Shown here piece after piece: positions 1-64,000 of a stretch of DNA of 64,000 bases; position 1 is the first letter of the stretch; the number at the start of each line of letters is the position of its first letter. The stretch is from Bremia lactucae (taxonomy: Eukaryota > Oomycota > Peronosporomycetes > Peronosporales > Peronosporaceae). The translations under genes and the position numbers were made by a program. The stretch covers positions 1,585,228 through 1,649,227 of the forward strand of contig NC_090628.1 of NCBI RefSeq assembly GCF_004359215.1. The letters are read 5' to 3'. The notes beneath the pieces were generated by a model. The model saw only the letters and a program-made list of their open reading frames with translations. It made no database searches and had not been told where the DNA came from.

Positions 1-3000
1 TCTCCTGCTCTCTTATGAACCGTACCTGCCACTGCTGATGGACGTAATGGTCTCACCGCTTCAAGGCAGTCACGAGCTACAATCGAGTGTGATTGCTATG
101 CTACAAACGCTGTCTACACACAACCCGACCGGATTTGGCGACTGGATTGCAAGGAATTTGCATCAAGGCAACGAGCCGTGGCTCGTGCAGTGGAGCTACG
201 CACTGCTGTTGCAAACAGAGAAAATGGTGCCAACTGACAATGATCAAAGATGGGAGGAAGCATCGATTGAATTCAAGCAGTTTGACCGAGTCTTTGTTCA
301 AGTCATGCACATGTGGAGAACGTTGCTGGATCACACGGCAGATGTGGAGCTTGTAGATCAGTTAGTCAAGTATTTGCAGGCTTTATACATGCAGACCGAT
401 TACGAAGCGTGGCATAAACTTATGCGCAAGAAAATGCAGGTGCACTTTGTGGATATTGCTGATGTTTTGGTGGGATGGATGATGAGCACGGGACCGGAAA
501 GCAATTTATTGCGGTGCGTAGGTGATTCATCTAATTGCGACATATCTAACGATTCACTTATTATATCGATGATATTTAAGGGAAGAAATACTCACGGTAT
601 TGCACAATTTTGGTCAATTGTGGGCAGACAATAGCGTTTTTAGCCTCCAAATAATCAACTCGTTTGCCGAGGTAAGAGCATGTCTGAAGCAGAATTAAGG
701 CGCACAAAATAACTTACGAAACCACATCAAAGGAAATCGTGACTTTATGCAATAGTTGGACATACGATTCTCGAAGTAACAGTGATCGTCTAAGCACTCT
801 ATTATCTTGTTTTCTTATGGTAGCGCAGTGTGTTCCTTGTCTTGGTACGTCAAAAGGTGAAATCATGATCAAATCAGTGCATTGATGGGACATTTACTGC
901 AGCATTATCAAATGAAGAAGGAGCCCAAAGTCCTTTTTCTCAAGTGCTCTGTTGCGTCGTATCGGCCCCACAGCCCGAATACTCGTACGTAAATTGTCTT
1001 ATTGTTTAATTAATCACATTGACGTCGACCCAAACTGTTCAAACACAGTCTCTTTTGCTTGGCAAATTGTTCAGGCTATCTCGTATCAATTTCCAACTCA
1101 CGACACACTAATTTTGCTCCACTCTCCGTCAAAGCAATCGGATTTTTACTTCATCACTGTGCCGTGCAATCGTACTCGCACGATGGCGAATTTAATAAAA
1201 TCGCGATTGTGCTTAGTAATGCTTGTAAATTAGCGCGTGAGAATTTCTCTGATCTCGTCAATCCGTTATCACTACAAGGAGCTGCTACTAGCTTACTGGA
1301 TGAAGACATATCCTTTTTGACTGTTAACAAAGACGGCCAGCCGAAGCGTTTGAAAATTTTTGAGTGTCTATTTCACTTTGATTATGCTAACACGATATTA
1401 TACACAACTCAACTGTGTCTTCAACTTGCCCGATTAGGTGGAGCTGCCGCGCTGAAGGTGCGTTTGTATAAGAGTGCGTTCTACTTGCAAGACGCTGAAA
1501 ATAATAGCATGTCATGTTAGGTACTCGGCACACAAGCACTTGAAAGATTAAATTTTCATAGTGATGAAAGGAGCAACCCTTATTTCGTGTTTACTGCCAC
1601 ATGTTTTATCCTTCTGTCTAGAGATCTTGCAGATTTGAAGCTTGCGGATGATGATGACACATTGCACCTTATAAAAATTCTTGACTTAATTACGAGTGCA
1701 CTGGATAAAAGAAATCAGCGTCAGTCGGAATTCAATCTTCGGCAGTTGTGTCTCGTAATGAAAATGGCCTGCGGATTAATTGAAGCTGTATTGCAAAGGG
1801 TTAACGACCACAGTGATGCTGCAGAGACTTTGAAGAGAGCATCCCTTCGCATATTGGAATTAGCAACTTGGCTTCTTCCCACTAAGGCTATGGTGCTGCA
1901 AGATTATCAGCTTAGTACTGAAACGCTGCAAACAATTCATGCTCTTTTGTCTGAAACGAAACTCATTGTAATAGTTCCAAACAATATTAGTCAGTCAATA
2001 TTACAAAAGGTTACGAAAGTCGCTCGTTGCTCTAGCGTGCGAGTTAGAGAGGGATGCATTCAAGTACTGGAAGACTTGAACTGTCGAGTTGAAGCTCGTG
2101 CTTTTGCTGGAATAATGTTCGACGTATTGCTGGATCTCTTGTTGGACCCCAACATAAGTGTACAGCGCAGAATTATTACGAGTACGCTGAATACCGTAGC
2201 GCAGTTTGCACTGTTTTCGCACATGAAAATGCGTATCGTTCATCCAAAATTTCGATCCTTGCATCTTACTTTTGTCAGCGCCGATTTTGAAGATATACTA
2301 AGTCTGTTTCAATCTCAAAATTGTGATGAAAAAGATTGGAGTTTGGTCTGTCGACGTATCATGACCCGCGCCATACCAGATGTGGCACTAGGAAACGCCA
2401 ACATACTATTGGGTGCGATTCGCCAAGCAGCAGCATGGTGTGTTAATAATAGACTTCGCACCCACTTTGGAGGTCCAGCTCAGAGCTTTGCGAGCTTAGA
2501 GCGACTGGTACAGGAGTATTCTGGCGAGGCCCTTTGTCAGACTGAATGGACCTTAAAGAATAGCGAGGTAACATGTTTTCGAAGCGGCAAGATTCCAAAG
2601 CTGTTGTTGCTGGAATTTGTAAGCGAGTTAGATATGCGTATGACTCGCGCAATTTTTGCCACCGACGTAGATCAAAGAAATTCGGAGAGTGATGAATGTA
2701 AATCAGTATTATTTTTTCGGACAAACAAGGTAGTATGTGATGACTGGCTAAACCGTATACGGCCATATCTCGTTGTTTTATCGAAACAAGTAGGAAGTAG
2801 CGAATTGAACCGTCACTACCGCCACGCCTCCATGACTAATTGTTACACTAATCTTAGCAGAGTTGTATCATCTTCTGGATCAAGTGAGCTTTCGAATAAC
2901 GAGGTGATGCAAGCAGAGAGCGAATTTGATGCTGCACTGTTTTCGCTTTGCCAATTTCATTGCAATGCGAAAGACGCAGACTCTATCATTGGATTTCAGA

Positions 3001-6000
3001 GATGGAGCATATCTTTTACATCGGCGCTTAACAAATTGGATCAGCTGGGTGTTGATAACATAGACAGCCAGGAATTGTATCGCAAAATGCCTCGTTATAG
3101 GTGGCATTCTGCTTTGCGTTATGAGGCTGAGATGCGATACGAAGATGCTATCAAGGAATATGAGACTTTGCTAGAAGTAGTATTTAATTGGGAAAATTCT
3201 CGACATGCCAGCTTCGAAAAGATTTTTGAAAATTCAATGAAGTTCATACGGATTTCACCTCTAACACTTCTAGGTTGCATCAAGCAGTGTGCAAAGTGTT
3301 ATGTCGCCATGCAGATGTGGACTAAATTGCGCCAGTTCATAAGTATAGTTGTTGAATTGACTGCGTCTTTCGTAAAGTATGATTACCCTGACAAAGAGAT
3401 TCAAGCGATTTTTGACTGGAGTAATACTTGGAATAACGAACTTGAAATGATCGGTACTTTAGAGACGCCTGTGTCTCTTACTGCGAATGTAACTAAATTG
3501 GCGAGTGATCAAACGATAAGGGCAGCGATAGCGCTTCGTGAATGGGACGGCATTAATGAAACAAATGCTGGGATGACAGGTGATGCATTTTTTGATTCTT
3601 CACTTGCCGGTCAACTTTGGCACGAGTTTATTCCGCTGGCATTACAACAGATTACTTGGAATGGTTATGCTGGCGAAAAGAATGATAATAGGGTCGAGGA
3701 AATTGTTCTTCGACTTTTTGGAGCAACAAATGAAACTCAGTCGTCGTCTCAGTTAAAACAATTTGACTCTGGATTAAACGGTCTAAGATTGAATCCAGAG
3801 AAGCATAATTCTGGTACTTGGGGCCATTTTTTTTGTACACATCGCGTGAGTAGTGTGGACTATAGTGCAGACAGGGAGTGTTTGCATCTCGTTGAAGTAG
3901 CTCGATTGGCCCGGAAGCAGCACAATTACCATCTTGCTGAACGTCTTATGGAAAAAGCTGCGGGCTTATACAATACAAATATCGTGTCAGCTACCTTTTG
4001 GAGCTATGAGAAATCAAAATATCTGCAGAAGGTTGGGATGTTAGATGATGGCCGGCGGCTTTTAGAGGCGCAGTGCGAAGCTTGTTTAAGTTTTGTTGAA
4101 TCAAATCAAACAAATCCGGAACAAAAAAGTATGATTGCTCGATCTTTTTTGTACCTTGCTAAATTAAATGCCAACGCTGAAATTGCAGGATTGTTGCAAC
4201 TAGCGGCGCCACAATTTCTTGATACTGCCACTGCGGGCAGCAACGAAGCGCTTAGCGCTTCTGATTTTGCGTCAGATCTGCATGACGTATCGGCGTATCG
4301 ATATTATCATACCGCTCTTGCAATATCGCCCCAATCTGCAAAGGCCTGGGCTTACTACAGTCACTGGTGTTACGATCGTGGTAAAGGTGAGATTGAACGA
4401 GTATTAAAGCAGAATGGATACATGAACTTAAACCTCGAGGATACTTCAAAGCTTATGGATCTGTTGCATGAAATGGATTTTTCCGAGGAACACCGCGACG
4501 ATATCCGTCGGGCGTTCTGTCAGATTCAAGAAGATGGTGAGGTCATTAGCGAGCGCCTGAATAGGTTTCGTCAATTGACTATTGAGCTTGCACCACGAAA
4601 ACATCATAGTGATGTAATCGATCGTTTACTCCACTTACTGCAAACGTGTCATGCCAAGGTGTTTAAATTTTATGAGCTCGCTTGTCGAGGTTACAGTAAG
4701 TATTTGTCCTTGCGCTTCAGCGACGCGAGCCCAAATTTTCCAAGGCAGGAAATAACAGTAGTTATGCTTCGTTTGCTTGGACTTTTGACGACGTATGGAT
4801 CTGAAAAGGAAGTTTCGTCAGCACTCGAGGATGTAATTTCTACTGGGCCAGTGGCCCCGTGGTCCTACATTATCCCGCAGATAATTGCTCGCGCGCATCA
4901 TCCGAGCCTTAAAGTTTCATCCTTAATTTACCGAATTCTTAAGCGCTTAGCACACCAATCACCGCATGAACTTGTGTACCCCGCTGTGGTTGCTTCGATG
5001 GAGTCCGAAGCTACATTTGCAAGTATTCACAAGGACAACGATGCATCACATGACACTTTTGCTGCTGTTTTGCACGAGCTGCACCATGCGTCACCTGGAC
5101 AAGCTGAAGGTGTACATATTTTTATTTCAGAACTCCGTCGGATTTCTATTCTATGGGACGAAGCTTGGATAAGTACACTTGTAAAGCTATCTGCTGATGT
5201 ATTTCGACGAAAGAGTACTTTAGAAAAAGAGGCGATTCGTGTCGAGAAGAACACGTCTTTGTCAACAAAGGAAAAGAAACAACTAGCCAACCGAGTATTA
5301 GGGGCAATAATGAAGCCGATCTACGTTTCGCTCGAGAAACTTTGGAACGATACGTGCGGATGCATCCGTGATCAGCATTTAGTGACTCCACACGAGCGAA
5401 AATTTCTCAAAGACTACGGAAGAGTTATTAGTAAGGCCTTGGAAAAATTTCACAGTTGCTGCATTGCTGAGTTTAGCACTGTGTCTTTAAAGGATCCACA
5501 AGAGATCTGGCAACCTTTTGAAGATATACTGAAGGCACTATTGAATTCTGCTGGGCGTCGAGAACAATTACTGCTCAGTGATCTATCACCGGCGATGGCC
5601 TCTTCTCCTCACCTGCTAGCTCTCACCAACATACCTGGCGCTGCGGCATCGACAGTATCTGGTCAAATACAGCCAATCACTATTTATCGCGTCAATCCTT
5701 TTGTATCTGTGTTGCGAACCAAAACCAAACCAAAGTCTTTGGAATTGATTGGATCCGACGGAAATACATACAAATACCTGCTTAAAGCTCGTGAAGATTT
5801 GCGTTTAGATGAGCGAATCATGCAGTTCCTGCGGGTGACAAACGAGTTTTTACAGGCTGACAATGCGGCAGCAGCTCGGAATTTATTAGCACAAAGCTAC
5901 AGCGTCATTCCGCTTTCTAATAAGGCGGGTCTGATTCAGATGGTTCCAGACGTCGTTCCCTTGTTTCAAGTGTATACTGCTCGCACTGATGCAAACGGGC

Positions 6001-9000
6001 CGATTAACAAAGATGCCGATGCTGGGTCCTCTGCTCAACAGCAAATATCTCCACCTACAGCTCAATTTTATGCAAAATTGAAGCAGCATGGTATATCAAA
6101 TGTGTCACCTAGCAATCGCTCGCGATGGTCAGCTTCTGTGTTAAGAAAAGTCTACCAGGAGCTGGTTGCTCAGCGTCCACGTAATGTCCTACAACAGGAA
6201 ATTCTTGTTCGAAGTGACGACTTACGACAGAGCTGGAACAAAAGGATACGATTAGGCAAATCTCTTGCAGTCATGTCCGTCCTAGGCTACATTATTGGAT
6301 TAGGGGATCGGCACTTAGACAATATTTTGTTGTGCGTCAAATCTGGAGATATCGTTCATATTGATTACAATGTATGCTTCGATAAGGGTCGTAGACTGAA
6401 AGTTCCCGAAATTGTACCATTCCGGCTTACGCCCATGCTGCAAGATGCACTAGGATTCACAGGGGTCGAAGGAAACTTTCGTGTTGCATTTGAAACAACA
6501 TTACGCATTGTTCGCTCGGACCGTGTTCGTGAAGCGTTGCTGATGTTGTTTGAAGCCTTTATATACAGCCCACTCGTTGAATGGATAAATGACGATAGAC
6601 GACAAGAACGGTCAGGAGATTTGAAGGCGCGACTAGAAGTCAAAGTGAACGTCTCTTTATTCTTATCGCGCGCAGAAGAACGACGACAAGATACAATTTC
6701 TTTTGGCCGTCAATACGAACGAAGCGTTGACGCTATAATCAAAGCTATAGATGATTCGGCAATTCCATTTTTGGCTTTGCTTGAACAGCGAGAGCTATTG
6801 CTATCGCTACAGCGTGAAGAAACAATGTTCATGGAGGAACTGCTGAGTGCAAAAGCTGAACTAGGATTGCTGCAAAGTGCTGAGCATTCCAAACGTATAG
6901 AAGCTGATTCTGCCAAAGCTCAACAAGACGAGGTGACCGCTAAATTAACGACTTTCGCCGATGAGTGTTTTGCACGGCATCGTCAAATTCAAGTTTGGAA
7001 GCAGCGCAGTATCTCTTTTGCTGAGTCGAATCCTGCGATTCTTTTAAGCACTGTCACAAGTGCTATTCCTACTGCAGTATTCCAAACATGTTATGGCAAG
7101 GTAAAAAATGCTCTCACGAAGTTACAACTCTCGGGTCAAGAATGGCAACATTCAAGTCTGCTGGAGTCGTGTTGCCAGTCAGTCGACGCGGACGTCAGCC
7201 GCTTTTGCATAGAGGTCAAGGAAGTCTCAAACGAATTAAATCCGTACCTATTATATTATGGCCGTCTCCGCAAAGAGCTTGTTGCATTTTTCAAGTTCGA
7301 GCGGAAGTTAGGAGGCAAGGACGTATATTATAAATGGTGGAATCGTTGCACAGAGTTTTTACGTGCGCCAATTGACACTGAAAATCAAGCTAAATCAAGT
7401 CCTACTGTGACTACTAGTGCCCCCTCTGTCGATGACGTCGCTGAATCTAAAATGGTTCTGAGCCGTCTTGATGAGTCGTCGGACTATCACTTGAGTGAGG
7501 CTGAAGAGACGCCATCTACATCGCGTGCAGACGATATTCTCGGAGAAGTTGCGACTGCGCTTTCTTCTATGAAACTGTCCAACGCGCAAGGCCAACGTCT
7601 GATGAAATTAGCTGGTGCATCTTGGATTTTAAAAGTTCTCATGCAGCTGAAAGAGACTTGTGCGCTTAGCATCGGCACATTCACGCCTGCATTAATTGCG
7701 CCACCAAAATTTGGATTTGTAGTAGCTATTACTAATGCGTGCTGTTCGCTGTTGGCATTTGTGTCCACGCCGAAAGGATCAATGAAGAGACTTCGAGCAA
7801 ACGAACTTCTGACGTCATTTCATGATAGAATCGGGAAGGAAGGTATATGGAAGAGTTTTATTGGGCTAAACGATGTCTTTAATGAAGTGGGTTTGTTTGC
7901 TGTTGCGCTACAAGAAGAGTTTGTGTCAAATTTGTATGGACGGAAAATTGGTATCAGTACACACTCAGTGACGCATATCAAGGAGATTCTGAAAAACTTC
8001 GACGGAAGAGAAGATTCAGAATCTTACTTTCCGATGTCAACTTCCAATGACACAAACGATTTGAACTTGTTGATCGAAACCGAGCTGACGGACTTACCAG
8101 GGGTTTGCAAATTCTTAGCAGCTGGTTTTGCTTTCATAGCAAAGATATCACGGCTGGTCAGTATGTTGCATCAAATGTCCATGATGACGGGAGATGAAGC
8201 AAAATGCATGGAGAGGTCTTCCAGCGCAAATTGGATTAAGTTTATGTTGAACGTCGTGGATACCTCTGCTGCGACCGGATTAGATGAGATGATTATGAGG
8301 GAGCAGATTCGCACTATGTGGTCGATTCAAATCGATGACTTCGTGTCGAGTTGTTTGTTACCTCTTCTCCAGCATCAACTATATGGTCTAATTTCTATTG
8401 AATGGAATTTTAAATTCTTCGCGCTTGATGAGCATACTTTACAGGATGAGGCTGACTTGCAATCTCTCAGTGAGCGTTGGGATGAGTTTTGCAGCTCTCA
8501 GATATTAGATATTCTGCCATCTTCGCCGGCAGCCTCGTCGATTGGGGCTTTAAGGGCTTTTTCAACTGATGTTTTTAGGTCAGTCGCAACCTTTATGGCA
8601 GTATGCACTGAATGGTGGGCTTGCGAGTGGAATAAAGTTCAGTCGAAGGCCTGGACTCAGTGCGTACAAACACTTAAAACTCGCCATGCAGGACGCCTTC
8701 GATATGCCGCATGGCTGGCAGATTCAAAGCCGCCTGAAGATGAAGCCACTGATTTTTCTCGGACACAGCTGCTTGCCTTCTTATCGTCTCAGGTGCCTCG
8801 GCTGAATGCGCTTATGGCGGATCAAGCTGCGCTTAAAGAGAAAGTATCGGAATTGGTTAAGCAGATGGAATATCTTGCGTCCAACATAAGCGACACCTCA
8901 GCGGTTGCCGATGCGGACTTGCATGCTTGTATCCAAAATGTGTATAGTAAAGTGACGGGGCTGTTTGAGTATGCCCAAACATTAAGTGATCTTGTACAAG

Positions 9001-10190
9001 GTGTCAGTGTCATTGAGACGTCGAATGGCGATATTCAGCTTGAAGTGGATGTCGTTGGCCATAGCCTTTTTCAGTCAGCCTCAAGCGCTATAAAAGAGCT
9101 GCATTTGCGGAACGAGGCGCTGAATGAAGCAGCCATTTGCACTCAAAAGTTCCAAGTCAATCTACAGCAAAGACAAAAAATGTGCGATGCCGTCCTTTTA
9201 AGAAAGAACGCTGTCGAAAATGCGTTTCATTTAGAATGCCTTGGCTACAAGGATATGGTGTTAGAGGTTGCGCATGTGCTGAGAATGGAGATTAAGAAAA
9301 CTGGCATAATATTCAATCAATTTGACACACTAAACCCTGTGTCGGAGCATCCTTACTCTAACTCTGTGAAGACTGATCATCAACGCCAAGAGCAGACTGA
9401 AGTGCATGATTCACTCTCTGAAGACTGCCTTGCGGAATTTTCGCTGATGGAAAACGATCGGCTTGCGCAACTTCTTCTTCGAAGCATTCGGTCTGTTGAT
9501 AATCTTTTGCCGCTTGAAAAGGTCCTTGAAGATCATGGAGAAGTCTGTACTTCTCTCCGCGCTACATTAAGTCAACTTGATAAAGTCTTAAGCAACTTTA
9601 CTACACAAGCGGATCAATTATTAGACACGGATGCTGCAGGACATCAGTCACGACTTTGCATGCTACTTTTGCTCGATCTAATTAAGGCGCTGCGAGTTGT
9701 CAAGACGGAAGACTCTTCACAAGCTAAAACTTCTCTGACGAATTTAAATGATAACGCGTCCATGCCTCCACTTGTTGTAGCTCGCGACCTCTTACGAGAA
9801 TGTGTAAAGCTATTTTTTAAAGCCACCGAGATGGCCGATCGCTTAACATATAGTAAAGAAAACGAATTGCGCGAAGTTGCCTTCATGCCTGATGAGTTGG
9901 ATACTGTCGAAGCAGAAAGCAATGAAGATGTTGCCACTTTGGAGCCTGATAAAAGTGATACCGGCATATCATGTGACACTACAGCTACAGCATATCAACA
10001 CCCCGAGAAAAATCAGTATGGCCTCCATGTCCTTAAGCGCATTGAGGAAAAAATTTCAGGTGTTGTTGCCGAAAAGGCAGATACTCAAGTAATTTTGACG
10101 GTTGAGCAACAGGCATCGTGGCTCATTGATGAGGCCACCAAGCCCGACAATCTCTGTGTCATGTACGAAGGATGGACACCTTGGATTTAA
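1..10190 (+). CDS. SMG1: SMG1-type phosphatidylinositol-3-kinase-related protein kinase, 5' partial
   Basis: SMG1 is the PIKK that phosphorylates UPF1 in nonsense-mediated mRNA decay. The 3' part is one open frame of about 2,890 codons (1521-10190) without a visible intron. It holds a FAT-like helical region, the kinase domain with a glycine-rich region near 5670-5840, the catalytic loop GLGDRHLDN at 6297 and HIDYNVCF at 6357. A roughly 1,150-residue insertion follows, and the protein ends in a FATC tail finishing YEGWTPWI. That long kinase-to-FATC spacer is characteristic of SMG1 among PIKKs. The frame is open from base 2, so the start lies upstream of the window. The 5' part is split: exon 2 to about 513; exon about 581-671 (donor GTAAGA at 672); exon ending 844 (donor GTACGT at 845); exon about 1057-1457; intron 1458-1520 (63 bp, GT...AG). 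The two exon edges near 513 and 581 and the acceptors before 844 are inferred. A GTG at 1587 is internal, not a start. Confidence 0.93.
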
Positions 10191-10329
10191 AAAGCGTATA
10201 CAAGAATCTCAGAATTAGATTTGGGTTGTAACAAACTACTTGAATGAGCACAGCGCCAATAACACATGTATTGATATCGAGCGACACAATAACGTCACCT
10301 CTCTCTCACTTTTTTGTTCTATTGCTCTT

Positions 10330-13300
10330 TCACGTCTTATGGAACTTGTACTGAATCTTCTTATGCACTTGGACCAAAAACTCGACATATGAGACGTCGT
10401 TGCGTGTGCGGTCCTCTACCAGCGCACTCATAAAGCGATTGGCCCTCCAATCATTTTTGCTCAAAATTTCTAGAGGCTGTGAAATCGGAATGGTCGAGTT
10501 TAAATACTCGACAAGCGAGCGGAGCCGCTCGCGAGCCGTCATGGTGTCCCCATCAGATGCTTCGGTCTCGGGGGCTCCGAATAAGTGTAAGGTCTGCTCG
10601 GCAGTGTCGGCATGATCGACACCAAAGAGCTCAAGAAGCAAGTCAGCTGAGACCTTAGGACCAATATAAATGTAGCAGCACATTGCCGAGTGCAGCAAGA
10701 AGATGCCTTCTTCATCCAATTTCTCAGCTGTAGGTGGGAGTTGATGAGGAAGAAGAAACTTGCCATCCTCGTCCAGCGTACAGCAGTCTTCTGCGAGGTC
10801 ATGGACACTGTAAAGCTTTGGATATACGGCGGATACGCAAAACTCTACTGGCAAACTATTCAAAAGTCCCATCATCATAACGCGCTCGTCAGCACGTACG
10901 TCTATGAATCCACGCGGTGGATTTCCCATGATATTTTCCCGTAACGCACGACTTTTGAGCGTTGCCAACGTATACAGAGGCAGCAGCTTAAGAGACTCGG
11001 GCAAGATTAGTTGTCCCGAAGCAGAAGACGACGCACAGAATTTACGATAGTTAAACAGCACAGTCACACACTGATCGACGAGCGATTCTTTAACTGCCAA
11101 TGGCGTCGTACGCATAAGTTGTTTGTCAACGAATTGGCGAGCTGCCCAACGCTGCCAAACCGAACACGTGGCATCCAGATCAGCAAAGCGAAAGACATTC
11201 GACAACAACGGCTCCACTTGCAACGCCAAATTGTGTACACGAACGCAACGCAAGCCATCACTGCGCGTATACAGCAAAGCTGCTTGAATAAAGGCATCGG
11301 TGCCCTCTGCAAGAGGCTCGTCGTATGCAAAAGTGACGCACATGGACCGGTCCTGGTCAATCACAGCAAACTCCATTTCGTCCGTCGTAAAGACATTGGC
11401 TCCGCGTGCACTGTAAAAGTTACCATACGAATGGTCTACACGCAAGCCAGCGCTGCAGCGAACCTTGAGCACTGCCTCGTACCCGCAGTCGCGATCTACC
11501 AGTCGCTGAAGCATGCTTGTTAGATGATGGTGATTGCTTGACTGTTCCTTTTCAAACTGTGGCATGTACTGGACACGACCACCAGTCAGCTCACACACGC
11601 GGCCCACGTCAGCGAGAGATGCAAACGTGTTTGCAACTGAAAAGACATCAACCGAAATATGCCGCTCAGCACACAATCGTGCGAGATTCTCGTACACATT
11701 ATTATCTTCCGGTGTGTACAGATCCACCTCCTTCGTCGTACCGTAAGCCCCGCTCACTTCTTCACGTTTCACTCGACCAATCCCCACACGAGGAGCACCA
11801 GTGTGCAGTAAAACGACTCGCCCACCTGATACAGACAAAGCGTCCGCAACGCTCCATAGCGCAGCTCCTGACACGGCTTGATTATTTGAGGTATTTTCAA
11901 ATGTGCGAACAATGACATCCGCCAGTCCAGTAATTTTGTCCGACGCAGCAGGGTCGTCCATGGAAACAAGCCAGCTACTTAAAGGCAAAGGCGCAGCGGG
12001 GTCATCGACATCAGGGCAAATACTAATCGAGATCGAAGACACGTCATTGTCCATTCGATAGTAATGCACGGCTGAGTCAAAAGTAATCAACCCAATTTTC
12101 TTGCGCCTATTCTGTGCCAGGGATGGAAGCAAGTACTGAATCGACTGCAATGCGCTCGTTGCAAGACCTGTTTGGAATGCAAAGTGAGACACATCAAGCA
12201 AAAACACAAGAATTGGCTCTTGTGGCGGTCGAATGGTATAGGCAGCCGGCACAACGTATTCCACTGACCCTCGCGACAATTCAAGACGTTCTTGCGTATC
12301 CCGACGACTGCCATACTGGTCCACACTGCAGTAGTATTCACGTGGCGTCTCGTTATTCAGCAGACAGATATTGCACACAAACTTTCGGCCACCTTGAATA
12401 AATTTCGTGAATGAATTCACATACGCAGCGCACCGCGTGCATCGCAAGGGACCACTAGGTCCAAAATCTACTAACGGAATAGGGCGTTCATCCTCTTGCA
12501 AGACCGCAAGCGGACAAATCACTGCAGCGAGTGGCAGTCCACATTGATTTAAAATCTCTTTCGTTGATGGCACGTGATTCAAAGTCGGGCGAATGAAGCG
12601 AGGATTGCAACATCCTTCATCGACACACACATAGTCACTCGATGCTGCAGGGGGCATCGTCACTGTGTGTCCATGCGCGATATACTGTTGACGCTCGGCT
12701 GACACAATCGGTCGAGGGATCTGAGTCGGATCGATTCGCTGTTTGGGAGCTTGGGAAGCCTGCGACTGCTGCGGTGGCATATTCCCACCTGGTTGAGGCT
12801 GGCCGTACGGTCCAACGGCTTCAGGTCCACTGTAGGGTGGGGCATTGACTCCAGGGTACGGTCCCGCATTCCGATTCGGTTGGAGGTGGGGTGCTGCTCC
12901 TGGAAGAGGCATGTCTTGCGTTGGAACATTGTATTGTGGAGGGAAAGGACCTGACCGAGCGCCTTGTGGAGGCGGTGCAGCACCAAAGCGGCCGGGGGGA
13001 ATTCCCTGTTGAAACGGCGGTCTTGGGGGGCCTGGAAGATTCTGAGATCCTGCCAGCAATGGTCCCGAGGCAGCCGTTAATTGAGTTGGCGGTCCAGGAT
13101 AAGCCGCTCTCTGTCCGTGTGGTGCACCTGGCGGTCCAGCCATCGCGCGATTTCCATTCGACAATGGACCGGAGAGGCTCGACGAGCCAGCCTGCTGGAG
13201 AGGTCGGTACGTCCCGGAGGACAAAGGTTGCTGTGTAGGTTGAAAGCCTGGACGATTGCCGCCAATGCCAGAGTGAGAAGCCTGAACGCCTGGAAATTCG

Positions 13301-13534
13301 CGACCAGGAAAGCTGCCTACAAATATACCGTGAATCAATACAGAATAGCGCTTTGAATAGAGTAATCTTCCTACCCGTCGGCTGTGACATGGGCTGCTGT
13401 TGCTGCTCATTGTATTGCATATTTCCGTAGCCGATGCCAGGTGATGCATATCCACCACCGCTTTGAGGACCTTGATGTTGCTGAGAGGACGGTGGGCCTC
13501 CAAACCCACGAGGCGGGAGGTTATGCGGCTGCAT
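10330..13534 (-). CDS. SEC24: SEC24, COPII coat cargo-binding subunit
   Basis: Sec24 pairs with Sec23 at ER exit sites, forms the inner COPII coat and selects cargo. Reading on the minus strand, an ATG at 13534 opens a 160-nt first exon (start MQPHNLPPRGFGG). A 58-bp intron with GT at 13374 and AG at 13317 follows, then exon 2 runs to a TGA at 10330. The splice joins phase 1 to give QPTG-SFPGRE and a protein of 1,048 residues, normal for the family. The first 290 or so residues are rich in Pro, Gly and Gln. A zinc finger follows at about 345-375 (RCTRC, then CNIC), then the vWA-like trunk (VFLLDVSHFAF), beta-sandwich, helical and gelsolin regions. An upstream in-frame ATG at 13593 reads through the intron and is not the likely start. 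The gene is convergent with SMG1. Paralogue type (A/B or C/D) was not decided. Confidence 0.93.
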
Positions 13535-13838
13535 CTTACGCTCCCGACGCTTTGAGCTCCACGTGTGCAGTGAGGGTACGGAACGGTTTTCACGGGGAAG
13601 CTATTTTTAGCGTTTTACAAATTTCTAGTATCACTTTTGAGAACTGGACGAAACGGAATAATCGTGCTTGAGAAAGTCTGCAATACTTTATCATTTCCAC
13701 GATCTAAATTGTATAATTAATTCTCATTGATAGGTGTAAATTCTAACCGTGAAACTTACAAATTCATTAAGAGCAACTGTACCTTTCGTTACATCTACCG
13801 TGCGCACGGGCAAATTAGGTACTTGGCTATCTTCTTAA
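13535..13838. other. 5' flank of SEC24
   Basis: This stretch holds the presumed SEC24 promoter and leader on the minus strand. It is AT-rich beyond 13600. I see no gene and no TATA or initiator element that I could defend. Confidence 0.4.
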
Positions 13839-14820
13839 TTAAGTGCCAATCGCCTTCGCTCGGTGCATGTGAACTTCAGGTCGCTCGGTGTACTGCAAAC
13901 TGCCGCTACCTCCCGACGGTAGCAGCGCGCTGCCTGCATCTTCGTCTTCTCCATCTTCTCCACCGATCGGCACTCTCACGGATGCCGACTTGGACAATCG
14001 AAACTTGTCGAGCATTTCTTCGATGACACATTCCTGGTCTAATACCCAGCCGGTTTCGGCGTTATAGTCGAACACGATGCCAATAAACTTGGTAACAACG
14101 CCGACAAAGCTCAACAATCTTCATGTCATTAAGAAACTCGTCGACCTTCTGTACACTGGTACCCGTAGCTTGTACATCATCTACGTATATACCCAAGAGT
14201 GTCTTGCTCTTGACATACTTAAATGTATGATCAGCTCTCCGTGTAGCTTTGGCTGAAACCTAGTGACTTCATTATGTCGTGGAGTATCAAGTTCCATAGC
14301 CTGCCAGATTGTTTTTGGCCGTACAAGCCTTTTTTTGAGTCTCAGAGCGAGTTGTCTCTTATCCTGCATGACGAGACTTTCCATTAATTCGGCGTCGATG
14401 TCCATCCCCTGCGTGATGTGAAGTAAAATCTCCAAATCTTTTTCTTTATCGGCTTTGACGTAAGCACTTGGCACATCGCCGTGACGCGCAGGCACGCCCC
14501 AGATTATTGATACCGCGAGAATCACCTTGCCAGATATTATCTCCGTTCTAGCCGAGAAGGTGTATGTATAATCGACGCCATACACTTGTTCATTGCCACG
14601 TACCACTAGCCTCGCTTTGTACCTCTCGGTAGTACCGTCGGCGTGCATTTTGAGCTTATACACCCACTTACTATGAAGTAACTTGGCGTCATGGGGCTTC
14701 TATACCCCTTACCAAGTGTCGTTGTGCTCCAATGCCTCTATATCCGTTCGCATTGCCTCTTTTAAATACTTCACCCGCGGGCCTTTCATCGCATCGCGAT
14801 AACTCTTTAGCTGGCGATGT
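13839..14820 (-). pseudogene. Ty1/Copia reverse transcriptase remnant
   Basis: Minus-strand pieces of a Copia polyprotein. From about 14815 the RT lead-in can be read (sense peptide YLKEAMRTDIEALEHNDTW), then YKARLVVRGNEQVYGVDY and a core with GVPARHGDVPSAYVKADKEK. At 14117-13839 comes the later RT part (YNAETGWVLDQECVIEEML). A stop in the lead-in and frame changes near 14150-14180 break it. Integrase, Gag, RNase H and LTRs were not found nearby, so this is an isolated fragment. It lies about 300 bp upstream of SEC24. Confidence 0.85.
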
Positions 14821-15424
14821 TACTGTTCGTGTTTACGATAAACCTAAGCTTAGAATTACATCATGAATTAAAGCAGCCCAGTCTTAATATTACAAAAAGC
14901 GCCTGAAAGGTCAGTTTCAACCATTTGGCAATCTTATACAAAGAATAAATTAACAATTACGAGTTCACCAATGAAATAGCTTGAGAGTGATATCCTTGAG
15001 CAATACTGCTCTCCCCCGGCTTACGGGCATGCGCTTGGAGACCATATTGCGCGTTCGCGAGTGATTGAACGTCTCGTCCTCTGCGGGCAGTTGTTTGACA
15101 TCGCGGTCAGAATCAATTGACTTCGATGAGTCTCCAGCCATAAGCTCTATTGAGCTTCTTTTTGCCTTATGTGAGCTCTTTCTTTGACTTAGCTGAGATC
15201 CGTTACGTAGTTTGAGCCGACATAAGGTTCAATTAAAAAAAGGAGTCGTTGTTTGGGATCATAACCTGTTACGTAAGAGATAGGAAAGAGATAACGGTTG
15301 TATAGAGTTAACGGTAGGATCGAGATAAACTTAAAATATAACTTACTTTTCGGTTTCTGGGCTACGTTCATGGTGTGAAGGGCTACCGTATTTAGAATTA
15401 TGACTGAAAACGACTGGAAATTAC
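14821..15424. other. non-coding stretch, nothing recognised
   Basis: About 600 bp with short AT-rich runs. A minus-strand open frame of 60 codons at 15189-15371 has no recognisable features. I see no gene, repeat boundary or RNA here. Confidence 0.35.
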
Positions 15425-15615
15425 GAGACAGTGGTATTTCAAAAGCTACCCATGTTTAAGTATGTGAAATCGCCGCTGCTGGATGAAGCCGCCTTGGAAA
15501 ACACAAACGTGGCACTTAGCGCTCGAAGCGGATCATTGATCCTCAAAGATCCCACATACCCATATTTTTTTAATGAAGGAATTTCAAGATGTGGTGTCTA
15601 CCAATGCAGGTGGGC
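15425..15615 (+). pseudogene. Ty3/Gypsy pol fragment (protease-RT linker)
   Basis: A plus-strand frame contains SPLLDEAALENTNVALSAR and SGSLILKDPTYPY. This matches the segment before RT in Gypsy E4 of this window (near 41200-41310: LSARNGSSILKDPTNP). After a frame change it continues as KEFQDVV. It is a short relic directly followed by an LTR-like repeat. Confidence 0.75.
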
Positions 15616-15619
15616 GCTA

Positions 15620-15975
15620 CTATAGTAGCCACGCTCTACTTACTCACACACCTTCAAGCACAGTTTAACCGTCTTCTCTCACGTGCAGTGAGGTAGTTGG
15701 TGGGTGCCTAAGCAACCGCTTCCAACGAACTAAGAACCTAAGTACAAGTGACGTCACGGAAGCGGTAATCCGGCTTCATGTGCATACTCGTCACTAGGAA
15801 ATAATTTTAAGACAGTTTGATGTTTAACCAAATTGAATATAAATACTTTTAACCAATCAACGGATGCCACCTTTGTAGGTGTGCATCCCTACATTGCGAG
15901 CGTATTATTTTAAATATGTCGGATTACGGATGGCGTTAGCCGCCGTCCCTTCCAATGTGAATACACCTCGCGCAG
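15620..15975 (+). repeat. LTR-like repeat family A, copy i
   Basis: Shares its layout with 23091-23510 and 58830-59341. Common parts are a CACGCTCTACTTA start (copies i and iii), a GTGCAGTGAGG block, a TATA-like AATATAAATAC box near 15838, ATTGCGAGCGTAT, a hairpin at 15928-15948 and AATGTGAATACACC. The order and promoter-like box suggest an LTR in plus orientation. The exact ends were not resolved. Confidence 0.65.
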
Positions 15976-16410
15976 CGATAGATGCTGATGGTGCCTAGTG
16001 CCACAATCACAACGCCCAGAGAGGCTGCTGTCGCGCTGTTAACTGACCTGAACGATCCATTCCACTTGCGTAGTGAGGATGTTGATCCGTCGCTCATTGT
16101 TGACTACAATGAGTCGACACCGCTGCCTTCACCTCATAGTAGTGATGAGCATAGCGAGCTAATGGAGAAGGCTGATGGCGCTAAATTGCTATCCAGGCTT
16201 CATCCATTGTTCCTTACATGGGAACGCCCTACGTTGCGAAGGCCAACTTGCCTATCGCTAACAAAGCAACTGTCGCATCGGCTGCGCTAGCTAGCGCAGC
16301 GACCATTCATGAGAGCGCTGCCCATAAAGGTGCAGCTGCTTCTCAGTTGGGACCATCATACACAATGGATCTGACGCAGAGAGTATGAGCTTAAAACTCC
16401 ACCGACGGAA
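15976..16410 (+). pseudogene. probable Gypsy gag 5' portion
   Basis: Follows repeat A directly. An open frame of 102 codons from 15982 is rich in Ser, Pro, Asp and Glu (ESTPLPSPHSSDEHSELM). After a stop the sequence reads on in another frame as GAAASQLGPSYTMDLTQR-like residues, which I associate with Gag N-termini of oomycete Gypsy elements. There is no CCHC knuckle. Assignment rests on position and weak resemblance. Bases 16411-16816 hold nothing further that I recognise. Confidence 0.45.
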
Positions 16411-16816
16411 CGTGAACGTGTCTGGTCGGTGTCACAAGCCAGTCGTATTGAACGTAGCTATGTGACTGGTGGCATATAACCGATGCCGCCCCCATCCGAA
16501 TGACCTTATTCGGATGGAACTCGTGCGTCGCTCCTAGAGCGAACTACTTTAGATGCAAATAATTATTATGGCATCTATAGTTCATGGAAGGCTTAGGGAG
16601 GATCACTTGGTCGTATTTCCCCGATTCGGTTGCATTCAAATGAATCAACCGACCATTACGAAGCGAGATTCCCGCGCCACTTTCATCCACATTTCAATGT
16701 GGCGAAACAATGATCGCAGCGACTTAACTTCGCCTGCTTGCGTGTATGAGAAATCACGGGCGGTAATGAGCCCCCTGTTTCTTCTGATAACGCCGCTCAA
16801 GCAAGTCTATTCGGAA

Positions 16817-17101
16817 TTAGCGGAGCGACAACTGGTGCTCCTTCTCATTGGCAGACACAAGGCTCAGTACGTCGACACGCAGGGCGTCGGCGGCTTCCCA
16901 AGAGTCGAAACGCTTCGGGTATCCTCTCCAATGGACGAGGATTTGAAGTTTCTTCTGCACAGAGCGGTGGACAATTAACCTTCCAAAAAGGAAGCGTTGG
17001 TTCCCAGCACCATTCATTAGTGCAGGTGGCGTCCGATAGGAGCGGCGATTTTGCCCACCTTCTCGCGGCAGCCTATCCTGCTTCCGTTCGGTCGCAGGCA
17101 T
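16817..17101 (-). pseudogene. Gypsy integrase chromodomain
   Basis: The minus frame reads LVHWRGYPKRFDSWEAADAL, the W-RGY-P-x-x-D-S-W-E core of chromovirus integrase chromodomains, which bind histone marks to guide insertion. The opposite strand at 17020-17265 is also open, with a Leu/Glu/Arg-rich helix-like stretch (RIGKLENQFSLLTSDLRNV). Confidence 0.8.
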
Positions 17102-17465
17102 TGAGCGCTGCTGAACGACGGATCGGGAAGCTCGAAAATCAATTCTCGCTACTGACTTCGGATCTCCGCAATGTTCGCTCGAAAGATTGCCAGGGGTACC
17201 AAAAGGCTGAAACTTCGCCTGGACCTATTGAAAAAGCTGACGCTGAGAAATCTGCGTTAGCGTGATATCCCTCGCTCTCCAAGTCCATATCGTGGTGGTA
17301 GGAATCATTCGGCTGGAAGTTTTGCACCTTCTCTGTCTCCCTCACCAGATCGACGCTCGACTCACAGTCGGCGTCACCATCGATCTCCTTAGACGGATGG
17401 GGACATGTGATCTCTTCTGGATCAGCATACCGATTCAGACGACCGACGTAAAAGACGGTGTGTCT

Positions 17466-17596
17466 TCATATACGGCGGGAGTGTGAGCCTATAACCACCG
17501 TACATGGTCCGATGAAACGCGGCAAATTTTTCTTAGTACCTCCAGGTAGTACAGAAATTGAATTAGGTAGGGTAGCAGCACTTAATAGTACTTTTC
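17466..17596 (-). pseudogene. Gypsy integrase C-terminal piece, cut by solo LTR
   Basis: The frame reads KVLLSAATLPN and PRFIGPCTVV, the integrase C-terminal GPF/Y-like module. It stops exactly at the LTR boundary at 17597; the upstream half resumes past 18109 (KQKEYADRNG). Confidence 0.75.
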
Positions 17597-18109
17597 TGTA
17601 ACGGGGCACTTGCACTCGTATTAGTGTAGGTAGGGTGCCTCGAAACTTCACGTACACAAGAGTACAGAGAAAGGTTTCTAGGTAGCTAAGGGTGTTAAGC
17701 TTTTTAAAGGTAAATCAATGGATTTAAAATTGGAGAAAAGTAAATGTATTACTATATATTTCGTTTCCCACGTAACGATCTTCTATGTACTACTGAGCTT
17801 ATTATATTAATATCTAACTAAGTATGGCGCATCCCTGCGCACCGCACAATCGTGTCTTGAAAAACGATTAGCGGGGTTGTTTTAGACTTAAAATGAACTA
17901 ATCAATAGAGCTAACGTCTTTTGCATAAATAATATAAAATTTGGTATTATTGGAACCATTTAGGTCATTATTTATAAAGATAATAAGTTTGCACTTCTTC
18001 TTCTATTTCCTCTCATAGGAAATAATATTTGTTATTCCTCTCATAGGAAATAAAATTTATAATCCCTCTCATAGGAAATAATACTTATGGTACGGGACAC
18101 CCCGTTGCA
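17597..18109 (-). repeat. solo LTR, family B
   Basis: A 513-bp unit bounded on the plus strand by TGTAACGGGG and CCCCGTTGCA. It is the reverse complement, with divergence, of the LTR at 58405-58830: shared blocks are TTTGGTATTATTG, GACACGATTGTGCGGTGCGC and CTCTTGTGTACGT. It splits an integrase frame and has no partner LTR or internal region, so it is a solo LTR left by recombination. Flanking 5-mers on its own strand are GGGAA and GAAAA, possibly a mutated target duplication. Confidence 0.8.
18007..18090. repeat. 28-bp unit tandemly repeated three times inside the solo LTR
   Basis: Three adjacent 28-nt units each carry CCTCTCATAGGAAATAA (18007-18034, 18035-18062, 18063-18090). The other family B LTR (58425-58475) has only two diverged versions, so the array grew in this copy. 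Confidence 0.8.
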
Positions 18110-18821
18110 TTCCCCCTACTCTTAAGCCTTCATTATTTCGGAACCATTTCGGTCAGCATATTCTTTTTGTTTATCCTGTGCGTTTGCCTTCGCGTCACGG
18201 ACTTTTCGTGTAATGGCTAACCGCTCATCCACAAAGCGTTGAGCCTCGCTCACGCTTTTAGCATCAAACTCGCCTATAATACCACCGAGAGGTCGGTCAT
18301 AGGACGTAGTTGTCAAAAATAATGAAGCATTGTTATCGTTTCGGAGCACATGCATTCCTTGCCGTGACTACATACTGACCACTGCTAAACCAGCAAGGTC
18401 AATAGGGCAAGTTTCGGCCGTTGGCATGATAACCTCGCGGGTTATCGTCATATTGACGAAATTGTGTCCCTCTTTCGCATTGAGCGTAGTGAGCCCCCCC
18501 CCACTAAGACTTGGGCTTCGCACAAACGAGACTGGCGTCCGAGGATGGCGCAGTCCGTTAATATAAAACAATGTCTCACCCGTACTGCGTGGACACTATT
18601 ATTTATAGCGAACTCCACAAAGGAGTTGCTATAGTGCGCAAGACATCCTCCCCGACCCGATTTGCACGTTCCGCTTGGCCATCGGTCCAGGGATGATCTG
18701 CGGTCGACATGTGGAGCTTGCTACCTAGCAGCTCGAAAACATGTCGCCAAAAATCAGACATAAAACGTAAATCCCGGTCAAATACTATGCCGTGTAGTCG
18801 GTACACATGATCCAAGAACAA
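18110..18821 (-). pseudogene. Gypsy integrase core remnant
   Basis: Minus-strand frames read SEAQRFVDERLAITRKVRDA and KQKEYADRNG (18122-18355), INGLRHPRTPVSFVRSPS (18368-18571), and HMSTADHPWTDGQAERANRV (18603-18821). The last matches the integrase catalytic region around the conserved TDGQ-ER motif. Stops separate the pieces. Confidence 0.8.
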
Positions 18822-18940
18822 GAGAGCTACCCCTTACCTGTGATCGTGGTGCGACACGGTGCTAAATGCACTATTTTGATCAGTCTGTCTACAAAGACGT
18901 GCAAAATTTGCATGGCGAATTGTAGTGTATAGAGGCGTGA

Positions 18941-19177
18941 CTAGCGTAGGCACTTAGGGCAAGTTCCTTGGAAGAGGACAGCATCGAGGGTGATACTCCC
19001 GTTCCCCCTCGAGTTGCTTGTGCGTACAATCCTTGCAACTGCAGTAGTTCTGGAGTTAAAAATGAGAAGCGGCCTACCTCTGCTGATTTTTATTAGCTGC
19101 GTTAAGAAAGATAGTGACTTGTGTGCGACTGCAAACAGCTCCGTCCGATCCTTATGGTCAGGCGGCATGCCAAACAT
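18941..19177 (-). pseudogene. pol-linked frame, probably integrase N-terminal zone
   Basis: A 78-codon minus frame (DHKDRTELFAVAHKSLSFLT) lies where the zinc-binding integrase N-terminus should be. I do not see the HHCC residues, so the call is positional only. Bases 19178-19737 hold no clear domain. Confidence 0.35.
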
Positions 19178-19737
19178 ATAGTCCAGATTGACCGACTTCT
19201 ATCAATCCGTTGGAATCGGGAGCGACTTCAACGGCGCACTGCTGGACGGTGCAGGCTTTATGCGCTGACGCTGTACGCTGGAGCGAATATAGTTGGCCAC
19301 CTATCTATATAGGTGTGGCCACCAAAATTCCTCTGACACTCGTAAGAATGTCTTTTCACGGCCCAGATGCTCACTCGATTGTGCATCATGGAGCTCGTAA
19401 AGTATCTTCAACTTGAGATCTGTATATTGAGAGACATCTATTTTTAAGGGATCGCAAGGTGACAGCTGCTGTCTTAACATAAAGGACTTATCTTAGCCTT
19501 AAGATGCGACGGAAGAGAGACCTTTCGTACACCGAAGTGCTCCAACCGCAGGTGACAATGATCTACCATCCTTAGCTTCCGAAATAATGCTCTCCTTTAT
19601 TGCGGAAGCTAACGATGGTAAATCTTCATGGCTGCCAAAATTGACGACTCAGCTTGTGCCTTAGCGCATGAGACACTTTCCTGGTGTCTTGCCTCGAAGT
19701 CTGGTCTGCGCGATAATGCGTCATCCAAGAGATTCGA

Positions 19738-20127
19738 CTAACCCGGCTTGCATTCAAGTATAAAATTGAACTCAGAGAAGAATGTAAGCCATCTTGCCAT
19801 TACAAGCGGGAGGTGCGGTGAGTTTATTGCGGTCCGCAGTGATGCGTGATCCGCATAAACCACAAATAGCTCGGTGCTCAATAGGTGCACTCGAAACTTA
19901 ACAAAAGCATACTTTATTGGAATTAGCTCTCTGTCATGCACAGGGAAATTCAGGTCCGCGGCTTTCAAATGCCGGAACTGGTAAGAGATGAAGCGGTCAA
20001 CGCCATCATCATCCTTCTGCATCAGCGCACTGCCGATTGTATAATTACTTGCATCGCAGACGACGCTAAAGAGCTTATCCGTGTCTAGCAATGCCAAGAC
20101 CGGTGCCTCAACAAGAGGTTGCTTCAC
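19738..20127 (-). pseudogene. Gypsy RNase H domain
   Basis: 129 codons read VVCDASNYTIGSALMQ, NFPVHDRELIPIKYAFVKFR and VVYADHASLRTAINSPHL, the D-E-D ribonuclease H domain that removes RNA template in Ty3/Gypsy elements. It is the best preserved part of E6. Confidence 0.88.
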
Positions 20128-20639
20128 TGATGTGAGCGGATCTAGTTGTTCCTTTGACCAGATCCATTCTGCATTATTTTAAGGAGGTTAGACAAGGGAT
20201 TAGTACGCATTGCATTATTCTTGCTGTACTTATGCAAGGAATTTAGAGAGTCCTAGAAATTGACGCAAATCCATCACATGTCGTGGGATTGGCCATTTCT
20301 TCACAGCCTTTACCTTTTCTGGGCTGCTCGTACACCATGTATACCACGATGCAGCCCAGAGGAGGTATCTCGGGGACCCCTATGACGCACTTTTGCAAGT
20401 TAACGTACAATTGGGCGTCACCCAGAGTCTGCAATTAAGCGTCCAAATGACGCTTGTGCGACTCTATACGATCTCAGCCCGTCCTCGGCCCTACAATCAA
20501 CGAATGCATCGTCGATGTAATGAGGTGCCTAGGCACGGTGCTGCCATATCACTTGAGCCACGACTCGGTTGAATGTAGCTGGTGCTTTTATCAAACCTTG
20601 GGGTTTAGCTAGCAACTCCTAAAGCATAAGCTTGGGTTG

Positions 20640-20990
20640 CTTACTGCCGTTTTGGCTACATCGGACTCGCATGAGTACCTGATGGTAGCCATCTTTTAAA
20701 TCCAACGCGGAAAAGATTGTTGACTTTCTCACGGAGTTCAACAAGACAACTTTCCTGGGGATTGACATTTGCGCCGGTGTGTGTGCTCGCCTTTGTTCAG
20801 CTTATTGTAAGCGTGAACCACGCGCCATCAACCTGTGGCTTTACGCACACAGAAGGTTGGGCTGCAGTGAGGAGATTTGCTCTCACGTACATGTTTCGTC
20901 GTGGCACGCTTGTCGAAGAACTCATCGATACAATCTCCCTGTTCTTTCGGCAAACGGTCATTGTCTGTTCACACAATACTTGGTGCCAGG
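20640..20990 (-). pseudogene. Gypsy reverse transcriptase fragment
   Basis: The minus strand, with frame changes, gives HVRESKSPHCSPTFCVRK and GGWRVVHAYNKLN, the finger region before the catalytic aspartates. The palm with YxDD could not be read cleanly between 20128 and 20640. Confidence 0.7.
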
Positions 20991-21325
20991 TTCGAGGTCT
21001 ATCTCGTGCCCGATGCCCCTATCGGCCGGTAGGCGGCTCGGCACTTCTTCTGGGAATACATCGCGATGTTTCCACAGAACCTCAAAGAACGGACTGTCTC
21101 TCAAGGCATCCCAGCCTTCAGCAGCGAACCGTTTCTTTTTGTTCGTTTCTAGGACGCTTTCGCATTACCATCCTCACCACCACTTTCTAATAAACAACTC
21201 GGAACGAATGTTTTCTTATAATTAATTCCAGTACTACCGCAGCCGCAAACAAGTAACTATCTTTCTTAACGCAGTTAATCAAAAAGGCAGTAGAGGTAGG
21301 TTGTTTCTTATTTCTAACTCCAGAA

Positions 21326-21511
21326 CTACTGTAGTCGCGAACATGTCACTGTGGACTGGTTCTCTTCCGGAACTGGTGTTAATACTTCGTTGATCTTTCC
21401 TTCCTTTAATTCGCCAAGGAACAGATCCCACGGCATCTTCGGGGATTCAACTATCTCCTCGGCAGTTATCAAAACGTGCTTGATCACCTCAACTGAGGAT
21501 ACCTCCACCAT
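21326..21511 (-). pseudogene. Gypsy pol pre-RT linker
   Basis: A 61-codon minus frame (GELKEGKINEVLTPVPEE) lies between protease and RT. It is an acidic spacer typical of this position. Flanking 20991-21325 and 21512-22153 show only broken frames. Confidence 0.5.
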
Positions 21512-22153
21512 TTATCTTTTGACGGCCTCGAACACCTCGTTCAAAGGCCCGTCCTTTCATACCCGGACTGATCCAAAGGTCACTCGTTTTTATGAACCTT
21601 TGATCGTCCTTACCTATCGAGTACTCATTTTTCGAGTCACCACTACTGCATGGGAAGCGGGTGCCAATTGTCTCTCGGCTAACGCACCTCTTCCAACCGC
21701 ACCAGGCTCTAGCCTTTGTGCCGGTTCTTGCGACGCTTGACTTCTTTTCAGCTCGCTGTCTACTGCCACAGGCGGCTCTATACAGGACCATTCAAAACAT
21801 GACTACTTGTCATCGTCCTTTTACTGCACCAGTCTCTCCGAGCTGGGTAGGACTTGGTGAAGTTTGACATCCCGTCAACGCGCATTCAACTGTGTTCGAC
21901 ACGACATCAGTTGCATAGCCTCTCGCAGGAGCATTCTTTCAGGTGTCCAACGTAGAGTAAGCAACTGTGCGTGTACCCAGTCTATTGATGGTTGAGTTTT
22001 TGCTAACTATGGCATGCCTAGAATGAGGCCATACGGACTCTTCATACCTAGCACTGTGAACTTCTCTATACAGGAGAAGTCACTGAAATTGAAGGCGAGT
22101 TCAACTTGAACTCCCTCAGGCTTTACAAGCGCGCCGTTTGCTTAACAAAACGG

Positions 22154-22417
22154 TCACCTCCTCTCGCTTGCCATCCTGGCAAAGCGACTCAAACACCGCC
22201 AATCTCTGTTTAGAGCCGCCAGTTTCAAAAAATTCTGTGATGCACCCGAATTTACGAGAAGGGTTCTAGCCTCACCAACGAGAACGACGGCTATAGAACA
22301 TCCCACAGCATTGTTCCGTGTATTGTTACAAGCTGCAAAAGTAAAACGAAATAATTTTGTCCAATATTTTTTCATATCCGAGGATAAATTACGTATTATA
22401 GCCGAAATCGTAGCCAC
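22154..22417 (-). pseudogene. Gypsy aspartic protease remnant
   Basis: The minus frame contains LLVNSGASQNFLKLAAL, in which the catalytic D of the usual D-S-G-A triad reads N. An aspartic protease without that Asp would be inactive. Confidence 0.7.
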
Positions 22418-23090
22418 AGAGAGTTGATATGTCGGTAGAACATGCTTTACCGGCTATTTATGGTGAAGTATTTGGTCGTGCGGCCTCGATTATTTTATTT
22501 CAGCGTGTATCTTCTCGCCAGCCAAACCATTGATGCCTGCTACGCGCTCAAACACGATAAAATGAACAGAAAAAGTCTATAACGACGATTCATTGTCAAA
22601 TACCGTCTGTATGTAATTCGTCGAGTAAATCTTTTAATTGACGAATCAAATGTCGACAAAGCCTTAGGTAGCCCTGATTGAAACAATTTTTGTGTAGGCC
22701 ATAAAGCCACATCCTCGCACTTTTTTTCTTCCATTGGCTCTACACAATTTCACATCCGCGACGGGTGCTCACCCTGCCGCCGACATCCGACACGACGCTT
22801 TCGTCCAAAGCGAAAGGACCACTAAGCTCGACCATAAGAGCTACAGCCACTTTCGCGACTAAATCGCTATGTAAAGTGTCTGTTGGTCCTTAGGTAACAT
22901 TTTGTCGTGATTCGAACCTAATACAGCTTTAAGTTCTGAGTATCACAGGGGCAATTTCATTCATAGAGAATGTTATATGTTTTCTTTGATGAACCATACG
23001 TACCACTTCTAATCAACATGTAGTATCTCTATTAAAGAAAAGGAAAGCCTGCATCGTTCAGTGACATAGCCTAAATCCTAAACTTGCTCA
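22418..23090. other. non-coding stretch, nothing recognised
   Basis: About 670 bp between the protease remnant and repeat A. It may contain eroded gag and leader of E6, but I could not recognise either. A 64-codon minus frame (22540-22734) shows no motif. Confidence 0.3.
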
Positions 23091-23510
23091 AGAGAAGCAA
23101 AATTGGTCACCAAATCCGTATCTTTAAAGCGCCTTAGCAACCTTACCCAACGCACTAAGTACTCTAGTAAAGTGACGTCACGAGATCGGTGATCCGTCTC
23201 CGCGTGCGCACTTGCCAAGTAGAAAGTAGTTTTCAGACTGATTTATATTTAATCGCATTAAATATAAATACCTATTTTTACCAATAAAAAATATCATCTC
23301 TGTAGATAACACTAAGATGTATTGCGAGCGTATCTTTCTAGATACCTCGCGTAAAGGATGACGCTAGCCGTCATCCCTCCTAATGTGAATGCACCAATGT
23401 GCATTATATACAGAAGGGTTGGTTACAAATGTGAACCACACCCAAGTGGTGGGTCTACTTACTTTTTTTTAGTAATTGACCATCCCCTTAAGTACACCAA
23501 GTGTACTTAA
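23091..23510 (+). repeat. LTR-like repeat family A, copy ii
   Basis: Shares CCCAACGCACTAAGTACTCT, the ATATAAATACCTATTTT box, GCGAGCGTATCTTTCTAGAT and the hairpin at 23356-23376 with 58830-59341. It continues through TGTGAACCACACCCAAGT to CATCCCCTTAAGTA. It also shows the sequence as it was before E2 inserted in copy iii. Confidence 0.7.
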
Positions 23511-24137
23511 CGGGGACTGTGTAACGTTGGGGCAACTTTAGCCCGTTATACTAAAAGTGTCGCTAGACTTGCATCTCCTTTCGTACGCTTTGAAAAATTA
23601 CAGATCTCAACGGTGGCGAAGACTGTTAGCGTTGATTCTTGGTCATATCGGAAATATTACAAATCAAAGTACATAAGCCAGATGTAAAAGAAGTGGTTGT
23701 CAAATTATCTGTTATCCCAAGGCCAAAATACGAAAAACTTCTTGGGAAGTTTTATTCAGCCAATTGTGTCGCGCCAGGGATTTCGTCAAGTTTGCTGTCA
23801 TGTCCTCTGTCCAATATCTTTATGATTTGTTGAAAAAAAAGCCATTTCTTAGCTCAATGAGTGCTCTACCCAAAAAAAGATTTTAAATGCTCTACTTAAA
23901 TAGATTTCGCGGAAAAACCAGCTATCTCTGAGTTTGACTCATCTATTAATGTTAACAACTTTAAAACATTTATTCAGTAATTTTATAAGATAATTATCCT
24001 AAATTAAAAGGTAGATAATTAACTTGCGCGAATTTTATTTGAAATAAACGGCGTTTCACTTTCACGTTAGGTGCTTTCGCGCGTTGTAGTATGTTCAAAT
24101 CTCGACAAGATATTCGCATCGCTGTGTGTCTTCTTCA
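23511..24137. other. non-coding stretch, nothing recognised
   Basis: About 630 bp. A 64-codon plus frame at 23639-23833 has no recognisable motif. The sequence is AT-rich after 23860. Confidence 0.3.
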
Positions 24138-24480
24138 CTAAATTGTGTGTTGCATCTTCACTAAAATGAGAAGAGCCTCCATTTTAGGCCAGCTAATAAT
24201 ATTTACGTAACGCGCCATCCCGTCACATATTAAGATTTTAAATATCGAATACAAATTTGAACATGGAAGCGGGATGGGTTCCACTGGCTGAGGTAAAATG
24301 TCAAGCCAAGTTTTTTGGTACCCAGAACGTGCCGTTGGATGCGTACGCATCCAACGAGGCAGCTCGATTGTGTACGCATAGACTTGGCGGTGCAGTACAC
24401 GAAACGGGCCGATATAGGAGACTATTAGGTTTTGGCTCGGGATTATTAGGCTTCGGCGGATGCCTTAGACCGTACCGGTT
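24138..24480 (-). pseudogene. Gypsy integrase C-terminal fragment
   Basis: The minus strand reads RVLHRQVYAYTIELPRWMRT then HPTARSG, matching the integrase tail of E1 and E2 (AYTIELPSRMRTHP). A perfect 22-bp palindrome sits at the WMRTHPT codons (about 24334-24355). Confidence 0.75.
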
Positions 24481-24566
24481 TGATTAGCAAGCGGAAGAAT
24501 CCTCGTACTGAAATAGCGACATTGATATAGGTAGAAGCGGATAAGGATATTTTAATTTTTCAGAGG

Positions 24567-24720
24567 TTAATAATTGCTACAGATTAATTCGGTATTGTTA
24601 TTAGAAACGGCGACACTAATTGGAGAGTGAGGTTTCTCGCTCTCCGTATACGAGATGTCCATAGGTTCTGGACCCCCGTTTTCTTGTCGTTTGTTTGGAG
24701 GATAAGCACCGAAATGGTCG
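24567..24720 (-). pseudogene. Gypsy gag fragment
   Basis: The minus strand carries NGGPEPMDISYTESEKPHS. The same block in E1 Gag (GGPEPMDLSYFESERPR) precedes the CCHC knuckle. The knuckle is missing here. Confidence 0.75.
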
Positions 24721-25485
24721 GAAACCTGTTTCAGGCTGAAGCCTCCTCGGAATCCGATGTGGTCAATAATCGGGCCAAACCCTGCGCATGTCACTAATAT
24801 TGTGGTTTCTGAGAATATTCGTGAGTCTGATGCGCTTTTATATGCTGATTGGTTTCACTACTTCAAGATGTACTGGACTGATCTGGAAGGAGTTCATAGA
24901 CATAGCATTTTTGGCTACGAAGACTGCATCCGCTTGCTGCGGAATACGTTTTCTGATATCGGCGTCTCTGTATTGTTTAACTCGCTAAAATATCCCAGAA
25001 TTAGAAAATTTTGCAGGCGATTTATAGGGGTGTTTCGATTTCGCCACTATGATGGACGGAGTAGCCAACATACTTATATTTTCGGACAAGGCCAACGATT
25101 CTTACAACCTTCGACTGCTTCAGTGGCTTCTTTACTTCGAGGCAAACGCAAACAAGAATTCATCCAAGACCAGACAAGAGGCATACATTTCCGCCAGTTT
25201 ACTAATGCTTCCTGTGCTGTCGTCCAAAAATCTAAGCCCATATAATTTGCGCGAGTTGCTTGTGGCATTTTAAGGTAATCCTGCTGTAGCAGCGGTCTCT
25301 AAGGTATTTAACGGAAATCGCGACCGGCCAAGCGTGACTTGGTTGGCTAAATGCGAATGGACGACATCGCATCGTGCAAGGTCATTTATTATTCGCTTAC
25401 GGGTGTGCTGTCGACTTTTCAGTGTATTACCGTCTAGGCAACGGGTACTTCCTTTCAAAACCCTACAGAACGTGCTGCTTTGCAC
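24721..25485. other. open but unrecognised stretch
   Basis: A plus frame of 162 codons (24757-25245) overlaps other open frames of 60-75 codons on both strands. None shows a motif, compositional signature or plausible start context. I do not call a gene. Confidence 0.3.
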
Positions 25486-25501
25486 GTCTACGCGGTCTTG
25501 A

Positions 25502-25761
25502 AATTCAATTTTGACGAAGTCCCCTTATTGGAACCCCGCACACCTCATTACACTATGAGGAATTTCGGCTATAAGGCCTGCTCCTACCCAACCTGTGAAA
25601 TACCTTCGGTGCGGGTTAGGAGGGCGGCCACCCTTGGTTTGTTGCTTGTCTGCTTATCAGCCTATCTTCGGCGATGTGTCATCGTACCGTTTCCGCAGGT
25701 ATCGATCCACGTACCTTCCGGTCCCAGATCCAGTGCTTTACCACTCGGCCCACTGAATTCG
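25502..25761 (-). repeat. tRNA-derived SINE-like element
   Basis: On the minus strand the 5' end carries a box A-like GGCCGAGTGGTAAAGC and, 36 nt on, a box B-like GGATCGATACC, spaced as in RNA polymerase III tRNA promoters. The tRNA arms do not fold well, so this is not a working tRNA. A roughly 190-bp body follows. A 16-bp direct repeat, GTCTACGCGGTYTTGA, flanks the unit at 25486-25501 and 25762-25777 with one mismatch. Head, body and long target duplication together fit a SINE. Confidence 0.7.
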
Positions 25762-25777
25762 GTCTACGCGGTTTTGA

Positions 25778-25989
25778 CGTACAAATTGTGATTTTCGTTT
25801 ATTTTCTAGTATACACTTGCAACTTTCGGCTTGAATTATCTGCTGTCAGCTAATTTTACTTTCAATTGTGCTGCTGTTTTAAATCGATGTTTGACTCAAC
25901 TTTTTGTAGCTTCTAGACTATAAATTGGCTAGCTGACGTGCATGTTCAGATAAATTGAACACCAATACAGAAACTCCACTTCTGTAGAC
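25778..25989. other. short spacer, nothing recognised
   Basis: AT-rich sequence between the SINE-like element and the MITE. Confidence 0.3.
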
Positions 25990-25997
25990 GAATGTTA

Positions 25998-26306
25998 GGG
26001 AGCCAGTATAGCCACACACCCCTTTTGGTATTTCGACCCCCTCCCCGTCTGTATTGAATAAAAACGTCATATAAAATACTTTTACTGTATGGGTCATCCC
26101 ACTGCATCCAAAAATGTAATTTAGGGGGTACCAAAGTCCAATAGGGGATCTAAAGACGACTCGAAAGGATTAATTGTTAATTTTGCGATATGGCGGAATA
26201 ATGAAAATGTTTTATGTTGTCTTTTTCAATCTGTAGTTTTTGTTTAATTAAAACAAACAGACGGGTGTGGCAATACCAAAAGGGGTGTGTGCCTATACTG
26301 GTTCCC
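25998..26306. mobile_element. MITE, hAT-like by target duplication
   Basis: A 309-bp unit with 35-bp terminal inverted repeats (25998-26033 and 26272-26306, two mismatches). They begin GGGANCCAGTATAG and share CACACACCCCTTTTGGTATT. It is flanked by the 8-bp direct repeat GAATGTTA (25990-25997 and 26307-26314). There is no coding capacity. An 8-bp duplication is typical of hAT transposons, but the ends do not show the usual CAG start, so the superfamily is uncertain. It ends 120 bp before the ATG of the next gene. Confidence 0.85.
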
Positions 26307-26433
26307 GAATGTTAATTTGAAGCTGTTTACACAAGTGTTTCAGAGAGACAAAAAGTATCAGGTTTGAAGAATAGATCAGCTTTAAAAGGGTCGGCGATGC
26401 AGAGTTAAAAGTCGCAAAGTTTATCAAGCCAAG

Positions 26434-28134
26434 ATGAATATTCAGAAGCGAAATAATAGCTTTAGTGACGACTTGAAGCTCGATGGAAAGCTGCCCGAAA
26501 AGAATGAGGAGGTCAAGAGTAGCCATGAGCTTGATATTGCGACATCCTTAAAGAATGAGGTCGAGCGACGGGAAACGCTGCGAACTTTGCGTCTGGCCTT
26601 TGTTGGAAACGTGGACAGTGGGAAGTCGAGTCTCATTGGCACGCTTATTAAAGGGGATTTAGATGATGGCCGAGGCCTTTCTCGCCAAGCAATTTTCCGC
26701 CACAAGCACGAAGTTGAGTCAGGGCGCACGAGTAGTGTGGCGACGGCCTACTTGGGCTTTGATGAACATGGGGAACAGATCCTTTCCAAGCGTTCGGGCA
26801 AACTCATCCCTTGGGGGGAGCTTGCTAAGATCGCGCACAAGCGAATTCAGCTCATTGATCTGGCCGGCCATGAGAAATATCTTAAAACGACCGTGTTTGG
26901 GCTCACAGGTATGCAGCCAGATGTGGTTGTGGTCGTGGTGGGGGCGAACATGGGCGTCAAGAGGATGACAAAGGAGCATCTTGCCATTGCTGTCGCAGTA
27001 GGTTTAATCGTGTTTAATGCTTGTAACAGCGGGGACCCAAGCGATTGATTGTGGTTTCATGACAGTTAGAAATTCCGATTGTTGTCGCATTAACAAAAAT
27101 TGACATTGCGCCGAAGAATGTCGCGAAAGAGACGTTGGCAACTGTTCGGCAGATTCTACGACGCTGTACGTTTCCGTTTTGCCTGTTTGTAGTGGATATT
27201 TGTGACTGTAGCTTGCGTGCTGATGGTGATGCTAGACGGAAAGATGGTTATGCTTGTAAAGACACCGGAGCAGGCCGTCACAGCAGCAAAAGGTATACCA
27301 TCGAACCGAATCACGCCGCTTTTGCCAATTTCAAATGTCACGGGTGACGGGTTGGAAAATCTTCGCCGAATATTATTCGAGACGTCACCGTCAGCGTTAT
27401 TCAAGGCGGGCATGTCAGCTTCTACGCTTGCAACGACCAAATCGATCAATCAAGAAGAGAATATTTCAGCCAAAACGGCTGAAGGTGAAAGCGAATTCAA
27501 CAAACACGCCTTGCATGTCGGTGACGTAGTTGAAATGCCGATCGATGAAACGTACCAAGTACCGGGGGTGGGATTTATCATGGCCGGGACTCTATTGACG
27601 GGAAGCTTTAAGGTCAACGATGCGCTTCAAATCGGACCCGACTACAATGGACATTTTCACAGAATCACCGTGCGCTCGATGGAGGCGATGTACATGCCGC
27701 TGAAGGAACTAGTTCCTGGGCAAACTGCAGCCTTAGCCGTCCGCTCTGTTAACAAGAAGTTTGTGCTTAATCGATCAACTTTTCGGAAAGGGATGATTTT
27801 GCTCAGCCCCGAGATTAAGACCGACGACTACGTGTCGCGCGTGTTTGAGGCTCGTGTGGTGATTCTACACCACCAAACTACCGTCACTGTTGGCTACCAG
27901 CCGATGCTTAATTGCCGGACAATTCGACAGACTGCCGAAATCATCTCGATCGAATCGACCCACGATGTCATTCGCACCGGGGACAAAGCACTCGTGCGAT
28001 TTCAATTCATTCATTCACCGGAATTTCTAAAAAAAGGCATGCGCTTTGTTTTTCGAGACGGCCAAGCAAAAGGAATTGGAAAAGTCGTTCGTATCATTCA
28101 CACCGCGCAGAGCGAAGCAGTAGTGAGTGGATAA
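26434..28134 (+). CDS. GTP-binding protein of the GTPBP1/GTPBP2 family
   Basis: A translational-type GTPase related to eEF1A and Hbs1; mammalian members act in ribosome rescue and mRNA surveillance. Three exons are supported: 26434-26997, 27066-27165 and 27236-28134. The GT-AG introns are 68 bp (26998-27065) and 70 bp (27166-27235), and the protein is 520 residues. Motifs are G1 GNVDSGKSS at about 58, switch-like RHKHEVESGRTSSV, G3 DLAGHEK at about 142, and G4 TKID at about 197, which lies in the middle exon and appears only after splicing. Domains II and III follow, with VPGVGFIMAGTLLTG, PGQTAALAVR, FRKGMILLSPE, VILHHQTTV, GSIRQTA-like RTIRQTAEI, and FRFIHSPEF-like VRFQFIHSPEF. The ATG is the first in frame and follows an in-frame stop. 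The MITE lies just upstream. Confidence 0.93.
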
Positions 28135-28584
28135 TTAGTACGAACACGAATGGGGGAAATTTGAGGCAGTTCTATCATTCAAAAGATGACATTTTTTGTA
28201 ATTATGTTAGAATCCATCGAAAGTGATTTTCTAAGTATACTTAGAAAAAAGTAATCATAGTCGAATCGACAAGACAAGATTGAAACATCGCAGAGGTCAG
28301 CAGAGCCGGAACTTCGAAAGCTATAATCTTTGACAAATTGGCATTCTACACTAAACATGAGAGCAATAACATGAAATCGCCCTGATAATTTTGGACAGCA
28401 TATCTCCGGTTGGATGGATGTTGCATCTTATTATCAAGGCAGCAATTCATTTCATCGCTCATCTAAGCAAGGTGGAAAGAAACAAGTGCTTCTCTATCAG
28501 TATGCAATAAGTCGCGTTGCGAACGATCTTCATCTACGGAACTCGATGTCGAGGAAAGCAAGAGCGCAATTGCCTACACCAGCC
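28135..28584. other. convergent intergenic spacer
   Basis: 450 bp between two 3' ends. No gene is visible; a plus frame running past 28585 is antisense to the acyltransferase. Confidence 0.4.
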
Positions 28585-30126
28585 TTACTTGATCGACTTG
28601 TCTACAACAGGCTTTGCCTCTATTGCAGCCACCGCTTCACGAAGTGCCTCAAATTCTTCCTTTGCGAAGTCCAAAAATTGTTTGGCATCGACACCAACGC
28701 ACGGGTCTACAAGAGCATTCAGACCGAGCTCATCGCCCATTGAAAGGATGGCCACCCCGAGGTTCACATAAGGTGGAGGGGGAACAAAGCCGTAGAAGCC
28801 CGACACTTGCTTCTTGCAAAGGCTCATTACCACGGCGCTACTTCGCACATTAGTAGTGGCCACGGACATCCGGCTCGTAACGAAATGGACAATAATCCGC
28901 ATCAGTGGCGCAGGAAGCATCGATATTAGGTGGTTTGACCAGTAGACAAAATACTTTTCCAGCGAAGATTTGGCTTCATTCATCGAGGCTGTGACGTGAT
29001 GCAGACGCTGGACAGGGTTTTCTATGCCAATCGGAAGATCAATTAGAAGCGAAGAGAATCGGTTGCTAGTGTGGCGTATGACTTCTGTGCTTGTGCGCAT
29101 GTCCACGGGGATAGCACAGCGCACCTTAAGCGATGGAGCCACGGATTCCCCCACAGCCAGCAAAGTTTTGCGCATGGCACCCGCCACGATAGTCAGCATC
29201 ACGTCATTCACAGTGGATTGAAATAGTTTCCCTACCGCCTTGGAAGTTTCGACAGAGTAGACCATGGAGTAAGACAATCGTTTGAGCCTGCCGCCGGGGC
29301 GTTTAAAGGCTGTAGCCGGCTCATGTCGAGCAAAGAGTGCGATCGTATGGTACGTGATCACGTAGGTCGACCAGAGGCAGACATAGAAAAATATCAAAAT
29401 GTCTCGAACGATCTGAGCTAGCGACTTTTTTGCCTTAAAAGTCTTTTGATTCGGTTTCGCCCCTGTGCGCTTCTCGAGCATGGCATTAGAGGCTTTACTT
29501 TGATCGCTGAGTTTTTCCATTGCCATAGCAAGCGACGCACCATCTCCAAGACAGTGGTGTACCTTCCAGCCAACACTCGTGATTCCTGCGTTGCCGGGAT
29601 CGCAAATTACATGCATCTCCCACAGCGGCTTGTTAAAGTGTAGTGGCACGTTCACTAGCGCCGACTCAATGTACGACATGATCGTCTCTCCCTCTGTAAT
29701 TGTGTGCTCGACCACATTTTGCTCAATGTCATACTCGGGAACCTCCACAAACTTAAAGACACCCTTAACGTAATCGCCGCGCACCACGCTGCGCCATCGC
29801 AAAAAGAAGGAATCGTGTTGTAGACGCGAACGCAAGCGCTCGACTAAGTCTGCTTTCGTCAAATTGCCATACACCGTGATGACTGTAATTGGAATCGACA
29901 AATTCGTGGGCACTTCGGTGACGAGCGTCGTGAGGCCAATGTTGCTAAGCTTGCGTGTGAGCTTACGGCTAGAATGCGTCGTGTCCTTAAGAACATTCTG
30001 ACACGAGTGCGAGACCGCAGCAATGATACCCGAGAGCGCAAGAATCAGCACCGCTGCTAATATTAGCATGGGCGCATCGAGGCCATTAGGCGCTAGCCGC
30101 GTTAAAAGACCTCCTGCCGCGTCCAT
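28585..30126 (-). CDS. wax ester synthase/diacylglycerol acyltransferase (WS/DGAT) family protein
   Basis: The family esterifies acyl-CoA to fatty alcohols or diacylglycerol for storage lipid. From the ATG at 30126 the protein has 513 residues and no intron. A hydrophobic segment sits at about 19-38 (PMLILAAVLILALSGIIAAV). The active-site motif HHxxxDG reads HHCLGDG at 190-196. A second hydrophobic stretch follows (IFFYVCLWSTYVITYHTIAL), then the C-terminal WS/DGAT domain with TVNDVMLTIVAGAMR, and PYVNLGVAILSMGDELGLNA near the end. The open frame continues 100 codons further up to 30426. That part contains a duplicated low-quality segment and lacks family resemblance, so I prefer 30126. Which substrate is used cannot be told from sequence. 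Confidence 0.9.
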   Translation of the reverse strand: MDAAGGLLTRLAPNGLDAPMLILAAVLILALSGIIAAVSHSCQNVLKDTTHSSRKLTRKLSNIGLTTLVTEVPTNLSIPITVITVYGNLTKADLVERLRSRLQHDSFFLRWRSVVRGDYVKGVFKFVEVPEYDIEQNVVEHTITEGETIMSYIESALVNVPLHFNKPLWEMHVICDPGNAGITSVGWKVHHCLGDGASLAMAMEKLSDQSKASNAMLEKRTGAKPNQKTFKAKKSLAQIVRDILIFFYVCLWSTYVITYHTIALFARHEPATAFKRPGGRLKRLSYSMVYSVETSKAVGKLFQSTVNDVMLTIVAGAMRKTLLAVGESVAPSLKVRCAIPVDMRTSTEVIRHTSNRFSSLLIDLPIGIENPVQRLHHVTASMNEAKSSLEKYFVYWSNHLISMLPAPLMRIIVHFVTSRMSVATTNVRSSAVVMSLCKKQVSGFYGFVPPPPYVNLGVAILSMGDELGLNALVDPCVGVDAKQFLDFAKEEFEALREAVAAIEAKPVVDKSIK

Positions 30127-30322
30127 GGTCTGATTATACAAATGCCTGTTAAAAGAATATGCATCCAGTGCATAGTAACCGCAGCCTCGAGGAGAATCTA
30201 TACGGCTGTTAGGAGTTTCAAGAAGGATTGCGGCAAAGAAACAGAGGGTATGTATTAAAACTCTTTCTAACAACACTAAATATATTTTATTCCCCAATAA
30301 TGTTTGCTGTGAACACTCACGC

Positions 30323-30388
30323 AGATTGTGCTTCGAACAACAGGTTATGAGCCCAAGATTGTGCTTCGAACTACAATTCATGAGCCCA
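30323..30388. repeat. 33-bp tandem duplication upstream of the acyltransferase
   Basis: Two adjacent 33-nt units start AGATTGTGCTTCGAAC and end TGAGCCCA, with four differences in the middle. It lies about 200 bp upstream of the preferred start. Confidence 0.85.
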
Positions 30389-30583
30389 AGCTCGAAGACT
30401 TGGTAGAAAGATCGTGACGAAAGCACGACAAACCAAGTCGACGCAAGAAGGACGGCCCAGGAAAGAGACCGACAAGGAGTAACATCCTACTAAGTACTTG
30501 AGGTGCCGACACGTGTCATTCGTACCTAGCTTGGTCATAACGATAACCCAGCTGTATTCCCTGATGTACTGACACACATCCCG

Positions 30584-30999
30584 TGTAACGGGTGTATCGT
30601 TAAATAAAATTAACACTTATAGGTTAATAATTAATATATTATCTAAAAGGTAGAGAACATTTGGAGAATATTACTTTACATGGTAATATTCTAAAAGCTT
30701 ATCCGTTAATAGATATACACCATTAAATCTACTTTCTCCGCGGTCCAGTCAGCGCTGAGAGAAAGACAGATAAGACTTTACTACATGCTTTGTATCAATT
30801 TATAATTAAGGTAGTATTTAATAGTTAGAAACACAAGAACTTAATTATATTAATAGAATTTTCTCTTGACCCTCTTAAAGCAAGTGTTTTAAAGAGAGTC
30901 TTCCTGCACGTACTGAAGTGACGTGAGGCACCACTCGCACTTAGGCAGTGCAGAGTGGACTTGTACTGAAGCAGTACAAGTCAGTAGTGCCCCGTTACA
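30584..30999 (+). repeat. E1 5' LTR, family C
   Basis: 416 bp starting TGTAACGGGTG and ending GCCCCGTTACA. Shared with the 3' LTR are TTAATATATTATCTAAAAGG, GGTAATATTCTAAAAGCTTA, TCCGCGGTCCAGTCAGCGCT and GTGACGTGAGGCACCACTCG. Two adjacent hairpins lie near the 3' end (30932-30982). Confidence 0.93.
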
Positions 31000-31001
31000 C
31001 C

Positions 31002-31019
31002 TGGTAGCTTTGTAGTCCG
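31002..31019 (+). other. E1 primer binding site
   Basis: TGGTAGCTTTGTAGTCCG begins two bases after the LTR. TGG matches the CCA end of a tRNA primer. The tRNA species was not identified. Confidence 0.7.
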
Positions 31020-31139
31020 TCCAAGGACCACAGTTCCATCATCTAACATGAACATGCTAGATTATAATGGCTATACGCATCACGTTTGCGTGATAGCTAC
31101 TCCTTTCTAAGTGACATAGAAAGGAGTGCGGTCGAACGA

Positions 31140-32185
31140 ATGAGTTCGACCGTAGGGAACGATGCCATCTCGGCCATGCTGTCCGGTTTGAACAGAGATG
31201 CCGTCCATTCAGCCATCGCCAAGTTCATACAACATGAACTTGACGAGGTGAAGGAGAAGGTAGCCTGACTTAAAAGCAAGGCTCTCAACAGGCAGAACTG
31301 TTGAGGTTACAACGGGTAAGACCCCTGTACCTGAAATGACGCACACGCGTCGTCCCGAACCTTAACGATTGACATCTCTAATGAAAGGGGAGTTGAAGAG
31401 ACTACCTCTTAAGATATTTTGTCGAGTTGGACGATGCCATAAGAGCTCGTCACAACGTCGACGAGCAAATGCAAGTCGCATTTGCTCAGTCAAATTTGGC
31501 AGGTCGTGCCAAAACTTGGACACAAGGCCGTAAGTTGCGCGACCCATATGTCTTTGGGTCGCTAGAGGTTTTTAAAGCCCGGCTGAAACAGACGTTTGAA
31601 CCACCAAGGGCTGAGTTCAGAGCTCGATCAGAGCTTCTGAAAGTCAAGCAAGGCAAGCGTAATGTTCACGCTTATGCCCAGCACATACGACTCTTAGCGA
31701 GTTGTATCACAAACAACCCCGTTCATGAATACACGTTGATTACGGTGTTGATGCAAGGTCTTACAGATGGTCCCGTAAAGACCCACCTATTCCGCTTGGA
31801 ACTGGATATGCTTGAAGAAGCAATATCCGTTGCGGAACATGAGGACTTCAGCTTCAGACAGGCTCAAGTTAGTTCGTCATCATATCGTCCTCCAAGACGA
31901 CACGAACTGGGAGGCCCAGAACCCATGGACCTCTCTTACTTCGAAAGCGAGAGACCTCGCTTTTCGAGCAATAAGCGATTGCAGAAATGCCATCGCTGCC
32001 AAAAGTTAGGACACTACGCTCATGAGTGTAGTGCCCCACGCCCAGCATCGAAAGGTACTGAACGTAATTTTGGACCGCATGCCAGAAGGACAACGGTCGC
32101 GGGTCCGACATTGTTGCGAAATCGCAACAGCGGGGCCGACCGCCAAAAAACGGTCGGGGTCAGTGATGGCGCAACGCCCTACTGA
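31140..32185 (+). pseudogene. E1 gag
   Basis: An ATG at 31140 gives SSTVGNDAISAMLSGLNR, then a stop at 31268. The main capsid part follows in another frame (31427-32185) with FAQSNLAGRAKTW, LKQTFEPPRAEFRARSELL and QHIRLLASCITNNPVHE. GGPEPMDLSYFESERPR and one zinc knuckle, CHRCQKLGHYAHEC, follow. Gag packages the element RNA into cytoplasmic particles. Confidence 0.9.
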
Positions 32186-32226
32186 TCCAACAACCTCAGG
32201 AGAATTTGCAAATCTCTTGACTAAAG

Positions 32227-32600
32227 TTGCTCCAGACACACAATCATTATGTGTCTCTGCACCTAAATGATGAGGTATTCCTCATCACCTTGAAAACAAA
32301 AGTGACAAATGATTTGTTACTTAAAGCCCTAGTGGACTATGGAGCGTCGAATAACTTTTTACGTCGCCAGTCGCTAGAGGGTCGCAGGCTCAAATATGTT
32401 GATCGCGACATCCCTCCAACGAGGATGACGGTGCGTTTAGCGACAGGCGCATCGATAACAGTAATGAAACGCGTAGTGAAATTTCACGACACGTTAAAAG
32501 ATTCACAGTACGATGAAATCATCATTGTACTGGATCAAATGACAAATTTAATGTCATCCTAGGTTTACCTTGGCTCAGTAAATATGAGCCAAAAATCAGC
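32227..32600 (+). pseudogene. E1 aspartic protease
   Basis: The frame contains LKALVDYGASNNFLRRQS, so the catalytic D-S/T-G reads D-Y-G. It runs to about 32548, where a one-base slip moves the conserved ILGLPWLSKYEP into another frame. Confidence 0.85.
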
Positions 32601-33013
32601 TGACAGCATCGATCCGTAAAGATGCCTGCCACTTGTTCATCAGATGACCATCTGCTGAACGTCTTGGAGCGTCCACAAGCGTGTGGATGTACTACGAGTG
32701 AGTGCGATGACATCACTTGTAGTACGGTCGTTAGTGCGACTGCACAAGATCATAGTTTGATTACTAATCACCCTATGGAGTCAGCTGCCGATGGCTGTGC
32801 GAATGCATAGGAAGCGCTGAAGGTCCACCACGATAGCGCAATCACAGTCGGAAGACGTTGAGGGAATAAGTCCCCACGTACCTGAGGAAAAATCTCCTCA
32901 AATAGTTAGCGCTTAAGTGACTAGACTTCAGCATCCCGAGGGATTGATCCCTCGGCAGTCTGTGGATAATTCCCAGGAAGAAACCGACACATTAAACGTC
33001 TTGAATAATGACG

Positions 33014-34250
33014 GATCAAAAGTGGGCGCTTATACTTTTGATCTGTATGCGCCGCCGAAGTTAACTTCGGAGACAACTCAATTACCAACCCTAGAATCCA
33101 AGCGGTTCTTTAGAGATCGGCATAGTGGAAGAATCAAGCGTACTCGTCGCAGAGAACGAATACGTAACCTATATTCGGTCAGCGTTAATTTTTGCAGAGA
33201 ACGAACGGGTTCTCAGCAGCTCATCGATGGTCGAAAGTGTCCTCGATGTGAAGTCTTGGATTGAGATTGAGAGATTTACTACTCAATCCTGGGAGTCGCT
33301 TAAGACAAATCTTTTTACAAAAAATTAATTGATTCAAGGATGAATCCCCTGAAGTAGTTCCATGCGAGTTGCCTAAGAATAAAGGCACTCGACATGAGAC
33401 AGAGCTTAAACCGGGCTCGAAGTATCGTGTCATGAAGCAGTGGCAGTGGCCACTGCCTCGTGAACAAGTATTTGCAATCGATAATTTTCTTATCGATCGA
33501 TTAAAAGCGGGCCTACCCACATAGCTGTCCGACCAACTGTGTGCGGAAGGCCATAGGAGGGTGGCAGATAGTGCACGCATTCAATAAACTGAATGCTGCA
33601 ACGGTACCAACTCAAACGCCGATACCTAGAAAATACTTAAGCAAAGATGTTATGTCTATGAGTACCATCTTTTCGTCTATGGACCTGATGGATGGATTTT
33701 GTCAGATCCTAATGCGTCAACGGGACATCCCGTACACAGCAGTGAGCACCCCCAGCGGGTTGCTCTGGGAATGGCTAGTAATGCCACAGGGGCTTAGTAA
33801 CGCCCCTGCAACATTTAACAGTGCGTACCGAATCTGTTGAGTCTGGTGCAAGAATTCGCACCGAATTATTTTGACGATGTGTTCGTCCATAGCTGGGTCA
33901 TGAACGGAAAGACGGACGTGGAAGATCATTAAATTCACGTTCGCCGTACGCGAAAGCATAAGTTGTATGCAAATTTCAAGAGGTGTATATTCGCTGCAAG
34001 CGAAATATCACTTCTTGGGTGCATCGTCGGTAAACACGGCGTGCGCCCTGATCCCGAAAAGATCAAGGCAATTACAGACTGGACAGTTCCAGTCGATGTC
34101 AAGGACTTAGAAGGCTCTTTGGATTAGCAGCGTACTTGCACGAGTACTCCCGCAATTATGCAGAGATGACTGTTCATCTCTCTCCAGTACTCTCGCAATT
34201 ATGCCGAGATGACTGTTCATCTCTCTCGTCTCTTGAAAAAATTGGAGAAA
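33014..34250 (+). pseudogene. E1 reverse transcriptase
   Basis: Pre-RT and finger frames (32917-33264) precede STIFSSMDLMDGFCQILM, EWLVMPQGLSNAPATF and the catalytic YFDDVFVHS at 33867. Frame changes near 33330, 33520, 33838 and 34125 break it. A repeated segment AGTACTCxCGCAATTATGC near 34142-34204 marks a small tandem duplication at its end. Confidence 0.9.
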
Positions 34251-34329
34251 CGGTTATGGAACTCTGATTGTCAGCGTTCTTTGAAGGTAGCATGCAAAAC
34301 TTGATGCAATCGCCCATCTTGGCGATTTA

Positions 34330-34723
34330 GATCAAGACAGACCATTTTATGTGGTCTATGACGCCAGCGATTTCGCAATCGGCTGAGCGTTAATGCAATA
34401 CGATACAGACGGCGTGGAGGGCGTCGTCTTTTACCAATCGCGTCAGCTGCAACCAGATGAACGCAATTACCCAGTGCATGACAAGGAACTCCTTGCCATG
34501 AACTATGCATTGGCTAAATTTAGGGTCTATCTCCTCGGAGATAGATCGTTCATCGTATATACGGACCATGCGTCATTACGCACGGCCGTAGACAGCCCAC
34601 ACCTCTCGCAAAGAAGGCGATATGGCTATCCTTTTTCGCGGAGATATAATTTCTCCGTGGAAGATAATCCAAGACGACTTAATGTCGTCGCTGCTGCGCT
34701 ATCACGCCATCCCGATTTCGAGT
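34330..34723 (+). pseudogene. E1 RNase H
   Basis: Frames read YQSRQLQPDERNYPVHDKEL, VYTDHASLRTAVDSPHLS and NVVAAALSRHPDFE. A TGA interrupts the first part near 34384. Confidence 0.9.
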
Positions 34724-34889
34724 AAGCAGTGTACTCCAACAGTGAAAATAATCTTCCTGTTGCGACACTCATTTCAAGTGTCCGTCATTAACCTTATTTG
34801 ATGACATAAAGAAAGCCTACGCAGAAGACAAGAACCTTCTTCGTTTAATGGATCATCTAATGAATCCATCCGATAAATCTTTTAAAGAA

Positions 34890-36060
34890 AATCCGGCTCT
34901 ATATCGATCGTCATCCGATCGATACACAATACGCAAGGCTTATTGCTTTACACAGCCGTTGCCGGCGACACTCCATGTGTCGTCGTCCCAACTCACAATG
35001 ATTTGCGCTTGCGCATCATGTATGAGTGTCACGATGCACCAACAAGTGGGCATCGGGGACGTGAGAAGACTTATCTTACAGTAAGTTGCGAGTTTTACTG
35101 ACCCCGTCAGTATCAGCTCGTGCGCAAGTACATTCGTGCTTGCGAAGTATTTCAACGGGTGAAGCCTAGCCCTTCATCCCGTGCACCTCTCCAACCTCTA
35201 TCACTTCCGGCAGAATGTTGGCAGTCCGTATTTACAGACTTCGTCTTCGGATTCCCAAAGACGATCACATAACTATGGAATCCTTGTTTTTGTAGACAGA
35301 TTCAGCAAGATGGTACATCTTGCTGCAGTACCAGAGTCGATTACGGCTCCGGGTTGTGCCCGTGTCTTTATCGACACGGTATTTTTTTTTCAAACACCAC
35401 GTGTTACACCGTGGACTGGTTTCGAATAGAGATCCACGGTTTACGGCGGAGTTTTGGCAATCCGTGTTCCGAACTCTCGGAATACGGCTGACTATGTCAA
35501 CATCTGATCATCCAGAGGCATATGGTCAGACGGAGCGCGTAAATCGCGTCCTCGAAGAGATACTTCGGGGTTACGTCCAATCGTATCCGAATTGGAGGGA
35601 GTTATTACCGACGGTCGAATTTGCCACTAATTATTCGGTGCATGCGTCTACAACGCATACACCGTTCTTCGTGAATGGCTTATGCCATCCACGCATACCC
35701 ACCCAATTAGAGGGATCCTTTAGTTTAAGAGGGGGTGTGGACTCGCACGAGCAAAACCATTTCTGGCTCATGCTCATCACGCATCGAAGTTACAAACGAC
35801 GCGAATGATGTCGATGTCGAAGCAATCGACAATGAAGATGAGAAAAATCCCATGTCAGTGCGCACAAAGCGCACTGAAAAAGACAAATCAAATGAGTCAG
35901 CAGAGGAATTCTGCTGGCTCGAGAATCAGTGATCCGTTTCGCACAGGAATCCATTGCTAACGCAGTTGACCGGCAGAATCGGAACACATACAAACATGGA
36001 AGAGCAAATATTCTTTCATTTAAAATTAATGATCTAGATCTTTTGTCTAGTAAACTTACC
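34890..36060 (+). pseudogene. E1 integrase
   Basis: The zinc-binding zone reads H..H...C..C in pieces (MYECHDAPTSGHRG, then RKYIRACEVFQRVKP). The core follows with FVDRFSKMVHLAAVPES and MSTSDHPEAYGQTERVNRV, then FFVNGLCHPRIPTQ. The tail reads ANILSFKIND. Several frame changes are present. Confidence 0.88.
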
Positions 36061-36249
36061 TAAGCATGTAGTCACATGTGTAGGTAGTAGAGAACTTCTA
36101 CCCATGTTCATTGATTTTTATCGTGTACTGCATCGCAGAGGCAATGCGTACACAATAGAATTGCCAAGTAGGATGCGAACGCATCCTCCGTTTACGTTAG
36201 CCGGCTCCGCCCGTACCAGTAGTAAGCGGTCTCTTCCAAGGACGGATCT

Positions 36250-36590
36250 GACCACCCTTTTCTAGAATCCCTAAGAGATTCTTGTGGTCACAAACCAGAT
36301 TCTCATGTTTAATGTGGAGATTCTCATGCCGGGTCCGAAGATCCTTGAAGCCGCAAGAAGCGGAAGACAGCTCATCACGAAGAGCGTGATATTTCCGTTC
36401 GTACTCCTAAATAGAGTACGCACTCTTGGACCGGTCTTCCAACCGTTCGATGTGGTGAGCCTGCCCCGTCAGCTCTAACAAGCAACGCTTACCGCGCTCG
36501 TCATCATGTCCCACCTCCAAATCATGGAGAAAGTAATCGAGTTTATCGATTTTCGACTCTATACATTTCCGTCCTCCGCCACAACAATTG
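36250..36590 (-). other. antisense coiled-coil-like frame in the E1 pol linker
   Basis: The minus strand is open apart from one TAG over about 115 codons. It reads DKLDYFLHDLEVGHDDERGK, IERLEDRSKSAYSI, EYERKYHALRDELSSASCGF, RHENLHIKHENLVCDHKNL, and ends GILEKGGQIRPWKRPLTTGT then GGAG and a stop. E2 keeps the same peptide and the same stop. The sense strand here is the weakly conserved stretch between integrase and chromodomain. It could be the end of the antisense protein described next, or a shadow. Confidence 0.5.
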
Positions 36591-36780
36591 GTGGATTCCC
36601 TTGGTGGTCAACGTTTCCTTGTGCAACGTCTTAAAAACCACCGTGATATGAAGCGGCAGCGAACGAGTTATCCACCTTCACACGACAGCTGGGAGCCTCG
36701 TTCCCAGCTGGTTGTTGACGTTGAGGGCCTCGTTGTTGTCGTTGAGGGCCTCGTATGTCAGCATGATGAGACCCAACCGA
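36585..36780 (+). pseudogene. E1 chromodomain
   Basis: The frame contains TSYPPSHDSWEPRSQLVVDV and a short duplicated VEGLVVVVEGLV. The usual W-R-G before Y-P-P is disrupted. Confidence 0.8.
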
Positions 36781-36822
36781 TGAATCAGAAGGTCCATCGG
36801 AATACACGCGCACCTGGCGCTT

Positions 36823-37889
36823 CTAAATCGATTGCAAAACGTCAATCGCATCGCGCATCTCGATAGAGATGCGAGCCCTTATCCTGGGCGAAGAAAGGGA
36901 ATAGACATCCCCTTTTACTCGCTTCAGGTTGTAAACACAACACGGACAGGGATTACTCCGCGTGAGGCATCGAAGCCCAGCCTCACGTGACAACCGATGC
37001 AATTTATACCTTGCACCGGTTAGAGTTCGTTTCTCAAACTTGACGCGAATAGCGTTAAGTCTTTGAAGCCAGGCTTCGCGTCCAATGTCTTTGACATTGC
37101 GAATGAACGCGCTCCTGGCTTGCATAAGCGAGACTTTATCTCGCTTGTTGTTGCCACTGTACCATCGATGCTTAAGAAAGCATAGAGATAAAAATCTTCC
37201 TCAGCGCGAAAGTTTTTCGCGCTGGGATCAAGGCCATGTAGCTTTGTCGCAAATTAATAAGGGATATTTATTGTAAGGAATAGTCTCTCCAGACAAGCAA
37301 TTGCTTAGCTGTCAGGCAAAAGCCACGGTTTCTTCTCAGGGGCAAGACGAGACATTTTAGTATGTACGACCCCCTGAGTGGTACCCACTGAAGCAGGGGT
37401 ACCACAAGAACTTTTATTACGATAGCTTACGCCATCGCCATCACCACGCACACAAATACGTGCGGGTGACGGCACAGGAGACGATGCTGGCGATGAGGAA
37501 TCATCCTCATCGTCGGAACCAATCATGCTGTACCGAATGCTACCCGCCCGTCCACCCGAATGAGCTCTCTCATTCGAAGGCTCATAGTCAGCCGCCTGAC
37601 GATGATCAGGCGTCTGTTGTGTTCTCCCCGAGTCGGCCATTTCGTCCGACTCGCATTCGTAGTCGACCTCCAAAGGTCGCATTCACGTGGTGTATCACCA
37701 CGTGCACCCGCATCATTATGAGTTGAGGGAGAAGATGACACTACGGCAGACGTTCTGTCTGCCGCAAGAGACAATAATGCGTCCTGCGGCTGTATGAACC
37801 GCAGCCGAAGGCACCGCACTACTCGCATACCGCATGGACTTGTTAACCATGCGAAAGAATTTAGAATGATGGTTCTGACCAATCAACAT
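36823..37889 (-). CDS. antisense accessory ORF of E1 (broken)
   Basis: Lies between the chromodomain and the 3' LTR on the strand opposite to pol. An ATG at 37889, 61 bp from the LTR, begins MLIGQNHH and then MVNKSMR. After frame changes it continues at 37682-37305 as an acidic region (VDYECESDEMADSGR, RQAADYEPSNERAHS, GSDDEDDSSSPASSPVPSP) and SRLAPEKKPWLLPDS. At 37125-36823 follow AFIRNVKDIGREAWLQRLNA and FEKRTLTGARYKLHRLSREA. Matching blocks occur in E2 and E3. No family was recognised. A bipartite protein with an acidic N-terminal half and a basic, helix-like C-terminal half is all that can be said. Confidence 0.6.
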
Positions 37890-37949
37890 CGGTTTGAACT
37901 ACTCTACCTAATAACAGTCAGAGTGATTGTCGGTTAATGGTGTGGTGAT

Positions 37950-38384
37950 GTAACGGGATGTATCGTTACATGAAATTACACTTAAAGATTGCTAATTAAT
38001 ATATTATCTAAAAGGTATATAATACTTGGAGGATATTACCTTACATGGTAATATTCTAAAAGCTTATTCATTGGTAGATATAGACCATTATATCTACTTT
38101 CTCCGCGGTCCAGTCAGCGCTGGACGCGCGAAAAGAGAAAGACAGATAAGACTTTATTACATGCTTTATAATAGTTTATATTTAAGTTAGTATTAAGTCA
38201 ATAAAAATAAAAGAACTTAATTATATTAATACATTTTGTTCTAACCCTCGTATAAGCAAGTATATTAAAGAGAGTCTTCCTCTGCAAGTACTAGTGTACG
38301 TCAAGTGACGTGAGGCACCACTCGCACTGAGGCAGTGCGAAGTGGACTTGTACTGAAGCAGTACAAGTCTAGTGCCTCGTTATA
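37950..38384 (+). repeat. E1 3' LTR, family C
   Basis: 435 bp starting TGTAACGGGATGTATCG and ending CCTCGTTATA, followed by TCCCG. It differs from the 5' LTR by many substitutions and small indels, so the insertion is old. The sequence before it, GGTGTGGTGA, is a poor polypurine tract. Confidence 0.92.
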
Positions 38385-38727
38385 TCCCGACTGTAATGAG
38401 GCACACATCGGTTGGAGAATCGTTGTTGTGGTACATTTACTTTATGCGTAAAATACCCTTTTATCCTATTCTGAAATAGTTAATTACTTAAACCCCATTT
38501 ATTATGGGTAACAAATGTGGTCGCCGCCAGATATAAATCTGGCGACCGAAATCTATTTTTAAATAAGCTAAGTTAAGGTTTTAAATTAGATATTTTAATA
38601 AAGGTGCAGTCACCCTTTTGATCTTAAAGCGTTAAGTGCCATCCTAACGCTTGGGCAATGATCTGTTAGAGATAGAAGCCTAAGGTACATCCTCTTGGGC
38701 ACGAGTTACCACTTGATTCTCCGAACC

Positions 38728-38877
38728 CCTGAATTCCTTGAACTAGGATTATTGAAGCTATAATAGCTTGAACGACTCCCTGAGTTATTTAACCCATTAG
38801 TTTAATAAAAATAAGCGACTCTCTGAGTCTGAAAGTCTTCCTCTGACTTTAGGAGCGAAGTAGCTCCGCTACACCTG
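38728..38877 (+). repeat. E4 5' LTR, 3' part (family D)
   Basis: ACCCCTGAATTCCTT, CGACTCCCTGAGTT and GCGACTCTCTGAGTCTGAAA then GTCTTCCTCTGACTTTAGGA are repeated at 44780-44932. The start of this LTR within 38390-38727 is not resolved because the downstream copy lacks it. Confidence 0.8.
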
Positions 38878-38879
38878 GT

Positions 38880-38897
38880 AGCTCTCGTAGTCAATCT
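38880..38897 (+). other. E4 primer binding site
   Basis: TGGTAGCTCTCGTAGTCA starts two bases after the LTR. It agrees with the E1 site at 15 of 17 positions although the LTRs are unrelated. Confidence 0.7.
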
Positions 38898-38933
38898 ACG
38901 CCAGAGTCCTTACAAAACTAAACCCTCACGAAT

Positions 38934-40022
38934 ATGGAAGAGGTTTTAGAAGCGCAACGCGCGGCTTATGACAAGCTCAAAACTTTATTTGTGCTTGAAC
39001 ACGTGGAATTCATTATCTCCCAGGGACAGAGGTCCTGCATGCTAGGCTTGAAGCCTTCATGCGATACGAAGCCTGCCTGATCAATCAGGTACAGGACCAC
39101 TTAGCGGCATCTATGCCAACCCTGTACATCTCTGTACCTGACTTAAAGCCGAGGGCTCGCTCTCTAGCTGTGAATGTGAAGACATTGAGGGAAAAAAAGA
39201 GAGAAAATCTCCCTTTTTGGATTAAGCTGATGGAAATGTCCATTGATTCCACCTTCTGCTTAATAGAACGGCAAAAAGTGGCTATGGCCATTTCCAAACT
39301 TGGAGGTAGAGCCATGGAGTGGACACTATTGTGCAGTACGTCCATAAACGACGCTTTTCCCTCATGGGATTCGCTGAACAGGAGATGACTAGCATGTTTG
39401 CACCACCTGATCAGGCTTCTCGCATGCGAGCACGGCTCCTGGCGACTACACAGGGTAAACCCTAGAGGACTTTGTCCAGGAGCTGAGAACTCTCATTGCA
39501 TCTATGCATCAAGACCCGGTGCAAGAAGCAATTGTCGTAACAATCTTTTCAATGAGGGCGTTGCCCGAAAGGAATTATTCTGATCTCATCCTGCTACTTT
39601 CGAAGAGGCAGTTGCCAAAGCGCTACGCGCTGAGCTCAACTTCAAGTCTGCTCGCGTAAGCACGCCTGTTTACCGAACAAGCTCTTCGAGCACATGGGTT
39701 GCGTCTAATAGACCAGAACTCATGGATCTAAGCCTCGCTGAGGAAGGAGAAGAGGCACTTCAAGCTGTGGAACAGCATAAGACCAACCGTAGATGTTATA
39801 TGTTCGGAAGCACGAAATATTTACTTCCGGCCTGCTCACCTACAAAATTCGCGTAAAGCTCGAAAGAGCTCCAACTCCGACCTATACCAGAGATCTGATG
39901 CGGTGCGGAAAAAGGTCGATACCCAGTAGGTGCGGGACGCCCTACTGGGGAAAACCCAGGCTCTGTTGAACCTCTAGGAGGTGAAACTAAACACAAACTA
40001 GCCCCTATTCGCTCGGCGCTTA
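38934..40022 (+). pseudogene. E4 gag
   Basis: An ATG at 38934 reads MEEVLEAQRAAYDKLKTLF. Capsid pieces follow in shifting frames: KLGGRAMEWTLLCSTSINDA, MTSMFAPPDQASRMRARLLA, VVTIF and AKALRAELNFKSARV. No zinc knuckle could be read cleanly. Confidence 0.8.
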
Positions 40023-40330
40023 ATGGCACGGGGCGAGAGTACAAGCCTCGCTCAAGCGACTGTAAAAGGCTTTGATAAGCCGTGGTCAATTTTAATTGAC
40101 TTAGGAGCGCCTTGCAATTACGCTCGACGCCTTCCGTTGAAGGAAGTCAACAACTCGTTGAGGCCCTTAAAGCGCATGAAGGTGATAAAATCATTGTTCG
40201 CTTAGCGACTCACTGTGTCTAAAGTTCCATTGAAGTTAGGTTTAAAGTTTCTGGACTTTGACAGTACGGAACGCTGTCTCGTCCTTGTTTTGGATTCGAG
40301 ATATGATATCATTCTTGGTATTGCTTAGAT
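40023..40330 (+). pseudogene. E4 aspartic protease
   Basis: The frame reads WSILIDLGAPCNYARRLPL, in which D-L-G-A replaces D-S/T-G-A. In a later frame DIILGIA-like residues precede the RT linker. Confidence 0.7.
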
Positions 40331-40403
40331 AGAACACCATTAGCCATGGATTGATTGGAGGTCTTAGACCTTAGGCGCTACGCGCAATGTTCCTGGCAAA
40401 GCT

Positions 40404-41067
40404 TTGGAGATTCATGAGTCCACCTTTTCTATGCAACAAAAGCGCTATTGGTGCGGATCATTGAATGAGTCGGTCAGTGTTTTAGACATTGGAATGTCTG
40501 AGTTAATAAAGCCCAATGTTAAAAACAATAATTCTGAGTCCGACTTAGCAGAAATAAGTGAAACGGCACGTACTCCGTCGAGTGACACTCGTTGTAATAA
40601 CGATTCACTGAATGCTGAAAGCATTGTAGGCCTAAGGACGAATGATCAAGGGTGCAATATCCCTGAGATACGTGGAGTGGCACGTCTAAGTCCACCGAAT
40701 GTGCTCGGCCGAGGTGGTACCATGCTAAGTGTCAATAGTGACACTATTGGCGGTTCGCCAGGGCATTTTGGGTCAAACCCTTCGAATGCACGTGAAGCGA
40801 CAGCGTAATAGTTCGCTGGATAAGGAAGTTAAGTTACCTAACTCCTTGTCGGATGTCAAATTAGACACCATGTCTGGTATAAAACCAATAAAGGCTGGAA
40901 AATTTGAAGACGTGAATGTCCCAGCCTCTAAGAGGCGTGTTGTCTCCATTTCAAGACAGGAGAGACACGAAACGTTTATACTCTCACAAAGTGACACGAG
41001 TGAGCAAATACACACGCTTGTAAACGGTGTAACCGGTAACACTGAGGGGGGGTTAGCCTCGCGGTAA
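40404..41067 (+). pseudogene. E4 protease-RT linker
   Basis: Two open frames (40404-40808, 40729-41067) rich in Ser, Asn, Asp and Glu link protease to RT. Nothing else is recognisable. Confidence 0.5.
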
Positions 41068-41169
41068 TCCCTTCGTTACATGCTCTTTTAGAGATAGACG
41101 AAACGTCTATTCATGAGTGCGGCGGAGCCTTGAAGGCTGGCGACTTATCTGAGATGGTGGCCATTCGAC

Positions 41170-42000
41170 CAACAATTGAGTAAACTCATCGTCACTTCTG
41201 GACGAAGCTGTCCTGGATGACACAAAAGCTGCACTTAGTGCGCGAAATGGGTCATCGATCCTTAAAGATCCTACGAATCCCTTTTATTCCTTGATTAAGG
41301 AATTCCAAGATGTGGTATGTAATAATCCACCATCTACTTTACCGCCGGATAGAGGTGTTCGTCATGAAATTGACTTGGTTCCGGGAACCAAATACTTTGT
41401 CACACGACAATGGCTTTATCAAGGGAGCAGTGTGACGTCATTGACAATTTCTTCCGCGCTAAGCCCGAGACTGGAATGATACGAGAGAGCAAATCTCCTC
41501 ATTCGACACCAATATTTTGTGTCAAAAAGCTAAATGATAAATGGCGCATTGTACATGCTTATAATAAGCTTAACGCTGTGAGTGGTTAATTATGCCACAA
41601 GGGCTATCCAACGCCCGGCAACAGTTAATCGTCTAGTGACGCAACTTTTTCGCCCTCATCGATGTTTTGCTCAGACTTATTTCGATGACATTTTTGTTCA
41701 TAGTCGTGCGGAGCAGGGTCGGTCGAATATGGAAAACCATTTAGACCATTTGCGAGCAATGCTCGAGTGTATGCGCACAAATAAATTGTATGCCAATGCA
41801 TCTAAATGCATTTTTTAGCGCAGACGAAATTCCTTTTTTGGGATGCTTTATTGAAAAGCGAGGCCTTAAAGCGGAACCCGCTAGGTAAAAGCCATAGTAA
41901 ATTGGCCGGTTCCTAAAAACCAATTTGCGTAAGTGGTCGGGTCTCGCCAATTATTTAGAAAAATATAGCGAAAATTACGCTGATATGGCTACGCCATTAT
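41170..42000 (+). pseudogene. E4 reverse transcriptase with internal deletion
   Basis: The frame GVRHEIDLVPGTKYFVTRQW leads to WRIVHAYNKLNAV at about 41578. It is then joined directly to WLIMPQGLSNA-like residues, losing roughly 80 residues of the palm. The catalytic YFDDIFVHSRAEQ remains at about 41676, then FLGCFI and VNWPVPKN. Confidence 0.85.
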
Positions 42001-42049
42001 CTAATCTCCTAACGATACAGATTGGTGCTGGGCTAGCACCAAACATAAT

Positions 42050-42584
42050 GTTTTGCGAGCAGTTAAGAATAGTCGTATCCATGCCCCGATTCTGGCACTG
42101 CCAAACCCAAATCGGCCTTTCGGTGTCGTCTGTGACGATTCGGATTTCGCCATTGGCAGTGCTCTGTTAAAAACAATGTTGATAGGCGTGAACGTGTTAT
42201 TGCGTTTGAGTCTAGACAGCTTAAAGCTGCGATAAAAAAACTACCCAGTTCATGACAAAGAGTCATTGCTATGAAGTATGCTCTGGTCAAATTCAGAATT
42301 CATCTGCTCGACTCTAAGCCGTTGTGATATTTACAGATCAAGCGTCATTACGTACGGCGACTAAGTCGCCTCATCTCTCACAGAGAATGGCCCGATGGCT
42401 ATCCTTTTTCGCGAAATACAACTTCGAGGTGAAGTATAAGCCCGGCAAGCAGAATGCTTTGGCCGATGCGTTATCACGCAGGCCGGATTATGAGCTCTCG
42501 CATTTAACGACTATCTTTTCGCCTATTCCTGAATTACTCCGTTCGGCTTACGCCAAGGATGAACAGTGTGTCGCTCTGCTATGA
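42050..42584 (+). pseudogene. E4 RNase H
   Basis: Frames read PFGVVCDDSDFAIGSALL, DQASLRTATKSPHLSQRMAR and YKPGKQNALADALSRRPDYE. Frame changes near 42175 and 42330 break it. Confidence 0.88.
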
Positions 42585-42599
42585 GCTCTACAGAACTCT

Positions 42600-43982
42600 G
42601 ACACAGGTATTAATTTGCCGGCACGTTTGCGTGCAAGGTTACATCGATTTTCTATCGATAACGACCTGTTGCTTTATTGTACAGACACCGCGGACCCTCC
42701 GCGTGTCGTTGTTTCTCATGATAAGGATTTAAAGTAGCGAATCCTCTTTGAGGTACACGATACCGTCCTTGGTGGTCATCTCGGTAGAGAAATGACCTAC
42801 AGCTCTGTAAGCCATAATTATTGGCGGCCCAACATAAATATTTATGGATTTTTTCTGATAAAATCATTACCTTTCTAAATGGGTCAGCACACATGTTCGC
42901 ACATGCGAAACTTGCCAACGTGTTAAACCCTCGGCGCAAGGTGCTGCACCACTGGCGAGCCTTCCCGTACCCATAGGTTGTTGGAAGTTCATTAGTATGG
43001 GTTTTGGGTTCGGTTTACCGAAAGATTCAGCCGGAATCGCCGGCATAGTGGCCTTTGTTGACCGATTGAGCAGAATGGCTCACTTAGCGGCCGTGCCGGA
43101 TTCCATTGATGGTAAAGTACAGAAGACTGTTTATTGATCGCGTGTTTCGACAACATGGTTTGCCAGTGACAATTGTCTCTAATCTGGACCCCCGTTTCAC
43201 GGGTTAATTCTGGTAATCAATTTTCCGAGTGCTTGGCACCAGATTGGATATGACAACTGCGGACCATCTGCGGAGTGAAGGTCAAACTGAACATGTCAAT
43301 CGCTTCATTAAAGACGCTTTACGCAGTGTGTGGGTCCAGCACCAAAGCGCTGGAGCTCAATGCAGTGGTGGATTTTGCATTAAAGAGCGCTGTTCATGCG
43401 TTCTATGTCAACGGTCTCACCCACTCACGCCTTCCTTAATGATACCACTGCATGGTTTAGGGCTTGGTGGGGGAGAATTAGCCGATAGGCTTGCTAATAT
43501 CAGCCCTGTAACCGTTTGAAACAAGTAAGCGACTTTCTCGCGACGCGATTTAGTGTATTAAGACATGTAAGGGATACGATAGCTGATAGCCAAGACAAGC
43601 AAATGAACAAGCAGATGCTAAGGGCAGAAGCTGTATTAATTCTTATATGAGCGGACACCGAGTTTTACGAAGCGCTAAAAATCTACCTATAGAGTTGGTT
43701 TCCGCGGGCTTCAAGACCATATTGCGCTCGCGCTTTATTGGACCATTTACGGTCGTGGCGAGAAAGGGTCTACCTTATACGCTAGACCTTCCTGACAAGC
43801 TGCTCACACACCCAGGGTTCTACGTTGGCTTGCTTAAGTCCAATCGGGACCATTGCCGCGTGGACTTGAACACGCTTGCGCCGATACAGACGGTCGTGCC
43901 GCAGATTGCTGCATCCTCACCAACATGTCCAGCTGGCCCTTTGAACGAAGTTGATGACGGTCCAGCGTCGAAAGCCGGTTAG
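42600..43982 (+). pseudogene. E4 integrase
   Basis: A zinc-binding zone (CETCQRVKP-like, near 42905) precedes AFVDRLSRMAHLAAVPDS, MTTADHLRSEGQTEHVNRF, and a C-terminal frame at 43647-43982 (SRFIGPFTVVARKGLPYTLD). Stops interrupt the core near 43133 and 43206. Confidence 0.85.
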
Positions 43983-44110
43983 AAACCGCCTCAAAAAAGC
44001 TCTCAACCCGAGCAAACTCTGACGAAAAAGTTGCACCTCGTGCTCTAAATCATCAAATGCTTCCGTCGAGATTGCGGCCCCCTCCCGCGCTGCTTAATGC
44101 GCGAGGGAAC

Positions 44111-44600
44111 TTATAGTTTCATGTGAAGAAACTTTATTAGCGACGTCGTAGGAGTACCAGTATCAGGTAAAGTGGCTGGGGTAACGCTCTTCTGAAAACT
44201 CTTGAAAGTTCGAGGTACCTCTTCGGCACGATTGCCCGTAAGCCGTTGACGTTTTTGAGCGCCAAGCTCAGGGTCAACTCGCATCAAGCGACGCTTCCCA
44301 CCACTAGACGTGGGATTAGATATTTCTATAGCCTCAGTGCGGCTTCGATTCATGGTTGCACGTTCAACCGAAGCACTGAAATATTGGCTAGACCTTTCTT
44401 CCTTTTATGGCATAAATGCCGAACGTAACTGGCGTTTGGCATTAAGCTTAGCGAAATCGAAGCGAAGCTTCCGTTGCAAACAAACATCAGCCACATCGGC
44501 AGACTCTCCGATATTTTAAATACTGCGGAGGCGGCAGGTCCGATGACCCAGTTCTCAAATGAGACTTCGTTATCACTCCTTGTTTTGTTTGGAAACAAAA
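44111..44600 (-). other. antisense frames between E4 pol and its 3' LTR
   Basis: The minus strand reads, over two overlapping frames, TRSDNEVSFENWVIGPAAS then, from 44353 down to 44111, SGGKRRLMRVDPELGAQKRQ RLTG. The last part is strongly basic. The plus strand is also open in pieces. There is no resemblance to the E1-E3 antisense protein that I can see. Confidence 0.35.
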
Positions 44601-44779
44601 CGATCGGAATCTATTTCAGGGAGGTCACCGCAGCCCACGGGCTTGATCACGTAAACGCGTCAGATACTGGCTTCGCGTCATTACCTCTGGCGTAAGGTAT
44701 TGCTCATGGAGAGCGTCGCGGGAAGCGATGTCCTCCGGCGTCCTCGCCGGGTCACCGGAGATCCAGGTGTCCAAGCTCT

Positions 44780-44932
44780 GACCCCCTGAATTCCTTCAAC
44801 AAGGATTCCTTAAGGTTTAATAGCTTGTACGACTCCCTGAGTTGTTAAACCCATTTGTTCAATAAAACTTAGCGACTCTCTGAGTCTGAAAGTCTTCCTC
44901 TGACTTTAGGACCAAGGTAGCTCTGCTACACC
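44780..44932 (+). repeat. E4 3' LTR, partial (family D)
   Basis: Matches 38728-38877 through CCCCTGAATTCCTTC to TAGCTCTGCTACA. The 5' part of the LTR is missing; upstream sequence has no match at 38390-38727. Confidence 0.8.
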
Positions 44933-45600
44933 GACAAGACGACATTGTCGACATATTATTAGTGTGTCAGTACACCAGTTACATGTGACCTCCTTACACC
45001 CACCACACCCAAATAGGAAACACCGTTTGCTGGGAGGGGGGACCCGAAGGGAAGTGACACAACGAGTCTGCCACGCTGGCTGTTAAAATAGAGTAGCTTG
45101 CGAACGAAGTAGTAAATGGGAAACTAATATGTATTATCTTACTACTACTTGTGCATCACTAATTAGCCTGTTCAAAATTACTTAATAGGAGTTAATTAGT
45201 ATCTGACACGTCATAGAGCATGCGACAGTGTAACCTAGGTGAGTAATGAGCCCTTAATTAGCACTCACTGTACCTTCTTAGTGTGTATCTTGAAAAGTCG
45301 CATTACGCACCTTCTCTGCGCGTAACTTAAAACGTCGCCCTATGCACCTTCTTTGTGCTTTTTTCAACACTCCTCTTCTGTCATATGCTCACCTTTCAGC
45401 CCTTAGTTGGTATGTATCAATTTTCGCAACTCTTCAATCTTGTGCGTATCTAGCGCCTCAGTGAGTAAATCACATAGCATAAGCTCGATTTTCATATAAT
45501 GAGCTAAATTACCCCTCTTTTGGCATTATCACATAAAAACTTGATTCGCACATCGCTGTGCTTGGCTTTTGTCGACGATGCTTCACCCGTAAGCTGGCGT
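44933..45600. other. non-coding stretch between E4 and Copia element
   Basis: About 670 bp. It may include the 3' LTR of the minus-strand Copia element, but I found no second copy to define it. No gene is seen. Confidence 0.35.
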
Positions 45601-45608
45601 ATAGCTGC

Positions 45609-45899
45609 TTAGTTGTCCACGTGCATAACCATAGGCAAGGCTGGCTTCAAACCATTTTCCATAAGCATTTCACGCACGCCCAATAGGTCCCTTGCGACTT
45701 CCGAATCTGCTACAAACTCGGCTTCCATTGTTGATAAAGCAACTCCTTCTTGCTTTCTGGACTTCCAACCAATAGCCATACCGTTGGAGAGTATAATGCC
45801 TCCAGTAAGCGACTTGCGATCTTGTTTGTCGTCTGCAAAGTCAGCGTCACTGTACAACTCCAAACATATACCGGTGTACGTTCCTTGATTCAGCTTCAT
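45609..45899 (-). pseudogene. Copia RNase H
   Basis: 97 codons read ELYSDADFADDKQDRKSLTG and QEGVALSTMEAEFVADSEVA, the hallmark of Copia RNase H. It is well preserved. Confidence 0.92.
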
Positions 45900-46135
45900 T
45901 TCTAGCTTTAGAGCCTTGGTTATCTTTAGCTACCTCGCAATCCTTTTTGCAAGCTTCCAGTCTTGTAGTCTTGGCTTGTGTGTCTGTCTCGTAGCTTTGT
46001 GAACTGCGAAAGCTATATCAGGTCTAGTACACCTCGATATCTATAAAAAGACCCAACAAGTGATTGAAAATCCTTAATTGTGGGTCCCCCATCCTTGGGT
46101 GAGCTCTCGAGAAGGTGACATCACTCGTTGCTACT

Positions 46136-46540
46136 TTATAGCAGTCGGCGCCATTTGGTGCACGCGTGGGGTTCGCTTCCAGCATTAAGCATGCGGAATG
46201 TCTCCATGCTTGGCTGGAACTCCCCAGGTGGCCGCCAATGCCAGCAACACTTTAATTGTTGACATATCGATAACAGGAGCAAAAGTGAGCTTATAATCAA
46301 TTCCATATACGTGCTCATTACCACATGCGACAAGCCTTGTCTTAAATCGTTCGATGTCTCCATTAGAATCAGTCTTCCTCTTGTACACCCATTTAGTGTG
46401 TAAGGCGTTACTGTGGGGCGGTCGATTAATTAATACTCACCCACCCTATTATTTTTCAATGCCTTCATTTCTTCAGTCATTGCTGTCTTCCACCCTTCGC
46501 ATTTCGAACTTTTTATGGCTTCACCATAATGCTTAGAGTC
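46136..46540 (-). pseudogene. Copia reverse transcriptase N-terminal part
   Basis: Minus frames read AMTEEMKALKNN, then ERFKTRLVACGNEHVYGIDY and LLALAATWGVPAKHGDIPHA. The palm with the catalytic aspartates is lost between 45900 and 46136. Confidence 0.88.
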
Positions 46541-47097
46541 CCTTTCTTAGACATGGGCAACGACGTGCGCAGGTCTCATTCGCTTCTCCCAAGCCTGTAT
46601 TACTCTATTAGACCTGACTTTACCTCTTTCTTGATGCGCATCCCTTTTTCAAGTCTTAGTCTTTTTAACAGCTGTCTTGATCTTGGGTTTCGATTGAGAT
46701 ACTTCTTCTCCTTGATTTTCACAAGCCAATGCTGAAGTTGATTTTTCTGGTTCGTGCTCAAAGTTTCAATATTCTGCACGTGTTGTGTAACCGTGACCTT
46801 AAAGGTATTTTCATGAACACCCTTAAATCCTTGACTTCATCAGTTTTTTCCAATGATAATCTCTTCCTGAGATCATTGAGGAAGAGAATCTTTGGGTTTC
46901 GATACACGGTGCACATGGAACCGAAGGCCAAAATGTCCCGTAAATCTGGCCCTTGATTTGTTATCACTTCGATTGGTGATGCCTATTTGCATTTGCACTC
47001 GTAGGACTACGATTTGAAATGTAGGCGGCGTATTCTACGGCATCCCTCCGAAATGATAAAGGTAACCGACTAGCGTATATCATTGACCTTGCCATGT

Positions 47098-47771
47098 TTA
47101 AAAACGTCCTGTGCATACGCTCTTCTTGTTTCTATTCGAAGCTTGATTGCGAGCTTCGCTGACTTGACGAGCTACTCCAATCATTTTGCAAAATAAATTC
47201 ACAATTTGGTATTCGCCACCTCCATCTGTACGCAATACGCGAATCTTATATCCTAATCTCCTTTCGAAAAACGCTAAGAAATGTACAGACTTCTTTGCTG
47301 CATTATCCTTAACTGGTACCAAGAACACCCTGGAATAGTTGGATTTGTGATCGATAAAGTTGATTAGGTACGTGTTTTCAAGTCTGTCCTTAGGCGTCAT
47401 AGGACCCTTCAAATCTGAACAGACTACCTTCCAATTCGATCTATTGGGGAGTTGATAACTGTGTCTTTTTCGACTGGGCAGTTTTGGTCTGCTTTCCTTG
47501 AGCACACGAAATACATGTTGGTCTTGAGAAGCTCGTAATCACAAATTCCATGGCCTGGTTTCTTTGCCAACCTTTCAATGGTGTCATTCGAGAGATGACC
47601 CAACCTTTGGTGGAAAAGATACAATGTACCACTTTGGATGTCTGTCTTGGGTGACTTTGATTCTTCAGCAAGCACCGCGGTTATCACTTCTTTTGAGGAC
47701 TTAAGATTTTTCTCAGTGTCCACCACTTGTACGTAAAGCACATTCTGGTTCATGTCAATGTCGAATATCAC
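47098..47771 (-). pseudogene. Copia pre-integrase and integrase core
   Basis: GTLYLFHQRLGHLSNDTIER followed by a C-x2-C-like FVCSRK gives the pre-integrase zinc zone. VVCSDLKGPMTP, INFIDHKSNYSRVF and VLRTDGGGEYQI give the first two acidic residues of the core. A frame change near 47440 separates the parts. Confidence 0.88.
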
Positions 47772-48034
47772 ATTTCATCTAACCTTCGTGTCAAGGTGCG
47801 AGAGTTACCAATGAACCCAAGACCAAAACCTTTACACTCGAGCTTACCATACGAAATAATGTTTCTTGGAAGCTTGGAAGCCAGGTATACCTCGGTAAGT
47901 GTGATTTGTTTCTCACAACCTTGTGTCGTCACCGTCAAAACCACATTCCGACTTGAGTGAGTCGAATTATCTCGACATCCGCCAAATGGCACTCCAATTG
48001 ACACGGCTTTAGATTTTATAAAAAGATTTGTCAT
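47768..48034 (-). pseudogene. Copia protease C-terminal part
   Basis: Reads LTEVYLASKLPRNIISYGKL ECKGFGL, the conserved segment after the Copia protease core. The catalytic D-S-G could not be read. Confidence 0.75.
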
Positions 48035-48103
48035 TTACGAGATGTCTGCTAGACCCGCTGTTTAGTATCCAGGCATCTGAACCCAAGCTTTCAGTAATAT
48101 CGT

Positions 48104-48880
48104 TTAAGTTATCAAAATTATTTGCGGATTCCTCTGGCCTCCCGAATCACCAAAACTATATTTTCGGCTGATTTCTGTGCCGGCCAATATTTCGAAGTTA
48201 TCATTTGTATTTGCAGTGGATTTCACGTGTCCGACATTACCGCAATTATTACACGGGCGTGTCTCCTCGTACCCCATCTTATCTTCAATGTTGGCCAGCA
48301 TCTCTTTTCCAAAATCTCGGCCCGATCGAGATTCAAGATCGATCGCTTGGGCGAAATGAGCCAATTCCTCAGCTTGAACCAAAAAAATTGGTTCTCTGGG
48401 TTGAATACTTGGCTGTTAAAATAGGAGCCAAATCAGGGGAGGCGTAACTGACAATATTGTCCAATACGTCTTGCTCCCCTCCCCTGCTGCATCGCTCATA
48501 GCCAAAAAGTATAAAAATGCTCAGGCCAAGACCGCCTAGCCTCCTTTTATTTAGTAAAGAGTTTAATTGCTTGAGCAGCAGTTATTGTTGTCTTGAAAGT
48601 GTCACGCGTCCTTTGCATCACGTATTGTAGAGTTGGTAAAACTTGCCACCATAAATCCACTTGTTTGCTGAAATATCTTTCGGCTGTGCCCGTAAGATAT
48701 TGTCCGAAAACGTCAGCTGAGACACTTTCAGTCCAAAGAAATCAGGATGATTCTTGGGCCATGTCAACCTATCTCCAAAACGTCTTTACCAATCAAAAAC
48801 AAGTGAACCCAGACCAGCATATAGTTAGGTCCCATCGAATTTTAGAATAGCCAACTTTCATTGTCTGGCATCTGGGTTCC
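48104..48880 (-). pseudogene. Copia gag
   Basis: Contains LDNIVSYASPDLAPILTAKY and QAEELAHFAQAIDLESRSG, followed by a knuckle beginning CNNCGNVGHVK whose last Cys is absent. The N-terminal part (48480-48880) is readable only across stops. Confidence 0.75.
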
Positions 48881-48886
48881 TGTAAT

Positions 48887-49703
48887 TTACCAGGGGTTGC
48901 TTTTGATGAATCGGCACTGGGTGGCTTTGAGGTCGATACGGATGAAATTGCACAGGGGTTTGAGGGATTTCTTGTTCCCTCTGCGCCACCCTAGCTCGTT
49001 CCTTGGATGGTAACGATTTTGATCACCCAAAATTTCATTTCGACCCCTCATCAAGGAATCGTCCAAGGCATCGCGGTGTAGTCGACCAGCGGGACTCAGC
49101 TTGACGACAGGATCGGATATTTGAGTGCGACGATGAACAAGGACTTGAACGACCATAGCTTTGACTGGCTTCGTCGTTTGTTCGGGTGGAGATCCTTGAA
49201 GGTCATCTTGCGAGCTCAACGCAGGCTCCTGTACCTCCCTCGCGCCAGTCTGCGTGCACCTTGGGTTATCCATCGTACCCTTCGGGGCCACCTGTGAATC
49301 CTTCATGGTCGACCGGTCATCCACCAAGTAGGAGACTGATACGTGCTCGGCTGATGACCTTCGTCAGGTGATGAGAAAAATGTGGCGTCTGTTTCAGACC
49401 GTTCCGCTGGATCAAGGTAGGCCTTGAGCATGCCAACACAGAATGTCGGGTGCGTTGCCATAGCCGATTGCAAGTTCAAGGTGTGGGCATTGCCGTGCGC
49501 ACCAATAACCGTAAACGGTCCCACGAAACGCGGGCGAAGCTTCGTACTCCCGAAAGCTGATACCGTGCGCATATTAGGTTCTTAGTGTTAAGTAGCACCA
49601 AATCACCAATCTTAAACACTTGCGTATATCGACGACCATGACTGTCACTGTTTCCCTTTTGAAGGTCTTGAGCAGCAGCCGTGGCGTCCCTGACACGTAG
49701 CAT
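48887..49703 (-). pseudogene. E5 integrase C-terminus and tail
   Basis: Minus frames read KIGDLVLLNTKNL, PRFVGPFTVIGAHGNAHTLN and MATHPTFCVGMLKAYLDPAE, then a long Pro/Asp/Arg-rich tail ending near a chromodomain-like RNELGWRRG. Confidence 0.8.
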
Positions 49704-50085
49704 AATGGCTTCACCAAAATTAATGATTCTGTATAAACGTTTGTGCGGTAAATGGAAGCAAAGATTAAGTTGACGATTTCTTTACAAATTCGAGATCAAC
49801 TGGATTAAGCTTTTACAGTTTGTAATGCCCCCTATTTGTAAAGGTTTGCGTGGTAAGTTATCTACGTTCTTCAATAAGACCTGTACGATCTCACGCATAT
49901 GTCTAATTGCGGCATTTACATGATTAACGTCAGCAAATTGCGTTTGACCGATGGTCGAACCCTTTAAGACCTCTCAGGTCATCGGCAACAGCCTCTCCCC
50001 ATCCCCATAAGAAGCCATTGGCAACGATAAGGTAGTCCCTTGGATCCTTCAGGATGGCCGAGCCATACCTCTTTTGACGATGAGC

Positions 50086-50300
50086 CTAGCGCTCCTCTTC
50101 CAACACCTCCGGGTCCATGACCGAAAAGGTGTTCAACTCCACAGACGTCGCTGCGCAACGTATGAGGACCACATCTTCTTGCGAACCCTCCTTGAGGTCC
50201 GCTAGGAATTCTTTTAGAGATCCCTCCTCAAGCTCGTACAATTCTTCCAGCTTAGGAAGCGGTTCCACCGCAATCCCGTCCAGGTCATATCAATCCGGGA
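50086..50300 (-). pseudogene. E5 pre-RT linker
   Basis: Reads ELEEGSLKEFLADLKEGSQE and VELNTFSVMDPEVLEEER, an acidic spacer before RT. The continuation ends in ILKDPRDYLI, after which RT should start but does not. Confidence 0.7.
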
Positions 50301-51220
50301 CTATGATCTCCAATTCAGGAGCTGAACCAAACCCATCTTGTGCGAAACGCCGCGCTTTTACGCCTTCCTTTGTCGGAACTGTGCCTGTCTTCACGCCTTG
50401 TACGCACTCTCCAACAACTGCGATTTCCCGCGACAAACTAACCCATCTTCTTCACTGCGCGTCGCTCAACGACTGCGTCTTCCTGAGTAGTAGTGGTCAC
50501 AGCACTACTGCTTGCGCAACCCCCCACGGTAACGTCTTCCGCTAAAGAAGGAAACGCATCTCCTTCACTAACGTGTTGCCGCGCGACATCGCCTTCTTGA
50601 GCAATAGTGACCGCAGCACTATTCTGTGCAACGCCCTCGGTTAAAACTTTCGACTAAAGAGGAAACTCGAGTCCTTCATTTGCGCCTCGCACAGCGACAG
50701 CGACTTCCTGAGCAGTAGTGGCCGCAGCACTACCGCTTGCGCAACCACCATCGATCGCGACTTCCTTTGTGGAGGCTGGCCCAGCCTCAACACCTGCTAA
50801 GGCCCCAGTCAAGACGGTCTTCTTCATGCACCCACCTCCGCCGAACCGGCAAAGAGGCGTTCCAAGCGTGCAATGCGATGTCCGTGTACAAATCTATTGC
50901 GTGACAGGAAGGGACATTACCCACCAAGTCTCGTTCCACGACTGGTTGGTGACTAGCACCCACGGTACGACTACGCTAGTCGATCCATGGCTCATGCTTC
51001 ATTAGCCATGGCATTCCAAAGATAAGATCATACCGATCTTCCATATCAAAGAAAATGAACGGTACTTTAGAGTCAAACCCATCAAATTTGATTATTAAGG
51101 GTAACAAATCTTACGAGTCGATACGATCGGTCCTGTCGTTAGGCGAACGGACACCTTGCTGATGCTCTTCGAGTCTTCAATAGCCATGGGGTACAACGCT
51201 TGATTTATCTCCACAGTGGC

Positions 51221-51526
51221 CTAAGCCGCGGAGTTGTACGACGCGCCCGAGTCAATCAAAAACATGAAGTCTTCGTACATCTTTACCTTAGCGGTGACCA
51301 CCACCAAGTTTGACCGCACAGCGGCCACAGGAAAACGCAAAAGTGTTCCCCCTAGGACTTGTTCTCGAGGAAGAGGGGGAGGCAACCTTCCCCCTTTCTT
51401 GAGAGCGAGTGATGTCCCAGTAAGACGTCCGGCGCCTACTGGAAGACTTCTTTTCCCGACTCTGCGACGCTCACTGCGTTCAGATTTTGCTTCGTCGAAG
51501 CAGGCTTGCCATGTACTACCTTCCAA
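51221..51526 (-). pseudogene. E5 aspartic protease start
   Basis: Ends FLIDSGASYNSAA with an intact D-S-G-A catalytic triad, followed by a stop. The frame is continuous with the Gag tail upstream. Confidence 0.8.
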
Positions 51527-52480
51527 GGGTTCTTGGGGCAGTTTCTGCGATAATGCCCGGGCATTTCACCCGTAACAGCGGCCACCGGCCTTCAAATTTC
51601 CCCAGCGCGGACGCGCTCGTCCGGCGATGACAGCTCCATGGGGGTGGGGACTTGGCGACCCGAATAGCCCTGGGTCGATCTCCTTCCAGCAAAGTTATCT
51701 GCACAGCTTCGTTAAACGTAGTTGCTTGGCAGCGAAAGAGTTTAGTGCGAACAGGACCGACTCGGACACCGTCCGTGAACACCGTGACCTTTACTTCTTC
51801 CGACAATGGAGCCCCGGCCATGACGGACTCAAAATTTTGAAGCTTCATTACACAGTCTTGTAAGGACCGGTTTTCTTGCTTGCTCCGCAAGAACATCGAC
51901 CGATGACGGTAGGCCAAATTGGTGTTCAGAAATGTCGTTCGCATCTCCTGAGCCATGAACTCGCACGAGACAAAGTATCCCGGAGCAGACGTATCTTTGG
52001 CCATAGCCCACACCCTTACCCGGCCTTTCAGGTCTGAAAAGACAAAAGCCACTTATGACCTCGCGTCGCGAATCTGGCCTGTGCTCAGCGCAATCTCAAT
52101 CTCTTGGATCCAGAACACCAAGCTATCCGCTTCCTTCCCGTCGAATGTGGGAACGCGGATTTTCACAAGTTTCGACATATCTGGACGCGGCGATACGACG
52201 CCGGCGTTGAAGAGGCGCCCTTTGCCTCATCTCTCACTGCCGTACATACGGCATCTTGCGCCGCCGTACTCACGTGAGCAATGAAAGAGGACTCGTGGCG
52301 CTCAACTCGATCCCTTTGTTGGTCGGCAGTCAGGGAAGGGAACCTGACAATAGACTCCTCGCCTAAGAGGCTGTCTTTTCTTTTCAAGCGTCTCCCAACG
52401 GGCATCGAAAAGGTGAGGATAGTCCTGCCTGAGAGGCATATAGTCTTCAAAGTCATCCATTCTGAATGCAATTCAGATTG
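51516..52480 (-). pseudogene. E5 gag
   Basis: 178 clean codons read FLNTNLAYRHRSMFLRSKQE, DCVMKLQNFESVMAGAPLSE and PVRTKLFRCQATTFNEAVQI. N-terminal pieces extend to about 52470. This is a Gag type distinct from E1 and E4. Confidence 0.82.
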
Positions 52481-52539
52481 TTTCTATCCTTGGCCGCGGG
52501 ATTGACTGCAAGTGCTACCAGGTGTGACAGGGTCACACA

Positions 52540-53480
52540 GCAACATTTTGTCATCCAAATCGTACTCGATTTGAATGACAAATTGATGTCATCCTTGGAT
52601 TACCATTTCTTAAAAAATCGATTTATGTATAAATTGTCAGCATCAAGCTGTGACGACGCCTGTCTCTTGTTCATCATATGGCCAACTAATGAACGTCTTC
52701 GAGCGTCCACACGCGCGTGGGTGTCCTCCGAGTGAGTACGATGGCCTAACTTGTGGTTCGTTCGTTAGCATGACTGCACAAGACCTCAGTGTGATTGACC
52801 AACACACTGTGAGGTCAGATCCGACGGCTGTGCACAAGCACAGAAAGCGTAGACGGTCCACCATTGTGACGTGGAAATAATGACCGACGGCTATGTAGAA
52901 GCACTTGCAGTGTCGAAGTTCGACCACTTGAATAAGTGTAGTGGTATCAAACAAGGGTGCTTGCTTGAAAAGCAACATCCAAGAAAGTTTAAAACGCCCG
53001 TCTATAAGAGACAGTGCGAAAGACCTTGATCGATTGGAGAAAAGATCGTAGAGGATCTCGCTGTGGTAGCGCAAGAGGCAATTGGGAAGGATACTCGCCA
53101 AATAAAATATGTGGAAATAAGTCTTCGGAAACCTGTAGTCAAAGGATCTGTATGTACCTTTAGAAATAAACTTCAAAGAGGAAACTAATACAATAAATGT
53201 CTTAGTAAACAATGGATCAAGTGTAGGCGCTTATACACTTGATCTGATAGCGCCTCCGAAGTTAATTTCGGAGATAAGCCAATTGCCAGCTGTAGAACCT
53301 AAACAGTTCTTGCTTGATCTGCGTAGTGGCAAAGTCAAGCAGATCTGCGTACTTGTCACAGATGACAACTACATGGCCGATATTTGGTCGGCAGTCGTAT
53401 TTTCTGAGAACGAACGGATTCTCATAGCTCATCGATGGACGAAAGTGTCCCGATGGGAAGGCTCGGATTGAACGTTTACG
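52540..53480 (+). pseudogene. E3 protease end and pre-RT region
   Basis: VIQIVLDLNDKLMSS is the protease end. Later LPAVEPKQFLLDLRSGKVKQ and ICVLVTDDNYMADIWSAVVF match the E2 linker (QICVLVTEDDYVTDIRSAV). Confidence 0.8.
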
Positions 53481-53539
53481 TCTCAATCCTGGGAGTCTCT
53501 GAAGACAACCCCTCTTTATAAAGATTTGATATAATTTTT

Positions 53540-54480
53540 GAAGGATGTCTTTCCTGAATCAGTAACATGTGAGTTTGTTAAGGATAAAGGCACGACACCA
53601 AATCGACTAAATCCAGGTTCGAAATACTGTGTCATGAAGCAATGATCATTGCCTCGTCAACAAGTAATAGCGATCGACAAATTCTTTCCCGATCGCTTCG
53701 CAGCGGGCCATGTAAGAGAATCAACTTCCCCACATAGCTCTCCGATCTTCTCTGTGCTAAAAAAAATCAGAAGATGGCGGATTGCGCATGGACTCAATAA
53801 ATTGAACGCTGCAACGGTATCGGTTTAAACGCCGATACCACGAAAAGACGTAATCATTGATGGTGTGTCAAACCGTACTATCTTTTCGTCAACGCATCTG
53901 ATGGATGGATTCTATCAGATCCTTATGCGTGAACAAGATACTTTGTTCACAGCATTAAGCACCCTAAGCGGCATGCTATGTGAGTGGCTGGTCGCGACAC
54001 AGGAACTAAATAATGCCCCTGCGACATTTAACAGATGTGTAACCAATCTGTTGAGATCGGTGCGGAGTTTTGCACCGAGCTATTTTGATGCCGTCTTCGT
54101 TCATAGCAGAGCCATAAACGGAATGTTGGATGTTGAAGTACATCGTACCCACGTGCGTAAGGTTCTTACTCTTATGCGTAAGCACAAGTTGTCTGCAAAT
54201 CTCAAGAAGCGTATATTCGCTGCAAGCAAAATATCACTTTTTTGGTGTATCGCGGTGTACGCCCGGATCCGAAAAATATCAAGGCGATAAACGATTGGCC
54301 TGTGCCAGTCGATGTAAAGGGACTTCGAAAGTTTCTCGGCTTAGCGGTGTACTTACACATGTACTCGGGCAATTACGCCTAAATGGCAGTACATATTTCC
54401 TCTTTGCTGAAGAAAAATGTAAAGTGATCATGAAATGCTGATTGGCAGCGTTTCTTTGAAGGTATAAGCAAAGCTTGTTA
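53540..54480 (+). pseudogene. E3 reverse transcriptase with altered active site
   Basis: A 141-codon clean frame from 53865 contains TIFSSTHLMDGFYQILM, NNAPATFNRCVTNLLRS and SYFDAVFVHSRAI. The catalytic Y-x-D-D thus reads Y-F-D-A, which would abolish polymerase activity. Confidence 0.88.
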
Positions 54481-54900
54481 TAATCGCCAATTCTGGCGAT
54501 TGTGAACCAAGCCGACCATTTCAAATGGTATGTGAATCCAGTGATGTTGCGATCCTCTGCGCGTTAATCCAATTTGACACAGACGGCGCAGACCGCGTCG
54601 TCTGTAATCAATCGCGTCAGCTTCAACCAGCTGAGCGCAACTACCCAATGCATGTCAATGAGCTCCTTGCCATGAATTATGCACTGGCTTAGTTTAGCAT
54701 TATCTCTTGGAAGATAGACCATTCATTGTTTATACGGATCATGCGTCTTTATGCACGGCCGTAAACAGTCCACACCTCCCGAAAAGAACGGCGAGGTGGT
54801 TGTCTTTCTTCGCGGAGCATATCTTCTCCGTGGAGTAAATACCAGGACGACTTAATGTCGTCGTCGATGCCTTTTCGCGTCGGCCTGATTTTGAGCCGGC
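54480..54900 (+). pseudogene. E3 RNase H
   Basis: Pieces read NQSRQLQPAERNYPMHVNEL, VYTDHASLCTAVNSPHL and LNVVVDAFSRRPDFE, with stops at about 54690 and 54838. Confidence 0.8.
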
Positions 54901-55139
54901 TGCGCAAATCAACAGTGAGCATAAGGCCACTGATGCAACAATAAGTGTTCCGTCGTCAACATCACTCGGCGGCGGAAGAAGAGCTTGTCAAGAAGATAAG
55001 GTTTTGAAGGGTTGATTGATAACCTTAGATATCCATCAAAACAATCTTTAAAAAATTGCCGAAATTGAATAGATCCTCAACAGATCGATATCCAACACGC
55101 AAAAGCTTGATGTATTATACAGCCATTGCTGGCGATACA

Positions 55140-56455
55140 CCTCGTGTCGTCATCCCCGCCCTAATGATTTGCGTTTACGCGTGATGTATGAGTGTCACAA
55201 TGCACCAATAAGTGGGATGTCGGACGTGAGAAGACTTATCTCATTATGAGTCGCGACTTCTACTGGCCGCACCAGTATGAGTTCGTCCGCAAGTACTTAC
55301 GTGGTTGCGAAGCTCGTCAACGGGTGAAGCCCAGTGCTTCATCCCGTGCTCCGTTACAACCTCTGCCTCTTCAGCAAAGTGTTGGCAGTCTGTAGCCATG
55401 GACTTCGTCTTCGGATCACCCGACGACGAACATAGGAATAATGGTAAGCTTGTTTTTGTTGATCGTTTCAGCAAAACGGTACATTTTGCTGCAGTAGTGG
55501 AGTCGATCACAGCCAAAGGCTGTGCTCGTGTCTTTGTTGACACGATTTTCGAATTTATGGGTTACCATGCGTACTGGTTTCAGATCGAAATCCTAGATAC
55601 ACGGCGGAATTTTTGCAAACTGTGTTCAAAATCACTTGGAACACAGTTTAAAATGTCAACTGTCGATCAATTTGAAACAGATGGTCAGACGGAGCGGACA
55701 AACTGTATTCTTGAAGAGATACTTCGCGGATTCGTCGACTCTTTTAAGAGTCAGAGCGAGTTTTGCCGATGTATAATTTGCCATCAACAACTCAGTGCAT
55801 GCTTTTACAAACCATACACCGTTTTCGTGAACGGGTAACACTCCCCACGTATACCTGCACTGTTTGATAATTCCTCTTTTTCGTGGGGTGGGTACTCGCT
55901 CGAGCAAGAACCTTCTTACTCTTGCTCATCACGCGTTAGCACTAGGGTCAATACGAAAGATACAATGTTAATTAACTAAAATTGAAGTGGACAAACTCAG
56001 AAATAACATAGTACTATTACTGACTTGACAACGATGCTGAAAGACTCAGCATTGAAAACAATATTATTACAGAGAACGATAATTGGCTCCATAATAAAGA
56101 GACTAATATCTCCGCAGTATGAGCCGGTCGCACTGTTGACTCGGTTTTATTTTTGTTTTTAGGTGACTTCCTGTTGGCTAGAGAAGCAGTGGTCCGTCTC
56201 GTACAGGATTTCATCGCTGATGCGGTGGACCGACAGAAACGGAACTTCGACAAAACTGGTAGAGCAAACATACTGTCATTTAATGTTAATGACGTAGTCC
56301 TATTGTCTACGGTAAACTTACCAACATATGTAGTGATGAATTTAGGCAGTAATAAATTACTGCCCAAGTATGGCCCGTTTCGTGTACTACATCGCCAAGG
56401 CAGTGCGCACACGATCGAGCTGCCTCATAGTATCGTACGCATGCTACGTTTTTGA
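55140..56455 (+). pseudogene. E3 integrase
   Basis: Zinc-binding zone MYECHNAPISGMS and YLRGCEARQRVKP precede a 177-codon frame with FVDRFSKTVHFAAVVESIT, MSTVDQFETDGQTERTNCI and TVFVNG. The tail at 56153-56455 reads NILSFNVNDVVLLSTVNLPT and GPFRVLHRQGSAHTIELPHS. Confidence 0.88.
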
Positions 56456-56590
56456 ATGGGCGTCTCCTTACGTACCATCAGTTTGAGGCTTCTTCCGATT
56501 CCGGATTACACCGCAAAGGTCAAGGGCATTCACTAAAGCCAGATGGTTCCGAGCCAAAGACTTGTTGTCTCGAAACAGAGTCTGACTCTC

Positions 56591-58266
56591 TTAAACCGGA
56601 CGACCCACTCTATCCTCCAAGGAAGAGATCTTCTGACGAGCTGTCACCAGCTCACTTTGAAGGGACTGATGTAATCTTTCGTTCGCCAGTTGATCACTCG
56701 CAACCTGCGCACAATGTCTCAGCTGGTCACGATAAACATTAACAACCGTCACCGCTAACTCGCGGCGACGAGATTGCTCGTGGTTAAGATCCTCCCTTAA
56801 GTAATAAAGGGTGAGATCCAAATTACTATGTTGATTTTCGAGCTCGTCAAACGAGGGGAACCCGATCTCCCGCCCCCCCCCTCCACATTCATCAATGAAT
56901 TCAGGTGGTGAGAAGCGCTTTCTTATTAAAAGCTTCTTGAACAACCGTGATTCAAAGGGGATTTGAATGAGTTATCTCGTTCGTTGGCGAGGGTATCCTG
57001 CCTCGCTTGATAGTTGGGAACCTCGTTCCCAAATGATGTGGAACGTTCCGGATCTCGTCTTGCAGTACGACGAGAACCATCCTCATCGGCAGAAGGTCCA
57101 TCGGAGAACGAGCGCTTCCCGCGCTCGTTAAAGGCTTGACGGTACTCAATCCCTCGACGCAACTTGTAACAATTGAGAGTACTCCAATGGGGATCTTTAT
57201 GGAAATATGCTTCTTAGGGGCATGGCCTGCACCCTTATAACGGCTTGGGCATGTGTCTTCCCACGAGAGGCAACGAATCTTCGCCTCTCTAGACAAACAG
57301 TGCAACTTATAGCGTGCACCGACTGCTGTCCGTTTCTCGACCCATTCACGTTAAGCATTTAGCTTGTCAAGCCAGACCTCACAATTCATGTTTTGTACAT
57401 TCCGCACAAAGGCTGTCCAAGCTTGGAACAAAGGTTTGACATCCTTTGCCCGTTTACAACTTTATAAACTTAATAAAAAGGTTAAAATTGTTGCAAAAAC
57501 ATATAAAATTATATCGTGTACTACCGATGCCGGAAAAAGGCATCGATGAAGAGTTCCGTTTCATTCTCACCAGTCCTGTGAAGCCTGGATGAGTCGAACA
57601 ACGGAATATGATATTGATCGTTGGTCATACCAGTCCAACGAACAAGGTTTCTCTTAGAGGGTAACCAAGGCCTTTTTTCAAGAGCGAACCGCACGTATTG
57701 CGGTCCCTCTCCTGGTGGCTCATGTTAGCGTTCACACTAACTTGGCCCTTGGGGTAATCCCTAATATCACTCCTTTTCTGGTGATGCAAACTAGCACCAC
57801 CAGCAGAACTCTTCCCTTCGCGACCGCTTAGTTCCTGGTGACGCATACCGACGTCATCAGAGTGGTCATCACCACGGAGTCATCTGATGATGACTCCCCA
57901 CAAAAGAGGTCTGACGAGGAAACAACCTCGTCATCACCTTTCTGGTTGTCACGTTAGAATCCAAAGGTTTAACGGACTCGCCCCGTGTGATCCGGCGGCC
58001 TATTCAGTAGCCACTCAGTCTAGCGATGACGGTGAGTTGGTCTAGTCACCTACACTTGGTGTAACAGATGACTTGTTCCCATAACCAATGTCATCAACAG
58101 ATGACATACCCCAGTCACCTCAAATGGAAGTAGGAGGTGACATATCTCCCGCAGTAGACGCATGAGCGTCTACTGAAACATTTGCTCTACTGACAGCTGC
58201 ACTGATACGTACAGCTGCCAGCTTAGCGGCCTCACAGCCTACGCGCACAGACTTATTCGTCGCCAT
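56591..58266 (-). CDS. antisense accessory ORF of E3 (broken)
   Basis: From an ATG at 58266, about 140 bp inside the LTR, the minus strand reads MATNKSVRVGCEAAKLAAVR, parallel to MVNKSMR in E1. Downstream blocks, across stops, are LFQAWTAFVRNVQNM and VEKRTAVGARYKLHCLSREA (near 57420-57270), then FNERGKRSFSDGPSADEDGS (57162-56926). Last, opposite the chromodomain linker, are FDELENQHSNLDLTLYYLRE and SRRRELAVTVVNVYRDQL (56944-56591). The SDGPS block also occurs in E1. The second half is Leu/Glu/Arg-rich and could form a coiled coil. Function unknown. Confidence 0.5.
56940..57132 (+). pseudogene. E3 chromodomain
   Basis: After a stop the frame reads MSYLVRWRGYPASLDSWEPR, SQMMWNVPDLVLQYDENHPH. 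This is the best preserved chromodomain in the window. Confidence 0.88.
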
Positions 58267-58404
58267 CTTGATGTTAAACAAAATCAATAACGCAAACAAA
58301 ATATATAAATTGATTTTCAATAATGCAAATTACAGGGAAAGACATAATAATCTTTCCGTCACCCTGCAATAGTCACTATCGTGACTGTTGGTTTAGATGG
58401 GTGA

Positions 58405-58830
58405 TGTAACGGGGATCCCGTTACATAAGTATTATTCCTATAAGAGGAATAGCAATAATTATTGCATGTTAGAGGAAATAAATAATGAAGTACAAAATTA
58501 TTATGTTTATTAATTTTGACTTAAATAGTTCCAATTATACCACATTTGGTATTATTGATGCAATAAGACATTGGCTCCGTGGATTGGTTGCTTTAGCTCT
58601 AAATAAACCCCGCCAATCCTTTCAAGACACGATTGTGCGGTGCGCAAGGAGGCGCCATACTTAGATATTAATATAATTAGTTCAGTAGTAGATAAAATGT
58701 CGTACGTAGAAAGCTAAATATATTATACAATTTTTATTTTCCCTAATTCTAGATCTTTGAATTACCTTTGGTAGCTAAAGCCCCGTAGCTGCTTAGAAAC
58801 CTTCCTTTGTACTCTTGTGTACGTTAAGGG
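58405..58830 (+). repeat. E3 3' LTR, family B, 3'-truncated
   Basis: Starts TGTAACGGGGATCCCG after GATGGGTGA. It matches the inverted solo LTR at 17597-18109 but stops about 45 bp before the expected end and runs into repeat A. Confidence 0.82.
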
Positions 58831-59341
58831 TAGGCACGTCTTAATGCGGCCACGCTCTACTTAAGCACAAACCCTAGCACATCGAGGAAGCGGTTTTGAC
58901 CGTCTACTCTCGAGTGCAGTGAGGAGTTGTGGTGGGCGCCTTAGTGACCTCACCCAACGCACTAAGTACTCTAGTAAAGTGCCGTCGCGGGAGCGGTAAT
59001 TCTGCTCCTCGTGCGCACTTACCAAGAAGGAAGTAGTTATCAGAGTGATTTATGTTTAATCGTGTTAAATTTAAATACCTATTTTAACCAACCATAAATG
59101 TCATCTCTGTAGATAGCACTAATATATTGCGAGCGTATCTTTCTAGATACCTCGCTAACGGATGACGCTAGGCGTCATCCCTCCTAATGTGAATACACCC
59201 ATGTGCATCATATACACAAGGGTGAGTCACTGGTGTGTGAACCACACCGGCGGGTCATAATGTGAACCACACCCAAGTATTGGGTCTAGTTACTTCACTT
59301 AGGTACTTGACCATCCCCTTAAGTATACAAAGTGCACTTAA
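58830..59341 (+). repeat. LTR-like repeat family A, copy iii
   Basis: Longest copy of the family, with GGCCACGCTCTACTTA, TTTAAATACCTATTTTAACC, GCGAGCGTATCTTTCTAGAT, the hairpin at 59160-59180 and two TGTGAACCACACC blocks. It is interrupted at 59341 by E2. Confidence 0.7.
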
Positions 59342-59781
59342 TGTAACGGGGCACTACGACTTGTACTGCTTCAGTACAAGTCCACTTCGCACTGCTTCAG
59401 TTGCGAGTGGTGTCTTACGTTATTTCACGTACACTAGTTTGTGCAGAGGAAGACTTCTCTTTAAGACAAATAGCTTAAAGAGGGTTGAATGAAAACTGCA
59501 TTAATATAATTAAGTATCTCTTCTTTCTTTCTGTTAGTGCTAACTTAGTTATAAAAAACTAATACTAAACATGCAATTGAAATCTTATCTGTCTCTCTCT
59601 TTGTTTACGTTTACAGCTGATTAGTCTGCGGAATAAATAGATGTAATGGCCTATACCTAATTATGAATAAGATTTCTGAACAATATAAAGTAATATCCTC
59701 CAAATAGCATCAACCTTTAAGATAATATATTGATTAACAACCTTTAAGTGTTCATTTCATGTAACGATAAGGCCCTTAACA
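59342..59781 (-). repeat. E2 3' LTR, family C
   Basis: 440 bp; on the plus strand it starts TGTAACGGGGCACTACG and ends GGCCCTTAACA. It carries the same 25-nt hairpin as E1 (59358-59382) and matching AATATATTATCTTAAAGG-like blocks. Confidence 0.9.
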
Positions 59782-59794
59782 TCACCCCTCCCTT
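59782..59794 (-). promoter_or_regulatory. E2 polypurine tract
   Basis: On the element strand AAGGGAGGGGTGA abuts the 3' LTR and is the expected primer for plus-strand DNA synthesis. E1 and E3 keep only GGTGTGGTGA and GATGGGTGA. Confidence 0.8.
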
Positions 59795-59860
59795 ATACGA
59801 CAATCACTATGAATGACATTGAATGGAGTGGTCCCTATGTGACCACTTAATTTAAAGATG

Positions 59861-60827
59861 ATGTTGATTGGTCAGAACCATCATTTTAAATTCCATCGCA
59901 TGAAGAACAAATTTATGCGGGGTGTTGATAGTGCTGCGCCTTTGGCTGCGGTTCGTGCAGCCGCGGGTGACGCACTATTATCTCTTGCAGCAGAGGGAAC
60001 GTCTGCCGTAGTATCTTCTACTCGCACAACACTAGATATTGCGGGTACACGTGGTGATTCACCACGTGAATACGACCCCTCTTTGAAGGTCGACTGCGAA
60101 TGCGAGTCGGACGAAACGGCCGACTCGGGGAGAATAGAACAGTCGCCTGATAGACGTCAGGCGGCTGACTATGAGCCTTCGAGTGAGAGGGCTCATTCTA
60201 ATAGACGAGTTAGTAGTCTTTTTGGATCCGACGATGAGGATGATCCCTCATCGCCCGTTCCGTCTCCCGTACGGTCACCTGCAAGTGTTTCTGTGCAAGG
60301 TGATGACGATGGCGTAAGCCATCGTAATATAAGTTATTATGATACCGCTGCTTCAGTGGGTACCACTCAGGGGGGTGAAGACAGTGAAATATCTCATCTC
60401 GCCCCTGAGAAGAAGTTGTGGCTGTTGCCAGAACGGCTAATCAAAAGCTTGTCTGGAGAGACTACTCCTCACAACAAATATACCTTAATTATTGCGACAA
60501 AGCTACATGGCCTTGATCCCAGCGCGAAGAACTTTCGCGCTGAGGAATATTTTATCTCGATGCTTTTCTAAAGCATCGAGGTTAGAAGACCGTTGGAAGA
60601 GTGCGTACTCCATGTTGGAGTACGAACGGAAATATCACGCTGTACGTGATGAATTCTCGTCAGCTCATCGCAGTTTCGAGGTAATTCGGAACCGGCATGA
60701 GAAACGCCAGGTTCAACATGAGAATCTGGTTCGCGATCACAAGAATCTTTTAGGGATTCTTGAAAAGGGTGGTCAGATTCGTCCTCGGAAGAAGCCGCGT
60801 ACTGGTGATATGGGCAAAGCCGGCTAA
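59861..60827 (+). CDS. antisense accessory ORF of E2
   Basis: The cleanest copy. From the ATG at 59861, 80 bp inside the LTR, 236 uninterrupted codons run to 60571: MLIGQNHHFKFHRMKNK, AAGDALLSLAAEGTSAVVSS, GDSPREYD, ESDETADSGRIEQSPDRRQA, ADYEPSSERAHS, GSDDEDDPSSPVPSPVRSP, SHLAPEKKLWLLPERLIKSL and THPHNKYT-like TTPHNKYTLIIATKLHGLD. A second frame then continues at 60574-60827 with ASRLEDRWKSAYSMLEYERK, AVRDEFSSAHRSFEVIRNRH and KNLLGILEKGGQIRPRKKPR, ending GKAG. Relative to E1 the part covering AFIRNV...RLSREA and the chromodomain appears deleted. No domain family was recognised. Confidence 0.6.
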
Positions 60828-61060
60828 CGTGAAACGTAGGATGCGTTCGCATCCTACGTGGCAATTATATTGTGTACGCATTGCCTCTGCGATGCAGTAC
60901 ACGGAAAGGCCCAATGAACTTGGGTAGTAGTATACTGCTACCCACATTAGTGATTACACGCTTAGGTACGTTTACCGTAGAGAGTAGTACTAGTTCATTG
61001 ATTTTAAATGAATAAACATTTGCTCTTCCATGTTTGTCTGCATTCCGTTTCTGACGGTCC
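60568..61060 (-). pseudogene. E2 integrase tail and linker
   Basis: The minus frame reads PRRMRTHPTFHVSRLCPYHQ, then an acidic Ser/Asp/Glu-rich linker (ASSEDESDHPFQESLKDS) that is antisense to the coiled-coil-like frame. The chromodomain is missing. Confidence 0.75.
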
Positions 61061-61379
61061 TTTGCATTAGCAATGAAATCCTGTTCGAAACGGATTACTG
61101 ATTACCGAGTCAGCAGAAATTCCTCTGCTGACTTATTTGTTTTTGTCTTTTCAGAACGCTTTGTGCGCGCTGCCATGAGATCTTCCTCATCTTCGATGTC
61201 GATTTCTTCGACATCGACATCACTCGCATCGTTGTTAACTTCGACGCGTGATGAGCATGAGCCAGAAATGGTTATGCTCGTGCAAGTCCACCCCCCCTAA
61301 ATTAGAGAATCCCTTAAAATGGGTGGGAATGCGAGGATAGCGTAAGCCATTCATGAAGAACGGTGTATGCGTTGTAGAC

Positions 61380-62100
61380 GCATACACCGAATTATTGATA
61401 GCGAATTCAACCATCGGTAAAAACTCGCTCCAATTCGGATACGATTGGACGTAACCTCGAAATATCTATTCGAGGACGCGATTTACGCGTTCTGTTGGAC
61501 CATCCGTTTCTGGGTGATCGGATGTTGACATAGTCAGCCGTGTTCCGAGAGATCGGAACACGAATTGCCAGAACGCCACCGTAAATCGCAGATCTCTATC
61601 CGAGACCAATTCAAGGGGTAAACCATGGAGTTTGAATACCGTGTCGATAAAGACACGGGCACAACCCGGAGCCGTAATCGACTCTGGTACCGCAGCAAGA
61701 TGGTACATCTTGCTGCGGTACCAGAGTCGATTGTCTACAAAAACAAGGATTCCATTGTTTTTGTGGTCGTCTTCAGGAAATACGAAGACGAAGTCCATAG
61801 ATACGGACTACCAACACTCTGCCGGAAGTGTTAGAGAGTGAAGAGGCGCACGTAATGAAGACCTAGGCTTCACCCGTTGACATGCCTCGCAAGCACGAAT
61901 GTACTTGCGCACGAAATGCTACTAGCGGGGCCAGTAAAAGTCGCGACTTACTGTGAGGTAAGTTTTTTCATGTCCATGATGCCCACTTGTTGGTGAATCG
62001 TGACACTCATACATGATGCGCAAGCGCAAATCATTGTGAGTTGGCACGACGACACGTGGAGTGTCGCCGGTAACGGCTGTGTAATACAATAAGCCGTTGC
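61380..62100 (-). pseudogene. E2 integrase
   Basis: The core reads HLAAVPESITAPGCARVFID, LHGLPLELVSDRDLRFTVAF and MSTSDHPETDGPTERVNRVL. A 12-bp in-frame insertion converts VDRFSKMVH to VDNRLWYRSKMYH by an inverted duplication. The zinc-binding zone lies at about 61860-62040. Confidence 0.88.
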
Positions 62101-62307
62101 GTGTTGTGTATCAATCGGATGACGATCGATATAAAGCCGGTTAATCTTTAAAAGATTTATCGGATGAATTCATCAGATGATCCATTAAACGGAGAAGGTT
62201 CTTGTCTTCTGCGTAGGCTTTCTTTATGTCATCAAATAAGTTAATGACGGAACACTTGAAATGAGTGTCGCAACAGGAAGATTATTTTCACTGTTGGAGT
62301 GCACTGC

Positions 62308-62710
62308 TTACTCGAAAACGGGCCGGCGTGATAACGCATCAGCGACGACGTCAAGTCGTCTTGGTTTATCTTCCACGGAGAAATTATACTCCGCGAAGAA
62401 GGATAGCCACCTCGCCATTCTTTGCGAGAGGTGTGGGCTGTCTACGGCCGTGCGTAATGACGCATGGTCCGTATATACGATGAACGGTCTATCTCCGAAG
62501 AGATAGACCCTAAATCTAGCCAATGCATATTTCATGGAATGGAGTTCCTTGTCATGTACTAAGTAATTGCGTTCAGCTTATTGCAGCTGACGCGATTGGT
62601 AACAGACGACGCGCTCCGCGCCGTCTGTATCGTATTGCATTAATGCGCAGCCATTCCAAAATCACCGGCGTCACAGACCACATCGAATGGCCTGTCTTGA
62701 TCTAAATCGC
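62308..62710 (-). pseudogene. E2 RNase H
   Basis: 75 clean codons read MKYALARFRVYLFGDRPFIV, YTDHASLRTAVDSPHLSQRM and VVADALSRRPVFE. The first catalytic Asp region (about 62580-62700) is in another frame. Confidence 0.9.
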
Positions 62711-62759
62711 CAAGATGGGCGATTGCATTAAGCTTGGCTTGATACCTTCAAAAAACGCT

Positions 62760-63440
62760 GACAATTAGCGTTCTATAACCGTTTCTCGACTTTTTTCAAG
62801 AGACGAGACAGATGAACAGTCATCTCTGCATAATTGCGAGAGTACTCGTGCAAGTACGCCGCTAATCCAAGGAACCTTCTAAGTCCTTGACATCGACTGG
62901 AACTGGCCAGTTGGTGATTGCCTTGATCTTTTCGGGATCCGGGCGCACGCCACGTTTACCAACGATGCACCCAAGTAATGGTATTTCGCTTGCAGCGAAT
63001 ATACACTTGTTGAGATCTGCATACAACTTATGCGTTCACATAAGTTTAAGAAACTGATGAACGTGAGCTTTATGAACTTCCACGTCCACCTTACCGTCCA
63101 TGGCCCGGCTTTGGACGAATACATCGTCGAAATAACTCGGTGCGAATTCTCGCACCGGTCTCAACAGATTTTATACACATCTGCTGAATGTTGCAGGGGC
63201 GTTACCAAGCCCCTGAGGCATCACTAGCCATTCCCAGACTATCCCACTGGAAGTGCTCACTGCTGTGTACGGGATGTCCCGTTCATGCATAAGGATTTGA
63301 TAGAACCCATCCATCAGATCCATAAACGAAAAGATCGTACTCGTAGACATGCCATCTATGATTACGTCTTTTTTAGGTATCGGCGTTTGAGCCGGTACCG
63401 TTGCAGCATTCAGCTTGTTGAATGCACTATCCGCCACCCT
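62760..63440 (-). pseudogene. E2 reverse transcriptase
   Basis: Reads FNKLNAATVPAQTPIPKK, STIFSFMDLMDGFYQILM, EWLVMPQGLGNAPATFSRCV and, after a frame change, YFDDVF near 63122 with intact aspartates. Confidence 0.9.
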
Positions 63441-63999
63441 TCTGTGGCTTTTCGCACACGGAAGGTCGGAGAGCTATGTGGGGAGGTTGACTCCCTCACA
63501 TGGCCCGCTTTTACTCGATCGGTAAAGAATTTATCGATCGCAAGTACTTGTTCACGAGGCAGTGGCCACTGCTTCATGACACAGTACTTCGAGCCCGGTA
63601 TGAGCTCGATCTCATGTCGAGTACCTTTATCCTTAGGCAACTCGCATGGAACTGCTTCAGGGAATACATCCCTGAATTCTATTAAATCCTCGTATAGAGG
63701 ATTTCCCTTGAGTGACTCCCAAGATTGAGTACTGTATCTTTCAATCCGAGTCTTCACATCGAGGACACTTTCGTCCATCGATGAGCTGCTGAGAACCCGT
63801 TCGTTCTCTGCAAAAATTACCGCTGACCGAATGTCGGTTACGTAATCGTCCTCTGTGACGAGTACGCAGATCTGCTTGATTTTCCCACAATGCAGATCTC
63901 TCAAGAACCGCTTAGGTTCTAGGGTTGGTAATTGAGTTATCTCCGAAGTTAACTTCGGAGGCGCATACAGATCAAGAGTAGAAGCGCCTACTCTCGATC
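63410..63999 (-). pseudogene. E2 pre-RT region
   Basis: 165 clean codons (63904-63410) read QICVLVTEDDYVTDIRSAVI, FRDVFPEAVPCELPKDKGTR, HEIELIPGSKYCVMKQWPLP and HVRESTSPHSSPTFRVRKAT. This is the least damaged pol segment of the E1-E3 family here. Confidence 0.88.
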
Positions 64000-64000
64000 C

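What the first reader, a model, noticed from the sequence alone, without database searches (positions are those of the whole stretch)
59861..60571. Antisense accessory ORF conserved across three Gypsy copies with two LTR types
E2 has 236 clean codons antisense to pol, starting 80 bp from the 3' LTR. E1 (37889 down to 36823) and E3 (58266 down to 56591) carry the same arrangement, broken. Shared blocks seen by eye: start MxNKSMR / MKNKFMR / MATNKSVR; E1-E2 acidic block SDExADSGR, RQAADYEPS, GSDDEDD and LAPEKKxWLLP; E1-E3 block AFxRNV, EKRTxxGARYKLHxLSREA. Antisense ORFs near the 3' LTR are known in some plant Gypsy families; I know of no named family for this protein. A regulator or captured host gene is speculation.
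Basis: partly seen in the sequence, partly recalled or inferred. Interest (0 to 1): 0.85.

Follow-up and report, generated by a model that had tools for sequence, protein, structure and literature searches.

The report
Hidden backwards gene in jumping DNA
A family of virus-like jumping genes in a downy mildew genome carries, on the strand opposite its own genes, an extra gene of unknown kind that natural selection has kept as a protein and that partly overlaps the element's main enzyme gene; the stretch reported here is a broken front piece of it.

Summary
Window 59858-60571 (+) is an open frame on the strand opposite a Ty3/Gypsy element (E2), 76 nt from its 3' LTR; E1 and E3 carry broken relatives. 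But E2's ORF is only the disordered front of a protein of about 530-590 residues: E2 lacks a ~710 nt block present in E1. The genome gave 151 matches with only 150 of 4557 candidates scored, a near-identical young group included. Relatives are listed from Peronospora and Hyaloperonospora. The frame is under purifying selection: substitutions shared between copies favour antisense third codon positions, copy-private ones do not; dN/dS is below 1 in 77 of 78 pairs of 13 chosen open copies, median 0.45. In fuller copies the 3' 40% of the gene lies opposite pol; opposite the pol linker between GPY/F and chromodomain, the antisense frame, not pol, looks constrained. The model has a disordered acidic tail, a helical core and one 106-residue helix; no family or fold matched the core. 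Best reading: a nuclear, dimeric accessory or regulatory protein, like plant antisense aORFs in position, unrelated in the tests made. Expression and function are untested.

The parts
59858..60571 (+). E2 antisense ORF: N-terminal, mostly disordered part of the protein plus about 60 residues of the core; frame lost near 60545
60624..60821 (+). Remnant of the antisense gene's C-terminal coiled coil and basic end (RPRKKPRTG), in another frame after the missing block
   Evidence: 82% to L027 ORF residues 486-551
59342..59781 (-). E2 3' LTR (TGTTAAGGG...CCCGTTACA)
59785..59794 (-). Purine tract AAGGGAGGGG next to the E2 3' LTR (polypurine tract, by position)
60574..64000 (-). E2 pol, 84% identical to E1 33013-36452; runs out of the window
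30584..38384 (+). E1: Ty3/Gypsy element with both LTRs, 30584-30999 and 37949-38384, TCCCG on both sides (5 bp target-site duplication 30579-30583 / 38385-38389); pieces match gag 31397-32182, RT 33505-33837, RNase H 34387-34722, IN zinc domain 34886-35098, SH3_Tf2-1 (GPY/F; below its cut-off) 36038-36262, chromodomain (very weak) 36537-36863
36125..37850 (-). E1 antisense gene, broken by stops and frame changes
56317..58266 (-). E3 antisense gene, broken, a more distant branch

Best explanation
A chromodomain-bearing Ty3/Gypsy lineage of downy mildews carries a second gene on the strand opposite gag-pol. It starts about 60-140 nt from the 3' LTR, on the pol side, and runs back into pol, ending just inside the integrase GPY/F module. 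SHOWN: it encodes a protein kept by purifying selection while the elements spread; relatives share an acidic, disordered tail, a net-positive core with conserved His and Cys, and a basic end (KKxRTD) after a long predicted helix. INFERRED: transcription starts from an antisense promoter in or next to the 3' LTR; the long helix dimerises as a coiled coil; the basic end is a nuclear signal; the core (perhaps zinc-bound by H-x9-C-x6-C-x2-C) contacts nucleic acid or chromatin; the acidic tail recruits host transcription or chromatin factors. The protein would then act in trans in the nucleus to raise or protect the element's own expression, or to steer integration.
For: Protein coding: between-copy steps per site at antisense codon positions 1/2/3 are 1.84/1.95/2.70 in codons 1-186 (74 copies, permutation p 0.0008) and 1.91/1.78/2.43 in the rest of the pol-free part (57 copies, p 0.004); copy-private steps are flat (p 0.23, 0.19) and an LTR control shows no frame with p below 0.06 (34 copies). 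dN/dS below 1 in 77 of 78 pairs of 13 chosen open copies over the first 215 codons, median 0.45, range 0.25-1.17; over 325-326 codons two well-kept pairs give 0.20 (bootstrap 0.13-0.33) and 0.21 (0.14-0.33). Lengths of 529-534 aa in P. matthiolae and 593 in P. effusa with the same layout. A young group of 18 copies, median 3 differences in up to 680 nt, has no stop before codon 228; 4 of the 18 have one further on (codons 270-373). Layout: N tail net charge -4 to -16, core +5 to +12, last 40 residues +2 to +5 in 6 proteins; residues 171-290 pLDDT 87-95 per block, helix 431-536 85-97.
Against: No transcript, protein or localisation data. No known DNA-binding family or fold matched. The Cys cluster (292-302 in P0033) lies where the model is less sure (pLDDT 66-78), so the zinc site is a guess. 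A scan for an oomycete Inr-like motif (recalled consensus) upstream of the gene gave no more than shuffled sequence. E1 against E2 alone shows no codon-position bias. The positive control, pol integrase, gave only a weak, non-significant excess in shared steps (ratio 1.03; 1.15, p 0.19), and the private steps leaned to pol third positions (1.18, p 0.03); so selection on the two strands cannot be ranked. The copies were fetched from the best-scoring hits, and the 13 open ones were chosen by me.
Confidence: 0.5

Rival explanations
1. The antisense protein is a particle or integration cofactor (nuclear import of the integration complex, or targeting together with the integrase chromodomain), not a transcription or silencing regulator.
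For: Basic end, long helix and net-positive core would fit a scaffold; the gene lies on an element that has a chromodomain.
Against: An antisense transcript is an odd way to make a particle protein, since it cannot come from the genomic RNA; the acidic tail is more typical of regulators (inference).
Confidence: 0.2
2. The functional product is antisense RNA (double-stranded RNA, siRNA control), and the reading frame is a by-product.
For: Antisense transcription of LTR elements can feed siRNA pathways (review PMC7264820, passages).
Against: Codon-position bias, dN/dS below 1 and protein conservation across genera need a translated product. The RNA could still have a second role.
Confidence: 0.05
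3. The antisense frame is a shadow of a sense-strand gene (open only because of codon usage on the other strand).
For: A sense-strand open frame of 98-175 codons lies opposite the N-terminal part in the 7 copies looked at (L010, L016, L018, L027, L029; L089, L091), and pol lies opposite the 3' part.
Against: By the coordinates that frame's third position is antisense position 2, which shows no excess (1.95 against 2.70 at position 3); opposite the pol linker the pol third position has the fewest shared steps (ratio 0.66). In E2 itself the longest such stretch is only 91 codons.
Confidence: 0.02
4. A host gene captured by the element, acting for or against the host.
For: Origin is unknown; no other family resembles it in the searches made.
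Against: Named relatives in the lists are from downy mildews, with two P. matthiolae clusters of 1335 and 524 member sequences; no low-copy host ancestor was seen. Lists were capped (120 of 163, 120 of 235), and other oomycete genomes could not be searched.
Confidence: 0.05

Closest known systems
Retand antisense ORFs with the TRP28 domain (plant Ty3/Gypsy; PMC11963269, abstract and passages seen)
   Same: ORF between pol and 3' LTR, antisense to gag-pol, kept in recently active elements, suggested there to bind DNA and regulate.
   Different: No PF04195 among the Pfam matches of nine relatives; Retand is a non-chromovirus lineage of flowering plants, this element has a chromodomain and its relatives are oomycete; here the gene also overlaps pol.
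Grande gene23 and RIRE2 / PvRetro13 antisense aORFs (review PMC7264820, passages seen)
   Same: Position and orientation; Grande GENE23 is nuclear and transcribed from its own promoter according to the review.
   Different: Not compared in sequence here; localisation and promoter of the present protein untested.
HTLV-1 HBZ and other retroviral antisense proteins (mentioned in PMC11963269; layout recalled)
   Same: Antisense gene starting near the 3' LTR; acidic N part and C-terminal coiled coil (HBZ layout from memory).
   Different: No bZIP model matched; unrelated element.
Oomycete Chronos / Archon Ty3/Gypsy elements (PMC5348765, passages seen)
   Same: Oomycete Ty3/Gypsy; Chronos also has a chromodomain after integrase.
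   Different: Chronos has a second, plant-type RNase H; none matched in the E1 pieces searched. The word antisense does not occur in that paper's main text.

Membership tests
Antisense aORF class (aORF-3R) of LTR retrotransposons | ORF between pol and 3' LTR, antisense to gag-pol | tested here: met
   in fuller copies it additionally overlaps pol
Antisense aORF class (aORF-3R) of LTR retrotransposons | Present in most copies and in several species | tested here: inconclusive
   many copies (151 matches) and relatives in Peronospora and Hyaloperonospora; the share of element copies that carry it was not counted
Antisense aORF class (aORF-3R) of LTR retrotransposons | Antisense transcript | not testable with these tools
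   no RNA data held; Inr-like scan negative
Retand TRP28 proteins | PF04195 domain | tested here: not met
   absent from the Pfam families listed for 9 relatives up to E 5 (HMMER filters drop most matches above about 0.1)
Retand lineage | Non-chromovirus pol | tested here: not met
   Chromo PF00385 E 4.7e-14 in copy L010
Chronos oomycete elements | Chromodomain after integrase | tested here: met
   SH3_Tf2-1 followed by Chromo in L010
Chronos oomycete elements | Additional plant-type RNase H | tested here: inconclusive
   only E1 pieces searched: one RNase H match, no second one; about 115-130 codons lie between the RNase H match and the IN zinc domain, so space alone does not exclude it
HBZ-like bZIP antisense proteins | bZIP domain | tested here: not met
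   no bZIP model among Pfam matches of 9 relatives; a long helix is predicted
Tyrosine-recombinase core-binding domain (UniRef name of P0037) | Core-binding fold | tested here: inconclusive
   name; no Pfam, PHROG or fold match
RxLR effectors (UniRef names of P0027, P0029) | Secreted protein with RxLR motif | not tested
   both align to this family and look like pieces of it; no signal-peptide or motif test was run

The most novel reading that the evidence does not exclude
An oomycete Ty3/Gypsy lineage evolved its own antisense regulatory gene independently of plants: an undescribed helical, possibly zinc-binding fold joined to a coiled coil, overprinted on pol so that the pol linker between the integrase GPY/F module and the chromodomain is shaped by the antisense protein. 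It could be an anti-silencing or transactivating factor behind the spread of such elements in downy mildew genomes.
Probability: 0.4. Interest if true: 0.78.

Novelty: new variant of a known kind. Interest (0 to 1): 0.6.

Why it matters
It adds a protein family without known relatives, in another eukaryotic group, to the puzzle of why LTR elements keep antisense genes, and it comes with a test of coding by selection, including a stretch where two genes share both strands. The core is a confident model with no fold match in the searches made, so it may be a new domain. In practice, many 'uncharacterized' proteins listed for Peronospora matthiolae, and at least two database 'RxLR effector' entries, belong to this family and should be checked before effector and gene-family counts.

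Tried and rejected

Sense-strand frame opposite the N-terminal part: rejected as the driver (wrong codon position). RNA-only function: disfavoured. E1-E2 pair test: flat (pol 0.121/0.120/0.130 with 702 of 3366 positions left out for ambiguous frame, antisense 0.155/0.161/0.170). Pol integrase as positive control: weak. With 17 of the 19 control copies the antisense region still shows 0.26/0.28/0.49, p 0.0045. Chromodomain stretch: neither frame significant; in the linker the private steps lean to pol third positions (1.21, p 0.04). Inr-like motif: no more than shuffled.

Rows dropped: 7 of 56 sequences in the overlap test for identity or cover, the window's E2 copy (L001) among them, then 2 near-duplicates, 50 to 40 and 39 to 34 sequences. 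L008 and L013 are the same place, so the 90 loci are 89 places and '78 of 89' counts one place twice; near-duplicates were removed before the step counts, not before that one. L090, L092 and L093 were fetched but used in no count.

Judged by titles and abstract starts, none listed a paper on an antisense gene in oomycete LTR elements; only open-licence PMC papers are held, so this does not show that none exists.

Full report
WHAT IS THERE. The ORF named in the finding is real and lies on the + strand, 59858-60571, 237 codons. The surrounding element, E2, lies on the minus strand. Its 3' LTR (59781 to 59342) and purine tract (59794-59785) sit just before the ORF start, 76 nt away. E1 is an old element with both LTRs, 30584-38384, LTRs 83% identical, and the same five bases, TCCCG, on both sides. 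Pieces of E1 match gag, zinc knuckle, RT, RNase H and the integrase zinc domain, and below cut-off SH3_Tf2-1 (GPY/F) and a chromodomain. A better kept copy, L010, matches SH3_Tf2-1 at 8e-15 and the chromodomain at 4.7e-14. E1 and E3 carry broken versions of the antisense gene.

THE E2 ORF IS A FRAGMENT. Compared with other copies, E2 loses the frame near 60545, lacks a match to about 713 nt present in E1 (36452-37165), and shows the end of the gene again at 60624-60821 in a different frame. The missing block holds most of the conserved core of the antisense protein and the chromodomain part of pol. The '236 clean codons' are therefore the acidic tail plus the start of the core.

COPIES AND RELATIVES. 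The genome searched (116 Mb, unnamed) gave 151 matches to this N-terminal part; 4557 candidates were found and only 150 scored, so this is a lower bound. Its relatives point to a downy mildew. Bremia lactucae is a guess only: that species has a 91 Mb published assembly (152 Mb by flow cytometry) with 53 Mb Gypsy (PMC6570648, passages). Two fetched copies run open for 587 and 588 codons from the start used here, though their ends differ in frame; L089, of another subfamily, has 523 open codons. A young group of 18 copies differs by a median of 3 (at most 31) in up to 680 nt and has no stop before codon 228; 14 have none up to the end of readable sequence, 4 have one at codons 270-373. Groups of 8 and of 4 are identical from -100 to 600. 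Many young copies read N further on. Of 89 fetched loci with readable sequence (one place counted twice), 78 are open over the first 215 codons, but they were fetched as best hits. Protein searches list full-length relatives in Peronospora matthiolae (clusters of 1335 and 524 members, 529 aa) and P. effusa (593 aa), shorter ones in Hyaloperonospora arabidopsidis (463 and 260 aa) and P. destructor (168 aa), and others from unnamed ENA contigs. Listings were capped at 120 of 163 and 120 of 235, and P. matthiolae fills most rows, so the full range (for example Phytophthora) is not known from these calls.

IT IS A GENE UNDER SELECTION. For each column of copy alignments I counted parsimony steps shared between copies (changes during spread) and steps private to one copy (mostly decay after insertion). 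In the part without pol opposite, shared steps per site at antisense codon positions 1, 2, 3 are 1.84, 1.95, 2.70 (codons 1-186, 74 copies) and 1.91, 1.78, 2.43 (following pol-free part, 57 copies); permutation p 0.0008 and 0.0037. Private steps are flat (p 0.23 and 0.19), the other two frames show no excess, and in an LTR control no frame goes below p 0.06. Nei-Gojobori dN/dS among 13 open copies that I chose from the 79 in the codon alignment is below 1 in 77 of 78 pairs (first 215 codons, median 0.45, range 0.25-1.17); two well-kept pairs give 0.20 and 0.21 over 325-326 codons with upper bounds of 0.33. E2's own ORF gives 0.38 and 0.68 in the two pairs bootstrapped, one interval reaching 1.2, as expected of a decaying copy.

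TWO GENES ON TWO STRANDS. In fuller copies pol ends about 980 nt into the antisense gene, so the antisense codons from about 327 lie opposite pol. From the antisense start, the order opposite is: pol tail, chromodomain (taken as nt 1083-1278), a linker of about 119 codons, then the GPY/F module; the antisense stop is at about nt 1676 in L018, just inside the GPY/F end. With 47 copies, shared steps opposite the linker are 1.97, 1.44, 2.42 in the antisense frame (ratio 1.42, p 0.0011), while pol third positions have the fewest (ratio 0.66). In the tail and the chromodomain neither frame is significant; private steps in the linker lean the other way (pol third positions 1.21, p 0.04). So the long pol linker appears to be shaped by the antisense protein. 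Results that limit this: integrase itself showed only weak pol-frame bias in shared steps in the copies at hand (ratios 1.03 and 1.15, not significant), and the E1-E2 pair alone shows none on either strand. Seventeen of those scarce copies do show the antisense bias (ratio 1.82, p 0.0045).

THE PROTEIN. Alignment of 42 relatives and 11 diverse ones shows four parts. (1) A tail of 156-279 residues in the six proteins measured, net negative, with blocks such as SGESD and SLFGSDDEDD. (2) A core of about 180 residues, net positive; in the 11 diverse proteins H210, H267, C277 and C287 (P0096 numbering) are invariant and C284 is kept in 10, that is H-x9-C-x6-C-x2-C, a possible metal site (inference). 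(3) A linker modelled as disordered. (4) A long helix and a basic end, KKxRTD. AlphaFold2 on P0033 gives a disordered tail (pLDDT about 40), a helical core 171-290 (87-95 per block), a less certain stretch 291-350 that holds the Cys cluster (65-88), and one helix 431-536 (85-97); a second model of a shorter relative has a similar helical core. No family or fold matched the core with confidence.

MECHANISM. The parts fit a nuclear protein that pairs through its long helix, touches nucleic acid or chromatin through its core, and recruits partners through its acidic tail. Because it is read from the strand opposite the genomic RNA, it needs its own transcript, most simply from a promoter in or next to the 3' LTR; that is untested, and a motif scan was negative. 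A regulator of the element's own expression or silencing is the most likely role (about 0.5); a cofactor for nuclear entry or targeting is the main rival (about 0.2).

COMPARISON. Antisense ORFs between pol and the 3' LTR are a known kind in plant elements such as Retand, Grande and RIRE2, and the review also names Boty. This one belongs to that kind by position and orientation but not to the families tested: no TRP28 domain, a chromodomain pol, oomycete relatives, and an overlap with pol under measurable antisense selection. Oomycete Chronos elements share the chromodomain but also have a second RNase H, of which no match was seen in the E1 pieces searched; this is not conclusive. The ten paper searches listed no report of such a gene in oomycetes, by titles and abstract starts.

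VERDICT. A real, conserved, protein-coding antisense gene; the reported ORF is its broken front. Confidence in 'coding gene under selection' about 0.93; in the nuclear regulator model about 0.5.

Noticed in passing
P0027 and P0029: UniRef names two relatives of this element-borne protein 'RxLR effector' or 'RxLR effector candidate', which suggests that effector lists of downy mildews contain transposon pieces.
   Followed up: partly
P0037: A Hyaloperonospora relative is named 'Core-binding (CB) domain-containing protein', a recombinase DNA-binding domain; no search here supported it.
   Followed up: partly
L029, L027, L016, L010, L018, L089, L091; E1 37361-37726 (+): A sense-strand open frame of 98-175 codons recurs opposite the antisense N-terminal part; its third codon position shows no excess, so it looks like a shadow of the antisense frame.
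   Followed up: yes
window 1587-10190 (+): Uninterrupted 2867-codon ORF with PI3/PI4 kinase, FATC and SMG1 matches: an SMG1-like kinase without stops in this part.
   Followed up: no
window 10330-13593 (-), 26434-28134 (+), 28585-30426 (-): Long ORFs that look by eye like a Sec24-type coat protein, an HBS1/GTPBP-like GTPase in two ORFs, and a wax-ester/DGAT-type acyltransferase (recalled motifs, not tested).
   Followed up: no
window 30584-30999, 59342-59781, 58405: LTR ends form a short inverted repeat (TGTAACGGG...CCCGTTACA in E1); the same start letters lie downstream of E3's gene although no LTR pair of E3 was found.
   Followed up: partly
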